A stretch of 37,982 nt of DNA from Candidatus Woesearchaeota archaeon (GTDB lineage: Archaea > Nanobdellota > Nanobdellia > Woesearchaeales > WJIZ01), in NCBI GenBank assembly GCA_018303125.1, contig JAGVYS010000048.1, forward strand, positions 1-37,982, given 5' to 3'. How positions within the stretch are numbered: the stretch's first letter is position 1; the number at the start of each line of letters is the position of its first letter. The notes under the pieces were generated by a model that was given only the letters and a program-made list of their open reading frames with translations, was not told the DNA's origin and ran no database searches. Shown one piece after another: positions 1 through 37,982 of this stretch. Made by a program: the position numbers and the translations under genes.

Positions 1-147
1 ATAATTATGCAAGATAAGACTTTATTTGACATCGCAGTTAAAATGCCGACATGCAATAGTGAGCTGGAGCAGGTATTCGGCCTAGGTCCAACCAAAATTA
101 TGAAGTATGGCGAGGACATATTAAGGATTGTTAGCGGCGAAAAATGA
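1..147 (+). CDS. HRDC-domain protein, C-terminal fragment (helicase-like)
   Basis: Reading frame 1 is open from the window edge to a TGA at 145-147, giving the last 48 residues of a protein whose start lies outside. It contains KTLFDIAVKMP followed by ELEQVFGLGPTKIMKYGEDI, the typical C-terminal half of an HRDC domain (short helices, then a hydrophobic-Gly-hydrophobic-Gly segment and a Y/G-E-x-I helix). HRDC domains are nucleic-acid-binding accessory domains usually found at the end of RecQ or UvrD/Rep-type helicases and some nucleases. The catalytic part is not visible, so the parent enzyme class is inferred only from the domain. Confidence 0.7.
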   Translation: MIMQDKTLFDIAVKMPTCNSELEQVFGLGPTKIMKYGEDILRIVSGEK

Positions 148-228
148 TTTTCTTTAGTTATGCAGTTAATTTATTGCCGTTTATTTATGCCGGAGATATC
201 TTTTTAAGCACAGCATGAACTAAAGGCA

Positions 229-1080
229 ATGATGGGCAAAGTAAACATAAGGAAAAAAGATTTCAGACTTTTCTTCCGGAATTTTTTCAGCATCACCATT
301 GCAGAAATATTGTTTATTCTTGCCTGTTTGCTACCCGTAGCATTGTATGCAGTTTACGCAGGAATTTTCAATTATGGATCCGAATTCAGCGTGCTTGTTT
401 TTCAGGCTGCATTCATGGCATCTTTGCTTATAGCTTCCATAATCTATAAGAAAAAACGCTCTGAGTTCCAGCTCTGGAGCGCACTTGCAAAAGTCTTTTT
501 CATCATGGCACTGATTAGCATGTTTCTTGCATCGCAAGTACATTTTTCTTCTGGAAATTATATCATCTATATGCTGGGCATAACACTTGGCGTATTTTCA
601 TCATTGCTGCAGTCTCTCTTAGTGCTATTAGGCTTTGCTTATTTCCTCTTTATGAAAAATAAAAGCATGAAAGAATTTATCCTGCTTTACATTGCTTCCA
701 TTTTAATTTCAGCACTGTCTACATTGCATTCCTATTACTTGCAGCAGCCATCCAGGATTTTAAGCTTAGGATTGTTAATCACCGCACTCGGCAATTTATT
801 CATATTCTACTCATTCAGGCGCATAGCAAAATTTGCAAGAAACAAGGCATTGTTCTTTTTTGCTGTTTTTGGTCTTATTATATTCCTCATAGAATATGCT
901 AATGGATTGCTTCTTGAGTACTCTTTGCCTTATGATGCAGTAAACCATGATATGCTTGGGCTTTTCCTACTTAATTTTGGAATTTTCATATATTATATGA
1001 TGTGGGGATTTCTTGTTGGAATATACAACCAAGAAAAGCCTCTAGCCAAGAAAAAATCATTTCAGATCAGGAAAACATAG
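229..1080 (+). CDS. Polytopic membrane protein, function unknown
   Basis: This 283-residue protein is almost entirely hydrophobic. About eight membrane segments can be counted, starting near residue 20 (ITIAEILFILACLLPVALY), with short basic loops such as IIYKKKRSEF and FRRIAKFARNK and a Lys/Arg-rich C-terminus (EKPLAKKKSFQIRKT) that should lie in the cytoplasm. No catalytic or binding motif is recognised. Two ATGs are adjacent (229 and 232). A TATA-like TTTTTAAG at 201-208 lies about 25 nt before 229, which fits a leaderless message. It could be a sensor's membrane module without its output domain, but nothing in the sequence shows that. Confidence 0.7.
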   Translation: MMGKVNIRKKDFRLFFRNFFSITIAEILFILACLLPVALYAVYAGIFNYGSEFSVLVFQAAFMASLLIASIIYKKKRSEFQLWSALAKVFFIMALISMFLASQVHFSSGNYIIYMLGITLGVFSSLLQSLLVLLGFAYFLFMKNKSMKEFILLYIASILISALSTLHSYYLQQPSRILSLGLLITALGNLFIFYSFRRIAKFARNKALFFFAVFGLIIFLIEYANGLLLEYSLPYDAVNHDMLGLFLLNFGIFIYYMMWGFLVGIYNQEKPLAKKKSFQIRKT

Positions 1081-1116
1081 GAATGCTTAAATACGCATGT
1101 TAATTTATTATTACAC

Positions 1117-1626
1117 ATGTTAGATATATTTAACAACATAAAGCTTTTTATGGAAGATAATTACATAAGAATCGGAGTGAGGGAATATGCGAGGCTCAGG
1201 AAAATAAGCCCGCCTCACGCATCAGAAATACTGAAAAACTTTCAGAAGGAAAAGCTTTTGTTAATGGAAAAGGAAAGAAGGCATCATCTTTATCATGCCA
1301 ATACCGATAGCAAATTATTCATTAAGCTTCAAAGGGCATTTTACCAGAACGAATTCAGGGAATTGACCTTATACATTGAGTCTCAGTTTATTAACCCTCT
1401 TGTTATATTATTCGGCTCGTTTTCAAAAGCAGAAATTTCAAGAAACTCAGACATAGACATTGCTGTATTTTCATCATTGAAAAAAAGCATAGACCTTCAT
1501 AAATTTGAAAGGAAATATGGCAGGAAGATACACTTATTTTTGTTTAAAGACAAGGAAGAATTGGATAAAAATAAGGAGCTCCTGCACAGCATATTGAATG
1601 GCAATATATTATCCGGTGGCTGGTAA
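1117..1626 (+). CDS. HTH-MNT nucleotidyltransferase (probable antitoxin of an MNT-HEPN pair)
   Basis: The protein has 169 residues. Residues 1-65 look like a winged helix-turn-helix (REYARLRKISPPHASEILKN then a KEKLLLMEKERRHHLYHAN wing). Residues 90-160 are a minimal nucleotidyltransferase domain with GSFSKAEISRNSDIDIAVF at 100-118; D112 and D114 are the metal-binding pair. The canonical second Gly of GSxxxGxxxxxSDID is Ala here. MNT enzymes paired with HEPN partners can AMPylate and silence the HEPN toxin. The next gene begins 3 nt after the stop and is HEPN-like, which supports this role. TATA-like GCTTAAATAC at 1085-1094 fits a leaderless start. Fusion of a DNA-binding domain to MNT suggests autoregulation (inference). 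Confidence 0.8.
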   Translation: MLDIFNNIKLFMEDNYIRIGVREYARLRKISPPHASEILKNFQKEKLLLMEKERRHHLYHANTDSKLFIKLQRAFYQNEFRELTLYIESQFINPLVILFGSFSKAEISRNSDIDIAVFSSLKKSIDLHKFERKYGRKIHLFLFKDKEELDKNKELLHSILNGNILSGGW

Positions 1627-1629
1627 TTT

Positions 1630-2031
1630 ATGGATATGCAGAATTGCAAAAAGCTAGGCTATGCTAAGAATGTAAAGCATGATGGCAATATTATAACCGC
1701 TTTTATCAAGATTGCGGACAGGAAAGAAAAATCTGCAGATGCTCTGCCTGAAGAATTTCATGATTCAAAATTAACTTTATTGTATGATAGCTTGCGAATC
1801 TTACTTGAGGCGCTGGCCCTGCAAAAGGGCTTCAAGATTTACAATCATGAATGCTACGCTGCTTTTCTAAAGGAAGTCATGAATAAATCCTCATTGGGCG
1901 ATATGTTTGATGGGTTTAGGAAAGTTAGAAATTCAATCAATTATTACGCCAAGGAATTGTCAAAAGAGGAATCACAGCAAATCATAAAACAGATGAAGTG
2001 GTTCATCAAAGAAATAAAATTAAAAATCTAA
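1630..2031 (+). CDS. HEPN-domain protein (probable toxin partner of the MNT protein)
   Basis: The protein has 133 residues and is predicted all-helical. The helix pair around LTLLYDSLRILLEALALQKG (48-67) and the segment FRKVRNSINYYAKELSKEES (97-116) match the HEPN fold, where a conserved Arg-x(4-6)-His forms the ribonuclease site. Here R100 is followed by NSINYYA, so the usual His is replaced by Tyr. This variant is common among archaeal HEPN proteins and may lack RNase activity. It lies 3 nt downstream of the HTH-MNT gene, so the two are co-transcribed. The call rests on the pairing and the helix pattern; catalytic activity is uncertain. Confidence 0.7.
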   Translation: MDMQNCKKLGYAKNVKHDGNIITAFIKIADRKEKSADALPEEFHDSKLTLLYDSLRILLEALALQKGFKIYNHECYAAFLKEVMNKSSLGDMFDGFRKVRNSINYYAKELSKEESQQIIKQMKWFIKEIKLKI

Positions 2032-2058
2032 GCGTTGCATATTTATTTTCGGCCATCA

Positions 2059-2832
2059 TCATCCAAATCCATAAGCCTTCTTTGCCTGCTGCACAAGCGA
2101 AATGTCTATCTTTGCCTTGAGAATCTTGCTTTCATTCCCATCAATCCTTGCAATTGTTCCATAGAAAGGCACAGCGATTTGTGTCCTGCCTAATGACTTC
2201 CTTTCCTTATCTCCGCCGGCGCCATTTACAAAAGCAAATGCAATTCCATTTTCTATGGCCCTGGCCGCAACAAGCGAATCAACCTCCCTTGGCTCTTTTC
2301 CTTTGTAAAACATCTTTGTATAACTCTTCGGATATCTTGAGTTATAAGAGCACCAGAATGCCGGCATTATAATCAAGTCTGCGCCTTGCTTGGCGATGCT
2401 GGCAGAGCATTTAGGATATAGCAAGTCCCTGCATATGAGCAGGCCTATGGAGCCTATTCCTGTTTTGAACACTCTGGCTTTTTTTCCTGCACTCTTCCAG
2501 CTTTCAGTCCTGTCAATGTTTATCTTGTCATAATGCCCTATTATTCTTCCATCTTTGCCAATTAAATAAGCTCTATTGTAAAAACTTCCATTAACCTTCT
2601 CCGTAACAGAACCCATGGCAACATATTTCCCGAATTTTCTGGCAGAAAAGGAAAAGAATTTTTTTGCTTCAGCAACAACAGAAGATTGGTAATTTTTCGG
2701 CGTGACCTCATGCTGGAGAAAATTCTCAGGGAAACATATTATGTCAGAATTTATTGATTTCCTGAAGAGCTCAAGAATCTTGTCTTTCTCTCCTATATCT
2801 AAGTGCGGAGTCTGGCAGGCTACTATTTTCAT
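2059..2832 (-). CDS. Carbon-nitrogen hydrolase (nitrilase superfamily)
   Basis: This 257-residue protein has the nitrilase-superfamily catalytic triad in order: Glu36 in CFPENF, Lys103 in HYDKINI and Cys134 in GLLICRDLLYP. The family hydrolyses nonpeptide C-N bonds in amides (omega-amidases, N-carbamoyl amidases and similar). The length is typical of a stand-alone domain of about 260 residues. Several cytosolic substrates are possible, and the sequence does not single one out. A TATA-like stretch at 2855-2864, read on the minus strand, lies about 27 nt before the ATG, so it is probably monocistronic. It converges on the HEPN gene. Confidence 0.85.
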   Translation of the reverse strand: MKIVACQTPHLDIGEKDKILELFRKSINSDIICFPENFLQHEVTPKNYQSSVVAEAKKFFSFSARKFGKYVAMGSVTEKVNGSFYNRAYLIGKDGRIIGHYDKINIDRTESWKSAGKKARVFKTGIGSIGLLICRDLLYPKCSASIAKQGADLIIMPAFWCSYNSRYPKSYTKMFYKGKEPREVDSLVAARAIENGIAFAFVNGAGGDKERKSLGRTQIAVPFYGTIARIDGNESKILKAKIDISLVQQAKKAYGFG

Positions 2833-2884
2833 TGCCTTCTAAAAAATGCAGATTCATTATAAAATTTCCTGTTTGGAAAATTTA

Positions 2885-3886
2885 TCATAGAGTTCTGTGC
2901 TGAAGAAGTTGTCCGGCAAGACTGCCATATCCAATGTCTCTTACAAGACAGGGAGGGGGATTATTCCCATATTTGCTTAAAACAATCAATTGTGTCAAAT
3001 CAAAGAGTTCAGTCAAACTCTGATTCTTTGCATTGCCTATCAGGCCAGCTGTTTTAGTGGCAGCAGGGCACATCTTTACATCACCATTGTCTGAAACTGT
3101 AATCCCATTAAGATAGTACGCACATTTGCCGTCAAGCCTGGCAGTGGTATTTCCGCCTGTTTCTGATATCTTGTTAGCATAAGCAATCAGGCTTGCATGC
3201 TCCTTAGGTGTTCCTGCCAGTTTATCCCATATTCTTATGGCATGTCCTTCCCTTGAAGGGCCGTGCGCAACAAATAAAATATCCTCGCCGCACCAATTCC
3301 TGATTTCATCCTGCTGTCCATAGTTCATCCTATTGACCATATGATTTACAGCTAGCCTATGGACTCTATATTCTCCTATTGTTTCTGCCAATGGCACGAA
3401 CCTTTCTCTGATATATCCAACATTCGCCATCGCACGCTCAAACCACCCTCTTGGATTGGGATTCAGTCTCAATGCGGTTTCTCTATACAATGAATCTATG
3501 CTTAGGATAACTGTTGTGTCCTGCTCAGCAAGAAAATCACATATTTTTCGATTGACCAGCATGCCCTTGCTGTATACTATGCTTATCATCCCGAGAGAAG
3601 TTATGAACATTATCAGCTCTTCAATTTTCGGTGTTGCCAATGGCTCACCCACACCAGGCATTGCAACTACCCTTGCACCCAGGTCAGATGCTTCTTTAAC
3701 AAGTCCCATACGCCTTTCAAGAGAAAGATTTCCTCCATCCGGATTCTTGTTGAGGCCTTCTCCGACAAAGCAATACTCGCAGCCATGCGGGCATTTGCTG
3801 TCAATCTGCAAAATAAGGTAATCTATCTTTCCTATTCTTCTCTCCAGCTCCAGGTGTTTTGGCGCACCCCTGAATGTACTCTGCAT
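2885..3886 (-). CDS. Radical SAM protein with a C-terminal Cys-rich extension
   Basis: The protein has 333 residues. C32, C36 and C39 in SKCPHGCEYC form the CxxxCxxC motif that binds the SAM-cleaving 4Fe-4S cluster. MPGVGEPLATP (GEP-like motif) and the ILSIDSLYRET strand follow the usual TIM-barrel order. The C-terminal part GKCAYYLNGITVSDNGDVKMCP with a later PPPC resembles a Twitch/SPASM-type auxiliary-cluster domain seen in peptide- or protein-modifying enzymes. The substrate cannot be named. It is divergent from the TrmB-type regulator, and a palindrome at 3922-3939 separates their TATA-like boxes, so the regulator probably controls this gene (inference). Confidence 0.85.
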   Translation of the reverse strand: MQSTFRGAPKHLELERRIGKIDYLILQIDSKCPHGCEYCFVGEGLNKNPDGGNLSLERRMGLVKEASDLGARVVAMPGVGEPLATPKIEELIMFITSLGMISIVYSKGMLVNRKICDFLAEQDTTVILSIDSLYRETALRLNPNPRGWFERAMANVGYIRERFVPLAETIGEYRVHRLAVNHMVNRMNYGQQDEIRNWCGEDILFVAHGPSREGHAIRIWDKLAGTPKEHASLIAYANKISETGGNTTARLDGKCAYYLNGITVSDNGDVKMCPAATKTAGLIGNAKNQSLTELFDLTQLIVLSKYGNNPPPCLVRDIGYGSLAGQLLQHRTL

Positions 3887-3921
3887 ATTGCAGGAATGTT
3901 ATTTGTAGATATTAAGATATA

Positions 3922-3939
3922 TAGTAATGTACATTACTA
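3922..3939. promoter_or_regulatory. Perfect 18-bp palindrome, probable operator between radical SAM and trmB-like genes
   Basis: TAGTAATGTACATTACTA reads identically on both strands. It sits between an AT-rich TATA-like element for the leftward gene (about 3908-3921) and TATA CTTATAAAT at 3952-3960 for the rightward gene. A site there would block or stimulate both promoters. The neighbouring TrmB-family protein is the natural candidate to bind it; this is inference. Confidence 0.65.
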
Positions 3940-3980
3940 CATAAAGAAATACTTATAAATTCGCAGATAATTCAGTTTGC

Positions 3981-4700
3981 ATGGAAGAGAAAATCCTTCA
4001 GGAGCTCGGCCTTACCGGAAATGAGGCAAAAGTATACCTTCATTTGCTGGAAAATGGCTCATTAAGCATTACTGAAATAACAGATAAAGTACCAATTCAT
4101 AGAGTAAACACTTATGATTTGCTCAGGAGATTGCTTGAAAAGGGGTTAGTTTCTTTCAGGATAGAAGGGAAGAAAAAATATTACTCCGCCACTTCTCCCG
4201 AATATCTGCTGAAGACATTGGAAGAAAAGGAAAATATGCTCAGGGAGATTCTGCCAAGGCTGCAGGAAAAGCAGAAATCAGGAATGGAGAGGCACAGCGT
4301 TAATGTCTTTCAGGGGAAGAAAGGCATAAAGGCAATTCTTGAGGACATGCTGAAGCAGAAAGGAGTTATTAGCGTATATGGTGCACAGGGAAATTTCGCA
4401 GTTACATTGCCTCTTTATTACCAGCAATTCAATAGGAGAAGAACAATAGAAAAGATAAAAATGAAGATAATCCACAGTGAAATCATCAGGGAATGGAGAA
4501 GGAAAAATCCAATAGCTTTTGCTGATGTAAGATTCATATCCAGATTTTACGATAGCCCATCAACAACTTTCATTTATGGAAATAAGATTGCCATTGTAAT
4601 GTGGACTGTTCCACCTATAGGGATTATGATAAGCAGCAAAGAAATATCCAGAAGCTATTCAAACTTCTTTGATATCTTATGGGGAATATCAAGCAGATAA
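3981..4700 (+). CDS. TrmB-family transcriptional regulator
   Basis: The protein has 239 residues. The N-terminal winged helix (residues about 1-75: LGLTGNEAKVYLHLLENG, then SITEITDKVPIHRVNTYDLL, then a basic wing RIEGKKKYYSA) is typical of the TrmB N-terminal domain. A helical linker (LKTLEEKENMLREILPRL) leads into a C-terminal effector-like domain (about 105-239, KGIKAILEDMLKQKGVISVYG). TrmB proteins sense small metabolites, often sugars, and repress or activate. The TATA box at 3952-3960 lies about 25 nt before the ATG, so the message is leaderless. The divergent arrangement with the radical SAM gene and the shared palindrome suggest local plus autogenous control. The ligand is unknown. Confidence 0.85.
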   Translation: MEEKILQELGLTGNEAKVYLHLLENGSLSITEITDKVPIHRVNTYDLLRRLLEKGLVSFRIEGKKKYYSATSPEYLLKTLEEKENMLREILPRLQEKQKSGMERHSVNVFQGKKGIKAILEDMLKQKGVISVYGAQGNFAVTLPLYYQQFNRRRTIEKIKMKIIHSEIIREWRRKNPIAFADVRFISRFYDSPSTTFIYGNKIAIVMWTVPPIGIMISSKEISRSYSNFFDILWGISSR

Positions 4701-4714
4701 TATGATTATGGTGA

Positions 4715-4811
4715 CGGGCCCTAGGGGATTCGAACCCCCGACCTATCGCTTAAGAGGCGATTGCTTTGGTCCTTACTTTGGGTAAGTCTGGCCAGGCTGA
4801 GCTAAGAGCCC
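4715..4811 (-). tRNA. tRNA-Lys (anticodon CTT) with intron
   Basis: Read on the minus strand, the acceptor stem GGGCTCT pairs with AGGGCCC and the discriminator is G. The anticodon stem ATCGC/GCGAT encloses CTCTTAA with anticodon CTT (4752-4754), and the T-arm is GGGGG-TTCGAAT-CCCCT. The gene is 97 nt, too long for a class I tRNA, because of an insert between the D-loop and the 3' side of the D-stem. Removing 22 nt (4766-4787) leaves a textbook D-arm GCTC-AGCCTGGCCA-GAGC and a 75-nt mature tRNA. CCA is not encoded. A TATA-like CTTTTTATAG on the minus strand (about 4836-4845) is suitably placed for a promoter. Confidence 0.92.
4766..4787 (-). other. 22-nt tRNA intron at position 22/23 (D-stem), bulge-helix-bulge type
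   Basis: The intron folds as CTTAC-CCAAA-GTAAG. On the exon side of that hairpin there is a 3-nt bulge AGA, then GGCC facing GACC (three pairs and one C-A mismatch), then a 3-nt bulge AAA. Cutting after the second base of each bulge, as archaeal splicing endonuclease does, joins G22 to A23 and restores four perfect D-stem pairs. The site is non-canonical; most archaeal introns are at 37/38. The boundaries are deduced from structure, not observed. Confidence 0.75.
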
Positions 4812-4877
4812 ATCATAGAACCGGAAACTGTGCCACTATAAAAAGTTATCCAGTCATTTGCTGAGCTATACCGACGA

Positions 4878-4891
4878 GCATTTATAAATGC
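4878..4891. promoter_or_regulatory. Palindromic TATA-like element
   Basis: GCATTTATAAATGC is a perfect 14-bp palindrome with a TTTATAAA core. It is 24 nt before an ATG at 4908 that opens a 37-codon frame, and about 70 nt from the tRNA-Lys 5' end. It could be a TATA box for the small frame or an operator; which one is not clear. Confidence 0.35.
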
Positions 4892-4907
4892 ACTTATGCA
4901 TTTTACC

Positions 4908-5021
4908 ATGGCGAATTATGCAGCCATGTGCTTTTTATGCCTGTTTTCCTGTTCAAATTGCCAATGTATCTTTCAGGCTATTATTAAACCAGTATACAAA
5001 ATAGTAACATTTATATATTAG
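4908..5021 (+). CDS. Possible 37-residue Cys-rich small protein
   Basis: An ATG at 4908 lies 24 nt downstream of the TATA-like palindrome, the leaderless spacing used elsewhere in this window. The frame (start MANYAAMCFLCLFSCSNCQC) is hydrophobic with five Cys in its first 20 residues, then IFQAIIKPVYKIVTFIY. The stop overlaps the ftsZ TATA box. There is no Shine-Dalgarno motif and no recognised family, so it may be chance. It is listed because promoter spacing and length agree. Confidence 0.2.
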   Translation: MANYAAMCFLCLFSCSNCQCIFQAIIKPVYKIVTFIY

Positions 5022-5056
5022 CTGTACCATAAAAAAGACACAATAATTCAGAGGTG
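5009..5056 (+). promoter_or_regulatory. ftsZ promoter and Shine-Dalgarno site
   Basis: A strong TATA element ATTTATATATTA lies at about 5009-5020, and GAGGTG at 5051-5056 is 6 nt before the ATG at 5063. This is one of few first genes here with both a leader and a strong Shine-Dalgarno motif. The motif decides the start: a GTG at 5054 lies inside it and is not used. Confidence 0.7.
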
Positions 5057-5062
5057 CTGAAT

Positions 5063-6127
5063 ATGGATTTCATAATAGAATCTGCTGTCAAGCAGGCGGG
5101 GAAGATGCCTGAGCTCGAAATAGGCCAGGCCAATATCAAGGTTATAGGATGCGGGGGTGCGGGCTCCAACATGGTAGATTGGCTCTACAAGAAGGGAATA
5201 AGGGGAGCAGAAATAATCGCATGCAACACTGACCAGCAGCATCTCAACATGACAGAGGCAGACAAGAAGTTCCTGATAGGAAAAGAGCTTACCAGGGGCC
5301 TTGGATGCGGTGGTTTCCCGCAGAAGGGAGCAGAGGCAGCTAAGGAGTCCATTGCAAACATAAAGGAAGCACTTTCAGGCGCAGAGATGGTATTCGTGTG
5401 CGCAGGCATGGGTGGCGGAACAGGAACGGGTTCAGCACCTATCATCGCAAATGTTGCAAGGGAAAATGATGCAATTGTAATAGGCACAGTAACGATGCCT
5501 TTCAACATAGAAAGGGCAAGAATCGATAAGGCAGAGTTCGGATTGCAGCAGCTAAGGCAGGTTTCTGACACTGTTATTGTTATAGACAACAACAGGCTTG
5601 TCCAGGTTGCAGGAAATCTTCCAGTGCAGCAGGCATTCGCAGTGGCAAATGAGCTTGTCTCTACAATGATTAAGGGAATAGTTGAGACAATAGCCATACC
5701 TAGCCTTGTAAACCTTGACTTTGCAGATGTAAAGGCGATAATGACCAATGGAGGAGTTGCAGCCATAGGTGTAGGAGCATCCGACACCAATAACAGGGTT
5801 GATGAGGCAGTTAGGGGAGCACTTGCAAACCCATTGCTCGAGATATCCTATAAGGGCGCAACAGGCTCATTGATACAGATTGAAGGTGGGCCTGACCTAA
5901 CGCTTGAGGAAGTAAACAGGATTGGCGAGCTTGTAACCGAGAACCTTGACCCTGACGCAAACGTCATATGGGGCGCAAGGGTAAAGGAAGAGATGCACGG
6001 TAAGCTTACAGTAATGACAATAATGACTGGTGTAAAATCGCCATGGATACTGGGCAAGGCAACAGAGAAGGAGAGGAAAACCCACAGCCATGCATTGGGC
6101 AGTGAGCTCGGAATAAGGATGGTATGA
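5063..6127 (+). CDS. ftsZ: Cell-division GTPase FtsZ
   Basis: The protein has 354 residues. The GTP-binding signature GGGTGTGSAP is at 117-126, preceded by VIGCGGAGSNMV (28-38) and the NTD loop (55-57). The T7 loop NLDFADVKAIM supplies catalytic Asp residues, and VIWGARV follows in the C-terminal domain. FtsZ polymerises into the division ring and hydrolyses GTP between subunits. The start is the ATG with GAGGTG upstream. The C-terminus is short (LGSELGIRMV), without a long linker, and could be where a partner binds. The gene overlaps the next one by 4 bp (ATGA), giving translational coupling to a repeat protein and then a coiled-coil protein. Archaea often have FtsZ1 and FtsZ2; which one this is would need a tree. 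Confidence 0.95.
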   Translation: MDFIIESAVKQAGKMPELEIGQANIKVIGCGGAGSNMVDWLYKKGIRGAEIIACNTDQQHLNMTEADKKFLIGKELTRGLGCGGFPQKGAEAAKESIANIKEALSGAEMVFVCAGMGGGTGTGSAPIIANVARENDAIVIGTVTMPFNIERARIDKAEFGLQQLRQVSDTVIVIDNNRLVQVAGNLPVQQAFAVANELVSTMIKGIVETIAIPSLVNLDFADVKAIMTNGGVAAIGVGASDTNNRVDEAVRGALANPLLEISYKGATGSLIQIEGGPDLTLEEVNRIGELVTENLDPDANVIWGARVKEEMHGKLTVMTIMTGVKSPWILGKATEKERKTHSHALGSELGIRMV

Positions 6128-6843
6128 TGCAAAATCAGACACTAAAATCGGTAGTTTCCAACCTTGTTGTCGAGGTTAGGAAGACGGAGGGCAACAGGAC
6201 CCTTCCCGGGATTGTTTCAAAGCTTACAGACAGGAGCATTGATAAAGTTGACCTATCCATGTTCTCCATCGAGATAAGGCATGAGATGCTGAACGAGATG
6301 GGTATTCAGTACCTGAGGAAAGGGATGCTGGCAGAGGCCCAGAAAGCATTTGTCCTTGCCGAAGCAAGGGACGGCCTTGAATCAGTCGGCGAGGAATATC
6401 TTAGGCTCGGTCTGTACAACAAGGCGGTAGAGGTTTTCAAGCTTGCCGGGGATGAGGTAAAGCTGAGAGCCATAGGGAAGAAAGCTTTGGATGAAGGCAG
6501 GTTTTATGACGCGCTTGAGGTTTTCAAGGTCCTCAATGACAAGGAAAGCCTGATTGAGCTCGGGAAAAAGTCCATAGAGGCAGGAAAATTCAGCCTTGCA
6601 TTTGAGGTCTTCTCCGTAAACTCAGAGAAGGAATTGCTTCAGAATCTCGCAAGGAAGTGCATGGAAGTTCAGGAATATCATGTCGCAAAGGAGATATTCA
6701 AGCTTTTAAGTGATACCAATGACCTGAACAGGCTTGGCGAGATTTTCCTCAAGAACGGGCAGATAAGGATGGCTTATGAGATGTTCTCTACGGCAGGGAA
6801 CGAGCCCATGGTCAATTTCATTAAAGGAAATAGGCTCAACTAA
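6124..6843 (+). CDS. 29-residue-repeat alpha-solenoid protein in the ftsZ operon
   Basis: This 239-residue protein has an N-terminal region of about 55 residues and then six tandem repeats of exactly 29 residues (56-84, 85-113, 114-142, 143-171, 172-200, 201-229). The pattern is LxxLGxxxLxxGxYxxAxEVFKLAxD; the best examples are LESVGEEYLRLGLYNKAVEV and LRAIGKKALDEGRFYDALEV. Each is a helix-turn-helix, so the protein should be a right-handed TPR-like superhelix used for protein binding. No enzymatic motif or membrane segment is present, so it is cytosolic. It overlaps ftsZ by 4 bp and is followed after 1 nt by the coiled-coil gene. A role as a scaffold in cell division is inferred from this linkage alone. 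Confidence 0.85.
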   Translation: MMQNQTLKSVVSNLVVEVRKTEGNRTLPGIVSKLTDRSIDKVDLSMFSIEIRHEMLNEMGIQYLRKGMLAEAQKAFVLAEARDGLESVGEEYLRLGLYNKAVEVFKLAGDEVKLRAIGKKALDEGRFYDALEVFKVLNDKESLIELGKKSIEAGKFSLAFEVFSVNSEKELLQNLARKCMEVQEYHVAKEIFKLLSDTNDLNRLGEIFLKNGQIRMAYEMFSTAGNEPMVNFIKGNRLN

Positions 6844-6844
6844 G

Positions 6845-7123
6845 ATGGAAAGCTTACTTGTCGAGAAGAAGGTAGAGTATCTTATTGGTATGCATGTCTC
6901 GAAGCTGAGGGATGAGCTTCTTACTGCAACCGCTAAGATAGATTCTCTTTCAAGGGAAATTGACACTCTCAAGAGCAAGGTCAGCAGGTTGAATTCTATG
7001 GCGCTGGAACCTAGAAATGGATCTCCAGTCAATAGGGAGCCTGTCAAGAGGGAAGGTCCCGCAGGGAAATTCACAAGCGAGGATGTTGCAATAGGAAAGA
7101 TATTCTATTTCGGCAAAAGCTAG
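6845..7123 (+). CDS. Small coiled-coil protein in the ftsZ operon
   Basis: The protein has 92 residues, using the ATG one base after the upstream stop codon; frame upstream of it is unrelated shadow. Residues about 1-52 form a heptad-like helix (VEKKVEYLIGMHVSKLRDEL and AKIDSLSREIDTLKSKVSRL). A Pro/Arg/Glu-rich disordered stretch (55-75) follows, then an abrupt hydrophobic-aromatic tail FTSEDVAIGKIFYFGKS. The architecture of coiled coil, flexible linker and short terminal motif is typical of adaptors whose tail docks into a partner. No family is recognised. Co-translation with ftsZ and the solenoid gene suggests all three act together (inference). Confidence 0.8.
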   Translation: MESLLVEKKVEYLIGMHVSKLRDELLTATAKIDSLSREIDTLKSKVSRLNSMALEPRNGSPVNREPVKREGPAGKFTSEDVAIGKIFYFGKS

Positions 7124-8463
7124 AATTTTTCCTCTGCTAATCCATAAGCCTTGTAGAGTTTCTCTTCAGTGTTGTCTACTTCGTTGAGGAGATACTCGCA
7201 GCTTTTGAGCGCAGATTCGGCCGCAGCGTCATTTGGAATTTCTTTGCCATAGCCCATTTTCCTTATTCTTTTTATTATCATGTCAGAAACAGTTTCCTTT
7301 TCATTTATCATTTTCTGCAATGGCTGTAGCACCGGCCTGTAATTCCTGTCTGCAAGCTGCCTTGCCAACCTATAGAATCTTGAGACATACTTATCAATCT
7401 CCCTGCTTTCAAATCCCTTATATGCTGATTCTCTCTGGAGGAAATCCCTCACGTAAGTATTGGGAGGAATATATATTGTATCCCCTTCCATCTTGAAAGG
7501 CTCTTTTATACCAATGTCAGAAGGTTCTGCCTTGTAGAATTCCCTCTGGAGCTTCCTGAACAGGAATTTGAGCAGGGATGATATGGCCATTGCCCTCTTT
7601 GGATGGTTCATGTCCATTCCCCTCTGCTCAAGTGTGCCAAGCTTGTTAATCCTTACAGGATTCCATGAAAATTCCAGTATGTTCTCCTTTCTGTTTGTTT
7701 TTTTACTCAAGCCTTTTCTGGCTCTCATTTCCTTCCATAGTGAATGCTTTTTTTTGAGTGTGGATATAAGGTCATTTGTCGTATGGCTGTATGGCTGCAG
7801 GCCTCCAAGAAGCTGATGCTGCGCATATTTCCCATAATCACAGCCTAGCTTGTTGCCTCCCCTATAGATGAGCATCCTTGAGTCCTTCGCAAGATACTTG
7901 CCCTGAACAAACGGGGAGCTCTGCATCAATGTGGTGAGGGCAGGGTCAATGGCAATGGCCATATTATAGCTGTTTATCAATGCCCAAGAGAGCTTTGATT
8001 TTCCTGATGGCTTTAGAAATTCTGTTCTTTTGTCAAAGACGCCTCTGGGCAATGTATAGTGGTAATGGAAGCCCGTTACAAGAGTTGCCTGAATTGCATG
8101 TTTTCTCCCAAACAGCATCTCCTGCTCAAGGTATCTCCTTTTCCTTGTTATCTCGGTTCTCGCATAGCCTGGATAAGTGGCATTTGGATAAAGAAGATAT
8201 TCGTGCTTGTCCGCAGCTTGTATGAGCTTCTTTACTTTCTCAAGCAAGTCTGCAAATGTGTCAAGGACACTTACCGATGGGAAGGATGAAATTTCAACAA
8301 TGCTCTGCCCTGCCTCAGGATATACCTTAAAGCCGGAAAACCTCTTTTTTGCTATGTGTATGAGCTTAGAGGCGTCATTAACCATCTCCCCTTTGTGGTT
8401 CAGGATGAAGAATTCCATCTCTTCACCCGACATGGACCTCTTTAAGGGTCTGTCTCCTCTCAT
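7120..8463 (-). CDS. GCS2-like carboxylate-amine ligase (glutamate-cysteine ligase family)
   Basis: The protein has 447 residues. SMSGEEMEFFILN at the N-terminus corresponds to the G-x-E-x-E-F start of GCS2 ligases. ISSFPSVSVLDTF, TLVTGFHYHYTLP (the T-H-x-H strand) and NKLGTLEQRGMD (the GTIE-x-R motif) follow in family order. GCS2 enzymes ligate the gamma-carboxyl of Glu to Cys or another amine using ATP; the amine substrate here is not known. The start at 8463 is chosen because a TATA-like AAATATTTAAAC (minus strand, about 8484-8496) lies about 26 nt before it; an upstream in-frame codon at 8526 falls inside the neighbour and before the promoter. The 3' end overlaps the convergent coiled-coil gene by 4 bp. 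Confidence 0.75.
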   Translation of the reverse strand: MRGDRPLKRSMSGEEMEFFILNHKGEMVNDASKLIHIAKKRFSGFKVYPEAGQSIVEISSFPSVSVLDTFADLLEKVKKLIQAADKHEYLLYPNATYPGYARTEITRKRRYLEQEMLFGRKHAIQATLVTGFHYHYTLPRGVFDKRTEFLKPSGKSKLSWALINSYNMAIAIDPALTTLMQSSPFVQGKYLAKDSRMLIYRGGNKLGCDYGKYAQHQLLGGLQPYSHTTNDLISTLKKKHSLWKEMRARKGLSKKTNRKENILEFSWNPVRINKLGTLEQRGMDMNHPKRAMAISSLLKFLFRKLQREFYKAEPSDIGIKEPFKMEGDTIYIPPNTYVRDFLQRESAYKGFESREIDKYVSRFYRLARQLADRNYRPVLQPLQKMINEKETVSDMIIKRIRKMGYGKEIPNDAAAESALKSCEYLLNEVDNTEEKLYKAYGLAEEKF

Positions 8464-8518
8464 TGATACAAAAACAAATAAGCTGTTTAAATATTTAGTG
8501 CTTGCTTTTAAAGCAAGG

Positions 8519-9778
8519 TTACACAATCTCTAAATCAGAAGGCTCTGTTGATTTTTCAGCATCATACCCTATCTTGACTTCCTTTCCACTAACCAAGCTA
8601 ATCCTCCCTGCTTCCAATATGGCAGTAAGCTGCAATGTCCTCTGAATTGAAGGATATCTTCTAACAGCATCCTCAAGATTTGTGCTTCCTTGCCTTACGC
8701 CTCTCGCAAGCTCCATGAATCTTGCAATGCTTTCATATCCATAGCATCCCCTCCCATCAAAAAATCCGGCATCATCCGGAGAATAATTAAAAAACGCAGG
8801 ATTTGGCGATTTTGCGCCATCTTTGCTCACATGGAGGTATCCGCGATGTGTCTGGTCAATTTCAAAATGCCCATTTTCCATTTGGCAGCTGAATCCCTGC
8901 CTGCTATATGCCTCTGCTCCGGGCAGATCAACCCAGCCTGCAGTATATGTGGCAGTACCAGTCCTATCAGCATTAGAAAGATTCTGCCATTGTACCATTA
9001 GGGTAATTATGTCCTCTGTATCAAATCCCATGCTTCGGGCAATTCCGTTGGAGGCATAAGCTTTTACTTGTATAGGTCTAGCAATTTTTTCCATTGCTAA
9101 AACATGATAGCCTACATGATGCGAATTTAGGTAATAGCTTATATCGCTTGCACCTCTTTGAAGCCAGGATGAAAAAATGCCGAGTTGAGTATAGGGCTGC
9201 GAATGCCTGGAGTTAAAGTTAACAAAACTGCCAGCATTCCTGATTTTATGCCTTGCATCAGCATACTGCTTGTCAAACTGCTTATGCAGTTCAACTCCAA
9301 CAAGCACATTGTTTCTTTTTGCAGCTTCTATAAGGCGGACATGATCCTCTAATGTCTTTACAGGAGGTTTTGTAAGAAGCACATGAAGCTTTCTTTCTAT
9401 TGCCGCCTGTGCAATTTCGTAATGGGTGTCATCAGGTGTAAATATTATAACTCCATCCCCTGGATTTAGTCTATCCATTGCCTTCAAATAAGCTTTTTCA
9501 TCTTTTTGGACAGTATCATCTGGAAAAGAGAGGAAATCTGTTGGCATACCCCTATATTTTGAAAATTCTCTTTGCACATGCTCTCGTATTCCAGAGAATT
9601 TTGTGCCATTTGTTCCAGCAACCAGAATCTCTCCCACATTGCCAAGCCTCTTCTGGTCAGCAACAGTAAGCAATACTACGCCCGGACCTTTGTCATTTTC
9701 TTCATTAGATTCTACATGACCAGTTACATAATGTCCATTTCCAACAATTAGCCACTTATCATCGCTTTGATTTGCCAT
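8519..9778 (-). CDS. Gfo/Idh/MocA-family oxidoreductase
   Basis: This 419-residue protein has an N-terminal Rossmann domain (VGEILVAGTNGTK, then GDGVIIFTPDDTHYEIAQAA) and HVLLTKPPVKTLEDHVRLIE, matching the EKP-x-A-x-x motif with the active Lys kept and the usual Glu replaced by Thr. The C-terminal half has the family's beta-sheet dimer domain. Members are NAD(P)-dependent dehydrogenases of sugars and their derivatives. The N-terminus is atypical: about 45 residues precede the usual first strand and no clean GxGxxG is seen, so cofactor binding may be unusual. A TATA-like AAATATTTAAG lies upstream (about 9801-9812). Substrate unknown. Confidence 0.8.
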   Translation of the reverse strand: MANQSDDKWLIVGNGHYVTGHVESNEENDKGPGVVLLTVADQKRLGNVGEILVAGTNGTKFSGIREHVQREFSKYRGMPTDFLSFPDDTVQKDEKAYLKAMDRLNPGDGVIIFTPDDTHYEIAQAAIERKLHVLLTKPPVKTLEDHVRLIEAAKRNNVLVGVELHKQFDKQYADARHKIRNAGSFVNFNSRHSQPYTQLGIFSSWLQRGASDISYYLNSHHVGYHVLAMEKIARPIQVKAYASNGIARSMGFDTEDIITLMVQWQNLSNADRTGTATYTAGWVDLPGAEAYSRQGFSCQMENGHFEIDQTHRGYLHVSKDGAKSPNPAFFNYSPDDAGFFDGRGCYGYESIARFMELARGVRQGSTNLEDAVRRYPSIQRTLQLTAILEAGRISLVSGKEVKIGYDAEKSTEPSDLEIV

Positions 9779-9905
9779 TTTCTGCCTTTTTGCAATTCGG
9801 CTTAAATATTTTTCTTTTAAATCTACTCAGGAGTAGTGATTGTACGCTTTCAAATTCAAATGCAGATTTTAAAACGAAAAGAATATATAATAATGCAATC
9901 AAAGA

Positions 9906-10574
9906 ATGAATATGGCACAGCTTACAACCGATATGATACTTGAGCCCTTCGCCAATATATATGACATTTTTGTTTCTGCATTTCCGGGCTTCCTTTGGTT
10001 CGTTGTGTTCGTCAGCGTAGGATACTTGATAGCATCTGCGGTAGCATGGATTGTAAAGCATCTACTTTACAGGTTCAATGTTGACAAGAAGCTCAGGAGC
10101 ATGGACCTGCATGACAGCATTGGCGAAATTAGCATAGCAAAGCTAACAGGAATTATATTGAAATGGTATATATTCATACTCTTCGTTGTGCAGGGGGCAA
10201 CATTTCTCCAGCTGGGGGAGCTTTCAGGCTTCATACAGGGTATTATTAATTGGCTTCCAAATCTTATACTCAGCATAGCCATCATTGTTGTTGGCCTCAT
10301 AATAATAGATTATATAGTAAACAAGCTGTTTGAGATAAAGAATAAATATGTGCATATAATTGCAAGCATCATTAAGGGGATACTTGTTGTTGTGGTATTG
10401 TTCACTGCAATAGAGCAGCTCGGGATAAAGACAGACCTTGCACAGAACATATTCCTCATGATAGTGGCTGCAATACTTATCACTCTGTCATTGGCCCTTG
10501 GCATAGGCCTTGGGTTATCATTTAAGGATGAGCTAAAGCCTTTCGTAAAAAAGCTAAGCAAGAGAATAAAATAA
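9906..10574 (+). CDS. Small mechanosensitive-channel-like membrane protein (conserved TM helix type)
   Basis: The protein has 222 residues and four to five membrane helices: GFLWFVVFVSVGYLIASAVA, IILKWYIFILFVVQGATFL, LPNLILSIAIIVVGLIIIDY, a helix around IIKGILVVVVLFTAIEQLG, and ILITLSLALGIGLGLSFKDE. The last Gly-rich helix resembles the pore-lining helix and the start of the beta domain of MscS-type channels, but the cytoplasmic beta domain is absent and the protein ends KPFVKKLSKRIK. This matches small proteins built of conserved TM-helix repeats. TATA GAATATATAA at 9881-9890 is about 20 nt before the ATG. The amidohydrolase gene begins 1 nt downstream. Confidence 0.7.
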   Translation: MNMAQLTTDMILEPFANIYDIFVSAFPGFLWFVVFVSVGYLIASAVAWIVKHLLYRFNVDKKLRSMDLHDSIGEISIAKLTGIILKWYIFILFVVQGATFLQLGELSGFIQGIINWLPNLILSIAIIVVGLIIIDYIVNKLFEIKNKYVHIIASIIKGILVVVVLFTAIEQLGIKTDLAQNIFLMIVAAILITLSLALGIGLGLSFKDELKPFVKKLSKRIK

Positions 10575-10575
10575 A

Positions 10576-11379
10576 ATGCCATCATGGTCAAGATATTCTG
10601 TAACCTCCGAAAACATAGGAATTTATGACCAGATTTTTGAGAAGGTTGAGGTAATAGACTGCCATACCCACATAGGCATAGACAGAGATGGACACAGGCT
10701 TGCTGCCCATCAGATAATAAAGCAGATGGACAGGGAGAGCGTGAACATGGCCATAGTTTTTCCGCTGGATGACCCAAGGGACCAGAAGATGTTTCATGAG
10801 CCTAACGATGAGATTTATTCTGCCGCAAATACTTACCCTGGAAGATTCATCCCTTTCTTCAGGCTAAATCCAAACTTTGACTGGAAAGATGAATTCAAGC
10901 TTAGGCTTAGCCAGGGCTTTAAGGGAGTAAAGCTCCACCCAAGGAGCCAGAATTTCAAGCTCGCTTCGGCCGATGCAATGAGAATATACGATGCATGCCA
11001 GAAGCACAATCTTGTTGTGGTGGTTCACGCAGGTTTCGGGCTTGAGAAAATAGCTGATGATTTAGCCAAAATAATTAAAAGGTTTGCAAAGCTAAGGCTC
11101 ATAATAGGCCATTCTGCCTTTCCTGACCTTGACAATACGATAAAGAAGGTAGCAAAGTCTGAAAATGTGCTTTTTGATACATCAACATGCAAGATTTTTG
11201 ACCTTATCGACCTTATGAAAAATGTTGACCTTAACAAGATAGCCTATGGCTCTGACATGCCTTACTACGCCCATGATGTGGCATTGGAAGGCCTAATTGA
11301 TACTGCCATCACGATGGGCCTTACAGCAGGGCAGATAAGGAAGATGCTTGGCTCAAACGTAGCAAAATGGTTTCGATAA
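10576..11379 (+). CDS. Amidohydrolase-family metal-dependent hydrolase (TIM barrel)
   Basis: The protein has 267 residues. The N-terminal metal motif is VIDCHTHIGID (HxH), followed by GVKLHPRSQNF, VVVHAGFG, LIIGHSAFPDL and AYGSDMPYYAHD, which supply the later His and Asp ligands in amidohydrolase-2 order. Relatives include decarboxylases and lactonases of the ACMSD type. The exact reaction cannot be assigned. It starts 1 nt after the membrane-protein stop and its last 13 nt overlap the next gene, so the three are one operon. Confidence 0.85.
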   Translation: MPSWSRYSVTSENIGIYDQIFEKVEVIDCHTHIGIDRDGHRLAAHQIIKQMDRESVNMAIVFPLDDPRDQKMFHEPNDEIYSAANTYPGRFIPFFRLNPNFDWKDEFKLRLSQGFKGVKLHPRSQNFKLASADAMRIYDACQKHNLVVVVHAGFGLEKIADDLAKIIKRFAKLRLIIGHSAFPDLDNTIKKVAKSENVLFDTSTCKIFDLIDLMKNVDLNKIAYGSDMPYYAHDVALEGLIDTAITMGLTAGQIRKMLGSNVAKWFR

Positions 11380-11756
11380 AAAAAGACATAACCCAAAACC
11401 TGAACAGGCTTTTCGAGTTCATACTCCCTAAGAAGGATAAATATGCAAACGAGAAAGTAATCTTTTACCTCAGGCTTTACACAGGGGTGATGAGGGCCGA
11501 AGACAATTTGAATGCAGGTAATTATGCAAGGACAATAAACCTGCTAAAGGTGGTTAGGAATACAGCAGGCAGCACCCAATTCAGGGAAGAGTCTGTTTTT
11601 CTTGAAAGGATAAGGGACATAGCGCATGACTCGATTAATTTCCTAAGTGTTCAGAAAAAGGGGAAAAAGCAATCTGCTTTCTATACTATTCTGACAAAGC
11701 TGCAGATGGCCCAGAATCTCTGCATACTGCGCATACTCAAGAGGGAAGGAAAGTAA
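11367..11756 (+). CDS. Small helical protein, function unknown
   Basis: This 129-residue basic protein is predicted largely alpha-helical (NEKVIFYLRLYTGVMRAEDN, YARTINLLKVVRNTAG, LERIRDIAHDSINFLS, FYTILTKLQMAQNLCILRIL). There is no signal peptide, no metal motif and no recognised family. The TPR-like spacing in the middle is too weak to call. Its start overlaps the amidohydrolase by 13 bp, showing co-translation. Confidence 0.65.
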   Translation: MVSIKKDITQNLNRLFEFILPKKDKYANEKVIFYLRLYTGVMRAEDNLNAGNYARTINLLKVVRNTAGSTQFREESVFLERIRDIAHDSINFLSVQKKGKKQSAFYTILTKLQMAQNLCILRILKREGK

Positions 11757-11769
11757 TCAACCGTATTTC

Positions 11770-11816
11770 CTGCTCACTTCTGAGAGCAGCACTTTAAAAT
11801 GAGTAGCTATGCTACT
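11770..11816 (+). terminator. Tandem small hairpins after the 9906-11756 operon
   Basis: CTGCTC (11770-11775) pairs with GAGCAG (11784-11789), and AGTAGC (11802-11807) pairs with GCTACT (11811-11816) across a TAT loop. Both lie within 60 nt of the last stop codon. Archaeal termination depends mainly on T-runs and none follows here, so these may instead be mRNA 3'-end structures. Confidence 0.25.
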
Positions 11817-11900
11817 TATGAAGATTTCTAATCAGGTGGAAAATACCTATGATCAGCCAAATACAAACATTTATATTTCGTACAGTAAATTAGGTAAAAA

Positions 11901-12422
11901 ATGAAAGCAAAAGCAATACTGGCGATTATCGCAGTAATGTCTATACTACTATTTGGCTGCACAAAGATAATTGAACCGGGAGATAACATGGACTCCCAAA
12001 CAAATGGCGCTGAATCCGATGAACAGGGCATAGCTTCGCAAACAGGAAATAATCCTAGCAATACTATTCCAACTGACGTGGGCATTAAGACAGTTAGGCT
12101 GAATCTATCCATCGAGAAATTCGGGGGCTTTAATTGGGTTAGAGAAAATAGTGAAAAGGATGTGACATATGTTCTTATTGACGTAAGGGAAGGGGAAGAA
12201 TTTGGACCAACTGATTGTATAGGTTGTAAAACAATGCCGTTTAATCTAGTAGAAATAATTGATAACGCTGCAAAAGTCAAATTTAGCAACAATTTTGTTG
12301 TTTCTGGAGAACCGATTAGCAAAGAATCAATGCAGAACCCGATTGTTATTAGCAAAGCAGGAGTTTGCTTTACGAGTAGAACAACAGACAGCGGCACTGA
12401 GATATGCATTCGTGTTGTTTAA
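11901..12422 (+). CDS. Small lipoprotein, function unknown
   Basis: The protein has 173 residues. Its N-terminus MKAKAILAIIAVMSILLFGC is a lipoprotein signal peptide with Cys at 20 in an LFGC lipobox, followed by an acidic, Asn/Ser-rich linker. It should be anchored on the outside of the membrane. A C-terminal part with an YVLIDVREGEEFGPTDC strand and several Cys (TDCIGCK, AGVCFTS, GTEICIRVV) forms an unassigned domain; the DVREGEEF wording recalls rhodanese-type folds but is too short to assign. TATA CATTTATATTTCG lies about 30 nt before the ATG. No operon partner. Confidence 0.7.
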   Translation: MKAKAILAIIAVMSILLFGCTKIIEPGDNMDSQTNGAESDEQGIASQTGNNPSNTIPTDVGIKTVRLNLSIEKFGGFNWVRENSEKDVTYVLIDVREGEEFGPTDCIGCKTMPFNLVEIIDNAAKVKFSNNFVVSGEPISKESMQNPIVISKAGVCFTSRTTDSGTEICIRVV

Positions 12423-12723
12423 CTTACTATTTAATTCTTAACAGGAGCTCACTCCTTGTTTGAGAGTTGTACCCTAAATTATTCTTTTTTTGCCATGTAG
12501 AAACAGGAGTATACGCAAAAAAGTTTTGATATAAAAGGTTCAAGAGAGTAACTTCACTCATAAAAAATTCTACAAAATATACACCTGCTGGCTTATCCAT
12601 TGCATTACTATCATCATAAGCTTCCTCTACTTGTACATTGGTAATTCTGCCAAAAATCTAAGGGAGACAAGCAGGCAAATCTTATGGGGGTTAAGGATAT
12701 GTTATTATTAGCTCGTCATTTAC
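12423..12723. other. Intergenic stretch of about 300 bp with a T-run and possible gene remnant
   Basis: No complete gene is convincing here. A seven-T run at 12485-12491 could end the lipoprotein transcript. A minus-strand frame across 12427-12640 has protein-like composition and is listed separately. Base composition matches the surroundings, and no repeat or insertion-sequence end is seen. Confidence 0.5.
12427..12600 (-). pseudogene. Possible gene remnant, 57 codons
   Basis: A minus-strand frame begins MDKPAGVYFVEFFMSEVTLL and ends RSELLLRIK. It stays open upstream of the ATG for about 14 more codons (GRITNVQVEEAYDDSNA) until a TAG, with no start codon there. The continuous protein-like sequence without a start or promoter suggests the 3' end of a decayed gene. 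It could also be chance. No family recognised. Confidence 0.25.
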
Positions 12724-13530
12724 CTAAAACGGCCGGCATGTCTCGAAGAAATCGCATTGCCCGTTGCTCCACTTGCAGAGAGCTGACACTTTCCTGGGGT
12801 AATCAGCTATTTCACCAGATAATGTTCTCTCATGTATCAGCATTATTTCAGATTTTGCATAGCTGAGCAGGGACTTGTCAACATCAAGAAGTAGCTCTCC
12901 AAATCTTAGGAAATTTATTCCAACCTTGTCAGGCATCCTGCCATACTTGTTCATGTACAGCAAGGCATAGATTGCAAGCTGCAGCCTGTACTCTCCTGTT
13001 ATGTCCATCTTGTTGCTGGTCTTGTAATCCATAATTACAACTGAGCCGGGTGAGTCATGCACAGCATCTATGAATCCTTTTACAGAAAGCCCCTCATCAA
13101 TTATCTCTTCCTCAACCCTCGGGCTGAGCTCCATGAAGGCATTTGCCAATTCCTTCCCCTCAGCCATTTTTCTTTCAAGCTTGCTGCAGAATCCATCAAC
13201 GAAATTGCGCAGCATCTCATGCGATTCTATGAAATAATGCTCCATCTCGCCGGGCAAAATGTGCAGAGAATCAAGCGATTTTTTGCTGTGCTTCCATGAC
13301 CTTGCAAGGCACGAGCTTACGAAGCTCATGAATCCCTCTCTATGGTTGCCTTTCTCAAAGAGTTCTATCCTAAGCGTGAAGAAGCTTTCCAGGACCTCAT
13401 GCACTATTGAGCCCCTTACAAGGTAAATTGAAGGCTTTGTGGGCAATTTCATGATATACTGGTAATAATATTTCCTTGGGCACTGCCTGTAAGTATTTAT
13501 TGAGCTGGGGCTCTGGACTCTTTTTGGCAT
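12724..13530 (-). CDS. PD-(D/E)XK nuclease with Fe-S cysteines (Cas4/RecB-like)
   Basis: The protein has 268 residues. The RecB-type nuclease motifs are present: H44-E45 in GSIVHEVLE, D155 in GFIDAV, D168-x-K170 in MDYKTSNK, and Q184/Y188 in QLAIYALLY. C17 in QCPRKYY together with C252, C259 and C265 (CKWSNGQCDFFETC) form the four-Cys 4Fe-4S site seen in Cas4, AddB and related nucleases. The family cuts or trims DNA ends in repair. No cas genes or repeat array are nearby, so a repair role is more likely than CRISPR adaptation. TATA on the minus strand at 13551-13560 fits a leaderless start. Confidence 0.85.
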   Translation of the reverse strand: MPKRVQSPSSINTYRQCPRKYYYQYIMKLPTKPSIYLVRGSIVHEVLESFFTLRIELFEKGNHREGFMSFVSSCLARSWKHSKKSLDSLHILPGEMEHYFIESHEMLRNFVDGFCSKLERKMAEGKELANAFMELSPRVEEEIIDEGLSVKGFIDAVHDSPGSVVIMDYKTSNKMDITGEYRLQLAIYALLYMNKYGRMPDKVGINFLRFGELLLDVDKSLLSYAKSEIMLIHERTLSGEIADYPRKVSALCKWSNGQCDFFETCRPF

Positions 13531-13576
13531 TACAACAGGTATTTTCCCGGATATATAAACTTCATGGGAAAAGTGA

Positions 13577-14371
13577 TTAGTGCCTTGGCCTGCTTATGAA
13601 GTCAATTACCTTGTCCCTGAAAAGGCTAGAATCCCATATGTCATTGTGCCCGAAGCCCTCAACTAACACATACTCTTTTTTGGCAGATGGCATTTTTTCG
13701 AATAGCTTTCTTGAAAACCTGTTAGGTATAACAGAGTCATTGTCTCCATGCAGGATAAGTATGCCGCCCTCGAAACCTTTCAGCCATTTTATGTTGTCAT
13801 ATTTTTCCCTGAGGATAATTTTCGCAGGGTATATCGCATATGCTATCTGTGCCACATCATCCAGTGATGAGAAAGGAGAGACAAGAATAAGGGAGTCTAC
13901 CTTGCCTATGCTGGCATGATAGCTCGCAGCTCCTGAACCGATGCTTTCGCCATAAACCAATACTTCCTTGAAGGAATTTTCATTGACAAATCTGGCGACA
14001 TTCCTGACATCTTCAAATATCAGTTTTTGTGATGGTTTCTTATTATCATTTGAATAACCGGCAAACTCAACAAACAGAAGGGATGCATTGGATTGCTCGA
14101 AAATCTGCCTAAGGTAACTCCTGTCACATGCAGAGCCTGCATTTCCATGGTAGAATATAATGGCTTTATCAGCCAAGCCTTGCTTATAATAAACTCTTGT
14201 CCCGTTCTGATTAATCTTCAGGTAATCTGCGAATCCGCTGCAGGAATCGAAGTCCTGGCTGTCAGGAAAATAAATCATTGATTTTTGATTATAAAATAGG
14301 TAAAGGCCAAAAAGCACATAGAGGAAGAGGAATAAAATAAAGATATTGATTATGATTATTTTAAGGCTCAT
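13577..14371 (-). CDS. Membrane-anchored alpha/beta hydrolase (BEM46/ABHD-like)
   Basis: The protein has 264 residues from the chosen ATG; an ATG 9 nt upstream (14380) is also possible. One N-terminal membrane anchor (IFILFLFLYVLFGLYLFY) precedes an alpha/beta hydrolase domain. FYHGNAG gives the oxyanion region, GESIGSG carries the nucleophile Ser, GDNDSVIP the acid Asp and GFGHND the His. The anchor orientation and the hydrolase's short N-terminal strand resemble BEM46/ABHD13-type lipid or acyl-protein hydrolases. Substrate unknown. TATA-like TTAATTAAAA (minus strand, about 14395-14404) favours the 14371 start. Confidence 0.8.
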   Translation of the reverse strand: MSLKIIIINIFILFLFLYVLFGLYLFYNQKSMIYFPDSQDFDSCSGFADYLKINQNGTRVYYKQGLADKAIIFYHGNAGSACDRSYLRQIFEQSNASLLFVEFAGYSNDNKKPSQKLIFEDVRNVARFVNENSFKEVLVYGESIGSGAASYHASIGKVDSLILVSPFSSLDDVAQIAYAIYPAKIILREKYDNIKWLKGFEGGILILHGDNDSVIPNRFSRKLFEKMPSAKKEYVLVEGFGHNDIWDSSLFRDKVIDFISRPRH

Positions 14372-14453
14372 GCCTTGCATTAATCATACTGGTGTTTTAA
14401 TTAACTTGCGGCAAAAAGGAAATGCTTTTAATAATCGGGATTAATGGACTTTC

Positions 14454-14711
14454 ATGATATGGCAGGACATGGTCATGACAGGAGCGCAGCTTATCTTTGC
14501 AGTTTCAGTAATCCCTCAGATAGTGTACGGGTTCAAGGAGAAAAAGGGATTCATAAGACTTGCGACATCAATCCCAATGTTTATTGCCATTTGCGCCCTT
14601 ACCTTTTCACTGTTCACTCTCTCGCTTGTCTTCTCGGCAATGACAACAACTCTAACCGGCATGCTTTGGCTTATTCTAATTGTTCAAAGGCTCACATACG
14701 AAAAGCCTTAA
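14454..14711 (+). CDS. SemiSWEET-like PQ-loop membrane protein
   Basis: This 85-residue protein has three membrane helices: AQLIFAVSVIPQIVYGF, LATSIPMFIAICALTFSLFT, and MTTTLTGMLWLILIVQRL. Helix 1 ends in PQ followed by a basic turn (IPQIVYGFKEKKG), the signature of PQ-loop half-transporters, and the length matches SemiSWEETs (about 85-100 residues), which dimerise to move sugars. Substrate and even family are inferred from pattern only. TATA-like CTTTTAATAATC at about 14425-14436 fits a leaderless start. It converges on the znuB gene with 2 nt between stop codons. Confidence 0.6.
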   Translation: MIWQDMVMTGAQLIFAVSVIPQIVYGFKEKKGFIRLATSIPMFIAICALTFSLFTLSLVFSAMTTTLTGMLWLILIVQRLTYEKP

Positions 14712-14713
14712 TT

Positions 14714-15514
14714 TCACACATTTGCCTTTCTGTAAAACTGCGTTGCAAGAAAGCATCCTAGCAAAAGCAACACAATTGAGCCGCTTGGAGGTATGTCCAG
14801 TGGGAATGAGATTATTATTCCTAATGCCACAATTATTGATGCGCTTAAGGAAGAGATTATGACTGTCTGCCTAAATGACTTTGAGAGATTTAATGCAATC
14901 AATGCAGGCAGGACAAGCAAGGCAGAAACCAGCAATATACCAACTGCCCTTATGCTTATTACAACCGCCATTGCTGTTAGCAGTGTAAAGAAAAAGTTTG
15001 CAAGCCCGCTTCTTTTTCTTGAGAGCCTTGCCAGCTCATCGTTGAATATGGTGATTAGCATATCCTTGTAGAAGAAAATGAGAAATGTGATGGTAGCAAC
15101 TAGAAACAGGATGGCAAGCAAGATGTCAATAGTGCTTAATGCAAGGACGCTCCCGATTAGGTAGCTGTATAGGTTGATGTTGAATCCCCTTACTATGCCT
15201 ATGACAACAATGCCAATTCCAACACCAACTGATAGAATAAGTGCTATAGCTGACTCACCATAGACATTGTTCTTTATCAGCGAGCGCACGAAAAAACTGC
15301 CCAGGACAGCAGTTATGAGGGCCGCAATAATAGGCTCAATCCCTATAAGTAACCCTATTGCTATGCCGCCAAATGCAAGATGCGCCAAGCCATCACCAAG
15401 CAAAGAAAGCCTCCTGAGAACAAGGAAAGGCCCTATAAGTCCGCAGCATAGCGCAATCACAATCCCTCCAAGTAGAGCCTTCTGCATGAATCCATAGCCA
15501 AGAAAATCAATCAT
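14714..15514 (-). CDS. znuB: Metal ABC transporter permease (ZnuB/MntB family)
   Basis: The protein has 266 residues from ATG 15514 (MIDFLGYGFMQKALLGG), which overlaps the ATPase gene's end by 8 bp and has GGTGAG 7 nt upstream; an earlier ATG in the frame is less suitable. About eight membrane helices follow the ABC-3 pattern, including LVLRRLSLLGDGLAHLAFGG, the coupling loop to the ATPase. It forms the membrane channel for Zn2+, Mn2+ or Fe2+. Metal choice cannot be told from the permease; the Fur-type regulator and His-rich binding protein favour Zn or Mn. Confidence 0.9.
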   Translation of the reverse strand: MIDFLGYGFMQKALLGGIVIALCCGLIGPFLVLRRLSLLGDGLAHLAFGGIAIGLLIGIEPIIAALITAVLGSFFVRSLIKNNVYGESAIALILSVGVGIGIVVIGIVRGFNINLYSYLIGSVLALSTIDILLAILFLVATITFLIFFYKDMLITIFNDELARLSRKRSGLANFFFTLLTAMAVVISIRAVGILLVSALLVLPALIALNLSKSFRQTVIISSLSASIIVALGIIISFPLDIPPSGSIVLLLLGCFLATQFYRKANV

Positions 15515-16172
15515 GATGCTCACCATGATGATGCACAAAATGCGGGCCATATACCTGTTTCAGCATCTCTGGCATTGACTCTGGCTTCCCAAGGCAACAG
15601 ACATTGTGGTTTATGCAAAGGACATTCTTTACAAGTGTCGGTATTACGCCCACTTCATGAGTAACTAGTATTATAGTTATGCCATGGCTGTTCAGTTTCG
15701 TCAGCAAGCCGTAAAATGACTGTTGCGCATGGACATCCACTCCTGCAGTGGGTTCATCAAGTATCAGCAGCTTGGGATTTTGCTGCAATGCCATCGCAAT
15801 AAGTACGCGCTGCTGATGCCCACCTGATAAATTGACGAATTTTTTCTTAAGTAAATCTTTGATTCTTGTCAATTCAATGGCATCGGATTTGGAATCAGAG
15901 AATATCTCTTCCACCGTGCCTGGAAAATTCCTGTCAATTGCATACCTTTGCGGGACATACCCTATGCTGTGCCTGGGTATGGAAAGCATCACGCTGCCGC
16001 TTATAGGCTCAAGAAAGCCAAGCAAAATCTTAATCAGTGTCGTTTTTCCAGAGCCGTTTGGGCCGATGATGGCCAGGAAATCCCTTTCTTCTATCGAAAA
16101 AGATATGTTTTCAAGAACCTTGACACTACCATAAGAAAAACTCAGTGATGAAACATTAACTATGGGACTCAT
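15507..16172 (-). CDS. znuC: Metal ABC transporter ATP-binding protein (ZnuC-like)
   Basis: The protein has 221 residues. Walker A GPNGSGKTTL, Q-loop YVPQRY, signature LSGGHQQRVLIA, Walker B LLILDEPTAGVD and H-loop VTHEVG are all present. The start ATG at 16172 overlaps the binding-protein stop (ATGA) and has GGAG 5 nt upstream; a GTG two codons earlier is the alternative. The C-terminus is His-rich (GPHFVHHHGEHHD), which could bind metal. It energises uptake with the ZnuB-like permease. Confidence 0.9.
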   Translation of the reverse strand: MSPIVNVSSLSFSYGSVKVLENISFSIEERDFLAIIGPNGSGKTTLIKILLGFLEPISGSVMLSIPRHSIGYVPQRYAIDRNFPGTVEEIFSDSKSDAIELTRIKDLLKKKFVNLSGGHQQRVLIAMALQQNPKLLILDEPTAGVDVHAQQSFYGLLTKLNSHGITIILVTHEVGVIPTLVKNVLCINHNVCCLGKPESMPEMLKQVYGPHFVHHHGEHHD

Positions 16173-17056
16173 TGGCACTCCATCGCTTTCCTAAGGTTTT
16201 CCAGGTTTTGCCTCATAAGGCTAAGATAATTATCAGACGGATCTGAACTGCCTTCCAAAGGGTTAAGCTCAAGAGTTTCCGCATTTACTTCTTTTGCAAT
16301 GGTCCTTGCAACTTTCGGGTCAACGAGTTTCTCATAGAAAACATATTTTATATCATTCTCCCTTGCCCTGTCAACCAATTCTGCCAGCTGTTGCGGAGTA
16401 GGCTCAGCTTCAGGCTCCAGGCCAGAAATTGAAATGACATCAAATTCATAGTCCATGGCAAGATAGGCAAATGCATTATGGTTAACAAGAACTATGCGCT
16501 TTCTGCACTCTGCAAGCCCTTCTTTAAATTCGGCATCAAGCAGCTTAAGTTGCTCGATAAGTGCCATGCCGTTTTTCTTATAGTTTTCTGCGCTGTCAGG
16601 ATCCGCAGCTATCAATCCGGTCATGATATTTGTAGTCATCACCTGAGCATTATTAGGGGAAAGCCAGATATGCGGGTCATTTCCACTCTCATCTTCTTCA
16701 TGGTCATCTGTACTTGGCAGCAAAGCTATTCCCGTACTTGCAGGAATTATCTGGATACTTGGATTTACAGAATTTATCAGGCTTGATTCGAACTGTTCAA
16801 ATTCAATACCTATTATCACAAAAGCATCCGCAGAGTTCAGTTTCTGGACATCTCTCGGAGTTGGCTCATAGTCATGCGGCTCAATTCCGGAGGGGACTAT
16901 TGAATTCACTATTCCCTTCTCTCCAACTATATTCCTTGTCAGGTCAAGCAAAGGGTAGAATGTCGATGCAACAACTATTTGATTGCTTTCCGTTATTTTA
17001 GGGCTGCATCCGACTAATGCAATAATAATCAAAACTATCAGTATTGTTTTTTTCAT
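16169..17056 (-). CDS. znuA: Metal-binding lipoprotein (ZnuA-like) of the ABC transporter
   Basis: The protein has 295 residues from ATG 17056, which has GGTGG 7 nt upstream. The signal peptide MKKTILIVLIIIALVGC has a lipobox Cys. The cluster A-I binding-protein fold shows metal-ligand histidines in EPHDYEP, DPHIWLSP and VNHNAFAYL, and an acidic His loop DDHEEDESGND typical of zinc-specific members. It captures metal outside the membrane for the permease. First gene of znuABC, which runs leftward from the Fur-box control region. Confidence 0.9.
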   Translation of the reverse strand: MKKTILIVLIIIALVGCSPKITESNQIVVASTFYPLLDLTRNIVGEKGIVNSIVPSGIEPHDYEPTPRDVQKLNSADAFVIIGIEFEQFESSLINSVNPSIQIIPASTGIALLPSTDDHEEDESGNDPHIWLSPNNAQVMTTNIMTGLIAADPDSAENYKKNGMALIEQLKLLDAEFKEGLAECRKRIVLVNHNAFAYLAMDYEFDVISISGLEPEAEPTPQQLAELVDRARENDIKYVFYEKLVDPKVARTIAKEVNAETLELNPLEGSSDPSDNYLSLMRQNLENLRKAMECQ

Positions 17057-17091
17057 AATCAAACCACCTAATACCTGCAATGCAATTTTTC

Positions 17092-17134
17092 TTTATAAGT
17101 TTTACTGAGAATCATTCTCAATAATGTTTTTATA
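17092..17134. promoter_or_regulatory. Divergent znuABC/fur control region with a 7-1-7 Fur-type box
   Basis: TGAGAAT-C-ATTCTCA at 17106-17120 is a perfect 7-1-7 inverted repeat that matches the Fur-family box form TGAtAATnATTaTCA. TATA CTTATAAAG (minus strand, about 17092-17100) serves znuA, and TTTTTATAC (about 17126-17134) serves the regulator. The box lies between the two, so binding should control both directions. The placement predicts metal-dependent repression with autoregulation. Confidence 0.8.
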
Positions 17135-17156
17135 CTCTAACCCATTTTGGTAGGTA

Positions 17157-17570
17157 ATGGGAAGGCAGACGAGCCAGAAAAAAATACTTATTGATGGAAT
17201 AATGCAGTTCAATTCCTTTTTTGATGCCTATATGCTACATAAAAGTATTTCAGGCAAAAGCAGGCTGAGCCTCGCAACAACATATCGCTTCCTGAACAGC
17301 ATGGAAAGCGAAGGCCGGATACATTCTTATGTTTGCAACAGCAAGAAGATATATTCATTGCATGAGAAAAGCCATTCCCATTTTAAGTGCGAAAAATGCG
17401 GCAAGGTAAAGCACATAAAAATAAAGAACCTTGATTTTCTCGCAGGTATCTTAGATGATGAAATCTGCCATTTCCAGATTGAGCTGTCAGGCAAATGCTC
17501 TGATTGCAAAGGGCAGGATTTGAAGCCTAAGGAAAATCATAAACACATCGATTTGTCAGATAATCTTTAA
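17157..17570 (+). CDS. Fur-family metal-responsive regulator
   Basis: The protein has 137 residues, the usual Fur size. The recognition helix is in SLATTYRFLNSME (compare SLATVYRNL). The dimerisation domain carries HSHFKCEKCGKVKHI and GKCSDCKG, the two CxxC pairs that hold structural zinc, and a His-containing tail (KENHKHID). It should bind the adjacent 7-1-7 box. Whether it senses Zn (Zur), Mn or Fe cannot be read from sequence, but its linkage to znuABC favours a zinc role. Confidence 0.88.
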   Translation: MGRQTSQKKILIDGIMQFNSFFDAYMLHKSISGKSRLSLATTYRFLNSMESEGRIHSYVCNSKKIYSLHEKSHSHFKCEKCGKVKHIKIKNLDFLAGILDDEICHFQIELSGKCSDCKGQDLKPKENHKHIDLSDNL

Positions 17571-17597
17571 AAACAAGTGCGGCTTTTTGATTCATAT

Positions 17598-17681
17598 GCC
17601 GACGTGGCACAATCCGGTACTGCGCTGGCCTTGAGAGCCAGTTCCCGCAAGGGTATCCCGGTTCAAATCCGGGCGTCGGCG
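17598..17681 (+). tRNA. tRNA-Ser (anticodon TGA)
   Basis: Acceptor GCCGACG pairs with CGTCGGC, discriminator G. The anticodon stem CTGGC/GCCAG encloses CTTGAGA with anticodon TGA. A long variable arm with CCC-GCAA-GGG marks it as class II, and the T-arm is CCCGG-TTCAAAT-CCGGG. Length 84 nt; no intron; CCA not encoded. Confidence 0.95.
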
Positions 17682-17768
17682 TAAAATTGTTGCAATCATT
17701 CCTTGCTAACCTTGTCTATTACTTCAAAAGAGACAAACTTAATAAATCTAAGAGATTACATCACATAA

Positions 17769-18776
17769 ATGTCAGAAGTCAAAGTAGCAATCTACAAGAA
17801 TGCTGATGAAGTTGGGAGGCATGCTGCACGGCTTACTGAGCAGCTATTGAGGACAGAGCCTGACAGTGTTCTCGGTTTAGCTACCGGAAGCTCGCCTGTA
17901 AAGACAGGGTATTATCCGGAATTAGTCAGGATGCGCAACGAAGGGGGCCTTGATTTGTCAAAGGTTGCCACATTTAATTTGGATGAATATCTCCTTTTCA
18001 GCTTAAATCCTACTTTAGACAGTGCCAAGGACCAGAGTTACCGCAGATACATCTGGGAACATTTTTTGAAAAATACAGGGATAAACACAGAAAATATGTA
18101 TATTCCTGACGGGCTTACCCCGAACCCAGACAGGCATTGCCAATGGTACGACAATAAAATTAAGGAAATGGGCGGCATTGACCTTCAAATATTGGGCGTT
18201 GGCTCAGATGGGCATATCGGATTCAATGAGCCCGGCTCTCCGCTAAACTCCAGAACAAGGGTTGTGCCTCTGCATTTCTCTACCTTGGTTGATAATTACC
18301 ATGCTTTTGTTCGGGAAGGCGGATATGATTTCACAGACATGCCTGTTTTTGCAATTACAATGGGCGTAGGTACGATAATGGAAGCCAGGGAAATCATCTT
18401 GCTGGCAGCCGGAGAAAGCAAATCCAAGGCAATTAAACAATTAGTTGAAGAGCCAATTACATCACAGATTACAGCTTCAAAATTGCAGGAGCACCCCAAT
18501 TTTACCGTGGTTGTGGATGAGGCAGCAGCAAAGTATCTGGGCAAGCAATTGCCTGAAGAAGCAAATCGGCCTAATCCTTTAGACTCATTCAGGTACCCAT
18601 ACATAACTGAAGCAAGGAAAGTATATGATGAAATACAGGCGTTTAGGATGTCCAATCAAACAACAATGCAATCTCCTGAATTGATAGCCAATTTAAAGGC
18701 CATACAAAAGCGTTTTTTGAAAAGAATTTTTGACACTAATTTTGGCGGAATTCAGGAATTATTAAGCCCAAAATGA
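17769..18776 (+). CDS. nagB: Glucosamine-6-phosphate deaminase
   Basis: The protein has 335 residues. LGLATGSSP (35-43) binds phosphate, NLDEYL (70-75) carries the catalytic Asp72, and LGVGSDGHIGFNEPGSP (142-158) carries the catalytic His149. The reaction is glucosamine-6-phosphate to fructose-6-phosphate plus NH3. Bacterial NagB is about 266 residues; this one has about 65 extra C-terminal residues (from roughly NPLDSFRYPYITE, including AIQKRFLKRIFDT), a helical extension of unknown use. No nagA deacetylase is beside it. TATA-like ACTTAATAAATC lies about 25 nt before the ATG. Confidence 0.92.
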   Translation: MSEVKVAIYKNADEVGRHAARLTEQLLRTEPDSVLGLATGSSPVKTGYYPELVRMRNEGGLDLSKVATFNLDEYLLFSLNPTLDSAKDQSYRRYIWEHFLKNTGINTENMYIPDGLTPNPDRHCQWYDNKIKEMGGIDLQILGVGSDGHIGFNEPGSPLNSRTRVVPLHFSTLVDNYHAFVREGGYDFTDMPVFAITMGVGTIMEAREIILLAAGESKSKAIKQLVEEPITSQITASKLQEHPNFTVVVDEAAAKYLGKQLPEEANRPNPLDSFRYPYITEARKVYDEIQAFRMSNQTTMQSPELIANLKAIQKRFLKRIFDTNFGGIQELLSPK

Positions 18777-18814
18777 CTCTGCATTAATGTTCCATCCTCT
18801 CCTGACACTTAGTC

Positions 18815-18835
18815 ATGCGATTTCAGCGCATTTTT
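18815..18835 (+). terminator. Hairpin plus T-run after nagB
   Basis: ATGCG (18815-18819) pairs with CGCAT (18827-18831) across a 7-nt loop and runs straight into TTTTT. It lies 39 nt after the nagB stop. Archaea terminate mostly at T-runs, with hairpins helping in some cases. Confidence 0.4.
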
Positions 18836-18919
18836 CATTTCTTTCCGATCATTTTGCCTGTATGTCATTAATGATAAAACTGCCAGGCATGCCTGTTTAT
18901 GAATAAAGAATGAACATCC

Positions 18920-19801
18920 TCATTTGCCAGTGCCCTTCAGGAGATTTTTCAGCTTCTTTCCGAAATCATTTATTGTGCGCTTGTGCTTCCCAACATGCTT
19001 TTCCCTGAATAGGTACTTTTTGGCAAACCTGGTATATTTCCTGTCAAGTGATATGAGCTGGCTCTCCAGCTTGTGCAATTTTGATTCCTCATTCTTCTTG
19101 CCATATGAACCAAAGTCATACTTGAAGATTTCCTTCTTTATTTTGCCTATAAACGCACGATACATCTCTGACTTTATGTACTTGCTTGCAAGGACTATTC
19201 TTCCTTCTTTCCTTAGCCTTCTGACGCTTATGCTTATATAAGTTGAATGGAGGACTCTTAACGGGCTAAATTGAACTGACTTTTCAACAAAATCATGGTC
19301 TTCTGCAATCCACAAGGTTTCATCAAATCCCTTTACGCGCATAAAACTCCTCTTTGAGACAAGTATGCAGCATCCGCTGGCAAGGGGCTTTGATGAGTAC
19401 TGCTTCATCTTGACAATTATATTTGCTATCCTATGCAGGACCTTGTCTATGGCAAGATTAGATAATGGCCTGAATTCGCATGTTGCCAGCTCCAGAGACC
19501 TTTTCTTCATCTCCTCATAGGCTCTTTTGAGGAAAGTGCTGGGAAGTTTCACGTCAGAATCAAAGAAAAATAGGAATTCCCCGCTAGCAGCTTTTGCGCC
19601 GATGTTCCTGCCATTAGCAGGCCTGCCTCCATCAACGATCTTTGCCCCGAACTTCCTTGCTATTTCTCTTGTCCTGTCCTTTGAATGGGCATCAGCAACA
19701 ATGACCTCATAATCCTTGAAAGTCTGTTTCTTTATTGAGCCTAGAAGTTTTGGTAGGTAATTTTCCTCATTGAGGGCAGGTATTATGATGCTTACCTTCA
19801 T
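18920..19801 (-). CDS. Family 2 glycosyltransferase
   Basis: The protein has 293 residues. The GT-A fold starts at once with VSIIIPALNEENYLPKLLGS; VIVADAHSKDRT and the D-x-D-like FFFDSDVKLP follow, and WIAEDHDFVEKS gives the catalytic ED. There is no membrane segment, and the C-terminus is Lys-rich and basic (GKHKRTINDFGKKLKNLLKG), which could hold it against the inner membrane face. It transfers a sugar from a nucleotide donor to an unknown acceptor, perhaps surface glycan. TATA on the minus strand (about 19825-19834) fits a leaderless start. Confidence 0.88.
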   Translation of the reverse strand: MKVSIIIPALNEENYLPKLLGSIKKQTFKDYEVIVADAHSKDRTREIARKFGAKIVDGGRPANGRNIGAKAASGEFLFFFDSDVKLPSTFLKRAYEEMKKRSLELATCEFRPLSNLAIDKVLHRIANIIVKMKQYSSKPLASGCCILVSKRSFMRVKGFDETLWIAEDHDFVEKSVQFSPLRVLHSTYISISVRRLRKEGRIVLASKYIKSEMYRAFIGKIKKEIFKYDFGSYGKKNEESKLHKLESQLISLDRKYTRFAKKYLFREKHVGKHKRTINDFGKKLKNLLKGTGK

Positions 19802-19915
19802 TTATTCATTAATCCATGTCCGGGTATTATAAATCTTGCTAGAAAATCCATATTCTTTAGCAAGGAGGGGATTATCAGAAAATTTTCGGTAGTTGGCACT
19901 TAATTTCCAAATCTT

Positions 19916-19953
19916 TACTGGACATTGTCCAGTATTCAGACAGGGTTTAAATA
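19916..19953. promoter_or_regulatory. 9-1-9 inverted repeat and promoter of the VOC gene
   Basis: TACTGGACA-T-TGTCCAGTA (19916-19934) is a perfect 9-1-9 inverted repeat. TATA TTTAAATA follows at 19946-19953. The repeat lies where an activator or a repressor would touch the pre-initiation complex. The message has a leader of about 45 nt with GGAGG at 20011-20015. Confidence 0.6.
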
Positions 19954-20022
19954 ACAAACAAATTCACATATCACAATGCTCAGCAAGACATTTGCCGGGC
20001 AATAAAAAACGGAGGCTAAAAA

Positions 20023-20451
20023 ATGACAGCAATAAACCCCTATTTGATATTTAATGGCAAGGCAGAGGAAGCATTTAACTTCTATAAATCTGTTTTTGGC
20101 GGCAAATTCGCAGGCATCCAGCGTTTTAAGGACATGCCTAGTTCAAAAGATGTGCCTAAAGGAGAGGAAGATTTAATCATGCATGTTGCCCTGCCGATAG
20201 GAAAAGGAAATATGCTGATGGGTTCAGATGCTCCTGAATCAAGCGGCAAGGTAATTGTCGGGTCAAATTCTTATATTTCAGTAAACGTAGACAGCAAGGC
20301 TGAGGCTAAGAAATTGTTCAACGGTCTTTCAGCAGGAGGGGAAATACAGATGCCTCTTGCAGATATGTTCTGGGGCGCCTATTTCGGCATGCTGAAGGAC
20401 AAATTTGGCGTGCAGTGGATGGTAAGCCATGATAACAAGACTCAAAAGTGA
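20023..20451 (+). CDS. VOC-superfamily (PhnB/glyoxalase-like) protein
   Basis: The protein has 142 residues. It opens INPYLIFNGKAEEAFNFYKSVF, the hallmark of the PhnB-like branch of the vicinal-oxygen-chelate superfamily, and ends DMFWGAYFGMLKDKFGVQWM. Members are small dimeric proteins with a metal site or none, and reactions vary; no activity can be named. The Shine-Dalgarno GGAGG is 7 nt before the ATG. It is single-gene with its own operator-like repeat, so it is probably conditionally expressed. A seven-T run near 20467-20473 may terminate it. Confidence 0.82.
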   Translation: MTAINPYLIFNGKAEEAFNFYKSVFGGKFAGIQRFKDMPSSKDVPKGEEDLIMHVALPIGKGNMLMGSDAPESSGKVIVGSNSYISVNVDSKAEAKKLFNGLSAGGEIQMPLADMFWGAYFGMLKDKFGVQWMVSHDNKTQK

Positions 20452-20466
20452 CTGCTTCGGATTTCA

Positions 20467-20473
20467 ATTTTTT
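20467..20473 (+). terminator. T-run terminator after the VOC gene
   Basis: A run of seven T lies about 16 nt after the stop codon and before the TATA box of hypA. T-runs of this length terminate archaeal RNA polymerase. Confidence 0.4.
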
Positions 20474-20523
20474 TCTAGCAAAAGCAGAAAAGATAAATAG
20501 GAATGCAGTTCTTATATGGAGTT

Positions 20524-20844
20524 ATGCATGAAACAGTCATAGCTAAGGGCATAATAAAGGAGGCCATGAAGCATGGCAGCCCTGAAGAAATAAATCTTGA
20601 GATAGGTGAGCTCGCACACGTACCGGCATATGAGCTCGCAGGATGCCTTAAGCAATTGGTTGACTGGAAAATAACTTACACAGAGCAGGTTGCGTTCGTA
20701 TCCTGTGATTGCGGCTTCTCAGGACATCCTACTGTATTGGAGAGAGGCCATGACTCTTTCCTTATTGAATGCCCTGAATGCGGCAGTGTCCCTAAACTCC
20801 TGGCAGGGACAGAGATAAAGATTGTATCTGTAAAGGTGAAATAA
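20524..20844 (+). CDS. hypA: Hydrogenase nickel-insertion protein HypA
   Basis: The protein has 106 residues from the ATG at 20524, chosen because HypA must begin MHE (His2 binds nickel) and TATA-like AGATAAATAG lies about 27 nt upstream. The zinc domain has SCDCGFSG and ECPECGS, so the first pair is CxC rather than the usual CxxC. HypA delivers nickel to the large subunit of NiFe hydrogenase. The hypC start overlaps its stop by 1 bp. It converges on the hydrogenase operon and so probably serves it. Confidence 0.9.
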   Translation: MHETVIAKGIIKEAMKHGSPEEINLEIGELAHVPAYELAGCLKQLVDWKITYTEQVAFVSCDCGFSGHPTVLERGHDSFLIECPECGSVPKLLAGTEIKIVSVKVK

Positions 20845-21050
20845 TGTGCCTAGCTGTTCCAGGTAAAGTAGTAGGAATAAAAGACAGCAAGGCAACAGTT
20901 GATTACATTTCTGAGAAAAGGGAAGGCCAGATACTTGAGGGCTCTTACAGGAAGGGCGACTATGTCATCATACAGGGAGGCATAGTGATTGGAAAAATTC
21001 CGGAAGCTGAGGCTAAAAAAGCAATCGAGCTTTTTAATTCACTGAATTGA
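20844..21050 (+). CDS. hypC: Hydrogenase assembly chaperone HypC
   Basis: The protein has 68 residues. It begins MCLAVPGKVVGI; Cys2 is essential for carrying the Fe(CN)2CO group with HypD. The small beta-barrel pattern (TVDYISEKREG, GDYVIIQGGIVIGKIP) is typical, and the length is normal. It is co-translated with hypA. HypB, HypD, HypE and HypF are not in the window and must lie elsewhere. Confidence 0.92.
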   Translation: MCLAVPGKVVGIKDSKATVDYISEKREGQILEGSYRKGDYVIIQGGIVIGKIPEAEAKKAIELFNSLN

Positions 21051-21747
21051 CCTTCTCTATAATCTTAATTGTATAATTCTCAAGGTATTCCTTTTGCTCT
21101 TTGCTCAGGATATAGCACGCAAATCCCCAGTGAATTGCAACAATATCCCCTTTGCTGACAGAAGGAAGCATCTCCGGAAGGTAAACAATTGTCTTTACCT
21201 CTCCTTTTCTGATTGCTATTTTAGGATTTCTGATAACAACATCAGTTTTCACGATAAGATTTGATGCCATTGCCTCAATTACCTCTCCATAAGATATTCT
21301 GCAATTGTCCATGTTCTGTGTTGTTGTCGCAACATTCCCTGTTGTCATGCCAACTCCAACATAAAAAACATTGAAGTTATGGTGCGGAAGAAGCCCATGA
21401 GGCATATTTTCTATTAGCCTTTCCCCGTAAGATGAAGGAAGCCCCCTTTTCATGAGCTTTCTTATTATTTCTTTCATGTCCTCATTCGTGAAGGAATCAA
21501 GCATTTTGTTTCCTATCCAGTATGCCTCAACAACACTATGGTCAAGGAAATGCAAATTATTTTTCCTTGCGATTGAATCAAGATAAGGGAAAAGCCCTTC
21601 AAATTTCTTTAGGGCATTAGAAACCTTATCAGGACCATTCTTTCTTGCCAGATATTCCAGAAAAAGCTGCGAAGCTTCTTTTGGTCCGCAGAAGCGAAGG
21701 CTATTAGTTATGTAAGAGAATCTTGCAGCCAGCTCAATCCCGTCCAT
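21034..21747 (-). CDS. Uncharacterised protein at the end of the hydrogenase operon (DUF6390-like)
   Basis: The protein has 237 residues from ATG 21747, which has GGGTG 7 nt upstream and overlaps the EamA gene's end by 14 bp. It is soluble, with no signal peptide. MDGIELAARFSYITNSLRFCGP starts a helical domain; a central segment with RLIENMPHGLLPHHNFNVFY and VGMTTGNVATTTQNMDNCRI, rich in His, Thr and Cys, and a C-terminal KGDIVAIHWGFACYILSKEQ look conserved. I believe it matches a family known from hydrogenase clusters (DUF6390, from memory). The role is unknown; assembly or regulation of the enzyme is inferred from operon position. Its 3' end overlaps hypC's by 17 bp. Confidence 0.75.
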   Translation of the reverse strand: MDGIELAARFSYITNSLRFCGPKEASQLFLEYLARKNGPDKVSNALKKFEGLFPYLDSIARKNNLHFLDHSVVEAYWIGNKMLDSFTNEDMKEIIRKLMKRGLPSSYGERLIENMPHGLLPHHNFNVFYVGVGMTTGNVATTTQNMDNCRISYGEVIEAMASNLIVKTDVVIRNPKIAIRKGEVKTIVYLPEMLPSVSKGDIVAIHWGFACYILSKEQKEYLENYTIKIIEKVNSVN

Positions 21748-22618
21748 GCGGCAGCACCCTGAGCCCATGCCATGCAGCAATAGCTGTTCCAGAAACAGTT
21801 AGAGCCATTCCAATCCAGCTCAGAATTTCGATGCCCTGCCCAAGAAACACCCAGCTTAGTACAGCAGTTATAGGCGCCCCTAAGCTTAGTATGCATGCGG
21901 CAACTGAAACAGGCAAGGTCATTAGGCCGTTATAGTAAGTGAAAACATACAACAGCAAGAGCATGGAAGTCATGGCTATCCAAAGGTATTGCGGCATGCT
22001 CATGGAGAAAATCATGCCTGCCTTTCCTGTTGCAAGAAGGAAGAGCAGCATGAACAATGAGCCGAAGAACATCCTGCCAAAGCCAACAACATTGCCAGTA
22101 AGCTCCTTGAGCACATGCTTTGCATATGTGTTCTCAGCTGCCCAGAATACTGTTGCGGCAAGAACAAGGAAGTGCCCTCCTGAAAAAGTAAAATCAGGCA
22201 TTATCATAAGATAAGTTCCGGCCAATAACATAGCTGCGCCGAGAAAATATTTCAAGGATAGCCTTTCCTTTAGGTAAAGGAAAGCAAAAATGCTGATGTA
22301 GATAAAGATTGTCTTGTGTATGAAAGCAGATGTTGTGCCTGCTGTCATCTGCAAGCCCTTGAAAAAAAGAAGGAAAGGTATCGAGCCGCCAATTAGCCCA
22401 ATTGCAACAAGCTGAATCCAGTTCTTCCTTGTGAGCTGGGCAAGATTCTTGTAATCCTTTACGGCAATTATGACGCAAAGCAGCAGAACCGCAACAGCAG
22501 CGTTTTTTGCAAATGTGAAAACAGAGCTGTCAAATCCCTTCACGGCAAAGCTGTTAAGGAAAATCGATACTCCAGATACCATGGCAGTAATTAGCACATA
22601 CAGCATTCCCTTATGCAT
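21734..22618 (-). CDS. EamA/DMT-family transporter inside the hydrogenase operon
   Basis: The protein has 294 residues and ten membrane helices in two EamA repeats (first: MLYVLITAMVSGVSIFLNS; second: FLVLAATVFWAAENTYAKHV). These carriers move small organic solutes or metals; the substrate is not predictable. The start MHKGMLYVLI has GAGGTG 6 nt upstream and overlaps the protease gene by 28 bp; the stop overlaps the next gene. It is thus translationally coupled in a hydrogenase operon, which is not the usual place for this family. Confidence 0.85.
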   Translation of the reverse strand: MHKGMLYVLITAMVSGVSIFLNSFAVKGFDSSVFTFAKNAAVAVLLLCVIIAVKDYKNLAQLTRKNWIQLVAIGLIGGSIPFLLFFKGLQMTAGTTSAFIHKTIFIYISIFAFLYLKERLSLKYFLGAAMLLAGTYLMIMPDFTFSGGHFLVLAATVFWAAENTYAKHVLKELTGNVVGFGRMFFGSLFMLLFLLATGKAGMIFSMSMPQYLWIAMTSMLLLLYVFTYYNGLMTLPVSVAACILSLGAPITAVLSWVFLGQGIEILSWIGMALTVSGTAIAAWHGLRVLPHGRD

Positions 22619-22974
22619 TCTTCCACCTCTCCTGCAATTTTCTTCGCATCCCCTTCCATCGGCACGGCTATTATTTTAACCTTTTTCTTTTTACCAATGC
22701 TGTTAAGCAGCTTGAGGAAAAATCCTAGGTCAAAGTCATGCGCTGTTACAATGCTTCTTGTTTTAAGTTTATCAGATTTTATAATTGCAGTTTTTTCAAT
22801 GCCTTTTGCAACGTCAAGTATGATTAGGTCCTCTTCATCTAATATTTCATCAGGGCTTCTGCATTCAACTATCTCAATGTCCTTTGGAAGGTGCATTGAA
22901 ACCCTTCTGGCCATTGAGTCAAAGCTTAGGAATTCATTTCCGAATACAAATACCTTCACCATATTTAAAGCCAT
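22591..22974 (-). CDS. Hydrogenase maturation endopeptidase (HycI/HybD type)
   Basis: The protein has 127 residues. VFVFGNEFLSFDSMARRV corresponds to the GNxLLxDDGxG start of peptidase family A31, with acidic residues that hold nickel (E13/D17 region), and IVTAHDFDLGFFLKLL corresponds to the later His motif. The family clips the C-terminal tail of the large subunit after nickel insertion. It overlaps hydA by 10 bp; an internal ATG at 22962 is an alternative start. The protein is short for the family (about 150-160), but the motifs are placed correctly. Confidence 0.82.
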   Translation of the reverse strand: MALNMVKVFVFGNEFLSFDSMARRVSMHLPKDIEIVECRSPDEILDEEDLIILDVAKGIEKTAIIKSDKLKTRSIVTAHDFDLGFFLKLLNSIGKKKKVKIIAVPMEGDAKKIAGEVEECIRECCMC

Positions 22975-24239
22975 TCAACCTCAAGGAAATGGGCAGAGCA
23001 TGAGAAGCATGGATCATAGCTCCTTATGAGCTTTTCCACCTCAAGGATTATGTCTTCCTTCTTTCTGTTTAGCATTGATGGGAGTATCTCCCTTATGTCT
23101 TCCTGCATGTTTAGCAGGTTCTGGGCTGTGGGGGTTATTATGTTTGCATTTGTTATTACTCCTTTGCTGTCAAGCGTGTACTCATGCCATAGCGTGCCCC
23201 TTGGCACTTCTATGCATCCTATTCCCTTTCCGCTACGCAATTTCATTTTCACTACTTTCTCCTTTTTTATGTGCAAGTTCCTGCATATGTCAATTGCATG
23301 CTCTATGCAGTGCACTAGCTCTATGGCCTGTGCTGCGTTGTTGTGATATGGATTGGTAGAAGGAAGCGTGAAAGGGCACTCCTTTAGCATTTTCTTTGCA
23401 TTCTCCCTTAAGAATCCGAAATTGTTGTTGAGCCTTGCCAGCGCTCCAACAAAATACCTTTTTTTGTTCCTTACAACAAAATTTGCAGAGGTATATGGCT
23501 CATGGTACTCAGATATGAATTTCCGGTATTCACTCTTGTCAAAGTTGCTCTTCCCTGCACCGAACTTTCCATCCAGAACCGCATATTCCCCTTTTTGCAT
23601 AAGCGAAAAGAAATCTCCCTTGGTTGAGAAGTCAGGGTATTTTAATGAGAAAAACAGTCTGCATGTTGATATGGCATCAGGAAGGGCCTTCTCAAGAAGC
23701 ACTCCAATCTCTGCCATCTTTTCCTGTTCCGGGAGCTTAAGCCAACCTCCAATAGTTGCCGATACCGGATGCAAATCCCTTGCCGCAAGTATTTTTATTA
23801 TGCCATTCCCGGTTTTCATAAGGTTCAAGGCTTGCTTTAGCTCATTCCTGTATTTTGGTGCCATTGCCAAGGCAGAGTCATATCCCAGATAATCCGGAAG
23901 GGCCAAAAAATAAAGATGCGTTGCATGGCTCCTTATCCTTTCTGCCAATGTCATCAATATCCTAAGCTCTTTCGTCTGCATGCTGGCCTTGTAGCCTAAA
24001 GCATCTTCTATGGCGCTTATAGCAGCTATTACATGTGCGCAGCTGCATATCCCGCATATCCTTGATGTCATCTCATGAGCCTCGTAGAATTTCCTGCCCT
24101 TTACTATCCCCTCAAAATATCTGGAGCCTTCAACTGATGAAAGCTCGCATCTTGCAACTTTGCCCTTTCTGACAACAATCCTTAATTTGGCATGGCCTTC
24201 TATCTTTGTGATATGGTTCAGGGTTATTGTCTTACTCAT
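22965..24239 (-). CDS. hydA: NiFe hydrogenase large (alpha) subunit
   Basis: The protein has 424 residues. The nickel-binding cysteines are in RICGICSCAHV (RxCGxC) and SYDPCFSCSAH (DPCxxC). Only FLEVEWL follows the last His, so the cleavable tail is very short. It holds the NiFe site of the bidirectional, cytosolic group 3b type hydrogenase/sulfhydrogenase, and with HydD splits or makes H2. It overlaps hydD by 8 bp. The next gene is the matching protease. Confidence 0.95.
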   Translation of the reverse strand: MSKTITLNHITKIEGHAKLRIVVRKGKVARCELSSVEGSRYFEGIVKGRKFYEAHEMTSRICGICSCAHVIAAISAIEDALGYKASMQTKELRILMTLAERIRSHATHLYFLALPDYLGYDSALAMAPKYRNELKQALNLMKTGNGIIKILAARDLHPVSATIGGWLKLPEQEKMAEIGVLLEKALPDAISTCRLFFSLKYPDFSTKGDFFSLMQKGEYAVLDGKFGAGKSNFDKSEYRKFISEYHEPYTSANFVVRNKKRYFVGALARLNNNFGFLRENAKKMLKECPFTLPSTNPYHNNAAQAIELVHCIEHAIDICRNLHIKKEKVVKMKLRSGKGIGCIEVPRGTLWHEYTLDSKGVITNANIITPTAQNLLNMQEDIREILPSMLNRKKEDIILEVEKLIRSYDPCFSCSAHFLEVEWL

Positions 24240-25041
24240 AGAAAACTCTTACCCCTCTGAATGTTGTCTCAGTTTTATGCGCTTTCCCGGACATGACCTT
24301 TTCAAGCATGGGCAGCTTTAAGCCTGCAAAAGTCCTGAGCCTGTCATTAATGAACTTATCATCAAATCCCCTATCCCTGAGCATCCTCACCATCAGGTCA
24401 AGATTCATGTCTTCTGTCGGTCCCCTGCATCCCCAGCACTCAAAGCCCCCATTGATGCAAACAGCATGGCAGCCTCCTGCAGTTATAGGGCCTAAACATG
24501 GCTTTCCCTGGTCAAGTAAGCATGTATTTCCATTCTGCCTGCATTCCACGCAGACAGGGCTCTGGTAAGGCCTTGGTATGCTGCCCCTGACAAGACCCTT
24601 TATGAAGGAAAGTATTTCCTTCTTCTCCGGAGGGCAGCCGGGAATGTAATGGTCAACCAGAATATGGGCATCTAAGGGAGTTGGCTCAACATCTTTTATC
24701 TCCTCCATCTTCCTGTAAAGCAAATGCTCATAATTCTCTTTAAGCGTGAAGCTCCTGTATGCAGGCACGCATCCTGTGCATGCGCATGCTCCCAAAGACA
24801 CAAGCATCTTTGAATTCCTTCTGAGCATTTTCAAAGTCTTTAAATCGCCTCTGTCGGCGACAAGGCCTTCAACTATTACGCAGTCAAACTCTTCTTCCGG
24901 ATTGACTTCTTTTATGAAAGGGAATGCCCTAAGATCAACAAGCTCAACAATGTCAAGTATCTCATCCTCATTGAATATCACAGAGAGCTGGCAGCCTGCA
25001 CAGCCTGTTATCCCATATACCCCTACCTTTAGTTTACCCAT
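24232..25041 (-). CDS. hydD: NiFe hydrogenase small (delta) subunit
   Basis: The protein has 269 residues. GITGCAGCQLSV, GACACTGCVPAY and PGCPPEKKE carry the proximal 4Fe-4S cluster cysteines. A C-terminal Cys-rich stretch (CVECRQNGNTC, KPCLGPITAGGCHAVC, FECWGCRGPT) supplies two more clusters. It passes electrons between the NiFe site and the HydG/HydB module. It overlaps hydG and hydA by 8 bp each. There is no signal sequence, so it is cytosolic. Confidence 0.95.
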   Translation of the reverse strand: MGKLKVGVYGITGCAGCQLSVIFNEDEILDIVELVDLRAFPFIKEVNPEEEFDCVIVEGLVADRGDLKTLKMLRRNSKMLVSLGACACTGCVPAYRSFTLKENYEHLLYRKMEEIKDVEPTPLDAHILVDHYIPGCPPEKKEILSFIKGLVRGSIPRPYQSPVCVECRQNGNTCLLDQGKPCLGPITAGGCHAVCINGGFECWGCRGPTEDMNLDLMVRMLRDRGFDDKFINDRLRTFAGLKLPMLEKVMSGKAHKTETTFRGVRVFYE

Positions 25042-25834
25042 TTTCTATGTCCATGATTTCATCATACCTGAATACTGGCCCGTCAAGGCAGGTGAATTTG
25101 CCTCTTATCATGCAGTGGCAGCACACGCCCATTGCGCAGTACATCAGCCTTTCAGTGCTGACAAAAATTTGCTTATCTCTGAAACCCTTGCTTTTCAGTA
25201 TGCCGATGCTGCCCTTCATCATTATCGGCGGGCCACATATCATGGCCGCGCTTTTATCTGCCCTGATATCCGTTTCGCCTAATGCATCTGTTACAAAGCC
25301 TTCCCTTGCATCAATGCAAGATTTTGTATTTCCCTTCTTGTCTACAGTAACATTGATGCTGTATTTCTTTTTCCAGCCAGCAAGCTCCTTCTTGAATATT
25401 ATGTCATCAGGTGAGCGGTAGCCTAAAAACATGCTGACCTGTCCGAAATCCTTTCTGTGGTTCTCAACGTAATCAATAAGCCCTTTCAGTGGAGCTACCC
25501 CGCAGCCCCCTCCTACTATCACTATATCCTTGCCATTCAGTTTTTTCATTGGGTAGCCTTTCCCATAAGGACCGCGCAAAAGCACAGTCTCGCCTTTTTT
25601 AAGCCCAGCAAGAGCATTGGTGACTGCCCCAACCTGCCTTATGTTGAGCTTTATTTCTTTCCTTGAGTCAGAGCATATAGAAATTGGCGCTTCCCCATAG
25701 CCAGGCACAGAAACCTGGACAAACTGCCCTGGCGAGTGCAAAACAGCCATTCCCACTGTCATTGTAAAAGTATCCGCAGTCTCACGGGCAGAGCTTAATA
25801 CCTTGTAAGGCCTCGGCACATATGGGTTATCCAT
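25034..25834 (-). CDS. hydG: Hydrogenase gamma subunit, FAD/NAD(P)-binding reductase
   Basis: The protein has 266 residues. GQFVQVSVPGYGEAPISIC binds FAD, VIVGGGCGVAPLKGLIDYV binds NAD(P), and CAMGVCCHCMIRGKFTC near the C-terminus ligates a 2Fe-2S cluster, as in dihydroorotate-dehydrogenase electron-transfer subunits. It is the site of NAD(P)+/NAD(P)H exchange in HydBGDA. Overlaps of 8 bp on both sides show tight coupling. Confidence 0.93.
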   Translation of the reverse strand: MDNPYVPRPYKVLSSARETADTFTMTVGMAVLHSPGQFVQVSVPGYGEAPISICSDSRKEIKLNIRQVGAVTNALAGLKKGETVLLRGPYGKGYPMKKLNGKDIVIVGGGCGVAPLKGLIDYVENHRKDFGQVSMFLGYRSPDDIIFKKELAGWKKKYSINVTVDKKGNTKSCIDAREGFVTDALGETDIRADKSAAMICGPPIMMKGSIGILKSKGFRDKQIFVSTERLMYCAMGVCCHCMIRGKFTCLDGPVFRYDEIMDIENG

Positions 25835-26807
25835 TTTCTACCTTCATGTTGTTCAGTATATCCACGAAATCTATTCTTGTCGGGCATCCCTCTATGCATC
25901 TCCCGCAGCCGACGCAAAGTGGTACTTTATGCTTTTCCTTGAAATACTCGAGCTGGTGGAAAATCCTGTGCTTGAATCTTTCTTCCCTGTCTTTCCTGTA
26001 TACATGTTCCCCAGCAACTCTTGTAAACTCCTGTAATTGGCAGGAGCTCCAGTTTCTCTTCCTCTCGCCTTCATTTATGTTGCTCGTCTTTACCTCATCA
26101 TGTGTCTCGAAGCAGTAGCATGTCGGGCATAATGCAGTGCATGCCCCGCACGACAGGCATAGATCAGTCCCTTTTTTCCAATCGCTGTTGTTGTAGAATA
26201 ACGAAATGTCCTTTTTCTCCAGCCTGTCTGAGCCGGGTATCTTCTTTTCTTCCTCAGATATTTTCTTGGATGTCTTTGAGAATAAAGATGCATATTTCTT
26301 TGCCATGCCCTTTCCTTTGCTTGAGCCTATTTCAACAAGGAAATCATCTTTTTTGTCATATACCATAAGGTCAAAGTAATCTGCAAGTTCAAGCGAGCCG
26401 CAGAAGCAATACGGAGAAGGCGCGGTGTTGCAATGGTATCCGATAAGGTATGAATCCTTTCTTGCAGCAGTATAATATGGATCATGGATATCATTCATGA
26501 ATACCATGTCCTGGTGCTTTATCGCATTGAGGTCGCATCTTCTCAATCCAAAAAATGCCCTTTTCTTGGACGGCAATTCCGGCACGATTATCTTTGTGCC
26601 ATTGAACTGGAAAAGGACCTCATTTTTTTTGAAGAAATACTCCTTTATTGGGAAATATGCGTTCTTGCCGAGAAATATATCATCAGGATTTTTAAGCGGA
26701 AGAAACCTTATGACATCACCTTTCAGCGGGGCAATGACCTCAAAATCTTGCTGGAGTTTTTCAATAAACCCGTTCAGCCTTTCCTTTTTTAGGAGCAGGA
26801 CTTCCAT
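25827..26807 (-). CDS. hydB: Hydrogenase/sulfhydrogenase beta subunit, 4Fe-4S protein
   Basis: The protein has 326 residues. Two ferredoxin-like motifs occur: CLSCGACTALCPTCYC and CVGCGRCIEGCPTRIDF. The N-terminal part (FFGLRRCDLNAIKHQD and similar) matches the HydB/AsrA-like domain found in sulfhydrogenases. It wires electrons between HydG and the small subunit or an outside carrier. It is the first gene of a seven-gene leftward operon. TATA TATAAATA (26831-26838) lies about 27 nt before the ATG, so the mRNA is leaderless. Confidence 0.93.
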   Translation of the reverse strand: MEVLLLKKERLNGFIEKLQQDFEVIAPLKGDVIRFLPLKNPDDIFLGKNAYFPIKEYFFKKNEVLFQFNGTKIIVPELPSKKRAFFGLRRCDLNAIKHQDMVFMNDIHDPYYTAARKDSYLIGYHCNTAPSPYCFCGSLELADYFDLMVYDKKDDFLVEIGSSKGKGMAKKYASLFSKTSKKISEEEKKIPGSDRLEKKDISLFYNNSDWKKGTDLCLSCGACTALCPTCYCFETHDEVKTSNINEGERKRNWSSCQLQEFTRVAGEHVYRKDREERFKHRIFHQLEYFKEKHKVPLCVGCGRCIEGCPTRIDFVDILNNMKVENG

Positions 26808-26830
26808 CTCCTTTTAATCCGGTTCCTGTG

Positions 26831-26838
26831 TATAAATA
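26831..26838 (-). promoter_or_regulatory. TATA box of the hydrogenase operon
   Basis: Read leftward this is CTATTTATAC, centred about 27 nt before the hydB ATG. No clear palindrome accompanies it, unlike several other promoters in the window. Confidence 0.6.
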
Positions 26839-26866
26839 GTTTTGCATATAGGTAGAAATTTGGTTA

Positions 26867-27205
26867 TTACAGCTTCTTATGCACACGCAGGGAAAGAAGG
26901 CTTATTGCCAATGGCAATGTAATGAATCCTAAGTGATTCGCACCGAAAAGAAATGCCCTTTGCAATCCTGATGTAGAGATTATCCCTGCTTCAACAGCAC
27001 CTATTGGGTAGCTTGGCATGGGCGAAGCCAAGCTGAAAAGGAAAAACAACCCTATAACAATAAAACTGAAATGAATTGATTTTTCGTGCTTGACATGCAC
27101 TCCCATGATTGAAAGGCCTATGGTAAATGCCAAGAAGAGGACTCCAAATACTGAAAATATATTGAAGAAACCTGACAGGTATATCTCGATTAATGAGCTA
27201 ACCAT
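26867..27205 (-). CDS. Small membrane protein, function unknown
   Basis: This 112-residue protein has three to four membrane helices: NIFSVFGVLFLAFTIGLSIM, SFIVIGLFFLFSLASP, a middle one around GAVEAGIISTSGLQRAFL, and FITLPLAISLLSLRV. No charged or metal motif is conserved enough to assign. It sits between the giant surface-protein gene (31 nt upstream) and hydB (60 nt downstream). A TATA-like TTTTTTAAAGG (about 27226-27236) would give it its own leaderless message. Confidence 0.65.
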   Translation of the reverse strand: MVSSLIEIYLSGFFNIFSVFGVLFLAFTIGLSIMGVHVKHEKSIHFSFIVIGLFFLFSLASPMPSYPIGAVEAGIISTSGLQRAFLFGANHLGFITLPLAISLLSLRVHKKL

Positions 27206-27235
27206 GCCGTCTTTTAGGAAGCAGCCTTTAAAAAA

Positions 27236-30200
27236 TTATCCTTTTCTGGGTTTCTTTTTCACTGGCTTGAGCAGCAAATTTATGCCTATGCCCATTGCAA
27301 CCACTGTCAGTATGACAGCAATTCCTATGAACAGGTTTGGCTTGCCGACATCGCTTACAGCCATGCCAGTTATGCCTGACTTTCCGTAAGTGTTATTCCA
27401 CAATATGCCTGACATTTCCTCATCGCTCATTCCTGCAGGCTTCTGCGGCTGTACAATCGGCTCTTTCTTGGGCTGCTCAGGTTCTTTCTTCTCGATAGGT
27501 TTCTTCGCAGAAGATCCTCCGCCTGCACCGCCTCCTCCCCTTGGACTGCCTGCTACGCCTCCTCCAGAAGATGAGCTCCCACTTCCAGGTGAGGGAGGCT
27601 GGGCTGGCTCAGTGGTGAAAGCGTATTCTACAGCTGCTGAATTGGAAAGCCCTTCAATCTTGTAATAGGTTCCGATATCAGTGCACTTGTAAGTGTTTGA
27701 ATTTGATGTTATAGCCGTACCGTCGCAACGCAATGAAAGTTCCACTGTGCGATTGCAGTTGCTGCTTACCTCTGCGAGTGAATTTATCTCAGAGTCAACA
27801 ACGCATACAGTGTTTAAGGTATTGTTCAACTGAGGAACATATGCTGTCTTTGTCCTGCCAGACTGTAAGTTAAGGCCTTTTATCAAGATAGCTCCTCTCT
27901 TGCCTGATGTTGTAACCTCCACAGTGAATCCAAGGTTAAGGAAGCTTCTGCTGAAATTATGGTTGAACTGCACTATAGGGTCTGTTCCTGAAAATATTTC
28001 AACAGGATATACCTCTGCAAATGCCTTGCTTAGGTCAATGCTTCCATTAATGAGCACACCCAACGGCTTTACAAATCCTGATACGCTTACGCTCCCCTCT
28101 ACATAGTCCTCGTCCTTTGAGTTGCAGTCCTCATCAATCCCGTTTTGCGGTATTTCATCGGCATCAGGGTGTATTGATGGGTTATTGTCATTGCAATCAA
28201 CGGACTGAGGGTAAGAATCCTCATCGTCATCATGCTCTATCGTAACTGATAGTAAAATGTTATTTGAGCCGCCGTAGGTATTTTTGCACTCCATAACCAG
28301 GTCATGTGTTCCGAATTGCACCCTGGATAAGGTTTCAGTATGGTTTCTTGATTGGTTTACGCCGAATGAGCCAGATCTCTTTAAAATTCCTGCATCTGAA
28401 AAGGAATAAGTACAGTTTGTAAGGTCGTCAGTTAGCACGCTTAGAGTTATCGGGTTTGCAAGTACTGACTTGGATGGCTGCAGCCTGCTAAGGACAGGTA
28501 CCTTCCTGAAAACAGGAATTTCTATTTCATGTGCATCGTTGTTTGTATTAGCATCTCCAGTAGCGCTTACTAGTATCTTTACTTTGCTCGTTCCAGCAAC
28601 TTGAGGTACCCAGAATACATCCCGGAGTAGGGAGTCTCCTTCCTTTATGCTGCCCAGCTGCTGGACAGAAATTGTCTGGCCGTCAGCTATTAATGTTGCA
28701 GTAACATCATCAGCTTTCTTTGTACCATCATTATTTACAAGATACTGGAACCTAGTGGAAAAGCCTGTTGTTGATCCTCCGGGCGAAAATATTGTGGGAG
28801 TTACATCAGGGCCGTCATTCCTTGCGCTTACAGAGCTTTGCCTTTCATTGTTAAGCGGCGTAGCCTCATTCGCTGCGGTAATTATAGCACGTATGGTGTA
28901 AATTCCCGGCTGTGCAGGCTGCCAGCCTACTTTTATAGTGCGCCTTTCATCAACTAAAAGTGAGGCAATTTGTGATGTGGAATGCAAATTCCCGTTTATG
29001 AATATGTCCAGCTTCGCATTTGTGACATTCAATGAGCCTATGTTTACAAAGCTAACTGTAAAATTGTCTGTGATGTCAACAACATATGTCCTTTCAAATG
29101 TCATTGAGTCCAGGGATATGTCAATGCCAAATCCTCCTACTGTAAACTGCTTCTGATCAGCATTGTTGGAAGGGTCAGTTTCGTTGGTTGAAGATATGAA
29201 CAGTTTGGTGTTTACAGGGCCTGTCCTTGATGGTGTCCAGATTATTGAGGCCTTTATTGCCTCATTTATGGCAATTGGCTGCAAGTCGGAATGCAAAATG
29301 GTTCCTGTACCGAAAGTGAGCGCACTAAAGCCGGCGAATGTCCAGTCAAGAGTGATTATTACCCCATTGGCAAGCTTTGCAGACTCGGATACAAAGAGCT
29401 CTAAAATTTCATGCTGGTTGCCATAAGTCACATCCAAGATTGTTTCTTCCGCATTTTTCTGGGATGGGTTTATTTTATACGTAACAGACTGGTATGTAAA
29501 ATCATTTGGCAATGAATGCCTGGCAAATGTCGCCTCAGCATCGTATACTATGGCTATGTCAGCCGCGGTATTTTGTGCTTCCTTTGAGCCTAAATTTGAA
29601 ATGCTTGCCTGGAAATTGTATTCCTGGTCAGTTGTAATGCTTGATGTTGATCTGCCTAGTGCAAGAATTTTCTTGTCACTCTTGAATATCTCAAGCTTTG
29701 CCTCAAGATTCGGCCCAGAATCAGATGCAATTATTTCCTTAATGAGCGTATTTGTCTTTGGCTCAATGTCAATTATGCTAGGTACTGATGAAACATGTAA
29801 GATATATGTTCCCTTTCTTGGCGGCGAGACAGATGCCGATATTGTTGAAATTTCTCCAATAGGCAGCTGGTTAAGATTGTGCGAATAAGTTGTGCTCTCT
29901 CCCATAATCACCTGGATGCTATTTGTCCCGAAAATCAATATTGCCTCTTGTCCATTGCCAAGGCCGAAGATTGACTTATCAGCCGCAATGTACTCATTTT
30001 CTGTCCCATTTATGGATATGCGGATATTCACAGAATCTCCCAAGCTTCTTGAAGTCATTCTGTACTCTGTGCCATCTCTTGTTTCTAGGAAATTGCCATC
30101 TTTCGCAATAGTAAACTCCTGCAATTTTCTCAGAAGCGTAAATCTTGTGAATACAGATACAAAATCTATATTTCCCATATTCCTTGCCCTTAAGGTGATT

Positions 30201-33200
30201 GCATTGTTTTCGCCTACAAAAAGCCTTGATGGCGTGCTTAGGTCAAGAATCTCTACATCGGCGCCTTTAGTGCGCACACCGAAATAATAATCCTCACGGT
30301 TGTTTGTTAGGTCAACTTCTCCTGCAGTGTCAAGATTAATTGACATAATGGAATCTCCGACCTTTTTCGGGAAAGAAAAAAAGTTGCTCGTGATGTTCTT
30401 GCCGCTTCCTATTGGCCCTATGCTGCTGGTTTCTATTATTGCCTGTGAAAGGGATACTATAGTAATGAAATCCGTGACAGTGTCTATGCGTACCATGTTG
30501 CCATTTTGAAGTATTGGCCTAGTTTTGGCCTTAGCAGGGAACTCCTCGGTCCTTCCGCTGTAGCTTACCTGCAGCATTGGTCCGTCGGCAGTGTCTCTAA
30601 GGCTAAAGGTATAGGATGTTCCTTCATAAACAATTCCCTCAGGCCTGCCCCAAAATAGGATAGCCATCCTCGAGTCCTGTCCGAGTGTTGATGTAATCGT
30701 TATGCTTTCTGAGTCTGATATTCCGGTATTCTCAATGTTATAAGTTACAAGGAGAATGTCATTAACAAATGCATTGTTATTTGTGCTCAGTAGCGGAGTG
30801 AAAGGTATTGTGCTGTCCTTCCTCTCTATCTTCACTATTTTCACACGAAGATTAGGTCCACGTACAACACCATTTCTACTTATTGCTAAGGCATTGTTTT
30901 CCAGTAATACATCATCAGCGGAATTTAGATTTGCAATTATCTCATATGGTATCTGTTCATTAGGCGTTACAGCTATGATTTTTGTAATATTGGCAAGACT
31001 ATCCAGGCTGAAAATTTCCTCATACATGGAAAAATTCCTTCCGATTGTTATGTTGACTTTTTGCCCATCAGAGCTGGCATATATTGAATAGCCATCGATG
31101 TTGCCAATCTCTCTGTTGTAAAGCAGCAAACTATATGCAGTGCCATCAATTGTGAAGTTTAGCTGTATTTTTCCAACTGAAATTCCAGACTTCACAAGAT
31201 AAGTTTGCTCTTCAAAAACAATTTCTTTCGGGACTCCAATATCAGCAGAAGCATGCACTGGCGAGGCTATTGTGGCAAGCACAAGCTGGAAGTTCTTAGC
31301 CTCATTGTCGCCTTGGTTTTCAATATCAATCGTTATGTTGTTTGATTCATTCACAATAAATAGCTCGTTTGCTGTAAGCGTCTTTATGGAAAGGTCAGGG
31401 CCTGTTGATACCACATTAACAATGAAAGTCACAAAATCATTGCCGGTATTTTCATCTCCTGGTGCTATAATTTCAGCTTTCAGCTCTGTCTGCCCAAGCT
31501 GGTCAGGTATCCAGGTAAACTGGACTAGCTCTGATTCAGATGGCTGGAGAAGCCTTACAGATTTTTCTTCAACAGCAACGTATTGGCCTGCAACCTTCTT
31601 GTATAGCCTTGCAGTGGCTTTCTGGGAAAGGGCAAACGCAGTGCCATTATTTGTAATATTGAATACAGGGAAACTCTGGGCATTTATTATTGCCCTCCCG
31701 AACTGGACAGCAAGATTCTCTGCTGCATAGTCTATATGGGACTCACCTGATGTTATCATTATTGTGAATCCAGAATTGCTATAATCTTGTGTTGCATCCT
31801 CAACACTTACATATGCCCTGCCTGACTGTGTCGGAGAGTATATAATATCGGAATCAATCGAACTTGAAATTGGAGATACTCCATCTGTGCCATACACGCT
31901 TATCCTGATTGCATTTTGGCTCTCAACTGAAATCCTGTAGAAATTTCCGGCATGTGCAGTGAAAGTCACATAATCCGCATCTCCCGATACAGAGAATGTA
32001 TGGGATTTGGATGTGCCATCTGTCTGTATTTCTCTTGCCTGGGTATAATCATTGTCAGGCTCAAAACCATCTACGTTTGACGGAGCCGTGGTTGAATAGT
32101 TAATTGTATATTCACCTATTGGGAAGCTAGTCAGACCATTGGAAAGCCTGATTGTATGCGAACCTGCGGCGAAATCAGTCCATGCAAATATGCTGTTTGT
32201 ACCTGTTCTTATGACATTGCCATTGGCATTAAGAAGCTCAACCTTTGCATGTGTAGGTATTGTTCTGTTCTCTATGTCTAAAATAGCAAACTCTCCTGCT
32301 ACCTTGCTAAAAGTGAAGTAATCAATATCGCCTTCAGGATAGAAATTATGCTTTTCTTTTACATCCTTTGCAAGGCTCCTTGCCTGTTGTATGTTATCAT
32401 CATTCTCGAATGGGTCATCTGCAAGTGGAGTTGCACTAAGGACAAAATCATACACACCTATATTTCCTGACACTGCTGCGAAATAAGAAGCGCTTGCAGG
32501 AGGATACCAATAAGCTAAGCTTGAAGGTATGTTTATGATAAGACTCTGGGCATTGTCATAAATCTTTAGCAATGGCGAGAAATCATCCTGCTTTCCGGAT
32601 GCATTAAGGAGGTAAACGAAGTTCCTTGTAGCATCAAAAGATACAAAGTCATTATCTGCTTCAGGATAGATGCTGCGAAGCTGTTTGCTGTTAAGAGCAA
32701 GTGGCTTTGCCTGTGAGAATGAATTATCTGGTTCAAATGAGTCTGCGCCTATAACCTGCACTGTTGTTGTGTTTTCAACAATGCCGGATGTGAAATATAC
32801 ATGAATCCTTATTAGGTAAACGCCCAATTCTATGTTTTTAGTGTTGAAAATTGCAAGTGTGCTGGAATTTACAGCTGTGCCTCCCCCATCAGCAAGTATC
32901 ATTCTGGTTGTCTGGAAATTGGATGCGCCTAAAAGTGCATAATCCATCTCATAAAACCTGAATCCCTTGCCGAAGGCAGAGCCTTCTATAGTTATTTCAT
33001 CCTCTGAAAATGTGCCTTTTGTTGTCAGGATGGCAGTTTCGTCCTCGTCAGTTAAGGCAGCTGCCTGTCTTCCGAGCTCATCTGTCCTTCTGGAGCTTCC
33101 TGTTTCATCCGCTACAGAGGCCTTTCCTATAGTCATTTCCTCTTCAGAATCATCTGTTGCATCCTGGTCATCTGCATCAGGATTGTTTTCATCTGCCGCT

Positions 33201-33403
33201 ATATCAGAGTCTCCAGTATCATCATCTTGGGACTTGTCATCCGCTACTATATTATTAACAGATTGGTCTTGCAGGACATCAGGTACAGTTTGATCATTGC
33301 CTGACTCAGTACTCCCGTCCTGCAAAACATTGTTTTCCGCAAAAACAAAGAGCGAAAATAGTAGTATAATCGCAAAAAGAATAGATTTTGTATGCTTTGC
33401 CAT
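27236..33403 (-). CDS. Giant secreted surface protein with PPC, CARDB and MopE-like modules
   Basis: The protein has 2055 residues from ATG 33403 (MAKHTKSILFAIILLFSLFV, signal peptide, likely cut near FA-EN). An acidic Asp/Glu/Gln/Ser-rich stretch runs to about residue 90. Three PPC-like repeats start near 222, 330 and 447 (FEPDNSFSQA, FENDDNIQQA, FEPDNDYTQA). About seven CARDB-like beta-sandwiches follow (near 559, 668, 844, 1044, 1227, 1424, 1527; signatures such as ITIDIENQGDNEAKNF). An Ig-like module precedes an acidic MopE-like metal site near 1724 (DCNDNNPSIHPDADE, NGIDEDCNS). A Gly/Pro/Ser spacer, then GITGMAVSD, one membrane helix and KPVKKKPRKG anchor the C-terminus. It probably serves as an adhesin or envelope protein. 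It fills 16% of the window. Confidence 0.9.
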   Translation of the reverse strand: MAKHTKSILFAIILLFSLFVFAENNVLQDGSTESGNDQTVPDVLQDQSVNNIVADDKSQDDDTGDSDIAADENNPDADDQDATDDSEEEMTIGKASVADETGSSRRTDELGRQAAALTDEDETAILTTKGTFSEDEITIEGSAFGKGFRFYEMDYALLGASNFQTTRMILADGGGTAVNSSTLAIFNTKNIELGVYLIRIHVYFTSGIVENTTTVQVIGADSFEPDNSFSQAKPLALNSKQLRSIYPEADNDFVSFDATRNFVYLLNASGKQDDFSPLLKIYDNAQSLIINIPSSLAYWYPPASASYFAAVSGNIGVYDFVLSATPLADDPFENDDNIQQARSLAKDVKEKHNFYPEGDIDYFTFSKVAGEFAILDIENRTIPTHAKVELLNANGNVIRTGTNSIFAWTDFAAGSHTIRLSNGLTSFPIGEYTINYSTTAPSNVDGFEPDNDYTQAREIQTDGTSKSHTFSVSGDADYVTFTAHAGNFYRISVESQNAIRISVYGTDGVSPISSSIDSDIIYSPTQSGRAYVSVEDATQDYSNSGFTIMITSGESHIDYAAENLAVQFGRAIINAQSFPVFNITNNGTAFALSQKATARLYKKVAGQYVAVEEKSVRLLQPSESELVQFTWIPDQLGQTELKAEIIAPGDENTGNDFVTFIVNVVSTGPDLSIKTLTANELFIVNESNNITIDIENQGDNEAKNFQLVLATIASPVHASADIGVPKEIVFEEQTYLVKSGISVGKIQLNFTIDGTAYSLLLYNREIGNIDGYSIYASSDGQKVNITIGRNFSMYEEIFSLDSLANITKIIAVTPNEQIPYEIIANLNSADDVLLENNALAISRNGVVRGPNLRVKIVKIERKDSTIPFTPLLSTNNNAFVNDILLVTYNIENTGISDSESITITSTLGQDSRMAILFWGRPEGIVYEGTSYTFSLRDTADGPMLQVSYSGRTEEFPAKAKTRPILQNGNMVRIDTVTDFITIVSLSQAIIETSSIGPIGSGKNITSNFFSFPKKVGDSIMSINLDTAGEVDLTNNREDYYFGVRTKGADVEILDLSTPSRLFVGENNAITLRARNMGNIDFVSVFTRFTLLRKLQEFTIAKDGNFLETRDGTEYRMTSRSLGDSVNIRISINGTENEYIAADKSIFGLGNGQEAILIFGTNSIQVIMGESTTYSHNLNQLPIGEISTISASVSPPRKGTYILHVSSVPSIIDIEPKTNTLIKEIIASDSGPNLEAKLEIFKSDKKILALGRSTSSITTDQEYNFQASISNLGSKEAQNTAADIAIVYDAEATFARHSLPNDFTYQSVTYKINPSQKNAEETILDVTYGNQHEILELFVSESAKLANGVIITLDWTFAGFSALTFGTGTILHSDLQPIAINEAIKASIIWTPSRTGPVNTKLFISSTNETDPSNNADQKQFTVGGFGIDISLDSMTFERTYVVDITDNFTVSFVNIGSLNVTNAKLDIFINGNLHSTSQIASLLVDERRTIKVGWQPAQPGIYTIRAIITAANEATPLNNERQSSVSARNDGPDVTPTIFSPGGSTTGFSTRFQYLVNNDGTKKADDVTATLIADGQTISVQQLGSIKEGDSLLRDVFWVPQVAGTSKVKILVSATGDANTNNDAHEIEIPVFRKVPVLSRLQPSKSVLANPITLSVLTDDLTNCTYSFSDAGILKRSGSFGVNQSRNHTETLSRVQFGTHDLVMECKNTYGGSNNILLSVTIEHDDDEDSYPQSVDCNDNNPSIHPDADEIPQNGIDEDCNSKDEDYVEGSVSVSGFVKPLGVLINGSIDLSKAFAEVYPVEIFSGTDPIVQFNHNFSRSFLNLGFTVEVTTSGKRGAILIKGLNLQSGRTKTAYVPQLNNTLNTVCVVDSEINSLAEVSSNCNRTVELSLRCDGTAITSNSNTYKCTDIGTYYKIEGLSNSAAVEYAFTTEPAQPPSPGSGSSSSGGGVAGSPRGGGGAGGGSSAKKPIEKKEPEQPKKEPIVQPQKPAGMSDEEMSGILWNNTYGKSGITGMAVSDVGKPNLFIGIAVILTVVAMGIGINLLLKPVKKKPRKG

Positions 33404-33432
33404 TTTACCCCGATGATACAAGAAGCAGCCGA

Positions 33433-33444
33433 CATTTAAAAATC
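33433..33444 (-). promoter_or_regulatory. TATA box of the giant surface-protein gene
   Basis: Read leftward this is GATTTTTAAATG, about 35 nt before the ATG at 33403. A short leader with GGGGT just before the ATG may act as a weak Shine-Dalgarno motif. An earlier in-frame ATG at 33421 would remove the signal peptide from the N-terminus, so it is less likely. Confidence 0.5.
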
Positions 33445-33490
33445 TTTCGATATATCACCACTGCATAGTAACTATCTTATTGTAAAACTA

Positions 33491-34555
33491 TCAGCCGATT
33501 GGTATTAAGTCTTCCAAATTATGCTGTCTTCCGAGCGCGTGCAGCTTTTCTATATCTCCTGTCCCATAAGCAATCCCATTTGTATTTGAATGCTCAAAAC
33601 GCTTTCTTCTCTCATCTCCCGGCACATGCACGCTTTCTCCTGAAGCGCGAAAATCCTTGACTACATTCGCAAAATTTCTCAGCGCAGTGTCTGCATCAAC
33701 CTGTAGGTCCGGTCGCAAAGCTGCAAAAATATGCCTCGTCGGAGGTTCAAAATTGTTCCTTGTTTCAAAAGTTCCATCAGCATGCATCAAAAGTTCCAAA
33801 GCCATGCACAGCGCCCCTCCCTTATATTCCGCCCCTCCAGGTCCTCCGAGCATAGGAATAGAGCCATCAGAGCGAAGCTCAGTGATATCTTTAAATTTAT
33901 AAACATCTTTAGACCATTGTCCATTAAAAAATACCGGGATAGGAAACTGCATGTCACCCTGAACATAAGCCCTCAGGATATTATTTGCGGCTATGAGAGT
34001 AGTGGCACCATCGAATGAGAAGATTCTAACAGAAGTAGGAAAAGCTACTGCAATAGGGTCTGTACCCAGCCATTTATTAGAATATTCATTTGCCCTGCCC
34101 CATTGGACTGTGGTGCATGAAGAAAACCCAATCAGTCCTTTTTCTGCCATCTGCAGAGTGTAGTATTCTGCCGAACCATAATGGTTTGTATTTCTTACAA
34201 CAGTCAAGCCGAAGCCGTGCTCCTTTGCTGACTTTATCGTTCTTTCAGTGGCTGTCTGAGCGGCCCTATGCCCGAATCCGGCATTGCCGTCAAACAAGGC
34301 AAAGAAAGAATTATACGAAGTTCTGCCAGTTATGTCCTGTGGCTCTGCTTTAGGGTTGATTTTTCCTGCATTAAATCTACTATCAATCACTGTACTGAGC
34401 AGGTTAATTCCATGCGTGTGGACACCCCTCAGGTCAGCCGATACATATGAATTAGCCATTAATAATGCATCTTCATCTCCGGCATTATATCTCGCTACTA
34501 TAAGTTTTCTAACATACGATCCGACATCCGCGGCCCTATACATTTGCGTATCCAT
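33491..34555 (-). CDS. Malate/L-lactate dehydrogenase, Ldh2 family
   Basis: The protein has 354 residues. ADLRGVHTHGI, VRNTNHYGSAEYY (the catalytic His region), IGFSSCTT and LGTDPIAVAFPT follow the order of the YlbC/ComC/Ldh2 family, NAD(P)-dependent 2-hydroxyacid dehydrogenases unrelated to classical LDH. The canonical ADLRGVDSHG reads ADLRGVHTHG. Substrate may be malate, sulfolactate, ureidoglycolate or lactate. TATA-like TTTATATTAAAAC lies on the minus strand at about 34611-34624, giving a 35-40 nt leader with palindromes. Confidence 0.88.
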   Translation of the reverse strand: MDTQMYRAADVGSYVRKLIVARYNAGDEDALLMANSYVSADLRGVHTHGINLLSTVIDSRFNAGKINPKAEPQDITGRTSYNSFFALFDGNAGFGHRAAQTATERTIKSAKEHGFGLTVVRNTNHYGSAEYYTLQMAEKGLIGFSSCTTVQWGRANEYSNKWLGTDPIAVAFPTSVRIFSFDGATTLIAANNILRAYVQGDMQFPIPVFFNGQWSKDVYKFKDITELRSDGSIPMLGGPGGAEYKGGALCMALELLMHADGTFETRNNFEPPTRHIFAALRPDLQVDADTALRNFANVVKDFRASGESVHVPGDERRKRFEHSNTNGIAYGTGDIEKLHALGRQHNLEDLIPIG

Positions 34556-34563
34556 CTAAAATC

Positions 34564-34587
34564 CCCTTAAGAAATAAGGGTTAACCC
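34564..34587. promoter_or_regulatory. Overlapping palindromes in the leader of the Ldh2 gene
   Basis: CCCTTA (34564-34569) pairs with TAAGGG (34575-34580), and GGGTTAACCC (34578-34587) is a perfect palindrome sharing GGG with it. They lie between the predicted transcription start and the ATG at 34555. They could be a repressor site or a leader hairpin; only one of the two structures can form at once. Confidence 0.4.
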
Positions 34588-34635
34588 CATTTTTCATGGA
34601 GAAAGCTAAGTTTTAATATAAATTTAACCTTGGTG

Positions 34636-34650
34636 AGATTTGCGAAATCT
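34636..34650. promoter_or_regulatory. 6-3-6 inverted repeat between the Ldh2 and rps6e promoters
   Basis: AGATTT-GCG-AAATCT lies between the leftward TATA (about 34611-34624) and the rightward TATA TTTTTAAATA (about 34672-34681). It is upstream of both promoters. An operator is possible; chance cannot be excluded in AT-rich DNA. Confidence 0.3.
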
Positions 34651-34721
34651 GCTTCAGCTTAGACAACAACCTTTTTAAATATGGCATTTATCCTGATAAG
34701 CAATATTAGGAGGTACATTAA

Positions 34722-35135
34722 ATGGCAACATTCAAGCTTTGCATATCTGACAATTCGAGCGGGAAGACATTCCAGAAGGAAATAAAGGACAATGATGCAA
34801 AGAGTTTCATTGGCATGAACATAGGGGAATCCGTAAAAGGAGAGGTTTTCGGTGCTGATGGTTACGAGTTTCTCATTACAGGCGGGTCTGATAACTGCGG
34901 ATTTCCAATGAGAAGGGGAATCCTTGGCATAAGGAACCATCTTACGCTGCTTGGCGGTGTCGGGCTTAGGGAAAAGCAGGCAAAAGGCAACAAGAAAAAG
35001 AAGACTGTCTGCGGGCAGAAGATACACGAGAAAATAGTCCAGATAAACCTAAAAGCGACAAAGGCAGGCCAGAAGCCATTGCCAGAGCTCCTGGGCTTGC
35101 AAGAGAATAAAGAAGCAAAGAAAGAAGGGGAGTAG
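34722..35135 (+). CDS. rps6e: Ribosomal protein S6e
   Basis: The protein has 137 residues. FKLCISDNSSGKTFQKEI, FLITGGSDNCGFPMRRGILG and the basic tail region NKKKKTVCGQKI match archaeal S6e, whose core is about 125 residues; the last about 25 residues are an acidic tail. Shine-Dalgarno GGAGGT at 34709-34714 is 7 nt before the ATG. It is the small-subunit protein that partners aif2g, the normal archaeal gene order. Confidence 0.95.
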   Translation: MATFKLCISDNSSGKTFQKEIKDNDAKSFIGMNIGESVKGEVFGADGYEFLITGGSDNCGFPMRRGILGIRNHLTLLGGVGLREKQAKGNKKKKTVCGQKIHEKIVQINLKATKAGQKPLPELLGLQENKEAKKEGE

Positions 35136-35145
35136 GCTTTAAATT

Positions 35146-36393
35146 ATGGCTCAAAGGAAGAAGGCACCCCCAGAAAAGAAAAAATCCGTATTTCTACAGC
35201 CAGTGATTAATATAGGCATGGTCGGTCATGTAGACCATGGCAAAACAACGCTTCTCGAAAGGCTATCTGGAAAATGGAGCGACACCCATTCTGAGGAGAT
35301 AAAAAGAGGAATTACTATAAGGCTTGGATATGCCAATACCACTTTTTACAAAACAAAGGATGGCTCTTACACAACAAAGGAGGAAAAAGACTCAGTTGAA
35401 TTGAGAAAGATAAGCTTTGTTGATGCGCCTGGCCACGAGTCGCTGATGGCAACGATGCTTGCAGGCGCCACTATAATGGACGGTGCTCTTCTCCTTGTGG
35501 CAGCAAATGAAAAATGCCCACAGCCTCAGACAAGGGAGCACCTGAAAGCTTTGGAGATTTCAGGCATCAAAAATATAGTTGTTGTTCAGAACAAGATTGA
35601 CCTTGTAAGCGAGCAGGATGCCATGAAAAACTATGAGCAGATTAAGGCATTCCTTAGCAACACAATGTTCAAGGATGCACCGATAATACCTATAAGCGCC
35701 CAGCATAGGGTTGGCATTTCTGCCCTTATAGAGGCAATTGAAAAATTTATACCTACTCCTGAAAGGAACGAAAACAAGGAGCCTTTTTTTGTTGTCGCGA
35801 GAAGCTTTGACATAAACAAGCCGGGTACAGAAATAGACCATCTTGTGGGCGGGGTTTTGGGCGGCTCGCTTCTCAGCGGCAAGCTTGAAATTGGCATGGA
35901 CATTGAGATAAGGCCAGGCTACAAGGTAATTGAGAAAAACCAGGAGATATTCAGACCATTGAAATCAAAAATTGTCGGCATAAAATCAGCCAATGACTCT
36001 ATTGAATCTGCATTGCCGGGCGGCTCTTTAGGCATTCTTACTGCTCTTGACCCGTCTGTTGTGAAATCAGACAAGCTTACAGGTTCTGTTGTGAGCATTC
36101 CGGGAAAACTGCCGCCTGTTCACCATACCATGATACTTGAACCTGCACTTCTTGACAGGGTAGTAGGGAGCGAGAAAAACATTCCGGTAGAACATGTAAA
36201 GATGAATGAGGCGCTTATGATGAATGTCAATTCCGCGTCAACGGTAGGAGTTGTAACAGAACTCAAGAAAGGAAAGGTAAAGTGCAGGCTAAAGCTGCCT
36301 GTATGCGCGAATTACGGCTCAAGGGTTGCACTATCTAGAATGGTTGACAATAGGTTCAGGCTCATTGGCTTCGGCACAATCCTTGAAAGTTGA
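35146..36393 (+). CDS. aif2g: Archaeal translation initiation factor 2, gamma subunit
   Basis: The protein has 415 residues. G1 GHVDHGKTTL, switch-1 EEIKRGITIRLGYA, G3 DAPGHESLMATMLAGA and G4 QNKIDLV show the GTPase; the C-terminal beta barrels end SRMVDNRFRLIGFG. With GTP it carries initiator Met-tRNA to the 30S subunit. Between switch 1 and G3 most homologues have a zinc knuckle with four Cys; here YKTKDGSYTTKEEKDSVELR has none. It follows rps6e by 10 nt with no separate promoter. Confidence 0.95.
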   Translation: MAQRKKAPPEKKKSVFLQPVINIGMVGHVDHGKTTLLERLSGKWSDTHSEEIKRGITIRLGYANTTFYKTKDGSYTTKEEKDSVELRKISFVDAPGHESLMATMLAGATIMDGALLLVAANEKCPQPQTREHLKALEISGIKNIVVVQNKIDLVSEQDAMKNYEQIKAFLSNTMFKDAPIIPISAQHRVGISALIEAIEKFIPTPERNENKEPFFVVARSFDINKPGTEIDHLVGGVLGGSLLSGKLEIGMDIEIRPGYKVIEKNQEIFRPLKSKIVGIKSANDSIESALPGGSLGILTALDPSVVKSDKLTGSVVSIPGKLPPVHHTMILEPALLDRVVGSEKNIPVEHVKMNEALMMNVNSASTVGVVTELKKGKVKCRLKLPVCANYGSRVALSRMVDNRFRLIGFGTILES

Positions 36394-36394
36394 T

Positions 36395-36487
36395 TCATTT
36401 CAGGCATATATCCGGCATGTCATCATATGACAACATTATTTCCTCATCTTCCTGTGTTTCTTTTCTTTTCATTACAACCCCCTCCAT
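36395..36487 (-). CDS. Possible micro-ORF, 25-30 residues
   Basis: The minus-strand frame starts at 36487 (MEGVVMKRKETQEDEEIMLS) or 36472 (MKRKETQEDEEIMLSYDDMP) and ends DICLK. The second ATG has a strong GGAGGGGG about 7 nt upstream. A TATA-like TTATATAATAA (about 36511-36521) lies about 29 nt before the first ATG. It is a highly charged peptide ending with one Cys. No homologue recognised. It ends 2 nt after the aif2g stop, tail to tail. Confidence 0.35.
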   Translation of the reverse strand: MEGVVMKRKETQEDEEIMLSYDDMPDICLK

Positions 36488-36534
36488 GTTGTTATGTAAT
36501 AATCTGCTTATTATTATATAATTTCCTATTAAAG

Positions 36535-36573
36535 TTTATAATGATTATAAAAAAAGAAATATTTATATATTTG
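36535..36573. promoter_or_regulatory. Promoter of the AbrB-PhoU gene with an 8-1-8 inverted repeat
   Basis: TTTATAAT-G-ATTATAAA (36535-36551) is a perfect 8-1-8 inverted repeat. TATA AAATATTTATATATTTG (about 36557-36573) follows and is about 26 nt before the ATG at 36592. The AT-rich sequence makes chance symmetry more likely than at the other sites. Confidence 0.45.
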
Positions 36574-36591
36574 TTTAGATTTTTTTAAGAA

Positions 36592-37533
36592 ATGAGAAGA
36601 AAGGTCATACAGATAGCTGATTCGACTCAATTAGTTTCCCTTCCAAGGAAATGGGCTCTAAAATATGGCATAAAGAAAGGGGATGAAATAGAAGTAGAGG
36701 AAAAAGGCAGTAGCCTTGTCATCTCTACTGAGAAAGGAAGGGAAAAAGGATCTATAGAGATTGACATAAGCAATCTCGACAGGGATTCTCTCATGTTCCT
36801 CATAAGGTGCCTTTACATTAAAGGATATGATGAGATAAAGCTGAATTTCACAAATACCACTGCCCCTCATCACAAAAAATCAGAAGCAGTAAGCGTGATG
36901 TCAGCGATATATGAAGAAGTGAGAAGAATATCCGGCTTGGAAGTAATAAGCCATGAGGAGCACTCATGCACTATTAAGGATATAGCACAAGGATCTATTT
37001 CAGAGTTTGATGTAGTCTTGAGAAGGATAATCCTTCTTATGCTTAGCGCAATCAATGACCTATATCGTGGCTCTACTGAGAGCAACAGCCCTCTTTTGGA
37101 GTCAATAAATGATAAGCATGACACGCTGACTAAGTTCATCTCTTATAACATGAGGCTTCTCAACAAATATACTTATCCGCAAGAGGAAAAAAACACGTCG
37201 CTTTATACCACTCTCTCATCCTTGGATGAAGTGATAGACATAGTAAAATACACAGCAAGATACCTCCTTGCGCTTAAGGGAAAACTTTCAGATGAAACAG
37301 CTTCATTAATGACTGATATAGCAGAAGAACTCAAGCTTTACTCTGATTTTTTCTATAAGTATGACCTTAAGATACTTGAAAAAATAAGCGGGAACAGGAC
37401 AAAAATAATGAATAAAATTGCAGCAGCAATGAATAAAATAACAAAGCAGGAAACGTTTGTCCTTGTCAACTTGGGGCAGATACTGGAAATAATAACACAC
37501 TTAACACTCGCTAGGATAACAATGGAACATTAG
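36592..37533 (+). CDS. AbrB-PhoU-domain regulator (phosphate-uptake regulator type)
   Basis: The protein has 313 residues. The N-terminal 45 residues (MRRKVIQIADSTQLVSLPRK, KYGIKKGDEIEVEEKG) form a SpoVT-AbrB swapped-hairpin DNA-binding domain. Two helical PhoU-like repeats follow (about 110-210 and 215-313, for example EFDVVLRRIILLMLSAINDL and LGQILEIITHLTLARI). Archaeal proteins of this build are thought to regulate phosphate transport or metabolism. No pst transporter is in the window. A leaderless start fits the TATA box; a seven-T run at 37539-37545 follows the stop. Confidence 0.85.
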   Translation: MRRKVIQIADSTQLVSLPRKWALKYGIKKGDEIEVEEKGSSLVISTEKGREKGSIEIDISNLDRDSLMFLIRCLYIKGYDEIKLNFTNTTAPHHKKSEAVSVMSAIYEEVRRISGLEVISHEEHSCTIKDIAQGSISEFDVVLRRIILLMLSAINDLYRGSTESNSPLLESINDKHDTLTKFISYNMRLLNKYTYPQEEKNTSLYTTLSSLDEVIDIVKYTARYLLALKGKLSDETASLMTDIAEELKLYSDFFYKYDLKILEKISGNRTKIMNKIAAAMNKITKQETFVLVNLGQILEIITHLTLARITMEH

Positions 37534-37982
37534 GTGCATTTTTTTGTTGACTTTTATATGAATAAAAATTTGTCTGAAAAACTGAAATGGTATAAATCGG
37601 ATTTTCATCATCCCATCTTGTCACATCAACTCTTAGGTCAGTAAGGCCCCCGGGTACATGCTTGTAAAAAGTATGGCCGTTTCCAGCCGATATCATTTCG
37701 TCCAAAAGATAGCTTAAGACATATAACATCATTAGTAAAGTATAAAAAATTTTCAAGTGTCAGTCCGCCCGTATTAATTTTGCTATAATGCCTGCCTTGT
37801 ACAGAGCCCCAGTACCTTTCATTTAACATAGGTTCTTTCAATACAGGAATGCCGAAGCGTATAGCTGTGGGCTCTGCAAACTGGTAGCTTCTTTTTAGTT
37901 CGCTTGCCATTACTATATCAATGGGTGTAGGGGCCAAAAAATCTGACAACTCTATAGCTGCATTTGTTCCTCTTGCGTTTAG
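37511..37982 (-). pseudogene. Histidine phosphatase (phosphoglycerate-mutase-like), broken and truncated by the window edge
   Basis: From the edge one frame reads LNARGTNAAIELSDFLAPTP, then PIDIVMASELKRSYQFAEPT and ERYWGSVQGRHY, the family's second half-motifs (DxVxxSxLxRxxxTA and ERxxGxxxG). It runs to a stop at 37638. A second frame, +1 relative to the first, covers 37511-37756 and reads YLLDEMISAGNGHTFYKHVP then GGLTDLRVDV, which fits the C-terminus of the same family. The switch is near a six-T run at about 37745. The expected central VSHG segment is not visible between the two pieces, so a deletion as well as a frameshift is likely. The catalytic RHG start lies outside the window. Confidence 0.6.
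37539..37545 (+). terminator. T-run after the AbrB-PhoU gene
   Basis: Seven T begin 6 nt after the stop codon, a plausible archaeal terminator. Confidence 0.4.

Follow-up and report, generated by a model that had tools for sequence, protein, structure and literature searches.

A probable D-stem intron at position 22/23 of tRNA-Lys(CUU) in a Woesearchaeales genome with one detected EndA gene

Does a tRNA gene that is interrupted within its D-stem encode a functional tRNA, and what does such a site tell about the enzyme that cuts it? Both questions are raised by a tRNA-Lys(CUU) gene in the 37,982-nt stretch of DNA analysed here (the window), which is contig C5 of a 1.35-Mb, 54-contig MAG that is 94.7% complete. 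An initial annotation placed a 22-nt intron with a bulge-helix-bulge (BHB) fold at position 22/23 of this gene, and took the odd position to require an endonuclease of broad specificity. The FtsZ encoded at 5054-6127 is nearest to Nanoarchaeia/Woesearchaeota MAGs, with a best identity of 85-86%, and on the basis of these matches the genome was assigned to the order Woesearchaeales (DPANN). The tRNA gene sits between ftsZ and a TrmB-type regulator gene (3981-4700). None of the 80 relatives whose FtsZ neighbourhoods were inspected for tRNA-Lys(CUU) carries this tRNA there. On the minus strand, from 4811 to 4715, the gene reads GGGCTCT TA GCTC AGCCTGGCCA G[ACTTACCCAAAGTAAGGACCAA]AGC A ATCGC CTCTTAA GCGAT AGGTC GGGGG TTCGAAT CCCCT AGGGCCC G, the inserted stretch standing in brackets (table 1). 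Upstream lies a candidate box A; a similar T/A-rich element precedes tRNA-Lys(CUU) at two further loci (L192 and L193).

Table 1. Features of the tRNA-Lys(CUU) gene (window coordinates) and other introns outside position 37/38 in the same genome (contig coordinates)
Feature	Position	Strand	Remarks
tRNA-Lys(CUU) gene	4715..4811	-	precursor 97 nt, 75 nt spliced; anticodon CTT at 4754-4752
5' exon, tRNA positions 1-22	4788..4811	-	acceptor 5' strand, D-stem 5' strand, D-loop, G22
22-nt intron ACTTACCCAAAGTAAGGACCAA at 22/23	4766..4787	-	same-site introns at loci L160, L161, L162
3' exon, positions 23-73	4715..4765	-	D-stem AGC, anticodon arm, T-arm, acceptor 3' strand, discriminator G
BHB central helix, exon strand GGCC	4790..4793	-	G18 G19 C20 C20a
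BHB central helix, intron strand GACC	4768..4771	-	one C-A mismatch vs GGCC
5' bulge AGA	4787..4789	-	predicted cut AG/A between 4788/4787, from sequence and BHB geometry
3' bulge AAA	4765..4767	-	predicted cut AA/A between 4766/4765, from sequence and BHB geometry
Intron hairpin CTTAC-CCAAA-GTAAG	4772..4786	-	5 bp
Candidate archaeal box A TTTATA	4837..4842	-	26-31 nt before tRNA 5' end; no statistical score
Gln(UUG) and Gln(CUG) introns	L025 (G000:C15:4840-4927), L028 (G000:C54:35804-35891)		15 nt at 21/22, D-loop; central helix GGTC/GACC; inner helices 2-3 bp only
Arg(CCU) intron	L027 (G000:C33:8063-8154)		17 nt, anticodon stem; central helix AGCG/CGCT
Thr(CGU) intron	L123 (G000:C46:5689-5778)		17 nt at 30/31, anticodon stem; CGGC/GCCG
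Phe(GAA) intron	L126 (G000:C17:8200-8700)	-	29 nt at 4/5, acceptor stem; ATGG/CCAT

Two further features of the window deserve mention. The element CCAGTATACAAAATAGTAACATTTATATATTAG lies at 4989-5021 on the plus strand, about 35 nt before the GTG codon of ftsZ at 5054. It is conserved at 86-95% over 24-43 nt upstream of ftsZ, at variable distance, in at least ten Woesearchaeota loci (L049, L091, L031, L057, L032, L094, L085, L043, L087 and L081), and inverted copies are found in L067, L106 and L073; it looks like an operator and box A common to a cell-division regulon. On the minus strand, at 27236-33421, a 2061-aa ORF contains CARDB repeats together with a metal-binding motif of MopE type, and probably encodes a giant surface protein.

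Excision of the 22 nt from 4787 to 4766 leaves a 75-nt cloverleaf in which all four stems are formed, with a perfect GCTC/GAGC D-stem, a 5-bp anticodon stem, the anticodon CTT and a 5-bp T-stem containing one G-U pair. To parse the locus we used a purpose-written intron-aware program, which removes one intron per candidate and scores both the remaining cloverleaf and the BHB. It gave its top score to exactly this excision, the sole intron-bearing candidate within the window, and found no intronless reading of the locus. An archaeal BHB consists of two 3-nt bulges, each cut after its second nucleotide, and a 4-bp central helix. In the present gene the bulges AGA and AAA, 3 nt each, are symmetric about the helix GGCC/GACC, where three positions pair and one is C-A; the outer helix on the exon side is minimal. 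Of 20,000 dinucleotide-shuffled versions of the intron, 1 matched the observed BHB score. Given the A present at both junctions, excision at 22/23 or at 23/24 yields an identical product; the BHB geometry favours the former. The initial annotation was thus correct in the intron and its coordinates, in the D-stem and length of the spliced tRNA, and in the hairpin, the bulges and the mismatched central helix; it gave no strand, which is minus.

Not every prediction is equally favourable to this fold. In silico, the lowest-energy structure of the precursor reaches -34.5 kcal/mol versus -31.5 kcal/mol with the BHB imposed, and we ascribe this shortfall of the BHB, about 3 kcal/mol, to the C-A mismatch. 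The precursors of three relatives with an intron at the same site do fold in silico into a BHB. Furthermore, ARAGORN does not report the gene, even with introns allowed, and Rfam misses it at the gathering score, its match (26.7 bits) covering the 3' half only. These misses, together with the imperfect BHB, would suit a degenerate or silent gene whose insertion is never removed. We consider such a scenario very improbable, given that both exons are intact, that a box A-like element stands at promoter distance, that the site and fold of the insertion recur in other families with compensatory change, and that this is the sole Lys(CUU) gene detected.

The last point was addressed with a tRNA inventory that combines Rfam matches with a T-arm pattern scan and is incomplete; at its cut-off, Rfam finds 34 tRNAs in the genome. 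No second Lys(CUU) occurs among the decoded Rfam tRNAs with loci and five further stretches, the remaining Lys genes (L017 and L026) reading UUU. An anticodon/T-arm pattern run over the genome matches the present locus alone, and a pattern for Lys(CUU) genes that are intronless or carry a 37/38 intron has no match in this MAG, which is 94.7% complete. The search for a second, normal Lys(CUU) gene, named in the initial annotation as a case against the intron, was thus negative. Codon counts over 23 larger ORFs of the window are 344 for AAG and 293 for AAA. As a separate observation, the anticodon stem of L026 (G000:C37:22924-22998), the second of the Lys(UUU)-like genes, shows an apparent extra bulged A, which may reflect degeneration of the copy, an odd tRNA or an error in the sequence.

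To place the intron in a wider context we surveyed 353 Woesearchaeales genomes for Lys(CUU) genes with extra length between the D-loop and the anticodon loop, and obtained seven such genes, including the present one. Three of them, in G068 and G175 (family f63) and in G179 (f10), have an intron exactly at 22/23 with identical bulges AGA/AAA, and so under the pattern used this site is occupied in 4 of the 353 genomes of the order and in at least three families. The others have a D-loop intron at a different point (G012 and G148, f7) or an intron in the anticodon stem (G290). The central helices of the three same-site relatives, GGTT/AACC, GGTT/GACT and TGGT/ACCA (here GGCC/GACC), are perfect or contain G·U, and the position that is unpaired in the present gene is paired in all three. 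Additionally, a C-G pair of the intron hairpin is replaced by U-A in f63. In the in-register alignment 96% of cells are paired, versus 30-52% when it is slid by one to three columns, and two pairs have compensatory changes on both sides. The covariation shuffle control gave 114/500, on three in-register sequences only; the case for a recurrent BHB at 22/23 is accordingly argued from the slide control and the letters themselves, which suggest it, and not from covariation statistics. The same-site introns may share a common origin or reflect repeated insertion, the two being indistinguishable here.

Among 99 genomes, nearly all of different genera, we counted Lys(CUU) as intronless in 13 cases and as interrupted at 37/38 in 16; this tally was taken from the listed pattern matches, leaving out two further matches that are other tRNAs. 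Two members of the same family as the present genome, G004 and G006, belong to the latter group, and the intron site of Lys(CUU) thus varies within one family. It is the same gene, with nearly identical exons and introns likewise of BHB type, but in G004 and G006 the anticodon loop is interrupted, whereas in the present gene the break falls in the D-arm and leaves the anticodon arm intact. These data also bear on the suspicion that the insertion is an artefact of assembly or binning, which a fragmented source of 54 contigs might invite. Such an error is scarcely credible, with exons that nearly match those of G004 and G006, and with independently assembled genomes of other families carrying an intron at the same site.

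Overall, we are highly confident that the locus is a functional tRNA-Lys(CUU) gene with a genuine archaeal BHB intron in its D-stem, at position 22/23, presumably cut by EndA. The position is unusual but already known, and the present intron adds one more example: 22/23 and other D-arm positions are listed among the non-canonical archaeal BHB introns (PMC4090602). Like the reviewed cases it is short, of BHB type and found in a tRNA whose genome has several such introns; it differs in belonging to Woesearchaeales and in the company of one detected EndA gene. A literature search on tRNA introns in Woesearchaeota found no paper.

The remaining introns of the genome occupy both canonical and other positions. 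Canonical 37/38 introns are present in elongator Met, Leu(UAA), Leu(GAG), Ser(CGA), Ser(GCU), Lys(UUU) and Phe. Besides Lys(CUU), at least five introns lie elsewhere (table 1), all with 3-nt bulges and a fully paired 4-bp central helix, the placements in Thr and Phe being a hand reading of the sequences. In the D-arm, the introns of Lys and Gln follow a common design, the 3' end of the intron pairing with G18-G19 and the next two D-loop bases. Relaxed features are limited to the C-A pair and weak outer helix of Lys(CUU) and to the very short inner helices of Gln. The 4/5 BHB of Phe(GAA) is perfect, with bulges GGA and AAA and a 9-bp inner helix that includes one G-U; the same gene appears to hold two introns, the second of about 42 nt at 37/38. 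Two Leu-like tRNA genes (L199 and L203, on G000:C26 and G000:C37) have an identical 3' part and seem to contain one or more long introns, probably several.

We next consider the enzyme. An alpha4 EndA is encoded by a single gene of about 180 aa, assembles as a homotetramer and is strict in its BHB specificity. The EndA gene of this genome (G000:C4:54097-54672, minus strand) encodes 192 aa, matches PF01974 with 102 bits and has the N- and C-terminal domains in a single chain, with the catalytic Y, H and K aligned and conserved. One PF01974 and one PF02778 match occur in the genome, both in this same ORF, and neither the Pfam models of the two domains nor the EndA protein itself as query retrieved a paralogue or beta subunit at E up to 10, a search that a very diverged beta chain, or one lost in a gap of the MAG, may escape. 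An EndA match was found in 58 of the 60 genomes searched, nearly all with exactly one. In the loop-bearing broad enzymes the insertion, with its lysine, is in the N-terminal half of the catalytic subunit. No loop insertion is present between the RFG motif and the next strand in this EndA and 29 related ones. At that point Sulfolobus 2cv8 has about 10 extra residues, which from their position are taken to be the Crenarchaea-specific loop; the present EndA has neither that loop nor the ARMAN-type one (CSL/ASL). As judged from its sequence, it is a complete alpha subunit, of the right size and domains for an alpha4 enzyme, and it resembles the alpha4 EndA of Methanocaldococcus jannaschii (1A79) in its one-chain size and acidic C-terminal loop. 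The closest solved structure is 3iey_A, the catalytic subunit of Nanoarchaeum equitans (E 3.4e-36). With respect to the (alpha beta)2 enzymes (N. equitans 3IEY and A. pernix 3P1Z), the sequence is closest to the N. equitans alpha chain; it has no crenarchaeal loop or detectable beta subunit, yet stands alongside introns at several positions.

Reviews class alpha4 enzymes as narrow in specificity (PMC6379350) and attribute broad specificity to beta-subunit types and to CSL/ASL loops (PMC6379350, PMC4033280, PMC12397907). It could be that the 22/23 site is a relaxed one, which this lineage can cut only by virtue of an endonuclease of broad specificity, heterotetrameric or loop-bearing. The C-A mismatch and the minimal outer helix would agree with this, as would the spread of introns over several positions, a pattern shared with lineages that have broad enzymes, and the affinity to the N. 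equitans enzyme, which is broad in specificity (PMC6379350). Nevertheless, we regard it as unlikely. The genome has a single PF01974/PF02778 ORF without paralogue at E up to 10 and nearly all relatives have one match per genome, the residues additional in Sulfolobus 2cv8 have no counterpart, and the other five introns outside 37/38 have fully paired central helices and 3-nt bulges. Nor does an odd position by itself support the broad enzyme assumed in the initial annotation: archaeal endonucleases recognise the local BHB (PMC12397907), and only one central pair is imperfect here, that pair being formed in the three relatives. The one endonuclease detected is an alpha-type chain; the loops and beta partner tied to a broad type were not detected. 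Two readings follow: either an enzyme of alpha4 type cuts any BHB regardless of its place, or the lineage has relaxed specificity without a known loop. A strict, position-blind alpha4 enzyme is the simpler of these, relaxed specificity without a loop the more interesting. We tentatively put forward, as a possibility, that the single-gene alpha-type EndA of Woesearchaeales, with neither CSL/ASL loop nor beta subunit, processes introns at many tRNA positions, imperfect BHBs included.

On the reading of the locus as a functional gene with a BHB intron, the transcribed precursor would pair the 3' end of the intron with D-loop residues 18-20a, G18 and G19 included. The pairing would create the central helix between two 3-nt bulges and block the normal D-arm. 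EndA, presumably a homotetramer acting on a locally recognised BHB, would then cut AG/A and AA/A, and a ligase, normally RtcB, would join G22 to A23. Joining would restore the GCTC/GAGC D-stem and free G18-G19 for the contact between D-loop and T-loop. Exon ligation in archaeal tRNA splicing is normally carried out by RtcB, for which this MAG has no PF01139 match. Of the 99 genomes searched, 92 have RtcB, with 6/6 other family members among them; its absence here is therefore likely an assembly gap, and on the same grounds a different ligase in its place was set aside. In several relatives (G002, G005, G031, G082, G083 and G090) RtcB is encoded in a frame of about 990 aa, and its match is interrupted after residue ~50 by a long, intein-like insert.

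The same isoacceptor is disrupted in another way in a related DPANN archaeon. In N. equitans, and in some Staphylothermus, tRNA-Lys(CUU) is split at 30/31 (PMC4090602), and two genes are joined in trans at that point, whereas the present tRNA would be spliced in cis from one gene at 22/23. The non-canonical intron models of tRNAscan-SE 2.0 were trained on Crenarchaeota/Euryarchaeota and Thaumarchaeota (PMC8450103). Standard tRNA finders miss genes such as this one, and the tRNA sets of DPANN MAGs are thus likely under-counted.

In current accounts, non-canonical introns go together with endonucleases that have either a beta subunit or a loop bearing a lysine (PMC6379350, PMC4033280, PMC12397907). 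Less expected is the pairing found in this genome, where acceptor-stem, D-arm and anticodon-stem introns occur beside a single detected alpha-type EndA that has no such loop; this raises the question of whether tolerance of position and tolerance of motif are separate properties of the enzyme. If the proposal for the Woesearchaeales EndA is true, the spread of introns to new positions would need neither the loop nor the subunit innovations that have been credited for it.

Follow-up and report, generated by a model that had tools for sequence, protein, structure and literature searches.

To our knowledge, HypD, HypE and HypF are held to be necessary for every nickel-iron hydrogenase. HoxV is described, in the accessible part of PMC12134894, as an intermediate carrier of the Fe(CN)2CO unit. 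In the open-licence PMC literature, including the accessible parts of PMC12134894, PMC8692609, PMC9258230 and PMC10936187, we found no description of a maturation system made of an EamA transporter and a DUF6390 protein; nor did that literature yield anything on DUF6390 itself, on HypD in Woesearchaeota NiFe hydrogenase, on group 3b maturation lacking HypDEF, on EamA in maturation, or on HypC/HypD of the Candidate Phyla Radiation.

Here we analyze a stretch of 37,982 nucleotides from a Candidatus Woesearchaeota archaeon (contig JAGVYS010000048.1), referred to as the window. Its hydrogenase operon includes these two genes, which together probably provide another way of maturing the iron half of the [NiFe] site, as a module that stands in for HypD, HypE and HypF.

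Organization of the hydrogenase operon

In this operon (Table 1) each ORF overlaps the next one, by 8 to 28 nt. The sequence-only reading of this DNA had proposed that hydBGDA, a protease, an EamA transporter and an unknown soluble protein form one overlapping operon, and the genes are indeed found at these places. hypA and hypC lie on the opposite strand, convergent with the operon, hypC overlapping the DUF6390 stop by 17 nt. The start of DUF6390 is more likely the ATG at 21747 than the TTG at 21780 given by the ORF finder, because homologues begin at that point; the ATG start leads to a 14-nt overlap with the end of EamA. The HycI-like protease is weak by profile and consistent by position. 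The hydrogenase would belong to group 3b, as judged from its gene content and from the best HydA NCBIfam matches, all of which are below equivalog cut-offs.

Table 1. Features of the hydrogenase locus (window positions)
Feature	Position	Strand	Evidence
HydB-like iron-sulfur subunit	25827..26807	-	NCBIfam AsrA / sulfhydrogenase beta, E 3e-55
HydG-like flavin/NAD(P) subunit	25034..25834	-	NCBIfam AsrB E 9e-74, sulfhydrogenase gamma E 1e-48
HydD, hydrogenase small subunit	24232..25041	-	NCBIfam ShyD E 2e-55
HydA, [NiFe] large subunit; four active-site Cys and short C-terminal tail	22965..24239	-	NCBIfam HydA E 4e-82
HycI-like maturation protease	22591..22974	-	PF01750 (HycI) E 0.0018, below cut-off; position recurs in many loci
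EamA transporter, hydrogenase-linked subfamily	21734..22618	-	PF00892 E 2e-32
DUF6390 protein, helical N-domain and HypC-like C-domain	21034..21747	-	PF19927 E 4e-41; model pLDDT 97.3
DUF6390 N-terminal helical domain; Cys20 (codon 21688-21690), His123 (codon 21379-21381)	21304..21747	-	Conservation, 72 rows
DUF6390 HypC-like barrel domain; Cys149 (codon 21301-21303), His206 (codon 21130-21132)	21037..21303	-	HypC 2z1c fit; HypC profile match
HypC, Cys2 kept, conserved His replaced by Gln	20844..21050	+	PF01455 E 2.5e-14
HypA nickel chaperone, adjoins hypC	20503..20844	+	PF01155 E 6.5e-8

The ten helices attributed to the EamA protein agree with its PF00892 match (112.7 bits for a cut-off of 28.2, in two stretches i.e. 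two repeats) and with about ten separate hydrophobic peaks. In the hydrogenase-linked subfamily to which it belongs Glu118 and Arg182 are invariant and Glu162 is near-invariant.

Terminator-like sites number 15, against 6.8 in shuffled sequences, and many of them are inside genes. A sigma-70 promoter scan was uninformative, the host being an archaeon, and a viral scan found no relative.

The DUF6390 protein has a HypC-like domain

The soluble protein is present in the operon as described, but it is not without a family: it matches DUF6390 (PF19927, uncharacterised in Pfam) with 141.6 bits for a cut-off of 25, over profile positions 4-239 of 244. The structure-based search suggested for it was run on the predicted model. 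Ordered by E-value, the Foldseek list for the whole model consists mostly of ribosomal S17-type barrels, fitted at an rmsd of about 5-13 Å, while HypC 3vyu, 40th by E-value, is fitted at 1.5 Å with a probability of 1.00. A second structure aligner and a profile comparison were therefore applied before HypC was named. The second aligner superposes the C-domain on HypC 2z1c over 71/71 residues (rmsd 1.9 Å, Z 5.9) and on 3vys (rmsd 1.3 Å), the rest of its list being other barrels with Z of 3.6-4.4; the profile comparison with HypC gives an E-value of 2.8e-7. Thus, in the predicted model, the C-domain of DUF6390 has the HypC fold. Of two invariant residues in this domain, Cys149 aligns with Cys2 of HypC and His206 with the conserved HypC histidine; Cys20 of the all-helical N-domain is invariant as well.

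Both Cys20 and Cys149 are present in 71 of the 72 aligned DUF6390 proteins (the window protein and those of 71 of the 80 loci described below). The window protein stays below the PF01455 (HypC/HupF) cut-off, with 16-19 bits for 28.5 required, and a shorter HypC fusion passes it in one of six cases tested. DUF6390 does not have the N-terminal Met-Cys (Cys at residue 2), the equivalent cysteine being residue 149. No HypD model (PF01924) matched DUF6390 at E-values up to 10, and no PDB fold matched the N-domain alone, a result that neither proves a new fold nor excludes a HypD-like one. Neither the iron-sulfur site of HypD nor any activity that would make cyanide is apparent in DUF6390, which therefore does not account for the origin of the ligands.

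The EamA-DUF6390 pair recurs beside hydrogenases

We then considered 80 DUF6390 loci, the best 80 of 376 relatives as ranked by their match to the window. In 72 of these 80, which come from several phyla, the gene immediately upstream of DUF6390 is EamA, and HydA is nearby in 59 of the 72. This survey of hydrogenase neighbourhoods shows that the pair is not missing from other group 3b operons, and the earlier proposal, that the enzyme requires both proteins and that they may bring in a precursor for maturation, is well supported. Import of a redox-partner metabolite, also proposed, found no support and was dropped. That the two are unlinked passenger genes was also rejected, the conservation being too wide.

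Two exceptions qualify the association. On two plasmids, of Mycobacterium and Sulfobacillus, DUF6390 is found beside HypDEF; DUF6390 alone therefore does not imply that HypD is absent. Such a coexistence would be expected if DUF6390 were an auxiliary carrier of Fe(CN)2CO like HoxV/HupK, for which HoxV offers a precedent as intermediate carrier (accessible part of PMC12134894), with a unit coming from partner cells or from an unrecognised biosynthetic route and with an unrelated task for EamA. We regard this as quite unlikely, because the tight linkage of EamA to DUF6390 among the best 80 loci ties both to the missing function, as does the joint loss of cysteines and EamA where HypD is gained (see below). 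The second exception concerns three nearly complete genomes (G025, G074 and G085), which have a DUF6390 with both cysteines and neither a hydrogenase-type EamA nor HypD; EamA is therefore not always needed.

In G085 a NicO/HoxN-like membrane protein adjoins HydB. This, and the fact that metal importers are common beside hydrogenases, would fit a role of EamA in importing nickel or iron and of DUF6390 as chaperone of that metal, with HypDEF missing for some other reason such as an unseen pathway. But this seems unlikely because EamA occurs in none of the 11 HypD-containing genomes described below, though their hydrogenases also require nickel and iron, and because its slot is taken by HypF in two sister operons.

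The pair is exchanged with HypD, HypE and HypF

By profile search the genome of the window has no HypD, HypE or HypF. Its best match to the HypE profile reaches 50.9 bits for a cut-off of 251.6; HypE was counted only above the cut-off, as the profile also matches superfamily relatives in many genomes, that of the window included. The HypC-like domain, in a host devoid of HypD, HypF and HypE, makes the accessory pair a likely replacement module.

Among 118 related genomes, 32 have the hydrogenase-type EamA and 11 have HypD, and the two never occur together; HypF and HypE occur where HypD does. DUF6390 or the shorter HypC fusion is present in 35 of the 39 genomes with HydA and without HypD, the other four showing no clear fusion. 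The Fisher test on these data ignores kinship and counts the weak match of G077 as a fusion (36/39 instead of 35/39). Within the best 80 DUF6390 loci HypD is found in one genome, whose DUF6390 lacks both cysteines and where EamA is missing.

The exchange also appears within operons. In G071 and G013 HypF-HypE-HypD occupies the EamA-DUF6390 slot, an in-place swap in which HypF sits at the position of EamA. EamA is reduced to a stump in G109, which has HypD; DUF6390 is shrunken and devoid of Cys20 in G059, and has lost both cysteines in G004. On a HydA tree, which leaves out G076 and G093 (not collected) and G079 (too short), the HypD label changes at least eight times. A pair test taking EamA alone as the trait is weak (p 0.06). 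With an intact HypC fusion as the trait, defined after that result and scoring G004 and G059 as not intact, p is 0.016.

An artefact of incomplete MAGs, linked cassettes and shared ancestry could produce such a pattern: most of the genomes are MAGs, the genes move as linked cassettes and the 80 loci comprise just those that match the window best. We consider this extremely unlikely in view of G016, a 100% complete genome in one contig that has EamA and DUF6390 and none of HypD, HypF and HypE, of the repeated label changes and the pair test on the intact fusion, and of the loss of EamA in G004 and G109 even though their HypDEF is on another contig. Replacement of HypD, HypE and HypF by the pair is thus well supported.

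The hydrogenase active site is conserved

The active-site residues of HydA, including an arginine which we take to contact cyanide, are intact in 35 or 36 of 36 rows and in 58 of 58 rows. The histidine of the stand-alone HypC is kept in all 10 Woesearchaeal rows with HypD, versus none of the 26 without it; in Thermoplasmata it is retained in 14 of 33 rows despite the absence of HypD. The enzymes of HypD-less cells might have no CO and CN ligands, being another oxidoreductase or having a changed iron site served by the pair, and the lack of any known ligand-route gene in the genome of the window would agree with this. It is however very unlikely given the conservation of HydA, arginine included, and the retention of HypC and HycI.

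A proposed maturation module

In the replacement that we favour, DUF6390 would carry on a single polypeptide the parts that are divided between two proteins in the usual scaffold. Its HypC-like domain would contribute Cys149 and His206, counterparts of HypC Cys2 and of the conserved histidine, and its helical domain Cys20, in the role of HypD Cys41, and His123. With Cys20 and Cys149 presumably paired in space, it could bind iron and act as an Fe(CN)2CO scaffold or carrier, holding the iron with its CO and CN ligands and then passing it to HydA, perhaps via the stand-alone HypC, which has kept Cys2 and lost the histidine. HypA (nickel) and HycI (proteolysis) would play their usual roles.

EamA would take the place of HypF/HypE as the ligand source, and probably imports it, either as a ligand donor or as a ready-made iron-ligand unit. 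A more specific reading is possible, and we propose it tentatively: CO and CN would not be made by HypE/HypF, EamA would bring in a donor of diatomic ligands, or even an Fe(CN)2CO-like unit that other cells release ready-made, and DUF6390 would load it on one chain. This would amount to a scavenging or new-chemistry route in DPANN archaea, Thermoplasmata, Patescibacteria and some other bacteria.

Dozens of genomes thus have intact hydrogenases and no HypD, HypE or HypF, with a transporter and a HypC-like protein with two cysteines in the same slot. If the proposal is true, a metal cofactor of central importance can be made in a second way, DUF6390 acquires a function, and a smaller gene set could serve for hydrogenase production in other hosts; the origin of CO and CN would also become testable from a new side, via the substrate of EamA.

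Comparison with known systems

DUF6390 resembles HypC/HybG/HupF (PF01455) by the barrel fold of its C-domain, the Cys149/His206 match and its place in hydrogenase operons; it differs by an internal instead of N-terminal cysteine, by an extra helical N-domain with a second cysteine and by scores below the Pfam cut-off. With the HypC-HypD scaffold and its partners HypE and HypF it likely shares a job, building or holding Fe(CN)2CO on two cysteines, one of them of HypC type, whereas DUF6390 genomes are devoid of HypD, HypE and HypF (HypD in 1/80) and have a transporter in the HypF slot. The EamA protein is like the drug-metabolite transporter family (PF00892) in its two EamA repeats and about ten helices, and unlike it in belonging to a hydrogenase-linked subfamily with Glu118, Arg182 and Glu162. 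Finally, DUF6390 may have in common with HoxV/HupK, as far as the accessible part of the HoxV source goes, a role as an extra Fe(CN)2CO carrier; HoxV/HupK resemble hydrogenase large subunits, while the C-domain of DUF6390 resembles HypC.

Organization of the operon

The sequence-only reading had placed two further genes, for an EamA transporter and for a soluble protein, inside the hydrogenase operon, with overlapping gene ends, and the ORF layout bears this out: HydBGDA-HycI-EamA-DUF6390, facing HypC and HypA. The window is a single contig from a genome of 1.35 Mb and 94.7% completeness. The soluble protein (237 aa), then called unknown, does have a family, Pfam DUF6390, and its C-terminal half is recognisable as HypC-like; the name DUF6390 is absent from the open-licence PMC literature searched. 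Its nearest named relatives, among the best 80 of 376, are from Woesearchaeota.

Around the pair, HydG and HydB score with the NCBIfam AsrB/AsrA models at or above the sulfhydrogenase subunits, all below the cut-offs. Upstream of the operon, a 2061-aa ORF encodes what is probably a surface protein, with CARDB repeats and a metal-binding motif of the MopE type. Elsewhere, beside a Fur/PerR-like regulator, an ABC ATPase and a metal-binding protein resembling ZnuA probably form a metal uptake set.

Coordinates in the window and in loci (L) fetched around homologues
Feature	Position	Strand	Remark
HydB, HydG, HydD, HydA, HycI-like protease, EamA transporter, soluble protein (in this order)	window 21034-26807	-	seven ORFs, ends overlapping
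hypA	window 20503-20844	+	opposite strand, facing operon
hypC	window 20844-21050	+	facing operon; overlaps its last stop
HydG and HydB	window 25034-26807	-	
2061-aa CARDB-repeat protein	window 27236-33421	-	
ZnuA-like protein, ABC ATPase, Fur/PerR-like regulator	window 15507-17570		
Short fusion	L152:3009-3479 and 11 further loci (alignment A5)		HypC-like domain and short helical N-part
EamA remnant	L184:12263-12547		G109
DUF6390 lacking Cys20	L186:8997-9719		G096
DUF6390 lacking Cys20	L187:1176-1859		G031
NicO/HoxN-like start	L196:4681-5037		G085
236-aa HypC fusion	L057:8070-8777		Mycobacterium plasmid

Spread of the EamA-DUF6390 pair

EamA and DUF6390 stay together across a wide range of genomes. 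Among 84,980 species genomes scanned, 376 DUF6390 relatives were confirmed, and the best 80 were kept as loci. These come mainly from Woesearchaeota and Thermoplasmata, further from Diapherotrites, Altiarchaeota and Patescibacteria, with single records deposited under MAG labels of Deltaproteobacteria, Spirochaetales, Aminicenantes, Bacillota and Chloroflexia. EamA lies directly upstream of DUF6390 on the same strand at 72 of the 80 loci, and HydA is within reach at 59 of those 72. Two further loci stop at the contig edge; six have no EamA directly upstream (L066, L091, L095, L117, L134, with a match farther downstream, and L136).

No DUF6390 relatives were found in viral contigs. Two bacterial plasmids carry DUF6390 near hypE or adjoining hypD, inside hydrogenase gene sets, with EamA neither annotated nor matched nearby. 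Such bacterial sets, combining DUF6390 with HypD, HypE and HypF (HypDEF), hint at a carrier role for DUF6390 alongside the usual scaffold, whether original or acquired. The hydrogenase set of a Mycobacterium plasmid has a HypC fusion of a different kind, beside a SIS-domain gene.

DUF6390 carries a HypC-like domain

The C-terminal part of DUF6390, taken alone, matches Pfam HupF_HypC weakly (E 0.0019), which prompted a structure prediction for the protein (72 sequences; mean pLDDT 97.3, pTM 0.93). Foldseek matched the model to HypC of the HypC-HypD-HypE complex (3vyu; rmsd 1.5 A, probability 1.00), with ribosomal barrels obtaining better E-values. A second structural aligner ranks HypC first (2z1c, rmsd 1.9 A over 71/71 residues, with a Z of 5.9 that, being below 8, is no proof alone); with 3vys (rmsd 1.3 A) the aligned range begins at model residue 149, matched to HypC residue 2. 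A single profile-profile comparison with HypC of HypD+ genomes (probability 93.3, E 2.8e-7) pairs Cys149 with HypC Cys2, and His206 with the HypC His. The helical N-domain, predicted alone (pLDDT 96), matched no solved fold in a structure search. Of the 72 aligned proteins, 71 have both Cys20 and Cys149 and the exception (L091) has neither; His123 and His206 occur in all 72.

A short HypC fusion (about 157 aa) was first seen beside EamA in HydA+ genomes having neither HypD nor DUF6390. It lies between hypC and EamA in HypD-less genomes of the Woesearchaeal order. Cys14, His83 and His148 are invariant in 12 aligned proteins, nine of which have the HypC-type Cys. No Pfam or NCBIfam model matches it at full length, and one of six tested passes the HupF_HypC cut-off. 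Since its profile aligns with DUF6390 across parts of both domains (probability 97.9, E 6e-13), by sequence it seems to be a compact offshoot of this family.

EamA and HypD do not meet in 118 genomes

Each gene was searched for in one set of 118 genomes, made up of the window's genome and its relatives. HydA was found in 50, HypD in 11, HypF in 12 (the HypD genomes and G040), HypE above cut-off in 10, all within the HypD set, the hydrogenase-type EamA (E <= 1e-30) in 32, DUF6390 in 20, and the short fusion at full length in 19, with any match in 30. EamA and HypD never co-occur (0 in the cross-table), and all their genomes (32/32 and 11/11) are HydA+. EamA occurs in 32 of the 39 HydA+ genomes lacking HypD, and DUF6390 or the short fusion in 35. 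No clear fusion appears in G065, G077 (a weak match, 37 bits), G078 and G101, and no EamA in G021, G025, G065, G074, G077, G078 and G085. HypD, HypF and HypE are all absent above cut-off from the window's genome and from G016 (one contig, 100% complete).

Behind the best 80 DUF6390 loci, HypD was found in 0 of 50 and 1 of 30 genomes searched, several of which also belong to the 118, and HypF in one of the 50. The sole HypD+ genome (G004, locus L091) has no EamA, and its DUF6390 is the one without both Cys.

G031 and G096 have DUF6390 and no HydA match; there the protein lacks Cys20 and hydrogenase genes are absent nearby. In G085, which has DUF6390 and no hydrogenase-type EamA, HydB has next to it the first part of a NicO/HoxN-like nickel transporter.

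Exchanges occur at the same locus. Where the window reads HydBGDA-HycI-EamA-DUF6390, HypD+ G071 (L181) reads HydBGDA-HycI-HypF, facing HypE, HypD, HypC and HypA. The HypD-less L151, L156 and L164 read HypA-HypC-short fusion, with EamA opposite, then HycI and HydA; HypD+ G013 (L172) reads HypA-HypC-HypD-HypE, with HypF opposite, then HycI and HydA. In HypD+ G109 a hydrogenase-type EamA survives as its first 50 residues (70% identity to another EamA), fused head-on with the start of a hypC on the other strand; this is likely a deletion scar of the EamA system. In HypD+ G059 (L177) DUF6390 is kept, shrunken and without Cys20. An intact hydrogenase-type EamA is missing from all 18 stretches fetched from HypD+ genomes (L168-L185), in agreement with the genome-wide search.

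To control for kinship, a HydA tree was used that covers 47 of the 50 HydA+ genomes. The HypD label needs 10 changes on it, and well-supported branches force at least 8 of these. In 8 independent pairs differing in HypD, an intact HypC fusion (a trait set after the EamA-alone result) is opposite in 7.4 on average and in the same direction in 0 (median p 0.016); EamA alone is opposite in 4.9 (p about 0.06).

HypC and HydA of the HypD-less genomes

HypC Cys2 is kept in 36/36 rows of the Woesearchaeal order. There the conserved HypC His is present in 10/10 HypD+ rows, in 0/7 DUF6390-type rows (all Gln) and in 0/19 short-fusion rows; the other DUF6390 loci outside Thermoplasmata have Gln in 26/27. 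Thermoplasmata and relatives show 14 His and 17 Gln (n=33), which is not predicted if the pair replaces HypDEF. Of the HydA active-site residues, the Cys, Arg and Pro-Thr that were examined are kept in 35 or 36 of the 36 rows from HypD-less relatives, and in 58/58 rows from DUF6390 loci. A normal NiFe site is therefore naturally expected of these hydrogenases, as judged from their residues.

A proposed route

What the sequences show is the co-operonic genes, the HypC-like domain, the conserved residues and the repeated exchange with HypDEF. The slot swaps suggest a division of labour, EamA standing for HypF and the fusion for HypD-HypE. EamA would import what HypF and HypE otherwise produce; DUF6390 would hold Fe(CN)2CO between Cys20 and Cys149, close to His206, and hand it to HydA, directly or via HypC. 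G025, G074 and G085 have DUF6390 and manage without the hydrogenase-type EamA, so these genomes may rely on a different transporter or on a diffusible ligand. If import of ligands or of the iron unit is shown, the route would count as new in kind.

In known systems, according to a passage of PMC12134894, externally supplied CO can enter the cofactor. Passages of PMC12134894 and PMC8692609 describe the iron unit of the usual scaffold as held by HypC Cys2 and HypD Cys41, with HypC His51 as a possible additional contact. Compared with the HypC-HypD scaffold, DUF6390 would thus have both HypC residues and a second Cys in a single chain.
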